Assembly (NCBI GenBank): GCA_035699745.1
Contig: DASSPH010000037.1
Location: 1 to 46,304 of the forward strand
DNA length: 46,304 nucleotides
DNA from: Vicinamibacterales bacterium
GTDB taxonomy: Bacteria > Acidobacteriota > Vicinamibacteria > Vicinamibacterales > 2-12-FULL-66-21
Direction of reading: 5' to 3'
The position numbers were made by a program, and so were the translations under genes. Each line of letters opens with the position of its first letter. The stretch's first letter is position 1. The notes under the pieces are model-generated. The model ran no database searches. It saw only the letters and a list, made by a program, of their open reading frames with translations, and was not told the DNA's origin. Shown one piece after another: positions 1 to 46,304 of this stretch.

Positions 1-599
1 TAGGTCTTGCCCGTACCGGTCGCCATGACCAGCAGCAGCCGGTTCTGACCCTTGGCGATTGCCTCGGTGGCGGCATTGACTGCGCTCGCCTGGTAATACC
101 GCGGCGTCCGACCACTCCCGTCGTCGTAGTAGTCCTGGAGGACGACGGGATCGGCCTCGGCCGGGAGGCCTTTCCACGCTCGGTACTTCGCCCAGAGCGT
201 CGCAGGGGAAGGGAACTCGCCGAGGCCCAGATTTCGCTCGATGTCGCCTTCAGTGGCGGTGCGATCGTGGAAGACGAAGCCGTCGCCGTTGGACGAGAAG
301 ACGAACGGCAGGTCCAGCGTGTGCGCGTAGCCCAGGGCCTGCTGCAAACCGTCGCCAATGCCGCAGGTGTTGTCCTTGGCTTCGATGACAGCGAGGGGGA
401 TGTTCGGTTTGTAGTAGAGGATGTAGTCGGCCCGCTTGGCAGCGCCGCGTGAGACGAGCTTGCCGCGGACGATCACGCGCCCTTTCGTAAAACTGACTTC
501 CTCGCGCAGCTGCGTCTGCTCATCCCATCCAGCCGCGCGAAGCGCCGGAGTGATGAACTTCGTACAGATGTCGCGCTCGCTGAGCTCCTTCTTGTTCAT
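1..599 (-). CDS. hsdR: Type I restriction-modification R subunit (HsdR-like), N-terminal part, truncated by window edge
   Basis: The complement reads as an open frame from ATG at 599 to the left edge, about 199 codons, and continues outside the window. The N-terminal part contains the type I R-subunit nuclease pattern (an ADYILYY strand followed by IEAKD, the D...ExK core), then a GYAHTLDLPFVFSSNG segment typical of HSDR_N. At the left edge lies the helicase Walker A MATGTGKT. The enzyme would cleave unmodified DNA and translocate it using ATP, together with HsdM and HsdS, which are not visible here. A DEAD/DEAH helicase with a restriction-type N-terminus outside a full type I system is the alternative. 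A TAAACT -10-like box sits about 32 bases upstream of the start (632-637, complement). Confidence 0.85.
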   Translation of the reverse strand, partial: MNKKELSERDICTKFITPALRAAGWDEQTQLREEVSFTKGRVIVRGKLVSRGAAKRADYILYYKPNIPLAVIEAKDNTCGIGDGLQQALGYAHTLDLPFVFSSNGDGFVFHDRTATEGDIERNLGLGEFPSPATLWAKYRAWKGLPAEADPVVLQDYYDDGSGRTPRYYQASAVNAATEAIAKGQNRLLLVMATGTGKT

Positions 600-756
600 C
601 CGATGGGGGTTACGGCTTCGCCGCGCGGGGTAGTTTACCTTGTCTCGAGCTTCTCGGAAGTTGTCGGTGTTCGTCTGACACCGCTCACCGCCCCCACACC
701 GCCATTCGCCGGAACCCCCGATCCCGCGCCGCCGCGGACCGTATCCTCCTCTCGAC

Positions 757-1676
<920 letters not shown>

Positions 1677-1680
<4 letters not shown>

Positions 1681-2945
1681 TTCCGACGCTGCTGCGGGTG
1701 AGCTGGACGAATCTCAAGCGCGACCGCGTCGCGCAGGCGCTGACGTTCCTCCTGCCGATCCTCTTCTTCTCGATCTTCGCGACCGTGTTCGGCAATCAGG
1801 GGCGCGACGGCACGTCGCGGGTCCGCATCGCCGTCGTCGACGAGGACGGCAGCGAGCTGAGCCGGCGGATCGTCGCCGGGCTGCAGCAGGAGACGGCGCT
1901 TCGGGTGCGCGTCAGTGCCGACCAGGCGGGCCAGGGCGCCACTCTGACGCGCGCCGCCGCCGAACAGTTGGTGAAGAACGGCGACGTTCCCGTGGCGGTG
2001 GTGCTGCCCAAGGGCATCGGCGCGTCGGCGACCGCGTTCACGCGCGATCCGGCAGCGCCGCGGATTCAGCTCCTCGCGGACGTGTCCGATCCGGTCGCGC
2101 CCCAGATGGTCAACGGACTGCTGCAGAAGGTGACGATGACCGCGGCGCCCGATCTGATGATGCAGGGGGGCATCCAGCAGTTCGAGCAGCACGCGGGCGT
2201 GCTGACGCCGGGACAGCGCAGCGCCGTCGACGCCTGGCTGCCGCAGCTGAAACCGGCAGCGGGCAGCGCCGCGTCCGCCGGCGCGGCGGGCAGCTTCGGC
2301 GTCGGTGTCGAGACGGTGGACGTGATGCGGCAGGGACGATCGGAAAGCCTGGTGTCGTTCTATGCCGCCGGCGTCGGCGTGATGTTCCTGCTGTTCTCCG
2401 TTTCCGCCGGGGGCGGCACGCTCCTCGACGAAGTGGATTCCGGCACGCTGGACCGCGTCCTCTCCACCCGGGTCGGCATGAGCGGGCTGCTGGTGGGCAA
2501 GTGGCTGTTCCTCGCGCTGGTGGGCGTGCTGCAGCTCACGGTGATGTTCGTGTGGGGGCGTGTCGCGTTCGGTCTGGATCTGTTCAGCCACGTGCCCGGG
2601 TTCCTGATCATGACGCTGGTCACTGCCGGCGCGGCCGCGGCATTCGGCCTGATGCTGGCGACGCTGGCGCGCACGCGCGCGCAGCTCTCGGCGATCTCGA
2701 CGATCATCATCCTGACGATGTCGGCGCTCGGCGGGAGCATGTTCCCCCGCTTTCTCATGAGCGAGACGATGCAGAAGCTCGGGCTGCTCACGTTCAACGG
2801 CTGGGCGCTCGACGGATACCTGAAGGTCTTCTGGCGCGACGCGCCGGTGCTGGCGCTGTGGCCGCAGGTGGCGGTGCTGATCGCGCTGACCGCCGTGTTC
2901 CTGGCGCTCGCGCGGACGTTCGCGCGCCGCTGGGAAACGGCGTAG
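1677..2945 (+). CDS. ABC-2 type transporter permease
   Basis: The 422-residue membrane subunit pairs with the ATPase that precedes it. It begins with a short cytoplasmic helix, then a membrane segment (residues about 23-40, LTFLLPILFFSIFATVF). A large extracytoplasmic domain of about 200 residues follows, then five or six hydrophobic segments from about residue 225 to the end (for example YAAGVGVMFLLFSVSAG and STIIILTMSALGGSMFP). This is the ABC2_membrane_3 architecture of exporters such as YhhJ/DrrB relatives. The start is the ATG inside ATGA at 1677. An open frame reaches further upstream in the same register but overlaps the ATPase gene and has no support. Confidence 0.9.
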
Positions 2946-2963
2946 CCGCGGTAAGATCGCGGC

Positions 2964-3785
2964 GTGAAGATCGCGCTCATCCAGCAATCCGCGTCGCACG
3001 ACAAGGCCGACAACGTCCGGCGAGGCCTCGAGGCAGTCGATGCCGCCGCGACGCAGGGGGCGGCGCTCGTCGTCTTCGCCGAGCTCGCGTTCGAGCGGTT
3101 CCACCCGCAGCGTCCGGCCGACGGGGATCCGCTGCGGCTGGCCGAGCCGGTGCCCGGGCCGGTGACCGAGGCGTTTGCCGAGCGGGCGCGCCGGCACGGC
3201 GTGGTCATCGTGCTCAACCTCTACGAGCGCGACGGCGCGCGCGCGTACGACTGCTCGCCGGTGATCGACGCCGACGGCCGCCTGCTCGGACGGACCCGCA
3301 TGGTGCACATCACCGAGTACGCCTGTTTCCACGAACAGGGGTATTACACGCCGGGCGACACGGGCGCGCCGGTGTACGACACGCGCGCCGGCCGCATCGG
3401 TGTCGCGATCTGCTATGACCGCCACTATCCCGAATACATGCGCGCGCTGGCCGTCGCCGGGGCGGACCTGGTCGTGGTCCCGCAGGCTGGCGCGGTCGGC
3501 GAGTGGCCCGAGGGGCTCTACGAAGCCGAGCTCCAGGTTGCGGCGTTTCAGAACGGCTACTACACGGCGTTGTGCAACCGCGTCGGCGACGAGGACTGCC
3601 TGACGTTCTCGGGCGAGTCGTTCGTCTGCGCCCCCGACGGCCGCGTCATCGCGCGCGCGCCGGCGCTGCGCGATGCGGTGCTCTACGCCGGCGTGGATCT
3701 CGGCGCAGCCTCGCGCTCGCATGCCAGGCGGTTGTTCATGCGCGATCGCCGGCCCGAGTTGTACGCGGACTGGATCGCGCGATGA
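2964..3785 (+). CDS. Carbon-nitrogen hydrolase (nitrilase superfamily), unusual catalytic site
   Basis: This 273-residue protein has the nitrilase/CN-hydrolase fold and should hydrolyse a non-peptide C-N bond (amide, carbamoyl or nitrile). Glu40 in VVFAELAFE and Cys150 in AICYDRHYPEYMR are the family Glu and nucleophile. The position that is normally the catalytic lysine (GxYRKxH) reads GRTRMVHI here, placing Met113 where Lys is expected. The rest of the active-site neighbourhood (ACFHEQGYYTPGD, the PQAGA loop) is well kept, so this looks like a subfamily rather than decay. The GTG start at 2964 lies 6 bases after TAAGAT (2952-2957). The stop overlaps the next gene in ATGA. N-carbamoylputrescine amidase-like enzymes are the nearest resemblance. 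Confidence 0.85.
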   Translation: MKIALIQQSASHDKADNVRRGLEAVDAAATQGAALVVFAELAFERFHPQRPADGDPLRLAEPVPGPVTEAFAERARRHGVVIVLNLYERDGARAYDCSPVIDADGRLLGRTRMVHITEYACFHEQGYYTPGDTGAPVYDTRAGRIGVAICYDRHYPEYMRALAVAGADLVVVPQAGAVGEWPEGLYEAELQVAAFQNGYYTALCNRVGDEDCLTFSGESFVCAPDGRVIARAPALRDAVLYAGVDLGAASRSHARRLFMRDRRPELYADWIAR

Positions 3786-4195
3786 GGGAACGGCTGATCG
3801 GCAGCTGGCGCCTGGTGTCGTACGAGACGAAGGACGCCGCCGGACGAACCGGGCGCCCTTACGGCAACGCTGTCGGGCGGATCTCGTACGACGCGAACGG
3901 CAACATGACCGGTCAAGTGATGCGTCCGGACCGGCCGGCGGTCGAGCCCGGCACGGAGCACGCACACCAGGCGCGAACCGCGTTCCTCGGCTACATCGCG
4001 TACTTCGGCACGTATGACGTCGCGCCGGACGGCCGCTCGGTAGTGCATCACGTGCAGGGAGCGTTGAATCCCGCCTGGGTCGGCGGCGATCAGGTGCGGC
4101 AGATGCGGTTCGACGGGGACCGGTTGATCCTGAGCACGGTGACGCGGAAAGACGGCGCCGCGCTGATCCACGAGCTCACGTGGGAGCGGTGTTGA
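3782..4195 (+). CDS. Lipocalin-like domain protein
   Basis: This 137-residue protein resembles the bacterial lipocalin-like family (Lipocalin_5 type). It opens with RERLIGSWRLVSYE, the characteristic first strand with its GxW motif, followed by a GRISYDANGNMTGQVM hairpin and a final strand LIHELTWER. There is no signal peptide, so it is likely cytoplasmic and may bind a small hydrophobic ligand. It starts at the ATG inside ATGA shared with the nitrilase-family gene, suggesting a common transcript. Some relatives occur beside catabolic hydrolases. The actual ligand is unknown. Confidence 0.8.
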   Translation: MRERLIGSWRLVSYETKDAAGRTGRPYGNAVGRISYDANGNMTGQVMRPDRPAVEPGTEHAHQARTAFLGYIAYFGTYDVAPDGRSVVHHVQGALNPAWVGGDQVRQMRFDGDRLILSTVTRKDGAALIHELTWERC

Positions 4196-4632
4196 AGGCG
4201 CGCCGGTGGGCGGTGGTCCTGCTGGTGCTGCTGGCGGCGGCGTGCGGCGATCTGCGGGTGAAGCTCGCGGTCTTCAACACGGCGGCGGAGGCGCGCAGCG
4301 GCGGCGCGTTCGCGGCCGGCTGGGTGCCCGAGGGCGTTCCCGCCGAGGCGTCCGACCTGCGCGTCGGCTACATGCCGGACGGGCGGCAGTGGGGCGTGTT
4401 TGCATTCCGTCCGTCGGACGCAGCCGCCGTCCGCGCGCTGACCCGCGACGAGATCACGTCCGGCCCGCTCACCTGCGATCCGCCAGGCCGCCTCGAGTTC
4501 TGGCCGCGGGTGATTCGGACGCCGGTGGACGTGGCGCGCGTGAACAGCACCGGGTTCCGTCTGTTCCACGGCGCCGACGGCCGCACGTACGCGATCAACT
4601 GGGGGCAGGGCAGGGCGTACTACTGGAAGTAG
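4189..4632 (+). CDS. Hypothetical lipoprotein
   Basis: The product has a positively charged N-terminus, a hydrophobic stretch (RRWAVVLLVLLAAACG) and a lipobox LAAAC, so it is a predicted lipoprotein of about 147 residues. No family is recognised for the mature part, which contains two Trp/Phe-rich segments (RQWGVFAFRP, YAINWGQGRAYYW). Three starts are possible: GTG 4180, GTG 4189 and TTG 4192, the last in a TTGA overlap with the preceding stop. A purine-rich GGGAG at 4182-4186 favours 4189 or 4192. It is the last gene of the run beginning with the nitrilase-family gene. Confidence 0.65.
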   Translation: MLKARRWAVVLLVLLAAACGDLRVKLAVFNTAAEARSGGAFAAGWVPEGVPAEASDLRVGYMPDGRQWGVFAFRPSDAAAVRALTRDEITSGPLTCDPPGRLEFWPRVIRTPVDVARVNSTGFRLFHGADGRTYAINWGQGRAYYWK

Positions 4633-4638
4633 CATCGG

Positions 4639-4692
4639 CAGTGCGCAGTGCGCGGTGCGCGGTGCTCAGTGCTCGGTGCTCGGTGCTCGGTG
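4639..4692. repeat. Short tandem repeat array, 7-bp unit GTGCKCR
   Basis: About seven degenerate heptamers (GTGCGCA, GTGCGCG, GTGCTCA, GTGCTCG) lie between the lipoprotein stop and the tRNA-Phe promoter. Bases 4641-4665 are an exact 25-base reverse complement of 4924-4948 on the other side of the tRNA. There is no coding potential. Confidence 0.85.
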
Positions 4693-4720
4693 GGGGGTGC
4701 GGCGGCGTGACGGGCGCGGC

Positions 4721-4749
4721 TTGTGAACGCTGCAGGGGGTTGGTATTAT
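4721..4749 (+). promoter_or_regulatory. Promoter of tRNA-Phe
   Basis: A -35-like TTGTGA (4721-4726) and a -10 TATTAT (4744-4749) are separated by 17 bases. Transcription would start near 4756, about 21 bases before the mature tRNA 5' end. This is one of the best housekeeping-type promoters in the window. Confidence 0.7.
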
Positions 4750-4777
4750 TGGGGTTCTGCCAACCCGCGTGGGGCGT

Positions 4778-4853
<76 letters not shown>

Positions 4854-4873
4854 ATCTCCACTCGCAGCACTAA

Positions 4874-4948
4874 TCGCACGGCGCACTGATCGCACTGATC
4901 GCACTGCGCACTGATCGCACCGCGCACCGCGCACCGCGCACTGCGCAC
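4874..4948. repeat. Short tandem repeat array, 7/9-bp units CGCACTG, CGCACCG, CGCACTGAT
   Basis: Downstream of the tRNA there are about nine units alternating between 7 bp (CGCACTG, CGCACCG) and 9 bp (CGCACTGAT). The last 25 bases (4924-4948) are the exact inverse of 4641-4665, so the tRNA gene sits in the loop of a potential long stem. The array stops directly at the putative ftsB -35 box. Confidence 0.85.
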
Positions 4949-4977
4949 TTGTACTTTCTCTCCGTCTCTGGTACCTT
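4949..4977 (+). promoter_or_regulatory. Putative promoter of ftsB-like gene
   Basis: TTGTAC (4949-4954), a 17-base spacer and TACCTT (4972-4977) match a sigma-70-type promoter, ending 10 bases before the GTG at 4988. This supports GTG 4988 as the start of a near-leaderless mRNA and argues against the upstream TTG at 4949, which is part of the -35 box. Confidence 0.5.
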
Positions 4978-4987
4978 CCCGCTCGAC

Positions 4988-5341
4988 GTGCACGCCACCC
5001 ACATCTACTCGCGCGAATTGCCGTCCTGGCCGGTCGTGCCCCGACGGCGGGCGCATCGCTTCTGGTCGCAGCTCCTGCTGTTCGCGGCGTCGGTGCTGCT
5101 GGTCAACGGCCTGATCGGCGAGCGGGGCTGGCTGGCGACGGCCAGGGCGCGGCGCGCGTATGCGGCGGCGGCGCAGGAGCTCGCGCAGCTGCGCCACGAC
5201 AACCAGGCGCTCCGCGAGCGCGCGCGGCAGTTGCGCAGCGACCCCCGCGCGATCGAGGCCGTTGCCCGCGGCGAGCTCGGCCTCGCCGCCGCGCACGAGA
5301 TCGTCGTCACGGTTCGTACGGTGACCCCGGGCGCCCGTTAG
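4988..5341 (+). CDS. ftsB: Septum formation initiator family protein (FtsB/DivIC-like)
   Basis: The product (117 residues from GTG 4988) has the FtsB/DivIC layout. It has a short basic cytoplasmic tail (PRRRAHRFW), one membrane helix (SQLLLFAASVLLVNGLI), and a coiled coil of about 40 residues rich in Ala, Leu, Arg and Gln. It ends with the family's short C-terminal motif (DPRAIEAVARGELGLA). In the divisome FtsB bridges FtsL and FtsQ and signals septal peptidoglycan synthesis. No Shine-Dalgarno is visible. The gene is monocistronic here; the next gene is convergent. Confidence 0.85.
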   Translation: MHATHIYSRELPSWPVVPRRRAHRFWSQLLLFAASVLLVNGLIGERGWLATARARRAYAAAAQELAQLRHDNQALRERARQLRSDPRAIEAVARGELGLAAAHEIVVTVRTVTPGAR

Positions 5342-5362
5342 GCGTCGCCCGCGGCCGCCGGA

Positions 5363-6469
5363 CTACTTGCTCGTCACGGCGATGCCCCAGGGGCTGCCGC
5401 CCACGGCGATCTTCGCGTCGACCCTCCCCGACGCCGCGTCGATGATCGCGACATCGCCCGACGGCCCGTTCGCGGTGTAGAGCTGCCGGCCGTCGGCGCT
5501 GATGCCGATCCCCCACGGGCGCGTGCCCACATCCTCGATCGACCCGGCCAGCGACTGCGCCGCCACGTCCACGATCGCCACCGACTTCGCGCGGCCGAGC
5601 GTCACGAACAGCCGGGCGCCGTCAGGGGAGAGGACCTGGCCCATGGGCCGCGCCGGGATCGGGTTCGCCGGCGCCTTCGGAATCTGCAGCGTCTTCGTGA
5701 CCGTGTGCGTCGCGGCGTCGAAGATGGTGATCGAGGCGGCGTTTTCCGCGGTCACGAAGCCGGTCCGCCCCTCGCGATCGAAGGCGATCGACCGCGGCCG
5801 CGGCCCGGTGGGAACGTGCGCCACCACCTTCAGCGTCGCCACGTCGACGCCGACGACCTCGTTGGTGCCTTCGCACGTCACATAGACGATCCGGCCGTCC
5901 GGCCTGATCGTGACCCCCTCCGGCTCCTCGCCGATCTTCACGCGCGCCTTGATCGCGCCGCTCTCGAGATCGAGCGCGGACAGTTCCGCCGTCTCTTCGT
6001 TCGAGATGAACATCATCCGCCCGTCGTTCGACAGCGCGAATGTTTCCGGATCCTGGCCGCTCTGATACTTCCGCACCAGCGTGCCGCTGGCCAGATCGAT
6101 CACGCCGATGCCGTCCGCGGCCCGATCGGCCGGCGGCAGCTTGGATTCGTCCACGCCCGGGCCGGCGATCGGCGATCCCGACAAGGCGACGTAGATCAGG
6201 CGCCCGTCGCGCGAGACGGCGATCCCGCGCGGCCGCTTGCCGACGTCGATGCTGCGAACGACCTGCCGGCTGGCCGGATCGATGACGACGACGCGGCTGC
6301 CGGTTTCGTCGGTGACGTACACGCGCGGTCCGGCGGCTGGTGCCGCGGCCGGCGCGGGAGCTGGCGTGGCTGCTGACTGCTGAGGCGCGGGAGAGCGGTT
6401 GCACGCCGCCAGCAGGGCGGCGACGCCCAGCAGCGGCCACAGCGATCCCCGCAGGGATGACATGCGCAT
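5363..6469 (-). CDS. YVTN-family beta-propeller lipoprotein
   Basis: This lipoprotein has about 368 residues and a lipobox LLAAC (Cys23 from ATG 6469). A Pro/Ala linker (about residues 25-45) follows. The rest is repeated beta-propeller blades of about 42 residues, each with a (V/L)YVT...VxVID pattern, for example RVYVTDETGSRVVVIDPAS and KRPRGIAVSRDGRLIYVA. It probably folds into a seven-bladed propeller anchored in the envelope; the function is unknown. A GTG at 6478 is also in frame but lies on a TATCGT -10-like box (6477-6482), so ATG 6469, 7 bases after that box, is the better start. It is divergent from the carboxylesterase gene. Confidence 0.85.
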   Translation of the reverse strand: MRMSSLRGSLWPLLGVAALLAACNRSPAPQQSAATPAPAPAAAPAAGPRVYVTDETGSRVVVIDPASRQVVRSIDVGKRPRGIAVSRDGRLIYVALSGSPIAGPGVDESKLPPADRAADGIGVIDLASGTLVRKYQSGQDPETFALSNDGRMMFISNEETAELSALDLESGAIKARVKIGEEPEGVTIRPDGRIVYVTCEGTNEVVGVDVATLKVVAHVPTGPRPRSIAFDREGRTGFVTAENAASITIFDAATHTVTKTLQIPKAPANPIPARPMGQVLSPDGARLFVTLGRAKSVAIVDVAAQSLAGSIEDVGTRPWGIGISADGRQLYTANGPSGDVAIIDAASGRVDAKIAVGGSPWGIAVTSK

Positions 6470-6512
6470 GCCCGACACGATATCCGCGAGCCGTGCGGCC
6501 TGACAACTGCGG

Positions 6513-6518
6513 TATCCT
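6513..6518 (+). promoter_or_regulatory. -10 element of carboxylesterase gene
   Basis: TATCCT ends 7 bases before ATG 6526, so the transcript would begin at or next to the start codon. No convincing -35 is visible. The divergent propeller gene has TATCGT at 6477-6482 on the other strand. Confidence 0.5.
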
Positions 6519-6525
6519 GCGTCCC

Positions 6526-8094
6526 ATGTTGAGAGCGCTCGCGACCGCCGCGCTGGTGTGGCTCGCCGCCGCCGCCCCGCAGCCCGCCGCCGATCGGGTG
6601 ACCACCGCCGCCGGGCCGATCGAAGGCGCCGGGGCCGTCGACGGGGTACGCAGTTTCAAGGGCATCCCATTCGCGGCGCCGCCGGTCGGACGCCTCCGGT
6701 GGCAGGCGCCGCAGCCGGTGCCGCAGTGGAAAGAGGTGCGGCCGGCGAAGGCGTTCGGCAACCAGTGCATGCAGCGGCGCCTGTTCGGCGACATGGTCTT
6801 CCGCGCCGCCGGGATGAGCGAAGACTGCCTGTATCTGAACGTCTGGACCCCGGCGACGCGCGCCTCCGAACGGCTGCCCGTGCTCGTCTATTTCTATGGC
6901 GGCGGCTTCGTCGCCGGCGACGGATCGGAGCCGCGCTATGACGGCGCGGCACTGGCGCGGCGCGGGCTGGTGACGCTGACCGTGAACTATCGCCTCAACG
7001 TGTTCGGCTTCCTCGCCCATCCGGAGCTGAGCCAGGAGTCGCCGCGGCGGACGTCCGGGAACTACGGCCTGCTCGACCAGGTCGCGGCGCTGCAATGGGT
7101 GCGCGACAACATCGCCGCGTTCGGCGGCGATCCGCGGAAGGTCACGATCGCCGGGGAGTCAGCCGGCTCGATCTCGGTCAGCGCGCTGATGGCGTCGCCG
7201 CTGTCCAGGGGCCTGATCGCCGGAGCCATCGGCGAGAGCGGCGCCGCCATGCCGCCGACCTGGACGCCGCTGCCGCTGGCGGAGGCCGAGACCGCCGGCC
7301 TCGCGTTCACCAAGCTGCTCGGGGACGCCCCGTTCTCCGAGGTCCGCGCCCTCCCCGCCGACCGCGTGCTCGAGGCGACCGCCGGTCCCGCCGCGGCCCG
7401 CTTTCCGATCGTCATCGACGGCTACTTCCTGCCGAAGACCCTGAACGAGATCTTCGCGGCCGGGCAGCAGGCGCAGGTGCCGCTGCTGGCCGGCTGGAAC
7501 TCGCAGGAGAGCGGCCCCGGCGCGGTGCTCGGCCGCGGCAACCCACCGACGCCGGAGAATTTCACGCGGGCGGTCCGCCAGATCTTCAACGACACGACCG
7601 ACGAGGCGTTGCGCCACTATCCGGCGACGACGCCGGAGCAGGTGCAACAGTCGGCGACCGATCTGGCCGGCGATCGCTTCATCGGCTTCAGCACCTGGAA
7701 GTGGGTGACGCTGCACGGCCGCGGCGGCAAGCCGCCGGTGTATCGCTACTTCTACACGCGGCCGCGTCCGGCGATGCGACCCGAAAAGGGGAACGCCGGC
7801 CCGGCCGGGGGCGCGGCGCATTCCGCCGAAATCGAATATGCGCTGGGGAATCTCGGCACGAACGAGGTGTACGCGTGGACGCCGGACGACTACAAAGTGT
7901 CGGAGACGTTCCAGGGCTACGTCGTGAACTTCGTCAAGACCGGCAATCCGAACGGCAGCGGGCTGCCGCCGTGGCCGGCGACGAACGCGGGAAGCGAGCA
8001 GCAGGTCCTGCGGATCGATGTGGTCACGAAGGCCGACCCGGACAAGTACCGCGAGCGCTACCTGTTTCTCGATCGGTTCTACTCGGTGAAATAG
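6526..8094 (+). CDS. Secreted type-B carboxylesterase / para-nitrobenzyl esterase family
   Basis: The 522-residue alpha/beta hydrolase carries a signal peptide (MLRALATAALVWLAAAAPQ) and should act in the periplasm or outside. Family landmarks in order are FKGIPFAAPPVGRLRW, SEDCLYLNVWTP, the oxyanion-hole YGGGFVAGD, the nucleophile elbow GESAGS with Ser212, and the catalytic His in GAAHSAEIEYALGN. The C-terminal VNFVKTGNPNG strand is also typical. It would hydrolyse carboxylic esters of unknown identity. ATG 6526 is chosen because the frame upstream overlaps the divergent gene and the signal peptide starts here. Confidence 0.93.
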   Translation: MLRALATAALVWLAAAAPQPAADRVTTAAGPIEGAGAVDGVRSFKGIPFAAPPVGRLRWQAPQPVPQWKEVRPAKAFGNQCMQRRLFGDMVFRAAGMSEDCLYLNVWTPATRASERLPVLVYFYGGGFVAGDGSEPRYDGAALARRGLVTLTVNYRLNVFGFLAHPELSQESPRRTSGNYGLLDQVAALQWVRDNIAAFGGDPRKVTIAGESAGSISVSALMASPLSRGLIAGAIGESGAAMPPTWTPLPLAEAETAGLAFTKLLGDAPFSEVRALPADRVLEATAGPAAARFPIVIDGYFLPKTLNEIFAAGQQAQVPLLAGWNSQESGPGAVLGRGNPPTPENFTRAVRQIFNDTTDEALRHYPATTPEQVQQSATDLAGDRFIGFSTWKWVTLHGRGGKPPVYRYFYTRPRPAMRPEKGNAGPAGGAAHSAEIEYALGNLGTNEVYAWTPDDYKVSETFQGYVVNFVKTGNPNGSGLPPWPATNAGSEQQVLRIDVVTKADPDKYRERYLFLDRFYSVK

Positions 8095-8158
8095 CGGCGA
8101 CGGTCACCGCACCGATGTGATCGGCTGGCCGCCGGCGCTGTCGGCACAGGCGAATAAG

Positions 8159-8210
8159 AGATCAGGAGCAATCGTTCTTCTGGTGAAGAACATTGGCTTG
8201 CTCCTGGTCT
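8159..8210 (-). terminator. Hairpin between convergent genes, probable recA terminator
   Basis: Ten-base outer arms AGATCAGGAG (8159-8168) and CTCCTGGTCT (8201-8210) pair with one G-T. An inner stem GTTCTT/AAGAAC (8174-8179 with 8186-8191) has a 6-base loop, and CAAT/ATTG lies between them. Read on the minus strand the stem is followed by CTTATT, a weak U tract, which fits a terminator for recA. On the plus strand there is no U run. Confidence 0.5.
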
Positions 8211-8229
8211 CCCGTTCTGAGCCCGGACG

Positions 8230-9273
<1,044 letters not shown>

Positions 9274-9307
9274 GAAACTCCTCGTCAAGGTGGTGGCTGG
9301 TGCCCGT

Positions 9308-9337
9308 AGTCTAGGGGCGGCGGCGCGAACCTGTCAA
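9308..9337 (-). promoter_or_regulatory. recA promoter
   Basis: On the minus strand a perfect -35 TTGACA (complement of 9332-9337) is followed after 18 bases by -10 TAGACT (complement of 9308-9313). Transcription would start near 9300, giving a leader of roughly 27 bases that carries the GAGGAG Shine-Dalgarno. No recognised LexA box overlaps it. Confidence 0.75.
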
Positions 9338-9490
9338 GCGAAAACGTCGCCACGGACATCAGGTAGATGCCTGCATATGAGGCAGTTATCGCCATGTGTC
9401 ACTTTCGCCCCCGTTGCAGAATCGTGCAACGGCTTCCAGCGTACGCGGCGCCGGTGACAGGACAGGTCATTTGGCCGGTAGCATGAGGAG

Positions 9491-10006
9491 ATGCCGTCGC
9501 CGATCGGCCACGCACTGGGCGGGATCGCCGCCGCCTGGGCGGTGGTCCCTCGCAGAAATCTCCACACCGGCATCGTCCTCGCCGCCGCCGCGCTCGCGCC
9601 GGATTTGGACCTCCTCGTCGGCGACCACCGCGGCATCAGTCACAGCGCCGGCGCGGCCGTCGCCGCCGGGCTGCTGGCGGGCGCGTGGTCCGTGGCCATT
9701 GCGCCTGCCGGCCGGCGGCACGCGCCCCGTTGGGCCGCGGCGGTCACCCTGGCGTGGGCGTCACACGTGTTTCTCGACTGGTTGAGCAACGACACGCGTC
9801 CGCCGATCGGGGTGATGGCGCTCTGGCCGATCGCGCGTGACTACTACAAGGCGGCGATCGAGATCTTTCCGCCCGTGTCCCGCCAGTGCTGCGGCCGGCG
9901 GTTCTGGCTGCACAACATGCGCGCCGCCGTCGTCGAGCTGCTGATCATGGCGCCGCTGCTGTGGCTTGCGCTGCGGCGGTTCAAGAGAAACGCCCCGTCA
10001 CACTGA
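9491..10006 (+). CDS. YdjM/DUF457 family membrane-bound metal-dependent hydrolase
   Basis: The 171-residue membrane protein starts with MPSPIGHALGG, the conserved first His motif of the YdjM (DUF457) family. It continues with LAPDLDLLVGDHRGISHS, where Asp and the HxxxxH/S residues are proposed metal ligands, and SHVFLDWLSND. Three or four hydrophobic segments are visible. The family has been linked to LexA control in E. coli, and this copy happens to lie divergently next to recA, but I see no LexA site. The ATG is 6 bases after TAGCAT (9479-9484), and GAGGAG (9485-9490) abuts the start. Confidence 0.82.
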   Translation: MPSPIGHALGGIAAAWAVVPRRNLHTGIVLAAAALAPDLDLLVGDHRGISHSAGAAVAAGLLAGAWSVAIAPAGRRHAPRWAAAVTLAWASHVFLDWLSNDTRPPIGVMALWPIARDYYKAAIEIFPPVSRQCCGRRFWLHNMRAAVVELLIMAPLLWLALRRFKRNAPSH

Positions 10007-10050
10007 GACGGCTGCGGGCTGCCCGACATCGCCGCCCTGGCGCATCGCAG

Positions 10051-10893
10051 TCAGTAGGTGTAGAACCCCCGGCCCGACTTCCGCCCGAGATATCCCGCGG
10101 CGACCATGCGCCGCAGCAGCGGGCAGGGGCGGTACTTCGGATCGCCGAGCCCCTCGTGCAGCACGGTGAGGATCGCGAGGCACACGTCGAGGCCGATGAA
10201 ATCGGCGAGCGTGAGCGGGCCCATCGGATGATTCATGCCGAGCTTCATCACCGTATCGATCGCGTCCGGCGTGCCGACCCCCTCCATCACCGCGTAGACC
10301 GCCTCGTTGATCATCGGCATCAGGATGCGGTTGGCGATGAAGCCGGGGTAGTCGGCCGCTTCCACCGCGGTCTTCCCGAGCTTGGCGCAGAGCGCGGACG
10401 CCGCCGCCATCGACTCGGCGGACGTCGCCTGCCCGCGAATCAGCTCCACCAGCGTCATCAGCGGCACCGGGTTCATGAAGTGCATCCCCAGCACCTTGTC
10501 CGGGCGCTTCGTCGCCGCGCCGAGCGTCGTGATCGAGATCGACGAGGTATTGGAAGCGAGGATGACGTGCGGCTGTGTAATGGCGTCCAGCCGCGCGAAC
10601 AGCTCGCGCTTGGCGTCGGCGTTCTCCGAGATCGCCTCGACGACGTAGTCGACGTCGGCGAGGTCGTCGATCGAGGTGAAGGCCTTGAGCCGCCCGAGCG
10701 CGGCGTCCCGTTCGGCCGCGGTCAGCTTGCTCTTCTCGACGAACTTCGCGAGGCTCTTCTCGATCGTCGCGCGCGCGCGATCCAGGGCGGCCGGCGCGGC
10801 GTCCCACACACTGACCTCGTATCCGGCCTGCGCGAACACCTGGGCGATGCCGTTGCCCATCGTCCCCGTGCCGATCACGCCGATTCTCGTCAT
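10051..10893 (-). CDS. 3-hydroxyacyl-CoA (3-hydroxybutyryl-CoA) dehydrogenase
   Basis: This 280-residue NAD-dependent enzyme oxidises 3-hydroxyacyl-CoA to 3-ketoacyl-CoA, or runs in reverse towards butyrate or PHB precursors. It begins with the Rossmann motif [18 protein letters not shown]. It contains the catalytic His in [11 protein letters not shown], the partner Glu in LVELIRG, the [12 protein letters not shown] helix and the C-terminal [17 protein letters not shown] region of the HBD family. ATG 10893 overlaps the thiolase stop in ATGA; an upstream in-frame extension lies within the thiolase gene and is not used. Placed after thiolase, it forms a two-step acyl-CoA module. Confidence 0.95.
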
Positions 10894-12077
10894 GGCAGTT
10901 CCACCGCCAGCGCGACGCCGTTGCCGCCGCCGAGACACAGGGACGCGATGCCGCGCTTCCTGCCGTGGCGCTTCAGCGCGTAGAGCAGGGTCGTCAGTAC
11001 GCGCGCGCCGCTGGCGCCGATCGGATGACCGAGCGCGACGGCCCCGCCGTGGACGTTCACCTTCGCCGGAGCGATGCCCAGCTCGCGCAGCACCGCGACC
11101 ATCTGGACGGAGAACGCCTCGTTGATCTCGAACAGGTCGACGTCCTCGAGCTTCCAGTTCACCTTGGCGGCGACCTTGCGCACCGCTTCGACCGGCGTCA
11201 TCAACACGAGCTTCGGCGCGAGTCCCGAGGTCGCCTGTCCGGCGATGCGCGCGATCGGCTGAACGCCGAGCGCGGCGGCTCTCCCGGCCGACATGACCAC
11301 CAGCGCGGCGGCCCCGTCGTTCACGCCCGGCGCGTTTCCCGCGGTGACGCTGCCGTCCTTCTTGAACGCCGGCCGCAGGCCGGCGAGCGTCTCGACGCTG
11401 GTGTCGGCGCGGACGGCCTCGTCGTGGGCGAACGCCAGGGGCGCGCCTTTCTTCTGCGGGACTTCCACCGGCACGATTTCGTCCGCGAACCAGCCCTGGC
11501 TGGCGGCGTGCGCCGCCTTGCGATGGCTTTCAGCGGCGTACCTGTCCTGCTCGCCACGACCGACCTTGAAGTGTTCGGCCACGTGCTCGCCGGACATGCC
11601 CATGTGGCACTGCTCGAACGCGCACCACAGGCCGTCGTGGATCATCGCGTCCACGAGCGTGCCGTTCCCCATGCGCAGCCCTTCGCGCACACGCGACAGC
11701 AGGTACGGCGTGTTGCTCATCGACTCCATGCCGCCGGCGACGGCGACGTCGATGTCGCCGGTGGCGATGCCCTGGGCCGCGAGCATCACCGCCTTGAGCC
11801 CGGAGCCGCACACCTTGTTGATCGTCATCGCCGCCACGTGCTCGCCGAGACCGCCGTGCAGCGCGGCCTGACGCGCGGGATTCTGCCCTTCGCCGGCGGT
11901 GACGACGTTGCCCATGATGCACTCGTCCACCACGCCCGGATCGATGCCGGCGCGGCGCACCGCTTCACGCACGGCGATGGCGCCGAGCTGCGGCGCGGTG
12001 AAGTCCTTCAGGGATCCGAGAAACCTGCCCGTGGGCGTGCGGGCGGCGGAGACGATGACGGCGTCGCGTGTGGTCAT
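10890..12077 (-). CDS. Acetyl-CoA acetyltransferase (thiolase)
   Basis: The 395-residue thiolase condenses two acetyl-CoA or cleaves 3-ketoacyl-CoA. Key residues are visible: nucleophile Cys90 in [11 protein letters not shown], His in [17 protein letters not shown], and the second Cys in CLGGGNGVA. The N-terminal [19 protein letters not shown] is typical of the biosynthetic or AtoB type. ATG 12077 sits in an ATGA overlap with the DUF721 gene upstream, and its own stop overlaps the dehydrogenase, so the three genes are translated in series. Confidence 0.96.
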
Positions 12078-12355
12078 GAACAGGTTCGAACGCGCAAGGC
12101 GGTGACGGTGCCGGCTCCGAGCAGGAGCTGCACCCGGGTGAGAATCGTCGCCGCGGCGCGCTCGATCTCGGCGGCCCACCGCGCGTCCTTCGGCATGACG
12201 TGCAGGATCCCGTCACGCAGCTCGACGGTGGTGGCGCGCGCAATCGCCGGACCGACGGCGATACTCCAGGCGAACGTGGCCTTCGCCGGCGTGAGCGGCT
12301 GCCGGCGGATCACCTCGGCGACGACATCCGTCGCGAACCCCTGGAGCGGTAGCAT
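12074..12355 (-). CDS. DUF721 / DciA-family protein
   Basis: This 93-residue protein matches the DUF721 (DciA-like) family: a helical N-terminus, then [26 protein letters not shown], the family's W...VG..IA..T....GIL.V pattern, and an amphipathic helix before the end. DciA proteins help load the replicative helicase in bacteria lacking DnaC; whether this short form does so is inference. The ATG at 12355 lies 6 bases after TACTAT (12362-12367, complement), which supports this start over a longer upstream frame. It leads a coupled operon with thiolase and hydroxyacyl-CoA dehydrogenase. Confidence 0.78.
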
Positions 12356-12390
12356 CCTTCCATAGTACTCGCGTTCGGCGCGTCTGCTGG

Positions 12391-12807
12391 CTACGCGGCT
12401 TTCCGGCGGCCGTTCGGCGCGCGCAGCAGACACCGGTATTCCGGGAACGCGCGCAGGAGCCGCAGGATGTGAGCCGCGATGGTGCGGGCCGGGCAGCGGT
12501 CGGGCAGCGTGAGGTCGAAGCCGGACATCAGGGCTTCGCGGTTGTCACGTTCCGATACGGTGTCCGGAACGAGTGCCATCAGGGCCCGCCGTCCGAAGTG
12601 GGGCTTGGCCCGCAGCCGTGCGCCGATCATGGGCAGCGAGGACCCACGGGTCGCACGCACGATGACCACGTGGTGGCCCTCGAGATCCTCCGGCGACGGC
12701 AAGTGCTCCGTTTCCTCGACGCGGAAGCCGAGCGATCGCAGCGCCGCCAGGCGGGCGGCGTCACTGCCACAAGGGCCGATGAAGAGAATGCCGCACTGCT
12801 TCACCAC
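12391..12807 (-). CDS. Degenerate response-regulator receiver-like protein
   Basis: No family is certain. The predicted pattern resembles a CheY-like receiver: strand ILFIG, helix, strand HHVVIVRATR, strand ALMALVP, then SGFDLTLPDRCPARTIAAHI, which resembles the end of receivers (G.D....P.....L...I). The phospho-acceptor Asp expected after the third strand is absent (VRAT), and the conserved Lys is replaced in TLPDR, so it would not be phosphorylated normally. A strong Shine-Dalgarno GGAGGTGA (complement of 12813-12820) precedes GTG 12807, which is chosen over the longer frame. It is divergent from the ferritin gene. Confidence 0.55.
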   Translation of the reverse strand: MVKQCGILFIGPCGSDAARLAALRSLGFRVEETEHLPSPEDLEGHHVVIVRATRGSSLPMIGARLRAKPHFGRRALMALVPDTVSERDNREALMSGFDLTLPDRCPARTIAAHILRLLRAFPEYRCLLRAPNGRRKAA

Positions 12808-12863
12808 CCGAGTCACCTCCCGCCACACGGCAGAGGCAACCGTCGTGCCAGCCGGGCGTGGCA

Positions 12864-12869
12864 TATACT
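12864..12869 (+). promoter_or_regulatory. -10 element of ferritin gene
   Basis: TATACT ends 9 bases before ATG 12879. A GTG at 12858 in the same frame lies upstream of this box and cannot be on the transcript if the box is used. Confidence 0.5.
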
Positions 12870-12878
12870 TTCCTCGAC

Positions 12879-13373
12879 ATGATGATCCATCCCGAGTTGG
12901 TCAAAGCCTTCAACGCGCAGATCGGCCAGGAGTTCGGCGCCAGCATGCAATACGTCAGCATCGCGGCGCACTTCCAGCGGCAGCAGCTCACGCTGCTCGC
13001 CAAGCTGTTCTTCGAACAGGCCGACGAAGAGCGGCAGCACGCGATGAAGTTCGTCCGCTATCTGCTCGACACGAAAGGGGACCTGGCGATCCCGGCGATC
13101 CCGGCGACGCAGCCGTCGTTCGCGTCCGCCGAAGCGGCGGTGCAGGCGGCGTTGACGTGGGAGCAGGAAGTGACGCGGCAGATCACCGCGCTGATGGACA
13201 TCGCGGTGAAGCACAACGACTATCTCGCCCAGAGCTTCCTGCAATGGTTCATCGACGAGCAGCTCGAGGAAGTGGTGAAGATGGACCGGCTGCTGAACGT
13301 CGTCCAGCGCGCCGGCGACAAGAACCTGCTGATGGTGGAGGCCTATCTCGTGCACATCGAGAAGGCGGGCTAG
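12879..13373 (+). CDS. Ferritin (non-haem, FtnA-like)
   Basis: This four-helix iron-storage protein has about 164 residues. Counting from the second ATG (12882), Glu17 (QEFGASMQY), Glu50 and His53 (EERQH) fall exactly at the classical ferroxidase positions. Glu in TWEQEV and the WFIDEQLEEV segment provide the remaining ligands of the third and fourth helices. It would oxidise Fe(II) and store Fe(III) in a 24-mer cage. ATG 12879 or 12882 are both possible starts. The gene is followed 28 bases later by a universal stress protein gene, which fits a stress or iron context. Confidence 0.92.
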   Translation: MMIHPELVKAFNAQIGQEFGASMQYVSIAAHFQRQQLTLLAKLFFEQADEERQHAMKFVRYLLDTKGDLAIPAIPATQPSFASAEAAVQAALTWEQEVTRQITALMDIAVKHNDYLAQSFLQWFIDEQLEEVVKMDRLLNVVQRAGDKNLLMVEAYLVHIEKAG

Positions 13374-13401
13374 CGAGCGCCGTCGACGGGAGGCCGCGGC
13401 C

Positions 13402-14289
13402 ATGACGATCCTCTGTCCGATCGACTTCTCCGAGCCGTCGCGCGGCGCGCTGCGCTACGCGGCCGTGGCCGCGTCGTATGCCGGTGAATCGCTGACGCTG
13501 CTCACGGTGAACGATCCGCTGCTGGAGCAGGCGGCGGCGATGGCGAACGGGCCGGGGAGCCTCGACGCCGACGCGCTGCGCGAGCTGCGCAAGTTCTTCA
13601 ACGACACGTTCAGCGGACGGCCGCCCTCGGTCCCCGTCGACTTCTCGGTCGCGACGGGGAAGCCGGACGCCGAGATCCTGCGCGCCGCGGTCGAGCGGAA
13701 GGCGCGGCTGATCGTGATGAGCTCACGCGGCGCGACCGGGATCCGCAAGCTCTTTCTCGGCTCGGTGACCGAGCGCGTGCTGCGCGCCACCACCGTGCCG
13801 GTGCTGGTCACGCCGCCGGCTGACGCCGGACCGGCCGCCGTGGACGACATCCGCAAGACCGTCCGCCGCATCCTCGTGCCGGTCGACATCACGTTCCCGG
13901 GCATGGCGCAGACGGTCGAAGGGGCGCGGCAGATCGGCGTCATCCTCGGCGCCCCGATTCTGCTCGTGCACGTGATCGAGCCGGTGCGCGCGATGGTTCC
14001 CGGCCACGCGTTTGCCGCCAACGTCGACAGCGAGCGCCGCGATCACGCGGAGCAGATCCTGCAGGATCTCGTCGACACGCTCCCCGACGATCCGCGCATC
14101 GAGCCGCTGGTGATGTTCGGCGAACCGGCGGAAGAAGTCGCGAAGATCGCCGCCGATCGCCAGGCCGGCCTGATCGTCATGGGACTACACGCCTCGGCGA
14201 TGCCGGGCGCGCGCATGGGTTCGGTGACCTACCGCGTGCTCAGCATCGCGCACGAGCTGGTGCTGGCATTGCCGCCGCAGAATCCCTAG
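13402..14289 (+). CDS. Tandem-domain universal stress protein (UspA family)
   Basis: The 295-residue protein has two Usp domains. Domain 1 (about 1-140) starts ILCPIDFSEPSRGALRYA and ends with the ATP-binding pattern RGATGIRKLFLGSVTERVL. Domain 2 (about 152-290) starts RRILVPVDITFPGMA and ends with GARMGSVTYRVLSIA. Both retain a G-x9-GS type nucleotide loop, so ATP binding is likely in both halves. Such proteins support survival under stress by mechanisms that are poorly defined. A GGGAGG sequence lies about 10 bases before ATG 13402. Confidence 0.93.
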   Translation: MTILCPIDFSEPSRGALRYAAVAASYAGESLTLLTVNDPLLEQAAAMANGPGSLDADALRELRKFFNDTFSGRPPSVPVDFSVATGKPDAEILRAAVERKARLIVMSSRGATGIRKLFLGSVTERVLRATTVPVLVTPPADAGPAAVDDIRKTVRRILVPVDITFPGMAQTVEGARQIGVILGAPILLVHVIEPVRAMVPGHAFAANVDSERRDHAEQILQDLVDTLPDDPRIEPLVMFGEPAEEVAKIAADRQAGLIVMGLHASAMPGARMGSVTYRVLSIAHELVLALPPQNP

Positions 14290-14339
14290 CCGCGATCCGC
14301 CAGCCGCTTCCCGCTCTCGCTGTCCGCCCTCCGCTTTGC

Positions 14340-15659
14340 CTAGGTCTTGATCTTCCAGCCGCGGTAGGCGCGCGTAAGCCACTGGTTCGCTTCGGGCTTC
14401 TTGGGAAAGGTCAGCCGCCTGGCGTCGAACTCGAGGGTCTCGCCGGGGAAGTGCGCGGCGACGTTGCCGATCAGCACCGATTCGGTGAGCGGGCCGGCGT
14501 AGTCGAAGTTCGCGGAGCATTTCTCCTTGCCGCCGCCCAGCACGACGTCGATGAATTCGGCGTAGTGATCGCGTTCGGGAATGTCGATCGGCGGCAGCGC
14601 CGCCATCTTGCCCTCCGGCAGCGCGAACGGCGGTGTGTTGCCGTGCGGCAGCACCAGCATTCCCTCGGTGCCGACGACCACGCTGCCCTGGTCGGGCCAG
14701 CGCGTGCCGACCGGCTCGCGGATGGCGTCGGGCGGCAGCTCGCCGCCGTCGTACCACCACATGTCGACCGTGCTGCCCGCGGTGTATTCCGTGCCGGGGT
14801 ACGTCAGCTTCACACGCGCGCGCGTCGCCCAGCTCTCCTCCGACGGGGCGGGTCCATACGCCGTCACGGACGTGGGGGATGTCAGCTTCAGTGCGCGATA
14901 CGGCGGGCTGTAGATATGGCAGCCCATGTCGCCGAGCGTGCCGGTGCCGAAGCCGACGCGCCGCCGCCATTCGCCGGGGTGATACGCGCCTCGCTTGAAC
15001 GGCACCGACGGGCCGACGCCAAGCCACTCGTCCCAGTCGAGCGACGGCGGCACCGGATCGACCGGCTCGGGCAGCGGCTTGTCGTCACCCCAGCTCTTGT
15101 TCGAGAAGGTGTGCACTTCGCGGATCTTGCCGACGATGCCGCTGCGGACGAGGGCTTCGCCGTAGCGCTGCTGTCGGCTCGACGACACCTGGATGCCCAT
15201 CTGCGTCGTCAACTTGCGGCGGCGCGCTTCCTCGGTCAGCAGGCGCGTTTCGCGGAGGGTGTTGCACAGCGGCTTCTGCACGTAGACCGGCTTGCCCATC
15301 TTCATCGCCTCGAGCGCGATGACGGCGTGCATGTGATCGGGAATCGAGACGTTGATCGAATCGATGTTGCGGCGTTCCTTCTGCAGCAGCTCGCGCCAGT
15401 CCTGGTAGACGCGCACTTTCGGGAAGCGCCGCTGCAGCGGCTCGACGCGGCAGAGATCCACGTCGCACACCGCCACCAGGTCGAACGACGGGTGCCGCGC
15501 GAAGGCGTTCAGATCGGACAGCGCCTGTCCCGCCGCACCGATGCTGGCGTGCCGGAGCGTCGCGGCGGCGCGCAGGTCGAACGAGAAGAACGGGGCGGCG
15601 GCTGCGGTGGCGGCGACGGACTGGAGGAAACGCCGCCGGGACAGATTCGTCTGGGACAT
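14340..15659 (-). CDS. Tat-exported Gfo/Idh/MocA family oxidoreductase
   Basis: The 439-residue protein carries a twin-arginine signal (NLSRRRFLQSVAATAAAAP) and should be folded with NAD(P) before export. A Rossmann domain (about 35-165) includes VAVCDVDLCRVEPLQRRF, SIPDHMHAVIALEAMKMGK and the family motif as VQKPLC (Gln replacing the usual Glu of EKP, a common variant in Tat-type members). The C-terminal domain contains TGTLGDMGCHIYSPPYRAL. The substrate, probably a sugar or sugar derivative, is unknown. ATG 15659 lies 6 bases after TACGCT (15666-15671, complement). It is divergent from the pectate lyase remnant. Confidence 0.92.
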   Translation of the reverse strand: MSQTNLSRRRFLQSVAATAAAAPFFSFDLRAAATLRHASIGAAGQALSDLNAFARHPSFDLVAVCDVDLCRVEPLQRRFPKVRVYQDWRELLQKERRNIDSINVSIPDHMHAVIALEAMKMGKPVYVQKPLCNTLRETRLLTEEARRRKLTTQMGIQVSSSRQQRYGEALVRSGIVGKIREVHTFSNKSWGDDKPLPEPVDPVPPSLDWDEWLGVGPSVPFKRGAYHPGEWRRRVGFGTGTLGDMGCHIYSPPYRALKLTSPTSVTAYGPAPSEESWATRARVKLTYPGTEYTAGSTVDMWWYDGGELPPDAIREPVGTRWPDQGSVVVGTEGMLVLPHGNTPPFALPEGKMAALPPIDIPERDHYAEFIDVVLGGGKEKCSANFDYAGPLTESVLIGNVAAHFPGETLEFDARRLTFPKKPEANQWLTRAYRGWKIKT

Positions 15660-15724
15660 GCGGGGAGCGTAACGCCTCCGCGGCTGCGGTGCAACGTCGG
15701 GCCGACCCGAGGTATCGTTCTTCC

Positions 15725-16099
15725 GTGAAGTGGCCGGCGATCGTGCTCGCCTCCGGGCTCGCCGCGCAAAGCGGGCCGGCGGATCCGGCGCTGCAGTGGA
15801 GCCGCGGCGTGCTCGAACAGCCGCCGGCGTGGTATGCGTCTGCGGCGGCGCGCGCCATCGCCGACGTCGTGCTGGTCTACCGGGTCGAGACGTTCACGCG
15901 CCCTGACGGGACGCGCGATCGACGGACCGTCGCCGATCCGGCCGCGCCGCCGATCCGGGCGCGATTCTACGAGCTCGGCACGAACCGTCCGATCTTTCTC
16001 GGCCGCGATTCGGTGGTGCGCGACGCATTCGCCGAGATCGGGCAGGAGCGGCGGAACGGCTACGCGTACTACGCCACGTGGGCCGCATCGTTGTGGTAG
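15725..16099 (+). CDS. Internally deleted pectate lyase (PelA-family) remnant, probably secreted
   Basis: This 124-residue open frame joins two ends of the PelA pectate lyase family. After a signal-like N-terminus ([17 protein letters not shown]) comes [20 protein letters not shown], like the N-terminal Y.S.EA..IADN.L.YQ of PelA. Then, after a short stretch, comes [18 protein letters not shown] and [17 protein letters not shown], which is the C-terminal end of that family. The middle couple of hundred residues with the catalytic site appear missing, so lyase activity is unlikely. The family assignment is from memory of the motifs. GTG 15725 lies 6 bases after TATCGT (15713-15718). The 3' end overlaps the maf gene. 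Confidence 0.6.
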
Positions 16100-16662
16100 C
16101 CGATCGTCCATTCGTCCTCGCGTCGGCGTCGCCGCGCCGTGCCGAGTTGCTGACGCTGGCCGGCTTCCGCTTCACCGTCGATCCCGCGGACGTGGACGAG
16201 ACGGAGCATCCCGGCGAGCAGCCGGACGCCTACGTGCTGCGCGTGGCGCGGGACAAGGCGCGGACGGTCGCCGCGCGCCAGCCCGGACGCATCGTCCTGG
16301 CCGCCGACACGACGGTGGTCGCCGGCGGCGCCATCCTGGCGAAGCCGGCGGACGAGGTGGACGCCGTCCGCATGCTCGAGCTGTTGTCGGACGCCGTCCA
16401 CGACGTCTGGACCGGGGTGGTGCTGCTCGGCCAGGGGCGGGAAGCCGCGGACAGCGTGCTGACACGGGTGCATTTCCGGCCGATTTCCGCGGAGGAGATC
16501 CGCTGGTACGTCGCGAGCGGCGAGCCGATGGGCAAGGCGGGCGCCTACGGCATTCAGGGGCGGGCGGCGCGGTTCGTCGATCGGATCGAGGGGTCCTGGG
16601 CGAACGTCGTGGGGCTCCCGGTCCACACCGTGGATCGGCTGCTCAAGGCGGTCGCCGCGTAG
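16093..16662 (+). CDS. maf: Maf family nucleoside triphosphate pyrophosphatase
   Basis: The 189-residue protein is a Maf house-cleaning enzyme that hydrolyses dTTP/UTP or modified nucleotides to monophosphates, limiting their incorporation into DNA and RNA. Motifs: [14 protein letters not shown] at the N-terminus, the catalytic VLAADTTVV, and [19 protein letters not shown] with the conserved Q-G and the final NVVGLP. Starts at GTG 16093 (overlapping the previous stop by 7 bases) or GTG 16078 are possible; 16093 gives the usual family length. No terminator is visible before ccmE, so read-through into the ccm operon is possible. Confidence 0.93.
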
Positions 16663-16668
16663 TATTCT
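16663..16668 (+). promoter_or_regulatory. Possible -10 element of the ccm operon
   Basis: TATTCT lies 26 bases before the ccmE start. The intervening leader contains GGGG...CCCC (GGGGCGGTGCTCCCC), a small hairpin. No -35 is evident, so confidence is low. Confidence 0.3.
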
Positions 16669-16694
16669 GATGGGGCGGTGCTCCCCCGCAACTT

Positions 16695-17098
16695 ATGAAG
16701 AACAAAGCCATCAAGATTGCTCTGACCTGCCTCGTGCTGACAGCGGCGCTCGGCGGGCTGATGTATACCACCCTCGCGGAAGGGACCGAGTACTACAAGC
16801 ACGTCGACGAAGTGCTGCAGGATCCGGCGGCGTGGCAAGGCAAACGGCTCCAGCTCCACGGCTTCGTCGCCGACCTGCGGCAGCGGCCGAACACGCTCGA
16901 CTACAAGTTCAACGTGCAGTTCAACGGCAAGGTCATTCCCGCGACCTACACCGGGATCGTGCCGGACACGTTCAAGAACGAGTCGGAAGTCGTGTTGAAG
17001 GGGCGCCTCGCCGACGGCGGGTTCACCGTCGAACCCAACGGCGTCATGGCGAAGTGTCCGTCCAAGTACAACCCGCAGACCGCCGCGGCAGGTAAGTA

Positions 17099-17099
<1 letters not shown>
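16695..17099 (+). CDS. ccmE: CcmE haem chaperone, Cys-type (CXXXY)
   Basis: The 134-residue periplasmic chaperone receives haem from CcmC/CcmAB and hands it to CcmF/H. An N-terminal anchor helix (IKIALTCLVLTAALGGLMY) precedes an OB-fold beta barrel (GKRLQLHGFVADL, LDYKFNVQFNGKVIPATYTG, EVVLKGRL). The haem-attachment site is C121PSKY125, a CXXXY motif, instead of the HxxxY of proteobacterial CcmE. Cys-type CcmE proteins are known from archaea and some anaerobes. The gene leads the ccm operon, and its TAA overlaps the ccmF ATG by one base. Confidence 0.93.
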
Positions 17100-19556
<2,457 letters not shown>

Positions 19557-19579
<23 letters not shown>

Positions 19580-20213
19580 CCGCCCGCGCAAGGGCTCCGG
19601 CGGATCCGCCGAGGCGCTGCGCGCAAAGGCGGAAGGCGACGGCTTTCACGTGTCCCACTTCTTCGTGCTGCTGTCGCTGCTCGCCGCGACCGTGGCGGTG
19701 CTGATGGCGCGTCCCAGCGCGCCCGCACAACTGATCCTCGTCAGCCTGACGATTGGGGCCGCGGGGCTGGCCGGGATCGCCGTGCACCGTATGCTGGCGC
19801 CGCTCGTGTCGCCGGCGTCGGACGTCGAGCGGCAGCCGCTCAGCGAGCGCATGCGCCTCGATCTGGAGCGCGAGAAGGCGCTCACCCTGCGCTCGATCAA
19901 GGAGCTGGAGTTCGACCGCGCGATGGGCAAAGTGTCGCCGCAGGACTTCGACGACATGGCCGCGCGGCTCCGCGCCCGGGCGCTGGGCATCATGCGTCAG
20001 CTCGACGAGGGATCGCACGCCTATCGTGCATTGATCGAGAAGGAGCTGGCGCGGCGCGTGGGCGCGAAGCCGCCGACGCCGGTCGATCGTCCGCCGGTTG
20101 CGCTTCCGCCTGACGGCGGAGCCCACGCCGCGGCGGTATGCGCCTGCGGCACCCGGAACGACGCAGACGCACGATTCTGCAAGAGCTGCGGTTCGAGGCT
20201 GAGCGCAGCATGA
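19557..20213 (+). CDS. CcmI-like membrane protein with zinc ribbon
   Basis: The 218-residue protein has two membrane helices (SHFFVLLSLLAATVAVLMA and LILVSLTIGAAGLAGIAV). A helical cytoplasmic segment follows (LEREKALTLRSIKELEFDRA, then MGKVSPQDFDDMAARLRARA) that resembles the N-terminal part of CcmI/CycH proteins. A C-terminal zinc ribbon has CAC...CKSC (VCACGTRNDADARFCKSCG). Its place directly after ccmF-ccmH fits the position of ccmI, the apocytochrome-handling factor, but the periplasmic TPR domain is missing. ATG 19557 overlaps the end of the ccmF-ccmH frame. Confidence 0.75.
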
Positions 20214-21397
20214 GGCGGTCGCGCCACGCGGTCGCGGCTGCCGCGCTGCTCTCGCTGCTCGTGACGGTGCCCTCCGCCGCGCTCGCGAGGCAGCCGGACC
20301 CGCGCCAGATGTCCGGCATTCCGCTGCAGGTGCCGGACCTTCCCACCGGCACCGTCACCGCGCGCGTCGTCCGCGGCGCGCTGACGAATCCGGTCAGCGG
20401 CCAGTCCGTCCAGCTCACCGGCGCCGGCGTTTCACAAACCGCGGCGACCGACGAGGCGGGGCGCGCGACGTTCAGCGGCCTCGCCGCCGGCGTTCGCGTC
20501 AAAGCCGTGGTCGTCGTCGATGGCGAGCGGATCGAATCGCAGGAATTCGAGGTTCCTGGCACGGGCGGCACGCGGCTGATGCTCGTTGCCGGCGCCGCGG
20601 CGGCGCCCGCTGCGGCGTCGTCGCCGGCAGCGTCAGGCGGCGTCGTGTTCGGCGAACAGAGCCGGTTCGTGATCGAAAGCGGCGACGACGCGCTGAACGT
20701 CTTCTACATCGTGCAGATCGTCAACTCGTCAGGCCGCCCGGTGGACGGAGGCGGCCCGATCGTGTTCGACCTCCCGTCAGGCGCCGTCGGCGCGGGCGTG
20801 CTGCAGGACTCGGCCCCCAACGTCGTGGCCGCGGGGTCGCGTGTCACCGTCAACGGACCGTTCGCGCCCGGCAACACCGTGGTGCAGTTCGCCTACTCGA
20901 TCCCGCTCGGCAGCGAGCGCATCGTGCTCGCGCAGCGGATGCCGGCGGCGCTGACGCGTGTCACCGTCATCGCGCAGAAGCTCGGCGCCATGCAGATGCA
21001 GTCGGCGCAGATCGCGCAGCGGCGGGAGATGAACGCGGACGGGCAGACCTATATCGTCGGCGAAGGGGGAGCCCTGAAGGCGGGCGACACGCTGACGCTG
21101 ACGCTCGACGGCCTGCCGCATCGGCCGACGTGGCCTCAGAACCTCGCCCTGGCGCTGGCGTTCGCGATCATCGCGGCCGGCGTGTGGGGCGCGAGCCGCG
21201 GCGGGTCGCCGCAGGTGTCCGCACGACGGCAGCAGATGCAGGCGCGCCGCGACAAGCTGTTCGCCGAGCTGGCAGCGCTCGAGGAGCAGCGGCGGAGCGG
21301 CGCCGTCGACGCCCGCGTCTATGCCACCCGGCGCGAGCAGCTGGTCACCGCCCTCGAGGATCTCTACGCCGGGCTCGAACGGGAGTCGGCTGCGTGA
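20210..21397 (+). CDS. Secreted/membrane protein of ccm operon, carboxypeptidase-regulatory-like fold
   Basis: No exact family is recognised. The 395-residue product has a signal peptide (AVAAAALLSLLVTVPSAALA). Next is an Ig-like or carboxypeptidase-regulatory-type beta domain (about 40-125, GTVTARVVRGALTNPVSGQ...TDEAGRATFSGLAAG), an Ala/Ser-rich linker and a second beta domain. A membrane helix (NLALALAFAIIAAGVWGAS) and a cytoplasmic coiled coil ending LEEQRRSGAVDARVYATRRE complete it. The last element resembles the CcmI-like helical motif of the previous gene product. ATGA overlap with that gene shows tight coupling, so a role in cytochrome c maturation is likely but unproven. Confidence 0.6.
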   Translation: MRRSRHAVAAAALLSLLVTVPSAALARQPDPRQMSGIPLQVPDLPTGTVTARVVRGALTNPVSGQSVQLTGAGVSQTAATDEAGRATFSGLAAGVRVKAVVVVDGERIESQEFEVPGTGGTRLMLVAGAAAAPAAASSPAASGGVVFGEQSRFVIESGDDALNVFYIVQIVNSSGRPVDGGGPIVFDLPSGAVGAGVLQDSAPNVVAAGSRVTVNGPFAPGNTVVQFAYSIPLGSERIVLAQRMPAALTRVTVIAQKLGAMQMQSAQIAQRREMNADGQTYIVGEGGALKAGDTLTLTLDGLPHRPTWPQNLALALAFAIIAAGVWGASRGGSPQVSARRQQMQARRDKLFAELAALEEQRRSGAVDARVYATRREQLVTALEDLYAGLERESAA

Positions 21398-21433
21398 GCC
21401 GACCGCCGTCGCGGCTTGCCGCTCCGTAACCGC

Positions 21434-22099
21434 GTGGATTTCTCGGAGCTCCGCTTTGTCGACGTCAGCCGGAACTTCGGGCGCCGCCGCGCGCTGAACC
21501 GCGTCAGCTTTGCCGCCGGCGCCGGAACCATCACCGCGCTGCTCGGGCCGAACGGCGCCGGGAAGTCGACCTTTCTCTCGATCGCCGCCACGCTGCTCGA
21601 GCCCTCGAGCGGCCGGGTCGCCTACGGCGACGCGGACGCGGCGTCGGCGGGGCGCGCGCTCCGCGCGCGGATCGGCCTGCTCGGCCACGACCTCTTCCTC
21701 TATCAGGAGCTGACGGCGGCGGAGAACCTGCGGTTCTTCGCGCGGGTGTACGATCTCGATCGCGTGGAGGATCGCGTGGCCGCGGGGCTCGAGCGCGCCG
21801 GTCTGGCCGAGCGGCGGGACGATGCGGTGGGGGGCTTCTCGCGCGGCATGCGCCAGCGGCTCGCGCTGGAACGGGCGCTCCTGCACGAACCGCGGCTGCT
21901 GCTGCTCGACGAGCCGTTCACCGGACTGGACGATGTCGCGCGCGAGGCGCTGCGCGCGCGGCTGATCGACGTGCGCGCCGCCGGCGCGATCGTGCTGCTG
22001 ACGACGCACGACAGGGCGGCGGTGGAAGGGTTGACTGACGCCGCGGTGACCCTGATCGACGGACGGCTCGCCCCTCGACAGGGCTCGGGGCAGGCCTGA
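21434..22099 (+). CDS. ccmA: CcmA, haem exporter ATP-binding subunit
   Basis: The 221-residue ABC ATPase of CcmABCD powers release of holo-CcmE from CcmC. It has Walker A GPNGAGKS, a Q-loop region (GLLGHDLFLYQELTAAENL), signature FSRGMRQR, Walker B LLLLDEPFTGLDD and switch His in TTHDRAAVEG. Note the signature is SRGMRQR rather than SGGQ, typical for CcmA. GTG 21434 is preferred; TTG 21416 is possible. The stop overlaps ccmB as TGATG. Confidence 0.93.
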   Translation: MDFSELRFVDVSRNFGRRRALNRVSFAAGAGTITALLGPNGAGKSTFLSIAATLLEPSSGRVAYGDADAASAGRALRARIGLLGHDLFLYQELTAAENLRFFARVYDLDRVEDRVAAGLERAGLAERRDDAVGGFSRGMRQRLALERALLHEPRLLLLDEPFTGLDDVAREALRARLIDVRAAGAIVLLTTHDRAAVEGLTDAAVTLIDGRLAPRQGSGQA

Positions 22100-22782
22100 T
22101 GCGGGCGTTCGTGCGGGCGGTATGGGTGGTGACGCGCAAGGACATCCTGATCGAGACGCGGACCCGCGAGATCCTGTTCACGACGGTGTTCTTCGCGCTG
22201 GCCTGCGTGCTGGTGTTCGCGTTCGGCTTCGTGAAGGAGGGGCGCCCGGTGCAGGACGCGGCGGCGGGCATCCTGTGGATCGCGATCGCCTTCTCCGGGA
22301 CGCTGGCGCTGGGCCGCGCGTTCGAGCGCGAGCGGCACGGGGAAACGCTGCGCGCGCTGTTGATCGCGCCGATCGACCGGCCGGCCCTGTACGTGGGCAA
22401 GCTGCTGGGCATCCTGCTTCTGCTCGCCGCGGTCGAGGTGCTGATCGTGCCGCTGGTCGGGCTGATGTTCCAGGCCCGCCTGTTCGCGCATCCGCTGCTG
22501 ATGCTCGGCCTGCTCGCCGCGGGGACGATCGGGTTCGCGGCGGTCGGAACCCTGTTCGCGGCGATGCTGGTCCGCGCCCGGAGCCGCGACGTGCTGCTGC
22601 CGATCCTGCTGTACCCGATCACCGTGCCGGTCATCGTCGCGGGGGTGCGCGGCACGGCGGCGCTGCTGCAGCCCGAGGCGGACGAGCCGATGGCGCGGGC
22701 GTGGCTGGCGATGCTGGTGTTCTTCGACGCGGTGTTCATCACGCTGGCGTTGTGGACGTTCGAAGCGGTCATGAGCGAGTAG
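22099..22782 (+). CDS. ccmB: CcmB, haem exporter permease
   Basis: The 227-residue membrane protein has six hydrophobic segments and CcmB motifs: an N-terminal KDILIETRTREIL, then WIAIAFSGTLALGRAFERER and LLLPILLYPITVPVIVAGV. It forms the membrane part of the CcmAB transporter. The ATG shares bases with the ccmA stop, giving coupled expression. Confidence 0.94.
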   Translation: MRAFVRAVWVVTRKDILIETRTREILFTTVFFALACVLVFAFGFVKEGRPVQDAAAGILWIAIAFSGTLALGRAFERERHGETLRALLIAPIDRPALYVGKLLGILLLLAAVEVLIVPLVGLMFQARLFAHPLLMLGLLAAGTIGFAAVGTLFAAMLVRARSRDVLLPILLYPITVPVIVAGVRGTAALLQPEADEPMARAWLAMLVFFDAVFITLALWTFEAVMSE

Positions 22783-22813
22783 AGTGCGGAGTGCTGGTGT
22801 CTCGAGGAGCCCG

Positions 22814-23470
22814 ATGAAGAAGCTGTTCCTGCCGGTGATGCTGCTCGCGGCGCTGATGTTCGCCTACGCGCCGTTCCTGATTCTCGACGCGCCGTTCGAG
22901 GCGAGCATGGGGGTGGTGTCGAAGATCTTCTACTTCCACGCGGCGTGCGGGATGATCCTGTTCGTCGCCGCCTTCTACAGCGGCGTCGGCAGCGCGCGGT
23001 TTCTCTTCACGCGCAACCCGGCGCACGACCGGAGCGCCGTCGCCGGCGCCGAGCTGACGGTGCTGTTCGGGCTGATCGTGCTGGTCACCGGCCCGCTGTG
23101 GGCGCGCAAGGCGTGGGGCGTGTGGTGGGTGTGGGATCCGCGCCTGACCTCCACGCTCGTGATGTGGATGATCTTCACCGCCTACCTTCTGCTGCGCCGC
23201 TATGGCGGTCCGGGATCCGAGCGGCTGGCGGCGGCGGTCTCGCTCTTCGGCATGGTGAACGTGCCGTTCGTGTACTGGTCCGTGAACTTCTGGCGCACCC
23301 TGCACCCGAAGACCTCCGTGGTCCCGTCGCTGCCGCCCGAGATGCGCGGTCCGTTCTGGTACTGCGTCGCCGCCTTCCTGCTGCTGTTCCTGGTGCTGGC
23401 CGCGGCGCGGGTGCAGCTCGAGCGGCGCCGGCAGCAGCTCGACGAGCTCTATCTCCGCCTCGAGGATTAA
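22814..23470 (+). CDS. ccmC: CcmC, haem-handling protein
   Basis: The 218-residue membrane protein loads haem onto CcmE. It has six membrane helices and the tryptophan-rich WWD motif (WGVWWVWDPRLTSTLVMW). Haem-ligand histidines lie in FYFHAACGM and near NFWRTLHPKTS. ATG 22814 is chosen because GAGGAG (22804-22809) lies 4 bases upstream; a longer frame from 22784 has no signal. A short intergenic gap separates it from ccmB. Confidence 0.94.
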   Translation: MKKLFLPVMLLAALMFAYAPFLILDAPFEASMGVVSKIFYFHAACGMILFVAAFYSGVGSARFLFTRNPAHDRSAVAGAELTVLFGLIVLVTGPLWARKAWGVWWVWDPRLTSTLVMWMIFTAYLLLRRYGGPGSERLAAAVSLFGMVNVPFVYWSVNFWRTLHPKTSVVPSLPPEMRGPFWYCVAAFLLLFLVLAAARVQLERRRQQLDELYLRLED

Positions 23471-23474
23471 TCGC

Positions 23475-23762
23475 ATGAGATACCTGGGAGCGATTGTGTT
23501 GGCGTTCACCGTTCTCCTGACGGCCGCGGCGGCCGCACAGCCGCAGCCGCCGCCCAAGCCCGCCGCACAGGACGAGTTCGTGCCGGTGAACGCGCCGATG
23601 AACGCGCAGGACACGATACCGGCGCCGCTGCTCGTCGGCAGCGCCTACGCCTTCATCTGGATCGTGGTGTTCGCCTACGTCTGGTCGATCCGCAGCCGCC
23701 TGGCGTCGGTCGAGCGGGACATGGCCGCGCTCGATCGCCGCCTCGGACCCGGGAGCAGGTAG
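23475..23762 (+). CDS. ccmD: CcmD-family protein with N-terminal signal/anchor
   Basis: The 95-residue protein starts with a signal-like helix (YLGAIVLAFTVLLTAAAAA). A Pro-rich linker and a second helix (SAYAFIWIVVFAYVWSI) follow, with a basic cytoplasmic tail (SRLASVERDMAALDRRL). The second helix and tail match the CcmD family, which stabilises the CcmABC-CcmE complex. The extra N-terminal part makes it longer than the usual CcmD of about 50-70 residues. It starts 4 bases after the ccmC stop. Confidence 0.85.
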   Translation: MRYLGAIVLAFTVLLTAAAAAQPQPPPKPAAQDEFVPVNAPMNAQDTIPAPLLVGSAYAFIWIVVFAYVWSIRSRLASVERDMAALDRRLGPGSR

Positions 23763-23764
23763 CG

Positions 23765-23926
23765 ATGGACTTCAGCAAGATGACGTCGGCGCACTTCGTG
23801 CTGATCCCGGCGGTCCTGCTGATCGGCATCGTGATCGGCTGGATCCTTGGCAGCCGCGCCGCCGCCGACGCCTACGGCGCCGAGCTGAAGCGCCGCGACG
23901 AGCGCGCGCGGCGGAGAGCCGACTAG
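23765..23926 (+). CDS. 53-residue single-pass membrane protein, end of ccm operon
   Basis: ATG 23765 begins 2 bases after the ccmD stop and runs to TAG at 23924-23926, encoding MDFSKMTSAHFVLIPAVLLI and onwards. One membrane helix (about residues 11-29, ending IVIGWILGS) is followed by a charged tail (ELKRRDERARRRAD). The position, codon style and tight spacing support a real gene. The shape, one helix and a basic tail, resembles CcmD-type accessory proteins, but no family is recognised. The next gene is convergent, 16 bases on. Confidence 0.75.
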   Translation: MDFSKMTSAHFVLIPAVLLIGIVIGWILGSRAAADAYGAELKRRDERARRRAD

Positions 23927-23942
23927 ACGCGGCCGTGCGGCT

Positions 23943-24683
23943 TCAACGTCCCATCGCCAGCCGGTTGGCGAGGCTTGCCGGCAGGCCGGCGGCCAGGATC
24001 TTCTGCTGCGCCCGCTCGACAGCGTAGGGCACGCGGAACGCGCGCAGCTCGCGCGCCTCGTCGTCCAGGATGCCGTAGCCGGCGCGCGGGTCGCCGTCGC
24101 GCGGCTGGCCGATCGACCCGACGTTGACCAGGTACCTGACGCCGCGCTGCAGCGGGATCACGTGATCGCGATCGGGGTCCAGCGGCATCCCCTCGAACCG
24201 CTCGTCGATCAGCTTGAACAGCGCCGGCAGGTGTGTGTGGCCGAACAGGCACAGCGGCCGCTGCGCCGCGCCGATCGCGAGCATCGCGTCGTGGCCGTCG
24301 AACACGTAGTGATCCTCGTCGAACGGCGTGCCGTGGCAGATCTCGGTGAGCGCGTCCACCTGCACCGGGCCCATCGGCAGCGCGCGGACGTAGGCGAGAT
24401 TGCCGGGCGTCAGCCGCGTCGCCGTCCACAGCGCCGCGATGCGCGCCACGTGGTTGAACTGACTCCCGTCGTCGATGCCGGAGGCGGCCTTGTCGTGATT
24501 CCCCCGGATCACCGCTTCGGGCGCCAGCGCGCGCACCTTGTCGACCACCGCGTTGGGATCGGCGCCGTAGCCGACCAGATCGCCGAGCACGAGCACGCGA
24601 TCCCACGCGCCCGAGGCGTGCTCCAGCACCGCGTCGAACGCGTCCATGTTGGCGTGGAGGTCCGAGAGGATCAGGTACCGCAC
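23943..24683 (-). CDS. Metallophosphoesterase (YfcE/MJ0936-like)
   Basis: The 246-residue calcineurin-like phosphoesterase has the ordered metal-binding motifs LILSDLHANMDAF (DxH), VLGDLVGYGADP (GDxxGYG), VIRGNHDKA (GNHD) and LFGHTHLP (GHTH). It probably acts as a cytoplasmic phosphodiesterase or phosphatase on an unknown substrate. GTG 24683 directly abuts the aroK stop codon, so it is the third gene of the aroA-aroK operon, without obvious metabolic linkage. Confidence 0.92.
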   Translation of the reverse strand: MRYLILSDLHANMDAFDAVLEHASGAWDRVLVLGDLVGYGADPNAVVDKVRALAPEAVIRGNHDKAASGIDDGSQFNHVARIAALWTATRLTPGNLAYVRALPMGPVQVDALTEICHGTPFDEDHYVFDGHDAMLAIGAAQRPLCLFGHTHLPALFKLIDERFEGMPLDPDRDHVIPLQRGVRYLVNVGSIGQPRDGDPRAGYGILDDEARELRAFRVPYAVERAQQKILAAGLPASLANRLAMGR

Positions 24684-25187
24684 TTACGTGATCCGCAGCG
24701 CTTCGAGGATCCGCTCGGCGACCGCTTCCGCCGGACCGGCCGCGTCGACGCGCAGGTGCGCGCGCGCGTAGGCGGCCTGCCGCACGAGGAACAGGCGCTC
24801 CATCTGCCCGCGATCGGCCGACAGCGGGCGGCGGCCGTCGGACGGCAGCCGGGCGACGATGGTCTCGAGCGGCACGTCGAGCCACACGGACGTGCCGTCC
24901 AGCAGGATGGCCTGCTGGCTCTCCGGATCCATGAACGTGCCCCCGCCGGTCGCGACCACGGTGTGGCGCAGCGGCAGCAGCAGGTGCAGGATCTCCCGTT
25001 CGACGGCGCGGAAGTACGGCTCGCCGTGCCGCGCGAAGATGTCGGCGACCGTGCTCCGCTCGCGCGCTTCGATCAGCTCGTCGACGTCCTCGGCGCGCCA
25101 GCCGAGCCGCCGCGCCACGGCCCGGGCCACGGTGGTCTTCCCGGCAGCCATGAAGCCGACGAGATAAATCTTGTCGATCGGGGTCAC
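24684..25187 (-). CDS. aroK: Shikimate kinase
   Basis: The 167-residue enzyme phosphorylates shikimate at O3 with ATP. Walker A is GFMAAGKTT; DVDELIEARE carries the shikimate-binding Asp. ATGGGTFMD is the conserved GGG loop, and DGRRPLSAD the lid region with Arg. The GTG start at 25187 overlaps the aroA stop (GTGA), linking the fifth and sixth steps of chorismate synthesis. Confidence 0.95.
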   Translation of the reverse strand: MTPIDKIYLVGFMAAGKTTVARAVARRLGWRAEDVDELIEARERSTVADIFARHGEPYFRAVEREILHLLLPLRHTVVATGGGTFMDPESQQAILLDGTSVWLDVPLETIVARLPSDGRRPLSADRGQMERLFLVRQAAYARAHLRVDAAGPAEAVAERILEALRIT

Positions 25188-26479
25188 TGGCCGCCGGCGA
25201 TCCGATCGAGCTCGTCAAAGAAGGCCGGGTAGGACACGGCAACCGCGTCCGCGCCGGTGATGTGCACGTCGCCGCGGGCTCGGCTGCCGGCGATCGCGAA
25301 CGCCATGGCCAGCCGGTGATCGTGCGCCGCGTCGGCTTCGCCGCCCGCCGGCGGACCGCCGTGGATGGTGAACCCGTCGGGATATTCCTCGACCGCGATG
25401 CCGAGCGCGCCGAAGCCGCGCGCCAGCATGGTGATCCGGTCGCTCTCCTTCACCCGCAGTTCATGCGCCCCGCGGACGGTCATCGAGATCCCCGGCTGCA
25501 TCGCCGCCAGCGCCGCGAGTCCCGGGATTTCGTCGATCAGCCCGGGCACTTCCTCGGGCGCGATCTCGAACGATCGCGGCGTGCCGTAGCGCACCCGGAT
25601 CGACCCGGCGGGCTCGCCGCCCGGCTGAGGATCTCGAATCACCTCGATGGCGGCCCCCGCTCTCCGGAAGATCTCCAGCACGCCCGTGCGTGACGGGTTC
25701 AGCCCGACGCCCTCGATGGTGAGGTCGGACTCCGGGGTCCCCGCCGCCAGCGCGAGCCAGAACACGGCGGACGAGACGTCCCCCGGCACGTGCGCATCGA
25801 TCGCGTGCAGGCGCTGGCCGCCGTCCACCGACACGCTGTGGCCGTCGCGGATGACCGCGACTCCGAACGCCTCGAAGGCGCGCTCCGTATGATCACGGGT
25901 GGGCGCCGGCTCGACGACTGTCGTCCGGCCGGCGGCATGAAGACCGGCGAGCAGCACGGCGCTCTTCACCTGCGCGCTCGGCACGTCGGGCGAGTGGGTG
26001 ATGGCGCGCAGGCGCGCGCCGTCGATGGTCAGCGGCGGACGGCCGTCGTTCGCGGCAATGCGCGCCCCCATGCGCTCGAGTGGTTCGATGACCCGCCGCA
26101 TCGGCCGGCGGGACAGCGACGCGTCGCCGCCGATTACAGATCGGAAATCATGGGCCGCCAGCAGCCCGGAGAGCAAGCGCATCGAGGTGCCGGAGTTGGC
26201 CGCATCGAGCGGCGCCGCCGGCCGCTGCAGTCCGCCCAGGCCCCGGCCGTGGATGGTAAGCGCGCTTCCGCGATCGACGCGCACCCCCAGCCCTTCGAGG
26301 CACGCCAGCGTCGCCGCGCAGTCGGCGCCGGGTGCATAACCGTGCAATCGCGAGACGCCATCGGCGATGCCGGCCAGCATCGCGTAGCGGTGGGAGATGG
26401 ATTTATCGCCGGGTACTCGCAGCCGCCCCGCGACGCGGGAGACGCGAGGGATCACAGCGGATCCGGACAACGGGGTCAT
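25184..26479 (-). CDS. aroA: 3-phosphoshikimate 1-carboxyvinyltransferase (EPSP synthase)
   Basis: The 431-residue enzyme transfers enolpyruvate from PEP to shikimate 3-phosphate. Motifs in order: VPGDKSISHRYAMLAG, NSGTSMRLLSG (the PEP-binding loop), SLSRRPMRRVIEPLERMGA, DVPSAQVKSAVLLAGL, ELRVKESDRI, and DHRLAMAFAIAG. All are well conserved. The ATG at 26479 lies 9 bases after TACAAT (26489-26494, complement), sharing a short divergent promoter region with the anti-sigma-type ATPase gene. Confidence 0.97.
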   Translation of the reverse strand: MTPLSGSAVIPRVSRVAGRLRVPGDKSISHRYAMLAGIADGVSRLHGYAPGADCAATLACLEGLGVRVDRGSALTIHGRGLGGLQRPAAPLDAANSGTSMRLLSGLLAAHDFRSVIGGDASLSRRPMRRVIEPLERMGARIAANDGRPPLTIDGARLRAITHSPDVPSAQVKSAVLLAGLHAAGRTTVVEPAPTRDHTERAFEAFGVAVIRDGHSVSVDGGQRLHAIDAHVPGDVSSAVFWLALAAGTPESDLTIEGVGLNPSRTGVLEIFRRAGAAIEVIRDPQPGGEPAGSIRVRYGTPRSFEIAPEEVPGLIDEIPGLAALAAMQPGISMTVRGAHELRVKESDRITMLARGFGALGIAVEEYPDGFTIHGGPPAGGEADAAHDHRLAMAFAIAGSRARGDVHITGADAVAVSYPAFFDELDRIAGGQ

Positions 26480-26488
26480 CAGGCGACT

Positions 26489-26498
26489 ATTGTATTAT
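26489..26498. promoter_or_regulatory. Overlapping divergent -10 elements (aroA / anti-sigma-type ATPase)
   Basis: The AT-rich ten bases contain TACAAT on the minus strand (26494-26489, 9 bases before aroA) and TATTAT on the plus strand (26493-26498, 12 bases before ATG 26511). The two boxes share bases, so the two promoters probably compete for RNA polymerase. Confidence 0.5.
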
Positions 26499-26510
26499 CC
26501 TAACCCTTCC

Positions 26511-26954
26511 ATGACAGTGCATGGCGGCCTCGTCCGGCTGCAGATCCCGAGCCTCTTCGACATGCTGGACCTGGTGCAGGTCCTCAGCGATCGCATGGGG
26601 CACATGGCCGCCTTCGACGACGACTCGATCCACTGGATCGGCGTCGCGGTCCGCGAATCGGTGATCAACGCCATCAAGCACGGCAATCGCGAGCATCCCG
26701 CCAAGCACGTCATCATCGAATTCGCCTTTACCCCCGTCGACGACCCCACCGAGCTCGTGGTCAGCGTCACCGACCAGGGCGAGGGCTTCGAGCCCGGAGC
26801 GGTCGCCGATCCGCTGGCGCCGGAGAACATCCTCAAGTCGAGCGGCCGCGGCATCTTTTTCATGCGCAGCTTCATGGACGACGTGCAGCTCAATCGGGCG
26901 CCGGCGGGCGGCATGGAAGTGCGCATGGTGAAGAAGCTGGCGGCCAGTGGCTGA
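26511..26954 (+). CDS. Anti-sigma-factor-type ATP-binding protein (RsbW/HATPase_c_2)
   Basis: This 147-residue GHKL ATPase resembles RsbW/SpoIIAB serine kinases. The N box is VRESVINAIKHGNRE, the G1 box VTDQGEGFEP and the G2 region SSGRGIFFMRSFMDD. Such kinases phosphorylate an anti-anti-sigma factor and sequester a sigma factor, but neither partner is present next to it. ATG 26511 follows a TATTAT box. Its end overlaps the inositol monophosphatase gene by 8 bases. Confidence 0.9.
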   Translation: MTVHGGLVRLQIPSLFDMLDLVQVLSDRMGHMAAFDDDSIHWIGVAVRESVINAIKHGNREHPAKHVIIEFAFTPVDDPTELVVSVTDQGEGFEPGAVADPLAPENILKSSGRGIFFMRSFMDDVQLNRAPAGGMEVRMVKKLAASG

Positions 26955-27756
26955 ATCGATTCCCCCGGTCTTCCTCGCCACCGCGATCCAGGCGGTCATC
27001 AAGGCCGGCGCGATGCAGCTGGCCGGCATCGATGATCTGCACGTCGAGAAGAAGGGGGCGATCGACCTGGTCACGCAGGTGGATCGCGAGGTCGAGCAGA
27101 TGTTCCGCGCGCTGATCGCGGAACGCTTCCCCGATCACGTCGTCCTCGCCGAGGAGTTCGAGCTGCGGGGGGATCGGCACACGCAGGCCGAGTACTGCTG
27201 GGTGTTCGATCCGGTCGACGGCACCACCAACTACGCGCACGGTCTGCCGATTTTCTGCTGCGCCTGCTCGCTCGAGCGCCACGGCCAGCCGATTGTCGCG
27301 GCGATCTACGACCCGAACCGGCGCGAGCTGTTCACCGCCGAACGCGGGCGCGGCGCCTGGCTCAACGGCGCTCCGATGCGCGTCTCCGCCGCCGCCGGTA
27401 CCCTGATCGACTCGCTGCTCTGCACCGGCTTCCATTACGACATCCACCAGGAAGGGGAATACGTCCTCGGGCTGTTCGGCGATTTCATCAAGAAGGCGCG
27501 GGCGGTCCGGCGTCTGGGGTCGGCGGCGATCGATCTCGCCTATGTCGCCGCGGGCCGCTTCGACGGCTTCTGGGAAGTCCGCCTGAACCCGTGGGACATC
27601 TCCGCCGGCGCGCTGCTCATCGAGGAGGCCGGCGGCCGGGTCAGCGGGCTGGCGGGAGAACCCTTCGACTCGCGCCGCGGAGAGATCCTGGCCTCGAACG
27701 GCCGGATCCACGACGTCATGCTCGACGTCATCCGTTCACGAAAGCGGACGGCCTGA
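26947..27756 (+). CDS. suhB: Inositol monophosphatase family protein (SuhB-like)
   Basis: The 269-residue Mg-dependent phosphatase has the metal-binding motifs VVLAEEFE (first Glu), FDPVDGTTNYAHG and WDISAGALLIEEAGG, plus LGSAAIDLAYVAAG. It dephosphorylates inositol 1-phosphate or related sugar phosphates; SuhB proteins can also bind the transcription machinery. GTG 26947 lies inside the preceding gene, so the two are coupled. Confidence 0.93.
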   Translation: MAESIPPVFLATAIQAVIKAGAMQLAGIDDLHVEKKGAIDLVTQVDREVEQMFRALIAERFPDHVVLAEEFELRGDRHTQAEYCWVFDPVDGTTNYAHGLPIFCCACSLERHGQPIVAAIYDPNRRELFTAERGRGAWLNGAPMRVSAAAGTLIDSLLCTGFHYDIHQEGEYVLGLFGDFIKKARAVRRLGSAAIDLAYVAAGRFDGFWEVRLNPWDISAGALLIEEAGGRVSGLAGEPFDSRRGEILASNGRIHDVMLDVIRSRKRTA

Positions 27757-27865
27757 CCTGTTCCTTAGACAGTCGATCCGCCGCAAACCCGCGGAAAACA
27801 CGCGATTTTCGCCGGCCGGGGTGGCATTCAACATGCTCAGGCCCGTGCCGGGAGGCAGCATCGTC

Positions 27866-28591
27866 ATGAAGAAGGCCCTCATTGCTCTCGTCATCCTGCT
27901 CGCGCCGGCGGCGGCCAGCGCCCAGATCCGCCAGATCAGCACGTCCTCCGCGTCGGATGCGCCGTCGACCGTGAACTTCACCATCGGCTACTTCGCGTTG
28001 AAGGGGCTCGAGTCGCGCGTGACCGACGACGTGCTGCTCAACAATCTGCAGAACGCGCATCCGCTGCTGTTCGAGGTGAAGGACTTCAACAGCGCGACCT
28101 TCGGCGTCGAGTACCTGCTGGGGGTGGGGTCGAACTTCGAGGCCGGCGTGAGCGTCGGCTACGCGCAGCGGACGGTTCCCACGATCTACGAGGATCTCGT
28201 GCGTCCCGGCCAGGTGGAGATCGAGCAGGAGCTGAAGCTGCGGCAGATCCCGGTGACGTTCACCGGGCGCGTCCTGCTCCTGCCGCGCGGCAGTTCGGTC
28301 GAACCGTACGTCGGCGCGGGACTGGTCGCGATCCGCTATCGCTACAGCGAGGTCGGCGACTTCGTGGACACCAACAACGACATCTTCCCGGCACGCTACG
28401 TCGCCGAAGGGGTCGCCGTCGGCCCGACGGTGTTCGGCGGGCTTCGCGGCGTGGTGAACAACTACACCGTCGGCGGGGAAGTGCGCTGGCAGAAGGCCGA
28501 GGGCAAGGGTCTGTTCGAGGAGGGATTCCTCGGCGATCGGCTGGATCTCGGCGGCTGGAACGTCAACTTCACCTTCGGGGTGCGGTTCTAA
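27866..28591 (+). CDS. Outer-membrane beta-barrel protein
   Basis: The 241-residue product has a signal peptide (MKKALIALVILLAPAAASAQ). The mature part is made of alternating-residue strands (STVNFTIGYFALKG, ATFGVEYLLGVGSNFEAGVSV, VEPYVGAGLVAIRYRY, GGEVRWQKAEG) and ends in FTFGVRF with a terminal Phe, the BAM recognition feature. It is probably an 8-stranded barrel of the OmpW/outer-membrane-protein type; the function is unknown. ATG 27866 has GGGAGG 10 bases upstream. A longer frame from 27821 lacks a signal peptide. Confidence 0.8.
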   Translation: MKKALIALVILLAPAAASAQIRQISTSSASDAPSTVNFTIGYFALKGLESRVTDDVLLNNLQNAHPLLFEVKDFNSATFGVEYLLGVGSNFEAGVSVGYAQRTVPTIYEDLVRPGQVEIEQELKLRQIPVTFTGRVLLLPRGSSVEPYVGAGLVAIRYRYSEVGDFVDTNNDIFPARYVAEGVAVGPTVFGGLRGVVNNYTVGGEVRWQKAEGKGLFEEGFLGDRLDLGGWNVNFTFGVRF

Positions 28592-28867
28592 TCGAAGGAG
28601 TCGAAGGAGGCGAAGGAGGCGAAGGAGCCTCGCTTCGCTTGTCGAAGATTCGAAGGTCGAAGGTCGAAGGGTCGAAGGTCGAAGAGGATTTTCGGGAAAC
28701 GCTCTTCGGGTGACCTTCGACCTTCGCCTCTTCGACCTTCGACCTTCGAATCTTCGATCACCAACTGGGTCACCTTCGAGCTCCTTCGACCCCTTCGCCT
28801 CCCTCGAAGCTTCGATTCAGACGGTCACCGCGCCGACCTTCGAAGCTTCGATTCAGACGGTCACCGC
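28592..28867. repeat. TTCGA-rich repeat region with 28-bp inverted and 28-bp direct repeats
   Basis: The gap between convergent genes is filled by TCGAAGG-type units. It starts with 9-bp units (TCGAAGGAG, GCGAAGGAG) and moves to 7-bp TCGAAGG. A perfect 28-base inverted repeat joins 28642-28669 and 28730-28757, with a further 10-bp inner stem (28671-28680 with 28712-28721). Then a 28-base direct repeat occurs at 28804-28831 and 28840-28867 (36-base period), containing ATTCAGACGGTCACCGC. The second copy runs 7 bases into the 3' end of the minus-strand gene. Confidence 0.85.
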
Positions 28868-30393
28868 CCCCGCCGATACAGCGCCACGCCGCCGCCTTCC
28901 GCGACGCGGTGATAACCGCGAAGAAAGGCGGCGTCGTGTCTGGCCTGCCAGTCGAGTGCGTCCCCCCCTTCGGCGCGTTCTTCGATCGCGATCCATTCGG
29001 CGACCGGTGCGGGATGGGCGACGGCGAACTTCCAGATCTCGCCGTTGCCCTCGTGCAGGAAATCACGGATGCCGAAGCCGGCCGCTGACAGGTCGTGCAT
29101 GTAGTGGGCGAGCGATCCCATGCTCATGAGAATCGGCTGGCCGTCCCAGTGCGCGGTCAGGTACCTCGTCACCGCGCGCCGGCCGGCGAGGTTCGGCGCC
29201 TCGCGCTGCGCTTCCACGACGACCGGTGCCTGTGGATCGAACGGCGGGACCTGCCACAGCGACAGCGCGACGGCGACGAGGCCGGCCGCCGGCTGGATCC
29301 GCCGCGGCAGCAGCGCGACGCCCGCGCCGACGAGCGCGGCGCAGGCCGCGACCAGCGGAACCGCGTAGCGGATCCGCTCGGGATGCCCCTGAGCGTAGGC
29401 GTAGAGCGGAAGCGCAGCAGACGCGCCCAGCGCCACCAGGACGATCAACGAAGCCTCCCGGCCGCTCCGGCCTCTTGGCCGGAGACCGAAGGAGACCGCC
29501 ACGATCGCGGCGGCGGATACCACCGCCAGCCACGGCACCGCCGGCCCCGCGAGTCGCACGAGGCCTTCCCAGATCTGCGTCCACGCCAGCCAGGGATCGC
29601 CGAGCGCCGGGTTCTCCGGGACGTAGAAACCGCCGGAGACGAAGAACGCGCCGACGGTGACTTTGCTGTTGACGAGAAACGCCGCCAGCGCCCAGATCGG
29701 CCACAGCGCCAGCCCCCGCACCGCGCGAAACGCGGCGCCGAGCGAGAATCCCCGCCGCAGCAGCACGACGAACGCCAGCCCGATCGCCGCCGCGACGATG
29801 GGAAACGCTTCGTACCGCGTCATCACCGCCGCAACGCACGCCCAGCCTGCCGCGCGCGTAGATCCAGGCGCGCCAGTCCCGCCGAAGCCCGTCTCTGATG
29901 CCGCGGGCGACGGCGGGCCGCCAAGCGACACGCACCACTCGGCGATCAGTGAGACCGCCAGAAAGGTGGTGCCGAACAACAAGGGCTCCGTCATCGGCGT
30001 GCTCTGCAGGTACAGCACGTTCGGATTGATCATCAGCAGCGCCGCCGCGACCGCGCCGCCGATCCACGATCCGGTCGCGCCGCCGATCAGGCGCGCGATC
30101 GCCCACGCCGCGAGCGCCGTCGACGCGACGGAGATCGCGATCCCCGAGTAGCCGGTGCGGTACAGCCAATCGGATTGAACCGGGATCGCGTTGAGCAGGT
30201 GCGGAAGCGGCAGCCACACCGCGCCGACCTGCTGCCATCCCGGCGTGAGACTGTCGAAGACGCGGCGGGCGACGACGAGATGCGCCCGCGCGTCGTAGTG
30301 CGCGAGGGCGAGGCCGAGCTGTGTGTAGTGGACGGCGGCAGCGGTCCCGAACACAGCCGCGATCGCCGCGATCGCCAGAGGAGCGCGGTGCAA
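28861..30393 (-). CDS. GT39-like (ArnT/PMT/RgtA-D type) membrane glycosyltransferase
   Basis: The 510-residue polytopic protein has a GT-C layout. After the first helix comes the acidic loop ALAHYDARAHLVVARRV with the family Asp, then helices including LYLQSTPMTEPLLFGTTFLA, about ten or more in all, and a soluble C-terminal part. It would transfer a sugar from a polyprenyl-phosphate donor in the periplasm; the nearby GtrB-like enzyme could make such a donor. The likely start is TTG 30393, 9 bases after TAGACT on the minus strand (30403-30408). Its stop codon lies in the repeat region. Confidence 0.75.
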   Translation of the reverse strand: MHRAPLAIAAIAAVFGTAAAVHYTQLGLALAHYDARAHLVVARRVFDSLTPGWQQVGAVWLPLPHLLNAIPVQSDWLYRTGYSGIAISVASTALAAWAIARLIGGATGSWIGGAVAAALLMINPNVLYLQSTPMTEPLLFGTTFLAVSLIAEWCVSLGGPPSPAASETGFGGTGAPGSTRAAGWACVAAVMTRYEAFPIVAAAIGLAFVVLLRRGFSLGAAFRAVRGLALWPIWALAAFLVNSKVTVGAFFVSGGFYVPENPALGDPWLAWTQIWEGLVRLAGPAVPWLAVVSAAAIVAVSFGLRPRGRSGREASLIVLVALGASAALPLYAYAQGHPERIRYAVPLVAACAALVGAGVALLPRRIQPAAGLVAVALSLWQVPPFDPQAPVVVEAQREAPNLAGRRAVTRYLTAHWDGQPILMSMGSLAHYMHDLSAAGFGIRDFLHEGNGEIWKFAVAHPAPVAEWIAIEERAEGGDALDWQARHDAAFLRGYHRVAEGGGVALYRRGR

Positions 30394-30401
30394 ACGTCAC
30401 A

Positions 30402-30412
30402 TAGTCTACACT
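30402..30412. promoter_or_regulatory. Divergent overlapping -10 elements (GT39-like / DedA-like genes)
   Basis: ATAGTCTACACT carries TAGACT on the minus strand (30408-30403) and TACACT on the plus strand (30407-30412). Each ends 9 bases from its start codon, TTG 30393 and ATG 30422. Confidence 0.5.
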
Positions 30413-30421
30413 TCAGAACGG

Positions 30422-31021
30422 ATGAAGAGTTTTCTCGCCTGGATTCAGGCCTTCGCGCTGTCATGGGGCGGACCGGGACTGCTGCTGATCGGATTCCTCG
30501 ACTCGTCGTTCCTGTCGCTTCCGGAAGTCAACGACCTCCTCGTCGTCTACATGGTGACGCAGCACAAGCACCTGCTGCTGTACTACGCCTTCATGGCGAC
30601 GGTCGGCTCGGTGCTCGGCTGCCTCGCGCTCTATCTGGTCGCGCGCAAGGGAGGCGAAGCGTTCCTCCGCAGACGCTTCAAGGCCACCCACATCGATCGC
30701 GGGCTCCGGCTCTATCAGAAGTACGGCCTCCTCGTCGTCATCGTCCCGGCGCTGCTGCCGCCCCCCGCGCCGTTCAAGATCTTCGTGCTGCTCGCCGGCG
30801 TCGCCGCCGTCCCGGTGTGGCAGTTCGTGACGGCGGTGTTCATCGCGCGATTCACCCGCTACTTCGGCGAAGGGCTGCTCGCGGTGTGGTACGGGGACAA
30901 GGCATCGGCGTTCATCAAGGAGAACACCGCCGCCGCCGGCCTCATCCTCGCCGGCCTCGCGCTCGCCATCGGCCTCGCCTGGACCCTCTGGAAGCGGAGA
31001 CGGCGAATCCCTCATCCCTGA
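30422..31021 (+). CDS. DedA/VTT-domain membrane protein
   Basis: The 199-residue inner-membrane protein shows the DedA (SNARE-associated, VTT) domain. It has a re-entrant region GFLDSSFLSLPEVNDLLVVYM, a helix with SVLGCLALYLVARKGG, and the VVIVPALLPPPAPFKIFVLLAGV segment with its conserved proline and glycine residues. DedA proteins act in undecaprenyl-phosphate or phospholipid flipping and membrane homeostasis. The final residues (IPHP) and the stop codon are encoded by the heptamer repeat that follows. Confidence 0.85.
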   Translation: MKSFLAWIQAFALSWGGPGLLLIGFLDSSFLSLPEVNDLLVVYMVTQHKHLLLYYAFMATVGSVLGCLALYLVARKGGEAFLRRRFKATHIDRGLRLYQKYGLLVVIVPALLPPPAPFKIFVLLAGVAAVPVWQFVTAVFIARFTRYFGEGLLAVWYGDKASAFIKENTAAAGLILAGLALAIGLAWTLWKRRRRIPHP

Positions 31022-31078
31022 TCGCTCATCCCGAATCCCGAATCCCGAATCCCGAGTCCCGAATCCCGAATCCCGCCT
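31002..31078. repeat. Short tandem repeat array, 7-bp unit CCCGAAT
   Basis: Eleven heptamers in strict register (GGCGAAT, CCCTCAT, CCCTGAT, CGCTCAT, then CCCGAAT repeats with one CCCGAGT and a final CCCGCCT) run from 31002. The first three overlap the end of the DedA-like gene and supply its TGA stop (31019-31021). The next gene's -10 begins 24 bases later. Confidence 0.88.
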
Positions 31079-31101
31079 CTCGCGAGGATTCGAAGATGCC
31101 G

Positions 31102-31107
31102 TATAAT
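31102..31107 (+). promoter_or_regulatory. Consensus -10 element of GtrB-like gene
   Basis: A perfect TATAAT lies 17 bases before ATG 31125, leaving a short leader of about 10 bases. No clear -35 is seen. Confidence 0.55.
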
Positions 31108-31124
31108 CAGTTACTTAGCAGCAA

Positions 31125-32111
31125 ATGACGCCCGAGATTTCCGTCGTGGTCCCGATGCGGAACGAGTCGCCCAACGTCGAGCGGCTCTACCGTGAGGTGA
31201 CGGCGAGCCTGACCGGGTTCGGCCGGCCCTACGAAATCGTCGCGGTGGACGACGGCAGCCGCGACGAGACGTTCGAGCGGCTGGCGCGGCTGCAGGCGGC
31301 CGATCCGCGGCTGCGCGTGATCCGGTTCCGGCGCAACTTCGGGCAGACGGCGGCGTTCGCCGCCGGATTCCACCACGCGCGCGGCCGCTACATCGTCACC
31401 ATGGACGGGGACAACCAGAACGATCCCGCCGACATCCCCGGCATGATCCAGACGGCCGAGCAGCGCGATCTCGACATCGTCTGCGGCTGGCGCAAGGACC
31501 GCAAGGACGCGTTCATCAACCGCCGCCTGCCGTCGATGATCGCCAACGCGATCATCTCGCGCGCGACCGGCGTCAGGCTGCACGACTACGGCTGCTCGCT
31601 GAAGGTCTTCCGCTCCGAAGTCGTGAAGTCGATGAAGCTGTACGGCGAGATGCACCGCTTCCTGCCGGCGATCGCCGCCGAGTTCGGCGTCGAGATCGGC
31701 GAGCAGGTGGTCAATCACCGGGCCCGCGAGCACGGCAAGTCGAATTACGGCATCACCCGCACCTTCCGCGTCATCCTCGACCTGATGACGGTGAAGTTCC
31801 TGAGCAGCTACAAGACGCGGCCGCTGCAGATGTTCGGCGGCGTCGGGCTGTCGATGGGGCTGGTGGGATTCGTGATGTTCGCCTACGTCACCTATCAGCG
31901 CTTCTTCGGGTTCCAGTCGGCGAACCGGCCGCTGTTCTGGGTCGGATTGTTCATGGCGCTCGGCGGCGTGATTCTGATCATGAACGGGCTGCTGGCCGAG
32001 CTGATCGCGCGGACGTATCACGAGTCCCAGGACAAGCCGACGTACGTGATCCGCGAGATTCGCGAGTCGAGCACCGTGCCGTTCGCGGGCAGCGCCGGAG
32101 GGCTCCGGTGA
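31125..32111 (+). CDS. GT2 polyprenyl-phosphate glycosyltransferase (GtrB/ArnC/DPM1-like)
   Basis: The 328-residue enzyme has a GT-A domain (ISVVVPMRNESPNVERL, IVAVDDGSRDET, VTMDGDNQNDP with the metal-binding DGD, YGCSLKVFRSEV) and two C-terminal membrane helices (FGGVGLSMGLVGFVMFAYV and FWVGLFMALGGVILIMNGLL). It would make polyprenyl-phosphate-sugar on the cytoplasmic face, a donor for GT39-type enzymes such as the one just upstream on the other strand. The stop overlaps the next start in GTGA. Confidence 0.93.
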   Translation: MTPEISVVVPMRNESPNVERLYREVTASLTGFGRPYEIVAVDDGSRDETFERLARLQAADPRLRVIRFRRNFGQTAAFAAGFHHARGRYIVTMDGDNQNDPADIPGMIQTAEQRDLDIVCGWRKDRKDAFINRRLPSMIANAIISRATGVRLHDYGCSLKVFRSEVVKSMKLYGEMHRFLPAIAAEFGVEIGEQVVNHRAREHGKSNYGITRTFRVILDLMTVKFLSSYKTRPLQMFGGVGLSMGLVGFVMFAYVTYQRFFGFQSANRPLFWVGLFMALGGVILIMNGLLAELIARTYHESQDKPTYVIREIRESSTVPFAGSAGGLR

Positions 32112-32980
32112 CCCGATCGACGCGCCGCGTGTCGCAGCGGGCGGTGCTCGCGCTCCTGTTGGCCGCGGGATGCGGAGGACCCGGAACGGGACCGACGCCG
32201 CCGCCTCCGCCGCCGCCCCCGCCGGCGAATGCCGCGCCGCAGATCCGATCGCTGACGACGTCGGCGCCGCGCGCGGAAGTGGACGTGCCGATCACGCTCA
32301 CCGCCGTGGTCGAGGACGCCGAAACACCGGTCGCGAACCTGACCTACACCTGGAGCGCCGATACGGGCACGTTCTCAGGCTCCGGGGCGAGCGTGACGTG
32401 GGTCGCGGGGCAGGACGCCGCGACGCCGGCCGACGTCGTGCTGACGCTGACGGTGACCGAGCGTTACACGAGCGGGACGTCCCAGGCGGAGAACAAGGCC
32501 TCGGGCACGACGACCGTCCGCCTGAACAACTCGCCGAAGGAACTGCGGGAGCTGTCGCTGCGATTCCTCGGCGACTTCGCCAATTCGCGCATCTCGCCCG
32601 AGCAGTGCGTCTCGGAGTTCTCCGACACCTGCAGCGGCAAGAAGGCGGAGCTCGAGGACATCCAGGACAACCGGCACGATTTCGAGATCATCGGGTCGAC
32701 GCTGCGCCACACCAGCCTCTCGATCGCGCCTTCCCGGACGACTGCCACGGTTCACACGTTCTGCGCATTCACCTCGCGCGTGATCACCGACTCGCCCCGC
32801 GAGGAAAGCTGCCTGAATGGAAAGTGTCCGAAGGGCAGCGTCGGCTCCGTGCAGGGAGATTGCTGGACCACCAACGTCTACGAGAAGGGGCGCTGGTGGA
32901 TCTGCGAGAGCCATTTCAGCTCTGTCGGGACGCTCACCGACTTCGGCCGCGCGTTCTTCGGGATCCGCGCTCCGCGGTAG
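32108..32980 (+). CDS. Lipoprotein with PKD-like domain and Cys-rich C-terminus
   Basis: The 290-residue lipoprotein has a lipobox LLLAAGC (Cys23) and a run of nine prolines. A PKD/Ig-like domain (about 45-145, ITLTAVVEDAETPVANLTYTW and SGASVTWVAG) precedes a C-terminal part with six or more cysteines (EQCVSEFSDTCSGKK, ESCLNGKCPKG, GDCWTTN, WWICESHF), probably disulfide bonded. No family is recognised for the C-terminal half. It is coupled to the GtrB-like gene and followed 5 bases later by a secreted glycosidase-like gene, so an envelope-glycan role is possible. Confidence 0.7.
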   Translation: MTRSTRRVSQRAVLALLLAAGCGGPGTGPTPPPPPPPPPANAAPQIRSLTTSAPRAEVDVPITLTAVVEDAETPVANLTYTWSADTGTFSGSGASVTWVAGQDAATPADVVLTLTVTERYTSGTSQAENKASGTTTVRLNNSPKELRELSLRFLGDFANSRISPEQCVSEFSDTCSGKKAELEDIQDNRHDFEIIGSTLRHTSLSIAPSRTTATVHTFCAFTSRVITDSPREESCLNGKCPKGSVGSVQGDCWTTNVYEKGRWWICESHFSSVGTLTDFGRAFFGIRAPR

Positions 32981-32985
32981 CCGCC

Positions 32986-33900
32986 GTGCGATTCGCGGCG
33001 CTCGTCCTGTTGGTGATGGTGTCGGGGATCTCCGGCCTGAAGGCCGGAGCGGCCTACAGTTCGCAGTCCACGGTTGGCCATCTCAGGGTCTCAGGCACCC
33101 GCTTCATCAGCCCTGACGGCTCGACGTTCCGCTGGCGCGGCATCTCGGCGTTCCGGCTGCTGGAGTTCGTCGCGCATGGCCGCGAGAACGAAGCGGACGC
33201 GTACCTGAAATGGGCGGCGTCGAAGCGGCTGACCGTCGTCCGCGTGTTCGCGATGGCGGACGGCATCTTCCAGCTCACGCCGGCGGACGGCGCCCGCGCG
33301 CTGCCGCGGCTGCTCGAGATGGCGCGGAAGCACGGCATGTACGTCGAGGTCGTCGCCTTTACCGGCACGAGCGTCATCACCGTCGATCGCGCGGCGTTCG
33401 TGAAGGCCATCGCCGCCATCTGCGCGCAGCACTCGAACGCGCTGCTCGAGCTCGCGAACGAGCCGGGGCATCCGACCCAGGCGAAGGAGATGCACAATCC
33501 TGCCCATCTGCAGTCGTTGCTGCCTCACGTTCCCAAAGGCGTGCCGGTCGCGCTCGGATCGGTCGAGTATCACGATGGATTTGCCGCCGGCACGTACGTG
33601 ACGTGGCACAGTCCGCGCGGCAGCGACTGGGTGAAACAGGTCGAAGAGGGGGCCGCGCTGATGAAGAAGTTCGGCAAGCCGCTGATCAACGACGAGCCGA
33701 TCGGCGCCGCGGACGCGCCGCAGCCGGGACGGCGGGACAGCGATCCGGCGCGATTCCGCGCCGCCGCCGCGGCCATGCGCCGCGCCGGCGTGGGCGCGAC
33801 CTTCCACTACGACGGCGGCATCCAGACGCGGCTGCCCACAAAAGGGGAGATGGCGTGTCTCGACGCCTGGCTCGCCGGCCTCGGCACCGGTAACCGGTAA
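32986..33900 (+). CDS. Secreted glycoside hydrolase-like protein (clan GH-A, GH5-like)
   Basis: The 304-residue protein has a signal peptide (VLLVMVSGISGLKAGA) and a TIM-barrel pattern. FRWRGISAFRLLEF and VVRVFAMADGIFQL form the early strands. The acid/base Glu159 is in LLELANEPGHP, and the likely nucleophile Glu237 is in LINDEPIGAAD, spaced as in GH5-like enzymes. It probably hydrolyses a beta-glycoside, but substrate is unknown and sequence divergence is high. The GTG start follows the previous stop by 5 bases. The last codons and TAA stop fall in the TAACCGG array. Confidence 0.75.
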   Translation: MRFAALVLLVMVSGISGLKAGAAYSSQSTVGHLRVSGTRFISPDGSTFRWRGISAFRLLEFVAHGRENEADAYLKWAASKRLTVVRVFAMADGIFQLTPADGARALPRLLEMARKHGMYVEVVAFTGTSVITVDRAAFVKAIAAICAQHSNALLELANEPGHPTQAKEMHNPAHLQSLLPHVPKGVPVALGSVEYHDGFAAGTYVTWHSPRGSDWVKQVEEGAALMKKFGKPLINDEPIGAADAPQPGRRDSDPARFRAAAAAMRRAGVGATFHYDGGIQTRLPTKGEMACLDAWLAGLGTGNR

Positions 33901-33940
33901 CCGGTAGCCGGTAACCGGTAACCGGTAACCGGTTACCGGT
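33886..33940. repeat. Short tandem repeat array, 7-bp unit TAACCGG
   Basis: About seven TAACCGG heptamers (one TAGCCGG) end in a palindromic GGTAACCGGTTACC. Both convergent genes end inside it: TAA at 33898-33900 for the glycosidase-like gene and TAA (complement of 33933-33935) for the SGNH lipoprotein. Confidence 0.9.
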
Positions 33941-34934
33941 CCAGCGGCGTCTGTTTCACGGTGTTCTGAATGGCCGCGAAGAACGCCTCCGCGACGACCT
34001 GACTTCCGCCCGGCCGCAGATGCAGTCCGTCGGCTTCGATGTAATCCGCTTCGTGGCCGAGGAACAGCGGGTACACGTCCACCAGCGTCGCGGCGTTGCC
34101 CGCGACGATCTGCCGGATGCGCACGTTGGTCTCGACGATCGCGTCGTTCGAGATGCGCCGATCCTTCGATCCGGGACCGACCGGGCCGGGCGGTGTCAGC
34201 GTGCTGACGAACACGTAGCTGACGCGCCACTCTCTCGACTTGCGGATCACTTCGCGGACGCCGTCGCCGATCGCGTTGATGGCGGCGCCGCAGTCGGTCG
34301 TATTCACCGGACCGCGGCCGCATTCGTTCAGCAGGTTGTTGTAGCCGCTGAGAAGAAGTACCGCGTCCGGGCGATCGGCCGCGAGCTCGCCCGGGAGTTC
34401 CTCGGCCGTGCGCTCGATGGGCCAGCCGCTGATGCCGCGATTGATGACGCGCAGGTTCTGACCGGGATAGGCCGCGTCGAGCGCCTCCTGCAGCTTCGTC
34501 GGATAGGCGTTGGGAATGTCGAGGATCCTGATGCGCCCGTTCTCCCCCTCGGTCAGGCTGTCTCCCGCCGCGAGGAACTTCGCGGCGCCCAACGCGAACC
34601 CGGTCAGCGTCACGGTGAACGAGCACGTCGCGGCGCGCGCCTGCGCATCCGTGGCGGAGCACGCCACCGCCGTTGCCCCCAGGCGGAAGTCGGATCCCGA
34701 ACCGGGGCTGCAGTTGACCGTGACCGGCGCCGCGCCGCCGGAGACGGTCGGCGCGGGGTAGGTGACCGCCTGCACCGCGCCGCGCACCTCGCGGACGGTG
34801 AGATCCGCGGGACAGGCGATGGCCGGCGCGGACGGCTGCGGTGTCGGGTCGACCGGTCCGTTCCCCTTGCCGCCGCAGGCAAGACTGAACGTCAGTGCGG
34901 TCGCAGCCAGATAGCGAAGTCTCGGGAGCCCCAC
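33933..34934 (-). CDS. SGNH/GDSL hydrolase lipoprotein with HYR domain (copy 1)
   Basis: The 333-residue product is a lipoprotein (ALTFSLACGG). A HYR-type Ig domain (about 40-115, IACPADLTVREV...ATCSFTVTL) precedes an SGNH esterase domain. The catalytic blocks are AAGDSLTEGENG (Ser), INRGISG (Gly), LLSGYNNLL (Asn) and ADGLHLRPGG (Asp and His). It would deacylate or de-esterify an extracellular carbohydrate or lipid. GTG 34934 is used. Thirteen bases separate it from a paralogue just upstream. Confidence 0.88.
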   Translation of the reverse strand: MGLPRLRYLAATALTFSLACGGKGNGPVDPTPQPSAPAIACPADLTVREVRGAVQAVTYPAPTVSGGAAPVTVNCSPGSGSDFRLGATAVACSATDAQARAATCSFTVTLTGFALGAAKFLAAGDSLTEGENGRIRILDIPNAYPTKLQEALDAAYPGQNLRVINRGISGWPIERTAEELPGELAADRPDAVLLLSGYNNLLNECGRGPVNTTDCGAAINAIGDGVREVIRKSREWRVSYVFVSTLTPPGPVGPGSKDRRISNDAIVETNVRIRQIVAGNAATLVDVYPLFLGHEADYIEADGLHLRPGGSQVVAEAFFAAIQNTVKQTPLDR

Positions 34935-34947
34935 GCGACCACGGATC

Positions 34948-35955
34948 CTACCTCAGCTGTGGTGTTTGTGGGATGGTCGCCTTGATTGCCTGGAAGAAGG
35001 CCTCGGCCACGACCTGGTAGCCGGCGGCATTCAGGTGCAGTCCATCGGGCGAAACGAGCTCGGCTTCGCGTCCCTGAAACAGCGGGTACGTCTCGACGAG
35101 CGTCGCGCGTTCCGTGGCGACGTGCTGCCGGATGCGGCGATTGACCTCGAGAATCGCCTCGCGATCGATCCGCTTCGATCCGGTGGGTCCCGGCGGCACG
35201 AGCGTGCTCGCGAAGATGTACTTCACCCCGGCCGGCGATTCCTTGATCCGGCGGATGGCGTCGCGCGTGCCGTAGACGGCCGTGAAGTCGATCGCCGCGC
35301 TGCACGCGGCCGTGCCGAAAAGTCCGGGCGCGCACGGCGTCGTCAGATTGTTGTAGCCGACCATCAGCAGGACGGCATCGGGGCGCTCTGCGTTGACGAT
35401 GCCGGGGATCCGGTCTTCCAGTTCCTCGGCCTTCAATCCACTGACGCCGCGATTGACGACGACGATGTCCTGCCCTGGATAGGCGGTGGCGAGCAATCCG
35501 GAGAGCTTTGCCGGGTACGAGTTCGGCACGTCCACGATCGACGGCAGGCCGTTCTCCCCCGCGGTGAGGGAATCGCCGACGGTCACGAACTTCTTCACCG
35601 TCAGCGTGAACCCTTTCACGTTGACGCGGAACGAGCACGTCGCTTCGCGCGCCTGGGCATCGCGGGCCGCGCACGCGACGGTCGTCTCGCCGAGCGCGAA
35701 CTGCGATCCGGACGCCGGCGCGCAGGTCACGTTCACCGGCGCCGCGCCTGCGGTGGTCGTCGGCGCCGGATAGGTGACCTCGATCGCCGGGACGGGCACT
35801 TCGGCGACGGTGATGTCCGCCGGACAGGCGATCTGCGGCGGATCGATCACCGGCGTCGGACCCGGCCCCTTCGCGCCGCCGCAGCCCCCCGCGGCGGCCG
35901 CGACAGCGATCGCCGCGGCGATGATTTTTGTGTTGAAATAGCGCGCCAGACGCAT
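34948..35955 (-). CDS. SGNH/GDSL hydrolase lipoprotein with HYR domain (copy 2)
   Basis: The 335-residue paralogue has the same order: signal with a lipobox-like AAAAGGCGG, HYR domain (IACPADITVAEV...ATCSFRVNVK), then SGNH blocks VGDSLTAGENG, VNRGVSG, MVGYNNLT and PDGLHLNAAG. The two proteins share stretches such as RPDAVLL and QVVAEAFF, indicating tandem duplication. ATG 35955 is chosen because it begins the signal peptide; a longer open frame overlaps the divergent AT-hook gene. Confidence 0.88.
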   Translation of the reverse strand: MRLARYFNTKIIAAAIAVAAAAGGCGGAKGPGPTPVIDPPQIACPADITVAEVPVPAIEVTYPAPTTTAGAAPVNVTCAPASGSQFALGETTVACAARDAQAREATCSFRVNVKGFTLTVKKFVTVGDSLTAGENGLPSIVDVPNSYPAKLSGLLATAYPGQDIVVVNRGVSGLKAEELEDRIPGIVNAERPDAVLLMVGYNNLTTPCAPGLFGTAACSAAIDFTAVYGTRDAIRRIKESPAGVKYIFASTLVPPGPTGSKRIDREAILEVNRRIRQHVATERATLVETYPLFQGREAELVSPDGLHLNAAGYQVVAEAFFQAIKATIPQTPQLR

Positions 35956-35977
35956 TATTCTCGTAGAAATTCCCGCT

Positions 35978-36505
35978 GTGCTCAGAAAAACCGCGGAGGT
36001 TCCGCTCGCGCCGCGCCGCGGGCGGCCTCGAAAGTTTACCGCACCGGCGAGGCCGGTCACCTTTACGCTGCCCGAGCGCGTCCTCGACGCGCTCGGCACG
36101 CTCGATCCGGACCTCGGCCGCGCCATCGTCCGGCTCGCCCAGCCGCTGCTGGCCGAAGGGCGTCATCCCCCGGCAGAGCTCGCGACCTTCGGCCGCCATT
36201 CCGTCATCGTCGTCAATCCCAGTCCGACGCTCGAGAAGCGCACCGGCGTGGAACTGATCCACCTGCCGGACGGCCGCGCGCTCATCTCGTTCGACCGATC
36301 GAAGACGATTCCGGGTCTCGAGCTGCTGATTGCCGATGCGCTCGAAGATCCGGCGCTGCCGAAGGAAGACCGCGACGTCTTCGAGGCGGTCGCGGGCATC
36401 CTCAAATCGGCGCGGCGCTCCGACAACGTCGAGCTGCTGCAGCGCCACGTCATCGTGCTCGAAACGCGCCGCCGCGCGGCGCCCCTACGGAGGTCCAGCA
36501 AGTGA
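35978..36505 (+). CDS. AT-hook protein with ribbon-helix-helix-like region, hypothetical
   Basis: The 175-residue protein starts with a basic AT-hook core (PRRGRPRKF), which binds the minor groove of AT-rich DNA. PVTFTLPERVLDALGTLDPD and GRAIVRLAQ follow, resembling the strand-helix-helix of CopG-type regulators. The rest (HSVIVVNPSPTL, HLPDGRALISFDRS) is unknown. It is likely a DNA-binding regulator, possibly of the divergent SGNH genes or the coupled lipoprotein gene. The GTG start is 16 bases after TATTCT. Its stop overlaps the next gene in GTGA. Confidence 0.65.
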   Translation: MLRKTAEVPLAPRRGRPRKFTAPARPVTFTLPERVLDALGTLDPDLGRAIVRLAQPLLAEGRHPPAELATFGRHSVIVVNPSPTLEKRTGVELIHLPDGRALISFDRSKTIPGLELLIADALEDPALPKEDRDVFEAVAGILKSARRSDNVELLQRHVIVLETRRRAAPLRRSSK

Positions 36506-37656
36506 AGCATCGCATCCTGATCCAGACCGCATCGGCCGCGGCCGCGGCGGTTCTGGCCGTCGCCTGCGGCGGCAGCAAGAACTCGACGCCGACCACACCG
36601 ACGCCGGTCGCCGCCACGCTGACGGCGCCCAAGCTCGAGGCGCCGCTGGCCAACGAGCAGCTCGATACCCTGCGGCCGACGCTCACCGTGCAGAACGTCA
36701 CCTCGGATCAGCCGACCGGGACGCGCACCTACGAATTTCAGATCTCCGACACCGCCCAGTTCACCGCGGCGACGACGCAGTCGGTGAACGGCTTCGATGC
36801 GACGGTCGGCAAGACCGGCGTCCCCGAGGGCGGCGGCGGCAAGACCAGCTTCGCGGTCGATGCCGACCTGCAGCCGACCACGATTTTCTACTGGCGCGCG
36901 CGCGCCGTGCAGGGAACGGCGACGGGGCCGTGGTCCGACACGTTCCAGTTCAAGTCGAAGCTGGTGGGCTTCAATCGCGCCGGCGAGCTGTACGATCCGC
37001 TGATCCATGGCGAGACCATCGGCACCATCGTCGGATCCGCGAGCTTCATTCCCGGCAAGGGGCTGCGCCTGAACGACGGCGTCAGCCATGTCCGCTATCT
37101 GCTGGCGTCGACGGTCTCCAGCGGCGAGTTCTCGATGGACGTCGAGGGGCTGCGCGCGAACGGTCCCGGCGACAAGGCGAAGGTCTTCGGCATGCAGGAA
37201 GGGCAGACCGACTTCATCACCAATCGCTACCGCGTCGACATTCAGTATCGCGGGGTCCTCGGCTTTCCGCCCAACGCGATCACCTTCCGCGCGCTTTACG
37301 GCGACGGCGACGACCTGGACAAGCGCTACGAACCGGACACCGCGACCCGCATGCGCTCGGTGTACAACCTCAATCCGGCCAACGTCTACTACTGGCGCGC
37401 GAACTGGGGCGCCGAGTTCCGCCTGATCGTGAAAGACGGCGGCGTCGGCACGACGGGCATCAACGGCAACACGATCTACAACATCGGCATGCCGTCGCTC
37501 AAAGGCACGTACACGCCGAGCACGCACTATGCCTACCTCGGCGCGCCGGTGGGCCGCAGCGGGACCGAGTCGGCCAGCATCGGCGGGGCGGTCTACCGCA
37601 ACGTCTACATCGGATCGAAGCCGCGCCCCGAAACGCTCGGCAGCGCGATCAGGTAG
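36502..37656 (+). CDS. FN3-containing lipoprotein of unknown function
   Basis: The 384-residue lipoprotein has lipobox AVLAVACGG and a Thr/Pro linker. A fibronectin-type beta domain (about 40-150, TLTAPKLEAPLANEQLDTL to TGPWSDTFQF) precedes a C-terminal beta-rich domain of about 220 residues with many aromatic residues (VYYWRANWGAEFRLIV, NTIYNIGMP), reminiscent of concanavalin-like sugar-binding folds. The exact family is not recognised. GGAGG (36489-36493) lies 8 bases before the GTG, which overlaps the AT-hook gene's stop. Confidence 0.65.
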   Translation: MKHRILIQTASAAAAAVLAVACGGSKNSTPTTPTPVAATLTAPKLEAPLANEQLDTLRPTLTVQNVTSDQPTGTRTYEFQISDTAQFTAATTQSVNGFDATVGKTGVPEGGGGKTSFAVDADLQPTTIFYWRARAVQGTATGPWSDTFQFKSKLVGFNRAGELYDPLIHGETIGTIVGSASFIPGKGLRLNDGVSHVRYLLASTVSSGEFSMDVEGLRANGPGDKAKVFGMQEGQTDFITNRYRVDIQYRGVLGFPPNAITFRALYGDGDDLDKRYEPDTATRMRSVYNLNPANVYYWRANWGAEFRLIVKDGGVGTTGINGNTIYNIGMPSLKGTYTPSTHYAYLGAPVGRSGTESASIGGAVYRNVYIGSKPRPETLGSAIR

Positions 37657-37678
37657 CCAGGGGCGAGGTTCGAGGGGC

Positions 37679-37700
37679 GCACTGACGCACTGACGCACTG
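37679..37700. repeat. Short tandem repeat, 8-bp unit GCACTGAC
   Basis: Nearly three copies of GCACTGAC lie in the 49-base gap between two convergent genes. The word CGCACTG is the same as in the array beside tRNA-Phe 33 kb away. Confidence 0.75.
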
Positions 37701-37705
37701 CCTGG

Positions 37706-39124
37706 CTATCGCTGTGCGACGTCGTCGGCCGGTTCGGCGATCTCTTCCTGCCGAATCGGCACGTTCCCGTCGTCTTCGGTGGCCCAGAACTCGCGATCGG
37801 CGCTGTCGATCTCGGCCAGGACCTCGCCGCGGACGATCTTGTCCGCCATCGTCAGTCCCTGGCCGATCGAGTGGTCCATGTTGTTGTACCAGAAGCGTCC
37901 GCAGCGGCCGGCGAGGAGGAGGTTCGAGTAGTGCCCGAGCTCTCGCAGATTGCGCGTGAGTTCCTGCATGTAGTTCAACTTGTAGATCGGGTAGGTGAAC
38001 GGGACCCGCTCGATGTGGACGCGCTCGATGTCGCCGGCCGAGCCGACCATCCCGGTGCGGACCAGATCGTCGGTCACCGGCTGCCGCAGGCTCTCGGGGT
38101 TCTGCCACCGGGCGTCCCCCTGCCGGCAGGTGACTTCGACGCACAGCCCGCTCTTGCCCGGCGGCACGGTGGAGGGCAGAAACGCTTCCGGCGCGGTGAC
38201 GCGCGAGAAGATCTCGTCCCCGCCGAAATACGTCCACTGGTAATCGAGACGCGGCGGCTTGCCGATCTCGAAGTTCAGGAAGATGGTCGAGAGATATTCG
38301 AGATCGACGCTCGTCACGCCGAGCAGCGCGTTGAGCGTCGTGAGCGGCGCCGTCCAGACGATGTTGTCGGTCGCGATCCGCTCGCTGCCGGCGGTGACGG
38401 CGATCACCCGACGCCCCGAGGTCTCGACGGCGGTGACGTCCTGGCCGAGGATGATGCGGCCGCCCGCGCTCGTGATGCTTTCGGCGAGCTTGTCCGAGAA
38501 GCGTCCGACGCCGTGCGGCGGGTAGAGGAACATGGTCTCCACCGGCTTGGGCATCATCGTCGTCTTGAGCAGGTTCCAGAGCGAGTCCGCGGCGGCGCGT
38601 TTGTCGATCACGGCGCGGTTCACGCCGGCGCGCGCCCAGTCGCGGTGCAGTTCCGAGGGGGAATAGAAGAGGAACTTCCTGGTGTACGGCTCGAAGAAGA
38701 TCTCGTAGAGGGTGCGCCCGTACTTGTTGACGACGTCGGCCTCGAACGATTCGCCGGGGAGATGCTCCTTGAGGACCAGGTCCTTGGCCCCCGTGATCAT
38801 GAGCTTGATCGGCATCGCGGCGAGGATGCTGGGGCGGAGCGGCCACTCGTGGTACTTGCCGAACATCCGCGCGCCGCTCTTGCGCGGAATCTCGATCGCG
38901 TCCTCGAGCAGGATTTCGCGGATGAACGCGGCGACGCGCGGGTTCTCGGTATGAAAGCGGTGCGGACCGACGTCGAAGTGGAAGTCGCCGTAGTGAAACG
39001 TGCGTCCGAGTCCGCCGACCACCGCATTCCGTTCGACGATCGTGACCTGATAGCCGCGGCGCGAGAGCTGGTAGCCGATGGTGAGTCCGGCGACCCCCGC
39101 GCCGACGATGGTAACGGATGGCAT
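37706..39124 (-). CDS. FAD-dependent oxidoreductase, UDP-galactopyranose mutase / amine-oxidase-like
   Basis: The 472-residue flavoprotein opens with the dinucleotide motif VTIVGAGVAGLTIGYQLSRRG, then VGGLGRTFHYGDFHFDVGPHRFHT, which recalls UDP-galactopyranose mutase and protoporphyrinogen-oxidase-like proteins. The C-terminal FAD motif is AGRCGRFWYNNMDHSIGQG. Given the adjacent glycan genes, a role in nucleotide-sugar ring change or redox is plausible, but the exact reaction cannot be assigned. ATG 39124 lies 9 bases after TAAACT (39134-39139, complement). Confidence 0.75.
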   Translation of the reverse strand: MPSVTIVGAGVAGLTIGYQLSRRGYQVTIVERNAVVGGLGRTFHYGDFHFDVGPHRFHTENPRVAAFIREILLEDAIEIPRKSGARMFGKYHEWPLRPSILAAMPIKLMITGAKDLVLKEHLPGESFEADVVNKYGRTLYEIFFEPYTRKFLFYSPSELHRDWARAGVNRAVIDKRAAADSLWNLLKTTMMPKPVETMFLYPPHGVGRFSDKLAESITSAGGRIILGQDVTAVETSGRRVIAVTAGSERIATDNIVWTAPLTTLNALLGVTSVDLEYLSTIFLNFEIGKPPRLDYQWTYFGGDEIFSRVTAPEAFLPSTVPPGKSGLCVEVTCRQGDARWQNPESLRQPVTDDLVRTGMVGSAGDIERVHIERVPFTYPIYKLNYMQELTRNLRELGHYSNLLLAGRCGRFWYNNMDHSIGQGLTMADKIVRGEVLAEIDSADREFWATEDDGNVPIRQEEIAEPADDVAQR

Positions 39125-39133
39125 GAACCCCTA

Positions 39134-39155
39134 AGTTTACATGACGTGCCATAAT
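39134..39155. promoter_or_regulatory. Divergent -10 elements (flavoprotein / YvcK-GT2 fusion)
   Basis: On the minus strand TAAACT (39139-39134) ends 9 bases from ATG 39124. On the plus strand CATAAT (39150-39155) ends 6 bases before GTG 39162. No Shine-Dalgarno is present for either gene. Confidence 0.45.
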
Positions 39156-39161
39156 TCCCCT

Positions 39162-41057
39162 GTGCATCAGGGACCCTCGACGCGCGCCGGCGCGCTCGGC
39201 GTCGTGGTGTTCACGGGCGGCCGCGGATCGGGTGCGCTGGTGCGTCAGCTGGTGGCGCGCAAGGGCGTCTCGCTGACCCTCGCGATCAACGGGTACGACG
39301 ACGGCGCGTCGACCGGACAGGTGCGCCGCTTCCTGCGCGACAGCCTCGGTCCCTCGGATTTCCGCAAGAACGCATCGCGCGTGGCGCGCGAGCTGCTCAG
39401 CGCTCCGGAAGCGTTGATCGACGCGCTCGATCGCCGGCTCGGCGCGGGCACTACAGCCGAGGCGGCGCTGGCCGAGCTGGAGGCGCTGGCGCGCGAGTGG
39501 CCGCCGCTCGCGCCGTACATCGATGCCTTCATCGACGAGTACCGGCGCCGGGGCGATTTCACCTTCGACGACTGCAGCGTCGGCAACATCGTATTCGCGG
39601 GGGCGTACCTCGCCGCCGGACGTGATTTCAATGCCGCCGTCGACCGCTACTGTGCGCTGCTGAGCCTGCCTGACGGACTGATCGAGAACGTGACCGACGG
39701 CCGGAATGCGCATCTCGTCGCCCTCGATGCCGAAGGACGGCTGCTCCGCACCGAGGAGGCGATCGTGGACGGCCGCCGTCAGAACACGATCGACCGCATC
39801 TTCCTCGTCGATCGCGTGCCGAGCGAGGCCGAAGCCCGGGCGATCGAGCGGATGCCGCGCGACGAGGCAATCCGGGCGCTGGAGGCGCGCCGCCCCGGGC
39901 TGGCGCTGAACCCGAGACTGGCGCGGAAGATCGCCGGCGCGGATGTGATCATCTACGCGCCCGGCACGCAGCACTCGAGCCTCTTTCCCTCGTACCTGAC
40001 GCCCGGCCTCGGCGACGCGATCGGCTCGAACCTGCGCGCCATCAAGCTGCTGCTGACCAACATCCAGACCGACGCCGAGATCGCCGGCAGCACCGCCGTC
40101 GATCTCGTGGATCGCGCGCTGCGCTATCTGAGACACAACGTCAGCTCTCCGCTGCCCGCGCCGTGTCTGATCACCCACTACCTGATGAACGAGCCAGGCA
40201 GGGCCGAGACGGCGCCCTACGTTCAACTCGGTCCGGTGGAACTGATGGAGGATCCGCGGCTCGTGCGGATCGGCGCCTACGAGGACGGCGTGTCCGGACT
40301 GCACGATGCCGCGCGCGTGCTGGAGCCGTTCATCGACACGCTGCTCGCCCCGCGGCGGACGACGCGCATCGCCGTGCTCCTGCACGACTCCGGTTCCGTG
40401 AACAAGACCACCGAATCGATGCTCGAGATGGTGCGGGGCGGGATCCAGGAGCAGCCGATCGATGTGGTCGTCTTCTGCCTGGGCGCGTTCGACTTCGATC
40501 CGCACTTCACGGCCGGTCTGCCGTTCGACGTCCGCGTCGTGCCGGATGCACCCCAGTTCCTCGACGCGGTGCGCGAGGGGGAATTCGATTACGTCGGGCT
40601 GTTCGAATCCTCCGGCATGTATCGCGGGGAAGACCTGGTCGCGCTGCTCGCGCAGTTGACCGATCGCCGGCTGGATGCGGTCTGGGGAAGCCGCCGCCTC
40701 TCGGTGCGCGACATCCAGGAGTCGTATCGCTACCGGTATCGCTCGAGCCCCGTGCTCGGCGCCGTCAGCTTCGTCGGCAGCCACGTGCTCAGTCTGGCCT
40801 GCCTGGTTCTGTACGGGCGTTACATGTCCGATACGCTCTCGGCCGTGTGGGCCGTCCGGGCCTCGGACGCGCTCGAGGTGGGGACGCTCACCGATCGCAT
40901 GGTCAACGAGCGGCTGCTGGCGCGGCTGCTGCGCCGCAGAGCCAGCGTGCTCGAAATGCCGGTCCACTTCATGCCGATCTCGCCGGATCGGGTGCGGCGG
41001 ACCAGCGCGCTCGAAGGGCTGCACGCGCTCGTGACGCTGATCTCGTTGTGGCTCTGA
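39162..41057 (+). CDS. YvcK/CofD-like domain fused to a degenerate GT2 domain
   Basis: The 631-residue protein has two parts. Residues about 10-330 match YvcK/CofD: VVFTGGRGSGALVRQL (nucleotide loop), INGYDDGASTGQVRRF (like ADDGGSSGRLR), GPSDFRKNASRVA, FDDCSVGNIVFAGAYLA, IIYAPGTQHSSLFPSYLTPG and LLTNIQTDAEIAG. Residues about 400-631 resemble a GT2 GT-A domain: RIAVLLHDSGSVNKTTESML, DAVWGSRRL, and GRYMSDTLSAVWAVRASDA, matching GRYLTDTVTAYKLFRRADL of the GT2 two genes on. The metal DxD is replaced by FESSG (residues 481-485), so sugar transfer is unlikely. CofD transfers a phospholactyl-type group; YvcK binds UDP-sugars. Coupling with a nucleotidyltransferase and a GT2 suggests a glycan or phospho-conjugate pathway. 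GTG 39162 is chosen over ATG 39141 because a -10 box lies between them. Confidence 0.8.
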   Translation: MHQGPSTRAGALGVVVFTGGRGSGALVRQLVARKGVSLTLAINGYDDGASTGQVRRFLRDSLGPSDFRKNASRVARELLSAPEALIDALDRRLGAGTTAEAALAELEALAREWPPLAPYIDAFIDEYRRRGDFTFDDCSVGNIVFAGAYLAAGRDFNAAVDRYCALLSLPDGLIENVTDGRNAHLVALDAEGRLLRTEEAIVDGRRQNTIDRIFLVDRVPSEAEARAIERMPRDEAIRALEARRPGLALNPRLARKIAGADVIIYAPGTQHSSLFPSYLTPGLGDAIGSNLRAIKLLLTNIQTDAEIAGSTAVDLVDRALRYLRHNVSSPLPAPCLITHYLMNEPGRAETAPYVQLGPVELMEDPRLVRIGAYEDGVSGLHDAARVLEPFIDTLLAPRRTTRIAVLLHDSGSVNKTTESMLEMVRGGIQEQPIDVVVFCLGAFDFDPHFTAGLPFDVRVVPDAPQFLDAVREGEFDYVGLFESSGMYRGEDLVALLAQLTDRRLDAVWGSRRLSVRDIQESYRYRYRSSPVLGAVSFVGSHVLSLACLVLYGRYMSDTLSAVWAVRASDALEVGTLTDRMVNERLLARLLRRRASVLEMPVHFMPISPDRVRRTSALEGLHALVTLISLWL

Positions 41058-41800
41058 GCCGGCTGCTCGTCATCCCTGCCGCCGGCCGCGGAACGCGCCT
41101 GAGCGCAGACACTCCCAAGCCTCTCGTCTCCGTCGGCGGCCGCTCGATGCTCGATCGCCTGGCAGATCTCTACACGCCGTTCGTCGACGGCATCGTCGTG
41201 ATCGCCAGTCCGGTTTCACGCGCAGCCGTGTCGCGCTGGGCCTCCGGGCGGGCGGCAATCGTCGTCGAGCAGGCAGCCCCGACCGGGATGCTGGATGCGA
41301 TTCTGCTCGCCGCGCCGGCAGTCGAGGCGCGCCGCCCCGACGCCGTCTGGATCACCTGGGCGGATCAGGTTGGCGTGCTGCCCGGCACGCTGCGGCGTGT
41401 GGTGGAAGCGGAAGAGCAGCGTCCCGGACCCGCGATGATCGTGCCGACCGTCACGCGCAGCGACCCGTACATCCACTTCACGCGCGACGCTCGCGGACGC
41501 ATCGCCGGACTCCTCCAGCGGCGCGAGGGGGATGCGATGCCCGGGGAAGGGGAAGGGGATGTCGGCGTCTTCGCGATGGCGCGGGAGATCTTCCGGAAGG
41601 AGCTGCAGGAGTTCGCAGGACGCGCCGCCGCCGGCAGCGGAACCGGGGAGCGCAACTTCCTTCCGTTCATCCCCTGGCTGGCACGACGGCAGAACGTCGT
41701 CACTATTCCGTGCAGCGATCCGATGGAGGCGATCGGCGTCAACACTCCGGAAGATCTGCAGGTCGTCGAGGCCTGGCTCGCGTCACGGAGCGGCGCGTGA
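41048..41800 (+). CDS. Nucleotidyltransferase (sugar-1-phosphate type)
   Basis: The 250-residue NTP_transferase has the signature LLVIPAAGRGTRLSADTPKP and VSVGGRSMLDRL, the metal-binding Asp in WITWADQVGVL, and a final region PMEAIGVNTPEDLQVVE. It would activate a phosphorylated sugar or acid as an NDP derivative. Its GTG overlaps the stop of the YvcK-GT2 fusion, and its own stop overlaps the next GT2 as GTGA, so the three are one translational unit. Substrate is not predictable. Confidence 0.88.
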   Translation: MALSRLLVIPAAGRGTRLSADTPKPLVSVGGRSMLDRLADLYTPFVDGIVVIASPVSRAAVSRWASGRAAIVVEQAAPTGMLDAILLAAPAVEARRPDAVWITWADQVGVLPGTLRRVVEAEEQRPGPAMIVPTVTRSDPYIHFTRDARGRIAGLLQRREGDAMPGEGEGDVGVFAMAREIFRKELQEFAGRAAAGSGTGERNFLPFIPWLARRQNVVTIPCSDPMEAIGVNTPEDLQVVEAWLASRSGA

Positions 41801-42489
41801 CGCGTCTGTCCGTCGTCATTCCGGCCTACAACGAAGCGCGGTTCATCGGGACGCTGCTCGAACGCATCAGGCGCGTCGACCTGGCGCCGCTCGGGGTGGC
41901 GCCGGAAATCATCGTCGTCGACGACGGGTCGCGCGATGACACGGCAGCGATCGCGGAAGCGGTGGAGGGGGTTCGCGTGATCCGGATGGAGCGCAACGGC
42001 GGCAAGGGACGCGCCGTGCGCGCCGGGATCGAGGCAGCCGCCGGCGAGCTGCTGATCATCCAGGATGCCGACCTGGAGTACGACCCGCGCGACTACCTGC
42101 CGATGCTTCGCGCGCTGCTCGAGGGGCGCGCCGACGCCGTGTACGGCAGCCGCTATCTCGGACGCGGCCGCCACCCCAACCAGTCGCTCGCCGCCTACAT
42201 CGGCGGCCGGAGCCTCAGCGCCATCGGCTGGGCGCTGACGGGCCGCTATCTGACAGACACCGTCACGGCCTACAAGCTCTTTCGCCGCGCCGATCTGGCG
42301 GCCCTTCCGCTCGCGACGACCGGCTTCGAGCTGGATCACGAGATCACGGCGCGGCTCCTCGCAAGAGGGAAGACGATTGTCGAAGTGCCGATCGGCTACG
42401 CGCCGCGCAGCCGCGAGGAGGGCAAGAAGATCGGCGCGCGCGACTGGTTGATCGGGACGCGGACGTTCTGGCGCTATCGGAAGGGCTAG
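41797..42489 (+). CDS. GT2 family glycosyltransferase (dolichyl-phosphate-sugar synthase-like)
   Basis: The 230-residue soluble GT-A enzyme has RLSVVIPAYNEARFIGTLL, IIVVDDGSRDDT, NGGKGRAVRAGIEAA, the metal-binding DAD in LLIIQDADLEYDPRDY, GSRYLGRGRHPN and the C-terminal GFELDHEITARLL. It lacks membrane helices, unlike the GtrB-like gene at 31125. It likely transfers a sugar from an NDP donor to polyprenyl phosphate or another lipid. It is the active counterpart of the degenerate domain in the fusion protein. Confidence 0.92.
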   Translation: MTRLSVVIPAYNEARFIGTLLERIRRVDLAPLGVAPEIIVVDDGSRDDTAAIAEAVEGVRVIRMERNGGKGRAVRAGIEAAAGELLIIQDADLEYDPRDYLPMLRALLEGRADAVYGSRYLGRGRHPNQSLAAYIGGRSLSAIGWALTGRYLTDTVTAYKLFRRADLAALPLATTGFELDHEITARLLARGKTIVEVPIGYAPRSREEGKKIGARDWLIGTRTFWRYRKG

Positions 42490-42498
42490 CCGGACGGA

Positions 42499-44454
42499 TC
42501 ATCGCTCGTGCACCCGATAGATCCGGACGTCGCCCCGCGTGAAGACCGGCGCGAAGAGCGCGGGATTCCCATCGAACTTCGCGACGCCTGAGGGATACGC
42601 GCTGCGCTCGGTGCCGTCCACCCAGACGTAATCGATCCGCAGCGCGCGCGCGATGTTCCACGCCTGGCGGGCATCGCCGGTCTGATACATCGCCCGCACC
42701 CGCGCCGCGCGCTCCGCATATTCCGAGTAGTCCGACGTGCCGCCGAGCAGCGAGATCGGCCGTCCCGCCGCCATCCGCCGCTCGGCAAAGCTGGGGATCA
42801 GGCTCCACGTGCTGCGGTCGCGCACCAGGGGCTCCATCTGCACGATGGCCGTCTGCGGCGTGCCGCGACGCAGCCAGTCGAGCCCGGCGCGCTGGTCCGG
42901 GGAGATGAGCACGGTCCACGGGCCGATCGGGCCGTCGGAAACGTTCGACGTGTCCTGCGCGTTGTACGCGTCGATTGCGGTCGTCGGCGTGCCGATGACG
43001 GCAGCGGCAATCGCAGCGGCCACGGCCGTGCGCCTGGCCGCGCCCGTCGTCACGAATCCGCGCGCGATGAGCGCCGGCACGGCGATCAGGAACAACTGCC
43101 CCGAGCGGAACGAAATCCAGGCGGAATCGACGTTCAGCCGCGCGAAGAACATCATCGCGAGGGCGAGCGCCGCCAGCAGGGCCGGCGCGAACGGCCGGCC
43201 GACGCGGCCGACCGCCAGACCGACGACGGCGGCCAGCAGCGCCGGGCCCAGCGAGAGCGCGAGCGTGACGACCGGTGCATTACGCGCATCGCCGAGCCAG
43301 CCGAACTGCAGCGCGGAGCCGCCGCCTTCGGCCATGCGGTTGAGCATCACCCAGCCCAGCGCCCCGGCCACCGGAATCACCGCGACGGCGTGCCTCAGGA
43401 TGCGCGGAACGAACGCCCCGGAACGGACCGCGTCGGCGGCAACGGCGGCGCCCCAGACCAGCGCGAAAACTCCGCCGACGAGCGGATTCATCATCGTCGC
43501 GCCGCCGAGCGCCAGACCCGCCAGCGCGATGGCGCGAACCGGTGTGGCGGAGCCGGCGACATTCACGACGGCGAGTGCGACCAGTCCCAGTGCGTAGGCC
43601 ATCGAGTGCTGCGGTACCCACCAGAAGCAGCGCTGGAGACCGTCGGTGCGGACGCCGTGAAACCACCAGTTGGCGATCGCGTCGATATTCAGGTTGCGCA
43701 CTTCGGACAGCGGCACGCCGGTCTGCCAGAACCGCCACAGGGCGAAGGTGCCCTCGGCGCTCGCCGCGACGATGGCGAGGGTCACGCCCGTCGCGACCGG
43801 CCACGCGTAGGGCAGCGCGGTCCACGCGCAGATGAAGATGGCGGACACGAACAGCAGCGCGGTCGCGATCGCGTTGCCCTTCAGGCACGTCTGCTCGTCT
43901 CTCAGCGACGGCAGCGATGCCGGCGCCGTCCCGGCCACCGCCGACGGAAGCAGGAAATAGGTCCAGTAGTAGTGGATCGGCCGGTGCGCGAGATACGGGT
44001 TGCGGGGCGGCGAGTCGAACTTGGCGATTTCAGCCGCCAGCGCGGTGTGCCACACGAAATCCGCGGTGAAGTAGGCGCGATAGCGGCTGTTCCCTGCGGC
44101 GTCCACTTCACCGGCGCGGAGAAACGGCGGCACCGCGATCGCCAGCGTCAGGATCCAGACTGCCGCGAGCGCCGCCGAATCGCGCGCCGACCACTGGGGC
44201 AGTTCGATCAGCGGGCGCACCACGCCCGGGGTAAGCAGCCAGACGACCACGATGGCGGCGGCCCAGGCGCCCGCGAAGACGAGGGCTGACGGCATCCGCG
44301 CGAACACCGCCGTCCAGATCGCCAGCGACGTCACCACGTAACCGAACAGCGCGCCGGCGATCCACCCCGCGGCATGCCTGCGTCCGAACAGCGCAAAACC
44401 CAGCGGCAGTCCGGGAAGGAGCGCCAGCAGGTAGACGACGAAGTAGATGAGCAT
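42499..44454 (-). CDS. Large polytopic membrane protein, GT-C/DUF2298-like
   Basis: The 651-residue protein has roughly twelve or more membrane helices. It has an acidic extracytoplasmic loop after about residue 115 with YFTADFVWHTALAAEIAKFD and PYLAHRPIHYYWTYFLLPSA, a pattern seen in DUF2298-type and other GT-C-like proteins. The C-terminal part is soluble (about 545-651) with RDRSTWSLIPSFAERRM and YSEYAERAARVRAMY. It probably acts on polyprenyl-linked sugars at the outer face, but the function is inferred. It is the third gene of a minus-strand operon after the radical SAM and flippase genes, with a 6-base gap. Confidence 0.7.
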   Translation of the reverse strand: MLIYFVVYLLALLPGLPLGFALFGRRHAAGWIAGALFGYVVTSLAIWTAVFARMPSALVFAGAWAAAIVVVWLLTPGVVRPLIELPQWSARDSAALAAVWILTLAIAVPPFLRAGEVDAAGNSRYRAYFTADFVWHTALAAEIAKFDSPPRNPYLAHRPIHYYWTYFLLPSAVAGTAPASLPSLRDEQTCLKGNAIATALLFVSAIFICAWTALPYAWPVATGVTLAIVAASAEGTFALWRFWQTGVPLSEVRNLNIDAIANWWFHGVRTDGLQRCFWWVPQHSMAYALGLVALAVVNVAGSATPVRAIALAGLALGGATMMNPLVGGVFALVWGAAVAADAVRSGAFVPRILRHAVAVIPVAGALGWVMLNRMAEGGGSALQFGWLGDARNAPVVTLALSLGPALLAAVVGLAVGRVGRPFAPALLAALALAMMFFARLNVDSAWISFRSGQLFLIAVPALIARGFVTTGAARRTAVAAAIAAAVIGTPTTAIDAYNAQDTSNVSDGPIGPWTVLISPDQRAGLDWLRRGTPQTAIVQMEPLVRDRSTWSLIPSFAERRMAAGRPISLLGGTSDYSEYAERAARVRAMYQTGDARQAWNIARALRIDYVWVDGTERSAYPSGVAKFDGNPALFAPVFTRGDVRIYRVHER

Positions 44455-44460
44455 CCTCGT

Positions 44461-45408
44461 CTATCCGCGCGTCCCGGCGCGCGCCCCCGCAGGCGCGAAC
44501 GCGTACAGCACCGCGCCGGGCAGCGTGCCGATGAACCCGAGGCCGAGGAACAGCATCGACAGCGCGAACACTTCCGGCCGCGGCGCCCCTTGCGGCACCA
44601 AGAACCGGTCGAACGCGAGCTGCGTGGTGCCCAGGCCGTTGGGCGTCACCGGCACCTGCATGATGAAGACGATGAGCGGAATGAACGCGAAGTAGGTGGT
44701 CAGCGCCAGATCGAGGCCGAGCCCGCGGCCGAGACACCACGCCTGCAGCACACGGAATGCCTGCACCGCGATCGAGAGCGCCAGCACGCGGGCGACGGCG
44801 CGGTGGTGCGTCGCGTAGGCGCGCACGGCGTCCGTCAGCGCCGCGGTCACGCGATGCAGCAGTGCGATCGGAACCAGGCCGGCGGCCGCGCGGACGATTG
44901 CCGCGGCGCGCTCGCTGAACACGACCGCTGCAGCCACGGCGCAAACCGCGGCCATGGCGGCCAGCAGCAGCACCAGGTCGCGCGTCCCTTCCACCGTCGC
45001 AAACGGCAGCGCCGCCGCGGCGACGACCACCACGGAGAGCACGCCGAGCGCGCGATCCATCAGGACCGACGCGGTCGATTCCGCCAGGTGCACGTCGTAG
45101 CGGGAGAGTGCGTAGGCGCGGTAGAGATCGGCGCCGACGCTGGGAATGAAGTTGCTGACGAACGAGCTGAGGAAGAAGACGCGCAGCACCGTCCGCAGCG
45201 GCGGGCGCGTCCCTGGGGCGAGCGCGACGAGCAGGTCGATCCACCGCAGCGCCATCAGCGTGCGATCGACGAACACGAGCCCGACCGCGGCGCCGAGCCA
45301 CCGCCAGTCCATCGCCGCGGCGGCGGCGAGGATCGCGGACGGACTGGACCAGTAGAGAACGAGCGCCGTCAGGACGACGGCGATGAGAATCTTGAGCGCT
45401 CTCGGCAC
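44461..45408 (-). CDS. Flippase-like / lysylphosphatidylglycerol synthase TM-domain family (AglD/UPF0104)
   Basis: The 315-residue membrane protein has about eight helices and family marks LRWIDLLVALAPG, VFFLSSFVSNFIPSVGADLY, RAYALSRYDVHLAESTASVL, MDRALGVLSVVVV and VPVTPNGLGTTQLAFDRFL. Members are proposed to flip or modify lipid-linked sugars or lipids. The GTG start follows the radical SAM stop by 3 bases. Confidence 0.88.
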   Translation of the reverse strand: MPRALKILIAVVLTALVLYWSSPSAILAAAAAMDWRWLGAAVGLVFVDRTLMALRWIDLLVALAPGTRPPLRTVLRVFFLSSFVSNFIPSVGADLYRAYALSRYDVHLAESTASVLMDRALGVLSVVVVAAAALPFATVEGTRDLVLLLAAMAAVCAVAAAVVFSERAAAIVRAAAGLVPIALLHRVTAALTDAVRAYATHHRAVARVLALSIAVQAFRVLQAWCLGRGLGLDLALTTYFAFIPLIVFIMQVPVTPNGLGTTQLAFDRFLVPQGAPRPEVFALSMLFLGLGFIGTLPGAVLYAFAPAGARAGTRG

Positions 45409-45411
45409 CGC

Positions 45412-46304
45412 CTAGCGGCCGACTGGCTCGGGAAGCGTGTCCAGGTGCCGGGTCGTGTCCTTCTTCACCTGGTAGGCGCGCTTCAGGAACTTGGCGTAGG
45501 GGACGAACTGTTTCATCGCGCCGACGTTGACCTGGCAGGGGCTCAGGCAGGTCGGGCAGGTCTGTTCCTTGATCTGCTGCCGGTGCGCCAGGTTCTCGGC
45601 CTTGTAATAGAGCGACTCGGCGGACTCGTCGAGCACGTTGCCGATCTTCTGCGAGTTCTCGCAGTAATGGAGATCGCCGTTCGGGTTGAGCAGCAGCCCC
45701 TGGCTCTGGAACGGGCACGGCATCGTCCGGTGGTAGCCGTTCGCGATCATGTCGGCGTAGTGCAGGTACATGAACGCCTGGCCGCTCAGCACCGATTCTT
45801 CCTGGACGCGGTCGAGGAAGAACTTGCGCATGAACGCCTCTTCGCGCTCGCGGAAGCCGACCTTCTCCTCGAGCGACTTGTTGTGCAGCATCGCGTCGGT
45901 GAAGCGCAGCATGTTGAAGACGACGTCGAGCCCCTTCGCGCGCGCCCACGCGAGGATGTTCTCGCCGTCCGACATGTTGGTGGCGAAGAGCGTCGCGGCG
46001 ATGCCGAACTGGAAGTTGTCGTGCTTCTGCGCCAGCGCCTGCATCGCGTCGATCGTCTTGCCCGCCTTGGCGAAGCCGTCCTTGACGTGGCGGACCTGGT
46101 CGTGGATGTTGCCGATGCCGTCGAGCGACACGCGGATGCTGATCAGGACGCGCTTCTCGGCGCAGAACTCGACGATACGCGTGAGCATGGGGATGGCGCG
46201 ATGCGGCGTGAGCCCTGTGGTGTTGATGCCGATCTTCCGCAGCCGCGGCAAGTGCCGCTGGAACAGCTCCACCATCTCCGGCAGGTCGTTCCTCGTCGTC
46301 GGCT
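45412..46304 (-). CDS. Radical SAM protein with SPASM-like C-terminus, N-terminus outside the window
   Basis: The open frame continues through the right edge; its first visible residues PTTRNDLPEMVELF are the end of the radical SAM GGEPT motif. The CxxxCxxC cluster that cleaves SAM must lie beyond the edge. ISIRVSLDGIGNIHDQVR and FQFGIAATLFATNMSDGEN are core strands. The C-terminus has cysteines in MPCPFQSQG, LHYCENSQ and TCPTCLSPCQVNVG, a SPASM/twitch-like auxiliary cluster. It is at least 297 residues here. It leads a coupled operon with the flippase-like and GT-C-like genes, so it may modify a lipid-linked intermediate. Confidence 0.88.
   Translation of the reverse strand, partial: PTTRNDLPEMVELFQRHLPRLRKIGINTTGLTPHRAIPMLTRIVEFCAEKRVLISIRVSLDGIGNIHDQVRHVKDGFAKAGKTIDAMQALAQKHDNFQFGIAATLFATNMSDGENILAWARAKGLDVVFNMLRFTDAMLHNKSLEEKVGFREREEAFMRKFFLDRVQEESVLSGQAFMYLHYADMIANGYHRTMPCPFQSQGLLLNPNGDLHYCENSQKIGNVLDESAESLYYKAENLAHRQQIKEQTCPTCLSPCQVNVGAMKQFVPYAKFLKRAYQVKKDTTRHLDTLPEPVGR

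Follow-up and report, generated by a model that had tools for sequence, protein, structure and literature searches.

A CofD/YvcK-like domain joined to a glycosyltransferase domain without donor motifs, and its probable nucleotidyltransferase partner, in Vicinamibacterales

What would a protein do that joins a CofD/YvcK-like core to a glycosyltransferase domain lacking the motifs for its donor? The question is raised by a gene of a soil bacterium in the window, by which we mean the whole stretch of 46,304 nucleotides analyzed, for which a first-pass annotation had proposed such a fusion and, as its function, either a new sensor or a new transferase that binds through the dead domain. Work on CofD has concerned a cofactor enzyme and work on YvcK a cell-wall factor; here their fold appears as part of what may be a membrane glycan pathway. 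Because the fusion, with its donor-less GT2 domain, co-occurs with a sugar-activating enzyme, P0003, our analysis suggests a new route by which a phosphate-linked group is loaded onto membrane-bound glycan precursors.

The fusion gene and its family

39162 to 41057, plus strand: gene for the CofD-like/pseudo-GT2 fusion (P0001), 631 residues from the GTG at 39162
39150 to 39155, plus strand: CATAAT, which belongs to a GCCATAAT-like element lying directly 5' of the fusion start in several relatives

The single open frame for P0001 runs from 39141 to 41057 on the plus strand and would encode 638 residues if begun at the ATG at 39141; residue numbers below are those of the 638-residue frame (those of the first-pass annotation are lower by 7). 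As a start, GTG 39162 appears better than that ATG, which we dropped because the GCCATAAT-like element lies upstream in several relatives and because one relative (L074) has an in-frame stop codon in the region of this element, so that the upstream ATG is not a general start. The CATAAT may be the -10 of a leaderless transcript.

The same two-domain order was found in 20 of the 162 genomes of the order and in five of another class, counts that, like those for P0003 and P0004 below, are lower bounds because the whole-genome searches scored only the best 7, 3 or 16–17 candidates per genome. In three of the 20 (G007, G038, and G009) the gene is fragmentary or broken: two copies are fragments at contig ends, and that of G009 is split in two. 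Although the split copy could point to an artefact of assembly or gene modeling, this is next to impossible, since the frame is uninterrupted in the 17 aligned genomes of the order and in the five of another class, and both halves are under purifying selection (dN/dS by a simple Nei-Gojobori method in four pairs, 0.09–0.17 for the N-terminal and 0.10–0.11 for the C-terminal half). The artefact reading is thus already refuted by the homologues, and a decaying pseudogene or a misread is ruled out by the conservation and dN/dS of both halves. The one scan with P0001 of genome contigs that reached beyond Acidobacteriota returned four loci, all of them in Acidobacteria MAGs. Spread to plasmids is unsupported: in tblastn searches of plasmids, P0001 gave five records, covering the CofD part only, and L083, a fusion of a second kind considered at the end, gave 585, and no record covered 80% of either query. 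No CofD-GT2 fusion was present among the PDB matches listed for the two domains, nor was a fusion of CofD to a degenerate GT2 found in the titles and abstract openings of the literature matches listed.

A core of the CofD/YvcK type

39201 to 40190, plus strand: CofD/YvcK domain, with the PF01933 match at these coordinates in its own genome
39297 to 39302, plus strand: Asp53-Asp54 of the YDDGxSTG motif
39351 to 39371, plus strand: PSDFRKN motif

The YvcK/CofD motifs read earlier in the N-terminal half are indeed there, in order, and both profile and structural comparisons agree with them. Residues 21–350 of P0001 match Pfam CofD (PF01933) at 68.9 bits, over the curated threshold of 30, as do all 19 members of the family alignment (A2), P0001 included. 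In an AF2 model, in which residues 345–390 have a pLDDT under 50, residues 17–410 match YvcK structures at Z 26 (2o2z, Z 26.3, 266 residues aligned, rmsd 2.6; 2ppv, Z 26.4, 292 residues aligned, rmsd 4.2), FbiA at Z 16.6, and Methanosarcina mazei CofD at Z 16.4.

Residues D53, D54, S72, D73, R75, K76, N77, N149, and N307 are the same in all 18 relatives as well as the outgroup L021; P71, too, is kept in 19 of 19 rows. Asp53 and Asp54 align with the DDG of the YvcK structures and presumably correspond to D40 and D41 of GlmR, for which PMC10128056 describes a uridyltransferase activity that the combined mutations D40A, D41A, and N198A reduced ~100-fold. In FbiA, according to PMC7253369, the metal is held by two aspartates (Asp45 and Asp57), and the acceptor, the soluble compound Fo, attacks the beta phosphate with release of GMP. 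The invariant D54 and D73 are matched to these two aspartates by motif position only, and on that footing Asp73 is likely the second metal ligand of the CofD core.

The core nevertheless differs from each known family to which it can be compared. With YvcK/GlmR (UPF0052, TIGR01826) it shares its fold, the adjacent DDG aspartates, and the ordered series of motifs DDGxSxGxxR, D-R, GN, PG, and N, but P0001 scores 53.8 bits against a TIGR01826 cut-off of 196, falls in a separate clade of the tree, bears GPSDFRKN and PGTQHSSLFPSYLTPGL signatures, and has an extra GT2-like domain and an adjoining nucleotidyltransferase. With CofD/FbiA, the 2-phospho-L-lactate transferase of the F420 pathway, it has in common the fold and a tie to a nucleotidyltransferase, like that of CofD with CofC; on the other hand, TIGR01819 is not matched by P0001 at E ≤ 1, the GT2-like domain is peculiar to the fusion, and the partner P0003 has no Pfam CofC match (at E ≤ 1, just NTP_transf_3, IspD, and NTP_transferase). 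The best NCBIfam match is the GAK CofD-like protein (TIGR04357, 67.6 bits), but its cut-off of 340 is not reached, the fusion lies in a separate clade, no GAK-type ATP-grasp or HprK-related kinase (as at L099) was seen among the fusion neighbors scanned, and the GAK proteins in this analysis are single-domain. As a separate observation, which speaks against the mechanism proposed below, GlmR N198, which by our own count we take to be possibly the Asn of the VLPN stretch, would correspond to Ser284 of P0001, and serine occupies that position in 19 of 19 rows.

One could envision a sensor or regulator, a role already proposed for YvcK/GlmR, whose CofD-like core would take up a nucleotide sugar and control neighboring glycosyltransferases as the dead GT2 domain contacts the membrane or P0004, a glycosyltransferase encoded nearby. 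The N-terminal domain is structurally nearer to YvcK than to FbiA, YvcK binds UDP-sugars according to PMC5482804, and the donor motifs are absent from the C-terminal domain. Such a role is unlikely, however, as GlmR has itself been reported as a uridyltransferase and the corresponding DDG aspartates are invariant in the fusion; moreover, the near one-to-one tie is with the nucleotidyltransferase P0003, whereas P0004 (E ≤ 1e-50) was found in seven genomes without the fusion. Of the first-pass interpretation, then, the architecture proved correct and conserved in the family, and of its two candidate functions a transferase that binds through the dead domain seems to fit better than a sensor, because the likely metal-site aspartates of the CofD core are invariant and the tie to a nucleotidyltransferase is nearly one-to-one.

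A glycosyltransferase domain without donor motifs

40353 to 41054, plus strand: degenerate DPMS/ArnC-type GT2 domain, residues 405–638
40383 to 40397, plus strand: HDSGS at the PxYNE position (donor site lost)
40605 to 40613, plus strand: Glu489-Ser490-Ser491 at the DxD position
40686 to 40694, plus strand: GSR motif, with Arg518
40749 to 40817, plus strand: hydrophobic helix, residues 537–559, where DPMS has its interface helix 1
41004 to 41051, plus strand: C-terminal helix, residues 622–637, where DPMS has its interface helix 2

Pfam GT2 (PF00535) does not match P0001 and matches only one of the 19 aligned members, presumably L021, a 28%-identical relative that retains an almost intact GT2. 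A profile of 18 C-terminal domains, built without L021, nonetheless matched the neighboring GT2 family with an hhalign probability of 98.6 (E 1e-15), as compared to a best probability of 1.5 over 30 column shuffles. Modeled alone, the domain has a pLDDT of 89.2 and the GT-A fold, with matches to ArnC (Z 16.8), dolichyl-phosphate mannose synthase (DPMS, Z 16.5; the range over ArnC and DPMS is 16.4–16.8), and GtrB (Z 13.6); glucosyl-3-phosphoglycerate and mannosylglycerate synthases, which use soluble acceptors, also reach Z 13–14, a point against the mechanism proposed below. The GT2-like reading of this half therefore stands: the domain matches GT-A folds, and the possibility that relatives carry an intact DxD has come to nothing, as it is lacking in all 18 close relatives and the distant L021 reads P-G-D there. 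Because the position is E/D-S-S in all 18 (E in 15, D in three), FESSG (residues 488–492) is not a misreading. The other donor motifs have gone as well: LHDSGS (residues 414–419) stands at the PxYNE place, a motif likewise absent from the other 17, CLGAF stands at the DDxS place with loss of its Asp, and the Arg of the A-loop that holds the donor is missing.

The domain could instead be re-tooled rather than dead, the E/D-S-S-G-M-Y-x-G-E-D segment being a new transferase site that is metal-independent or differently coordinated. The segment is conserved as an active site would be (F488, S490, S491, Y494, G496, and E497 in 18 of 18), and the clade has a very long stem (3.12 changes per column) followed by short branches. 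We regard a new site as quite improbable, however, given that the other donor-holding elements (PxYNE, the Asp of DDxS, and the Arg of the A-loop) are lost as well.

Arg518 of the GSR motif, invariant in the 18, takes the position of Arg117 of PfDPMS, which binds the lipid phosphate, and is the only one of the DPMS lipid-phosphate ligands clearly retained: the Arg131 position is Ser in 17 of 18, and the Ser135 position falls on Ser547 (18 of 18) in a two-step alignment that may be off by a few residues. In P0004, which is presumably active, these latter two positions are Ala and Gly, so that they are poor markers here. That the GSR Arg and the hydrophobic helix remain in a domain from which the donor motifs have gone in 18 of 18 is an observation in favor of the mechanism proposed below. 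As compared to DPMS, ArnC, GtrB, and AglJ, the domain has the same fold, with hydrophobic helices where the interface helices would be, but it lacks donor motifs, is fused to CofD, and stops at interface helix 2 without a transmembrane domain.

The C-terminal domain and P0004 have GSR, RYxxDT, and PVxFxPxS landmarks in common. Recent duplication of P0004 is unsupported as the origin of the domain, which joins L021 in the tree (97/90), the P0004 family forming a separate clade (94/84); long branches blur the exact source.

Neighbors at the locus and a candidate reaction

41048 to 41800, plus strand: P0003, a GlmU/IspD/MobA-like nucleotidyltransferase, with a likely GTG start read from sequence
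41782 to 42489, plus strand: P0004, a polyprenyl-phosphate-type GT2 (AglJ/DPMS/ArnC-like) with PAYNE, DDGS, and DAD intact
42499 to 44454, minus strand: membrane protein, putatively GT-C-like (chlor_Arch_YYY, TIGR03662, 38.2 bits against a cut-off of 300)
44461 to 45408, minus strand: flippase-like protein/LPG synthase TM-region protein (PF03706, TIGR00374)
45412 to 46304, minus strand: radical SAM-type protein with a SPASM-like end, truncated where the contig stops (a complete relative matches PF04055)
37706 to 39124, minus strand: P0002, an FAD amine-oxidase-like protein (PRK07208 type) by profile matches

The likely start of P0003 overlaps the 3' end of the fusion gene, and the two genes are inherited together: P0003 (E ≤ 1e-25) was found in 19 of the 20 genomes that have the fusion but nowhere among the remaining 142 of the order (Fisher 8e-24, with relatedness not corrected for), and at 19 of 20 loci it lies no more than ~5 kb from the fusion. 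The sole exception, G007, has only the contig-end fragment of the fusion. We infer that the two proteins work jointly as a CofC/CofD-like pair. A P0004 relative lies near the fusion at 18 of 20 loci, two of these partial or broken; P0004 seems not to be strictly needed, because at one locus (L038, in the 82% complete genome G065) the fusion is accompanied by P0003, and a P0004-type gene was found neither in the 19 kb of this locus nor, above threshold, in that genome.

Our preferred reading, to which we give somewhat less than even confidence, is that P0003 and the fusion form a CofC/CofD-like unit that puts a phospho-X group on an acceptor presented by a donor-blind, membrane-docked GT2 domain. 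P0003, a nucleotidyltransferase of sugar-1-phosphate type, would make an activated NDP-X; in the CofD domain, with metal at Asp53/54 and Asp73, the acceptor would attack the X-side phosphate, so that nucleoside monophosphate leaves and the acceptor gains phospho-X. The C-terminal domain, of polyprenyl-phosphate glycosyltransferase descent and presumably no longer holding a sugar nucleotide, would dock the enzyme at the membrane and present a polyprenyl-phosphate or polyprenyl-phosphate-sugar, which may serve the glycan made by the neighboring GT2 and GT-C-like enzymes. The two folds (by model and profile), the loss of donor motifs, the conservation, the joint inheritance with P0003, and the glycosyltransferase-rich setting are observed; the reaction, its metal site, X, and the acceptor are what we infer for the fusion enzyme. 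If this is true, CofD-fold chemistry extends to lipid-linked glycans, the fusion is a clear example of a glycosyltransferase without its donor half that has been remade as a docking part, and P0003 with the fusion offers a small, expressible two-protein system in which the reaction could be tested directly.

Alternatively, a CofD-type enzyme might act on a soluble hydroxyl acceptor, with the GT2-like domain a pseudo-subunit scaffold that pairs with P0004, or a mere anchor. The solubility of Fo, the CofD/FbiA acceptor, would suit this, as would the frequent nearness of P0004, a separate, intact GT2 of a similar broad kind; locus L038, where P0003 but no relative of P0004 was found beside the fusion, does not, and we consider this alternative possible, if on the unlikely side. 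A rather unlikely form of the chemistry would make the fusion a peripheral phosphoglycosyl transferase of a third, hitherto undescribed kind, converting NDP-X and polyprenyl-P to polyprenyl-PP-X and NMP, in which the CofD domain would move the sugar phosphate and the DPMS-like, donor-blind domain would hold the polyprenyl phosphate; a lipid-linked glycan would then be started without the known polytopic or monotopic phosphoglycosyl transferases. As a further point for the preferred mechanism, a search of 12 contigs bearing the fusion found no transferases of the PF02397 and PF00953 types, which all 12 genomes do have elsewhere. To our knowledge, GT-C systems supplied by polyprenyl-P-sugars require no phosphoglycosyl transferase, and for this reason, and because some of the contigs are of limited length (that of G072, 10 kb; that of G049, 23 kb), the absence is weak evidence.

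The surroundings of the fusion are rich in glycosyltransferases, and at three other loci (L072, L073, and L074) GT-C proteins (PMT_2/GT87 type) and additional GT2s are close by. P0002 was rejected as a member of the unit, a relative being near the fusion at only three of 20 other loci, two of these with 28–30% identity. In two genomes of another class, G579 and G610, the proteins L083 and L084 combine a different GT2 with a CofD domain from the clade of the fusion (100/99 support, L085 included), an observation that favors our preferred mechanism and is a further exception to the earlier premise, offered with reserve, that known CofD/YvcK proteins are single-domain. There, too, the GT2 is C-terminal to the CofD domain, but it belongs to a different GT2 subfamily with LDDDS intact, and its neighbors resemble, by eye, a polysaccharide cluster (with GT2 matches for L083).

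Gene start and CofD-type domain

The fusion gene lies in a 638-codon open frame of the window (39141-41057, + strand), whose numbering is used here. The start that the first-pass annotation had placed at GTG 39162 is to be preferred, because a GCCATAAT-like element stands just before the start in several relatives and because one relative (L074) has a stop within the frame there. In the window the element and the start codon a few bases after it fall within 39150-39164, and such an element is also present in L038, L040, L045-L048 and L074; its position near the start suggests leaderless transcription of the fusion gene.

Residues 21-350 of the protein match Pfam CofD (68.9 bits, cut-off 30), and no second Pfam family was found at E ≤ 1. 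Two NCBIfam models score it far under their cut-offs, at 67.6 against 340 for GAK CofD-like and 53.8 against 196 for YvcK. The genome carries two further CofD-family genes, so that the fusion is a third paralogue; the top CofD/YvcK-type gene (G000:C10:64167-65048) is about 2.4 kb from a PF02397 initiating sugar transferase (67426-67977).

An AlphaFold2 model of the whole protein, built with 19 sequences (pLDDT 76.4, pTM 0.63), resembles YvcK structures at residues 17-410 (2ppv, Z 26.4; 2o2z, Z 26.3), with D53-D54-G-x-S-T-G aligning with the DDGxSxG of YvcK, GPSD73FRK with PPGDVRN, and N307 with the Asn in the NVMTQ stretch. The fusion may alternatively, though less probably, be a YvcK-type regulator. 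D53, D54 and D73 are invariant in 19/19 aligned rows, and among the 18 close relatives 88 of 340 CofD columns are invariant (mean pairwise identity 59.3%). In Listeria GlmR (PMC10128056), a D40A/D41A/N198A mutant has approximately 100-fold lower uridyltransferase activity; D40 and D41 are presumably the DDG pair, and Ser284, present in 19/19 rows, falls at the N198 position if, by our own count, N198 is the Asn of VLPN. For FbiA, PMC7253369 describes a metal held by Asp45 and Asp57, attack of the acceptor hydroxyl on the beta phosphate, and departure of GMP; by motif position, the two residues would correspond to D54 and D73.

A GT2-like domain without its donor motifs

The C-terminal domain of the window's protein has no match in Pfam. 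A profile of 18 such domains, built without the one relative whose GT2 is nearly intact, nonetheless aligned by hhalign with the GT2 family of the intact polyprenyl-phosphate-type enzyme encoded nearby (P0004) at probability 98.6 (E 1e-15, 212 columns), as compared to at most 1.5 for 30 column shuffles, 0.4 for the reversed alignment and 0.1 for the nucleotidyltransferase family. ArnC and DPMS match the whole-protein model at 405-638 (9bhe and 5mlz, both Z 16.9), and the domain modelled alone (pLDDT 89.2, pTM 0.87) matches ArnC with 203 residues aligned at rmsd 3.3 (Z 16.8) and DPMS with 201 at rmsd 3.2 (Z 16.5). The earlier description of this half as GT2-like is thus borne out by profile and predicted structure, which rule out the failure to match GT-A folds that would have refuted it.

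On the hhalign path, the DADLEY of P0004 falls on FESSGMY, and its PxYNE and DDxS fall on stretches lacking these motifs (by position, LHDSGS and CLGAF). The DxD position reads E/D-S-S in the 18 relatives (15 E and 3 D, each Ser 18/18), and that of the DPMS A-loop Arg202 is I, L or V (12/5/1). On the donor side of PfDPMS (PMC5526996), Asp91 and Gln93 hold the diphosphate via the metal, Asp39 holds the base and Arg202 the alpha phosphate. On the acceptor side, the lipid phosphate is bound by Arg117, Arg131 and Ser135, and its chain by the interface helices. Given its constancy, ESSG could, though less probably, be a re-tooled active site rather than a dead one.

Among the lipid-phosphate ligands, Arg117 has its counterpart in Arg518 (18/18) and Ser135, via a two-step alignment, in Ser547 (18/18); the Arg131 position is Ser543 in 17/18. 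The kept ligands are only suggestive of lipid binding, because in P0004 the Arg131 and Ser135 positions are themselves occupied by Ala and Gly. The fusion may alternatively act on a soluble acceptor. Where DPMS has interface helix 1, all 19 rows have a hydrophobic helix (mean Kyte-Doolittle 0.77 to 1.93); the counterpart of interface helix 2 ranges from weakly to clearly hydrophobic (0.11 to 1.31).

Both halves appear constrained. In the C-terminal domain 43 of 230 columns are invariant in the 18 relatives (mean pairwise identity 55.4%). In a sample of four pairs, dN/dS was 0.041/0.46 (N half) and 0.049/0.49 (C half) for L012/L013; for L072 against L079, L080 and L081 it was 0.098-0.112 over 0.57-0.80 in the N half (ratios 0.13-0.17) and 0.102-0.115 over 1.01-1.09 in the C half (0.10-0.11).

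Partner genes and a possible mechanism

The neighbouring genes considered were as follows.
37706-39124 (-): FAD protein
41048-41800 (+): nucleotidyltransferase (P0003), probably starting at GTG 41048 within the 3' end of the fusion gene
41782-42489 (+): intact GT2 (P0004)
42499-44454 (-): membrane protein
44461-45408 (-): flippase-like protein
45412-46304 (-): radical SAM protein, cut by the contig end and recurring near the fusion in 10/20 loci
33933-34934 and 34948-36126 (-): two adjoining GDSL-hydrolase-like genes, with similar ones around the fusion in L039, L040, L050, L051 and L074 (Pfam GDSL in L074)

P0003 is GlmU/IspD/MobA-like (NTP_transf_3, 66.7 bits; IspD and GlmU structure matches), with no CofC match in Pfam. 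It accompanies the fusion in 19/20 other loci, from adjacent to about 5 kb away, the exception (L051) being a short contig. A P0004-type GT2 is found in 18/20 (not L038 or L051; partial in L075, two pieces in L074), a membrane protein in at least 14, radical SAM in at least 10, flippase-like in at least 9 and FAD protein in at least 3, the last four being lower bounds since many contigs end inside the cluster. Of the 162 genomes of the order, 19 contain P0003 (E ≤ 1e-25), each of them together with the fusion, and G007 alone has the fusion but no P0003 at this threshold; P0004 (E ≤ 1e-50) is seen in 25 genomes and the membrane protein in 48 (E ≤ 1e-30), each sharing 18 with the fusion. Fisher values for co-occurrence, which ignore relatedness, are 8e-24, 2e-16 and 3e-9, respectively.

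In other loci, PMT_2, GT87, further GT2, carbamoyltransferase and epimerase genes lie near the fusion, and beside the L039 cluster a large protein (12032-14092) weakly matches a terminal beta-(1->2)-arabinofuranosyltransferase (NF041481, 57.6 bits, cut-off 1050). PF02397 and PF00953 transferases were absent from the fusion contig in 12/12 genomes (two contigs being just 10 and 23 kb) and present elsewhere in all 12. We infer a setting of glycan assembly of the polyprenyl-phosphate kind.

CofD partners with CofC and shapes which product forms (PMC8764529). The near one-to-one tie between nucleotidyltransferase and CofD-type domain suggests that this logic has been copied. Going beyond fold, conservation and co-inheritance, we infer that P0003 would make NDP-X, that the CofD-type domain would transfer phospho-X with release of NMP, and that the C-terminal domain would dock at the membrane or present a polyprenyl-linked acceptor; a domain that has lost its sugar-nucleotide-holding parts while keeping the GT-A shell, the Arg of GSR and a hydrophobic helix fits such a role. 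Were the acceptor polyprenyl phosphate itself, the fusion would represent a new kind of phosphoglycosyl transferase, beside those termed polytopic and monotopic.

Each domain is already known. Among the literature matches listed, all open-access papers, none described a fusion of CofD or YvcK with a glycosyltransferase. Within that scope, no description was found of this combination of domains, of a DPMS-like domain blind to its donor or of the fixed P0003 pairing.

Distribution and related fusions

The fusion occurs in 20 of 162 genomes of the order (best match E ≤ 1e-20), as 17 uninterrupted frames in the alignment, one in two pieces (G009) and two contig-end fragments (G007, G038). The G009 gene (C462; L049/L020) is broken across two frames. 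These genomes span 8 families, most of which also include fusion-free genomes. Identity to the window's protein is 53-67%, except for L021 (G081) at 28%. In the phylum sample the full two-domain protein is present in at least 7 of 396 genomes, G410 and G382 lying outside the window's class; in the other class 5 of 147 genomes have the fusion (G410, G382, G520, G528, G531). Since G410 (55%) and G382 (52%) are as similar to the window's protein as order members are, the sequences hint at horizontal transfer of the cluster between classes. A single scan of genome contigs gave four loci, all Acidobacteria MAGs.

In L021 (the INTERMEDIATE), the GT2 region behind the CofD domain carries PVLNE, ADGGS and PGDNEY, and the second Asp alone remains at the DxD site. 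L021 matches GT2 models at residues 432-666, and one of the 19 aligned members, presumably L021, matches PF00535 (3e-25). A 56-row GT2-domain tree places the 18 degenerate domains in a single clade (100/100) whose stem measures 3.12 changes per column; the clade joins L021 (97/90), a placement that long branches make unsure. The pattern fits one strong change in the C-terminal domain with constraint afterwards.

A second CofD-GT2 fusion, of 745 aa with LDDDS intact, joins the CofD domain to a different GT2.
L083 1465-3702 (G579:C45): second CofD-GT2 fusion
L084 (G610:C172): second CofD-GT2 fusion

G580 has a CofD protein that carries no GT2. The CofD domains of G579, G610, G580 and the fusion family group together in one clade (100/99), separate from the YvcK and GAK proteins and marked by YDDGxSTG and GPSDxRKN; this shared clade and the differing GT2s indicate that the subfamily was joined to a GT2 twice, or once with later replacement. 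The neighbours of L083 and L084, judged by eye only, look like methyltransferase-, carbamoyltransferase- and polysaccharide-export-type genes.
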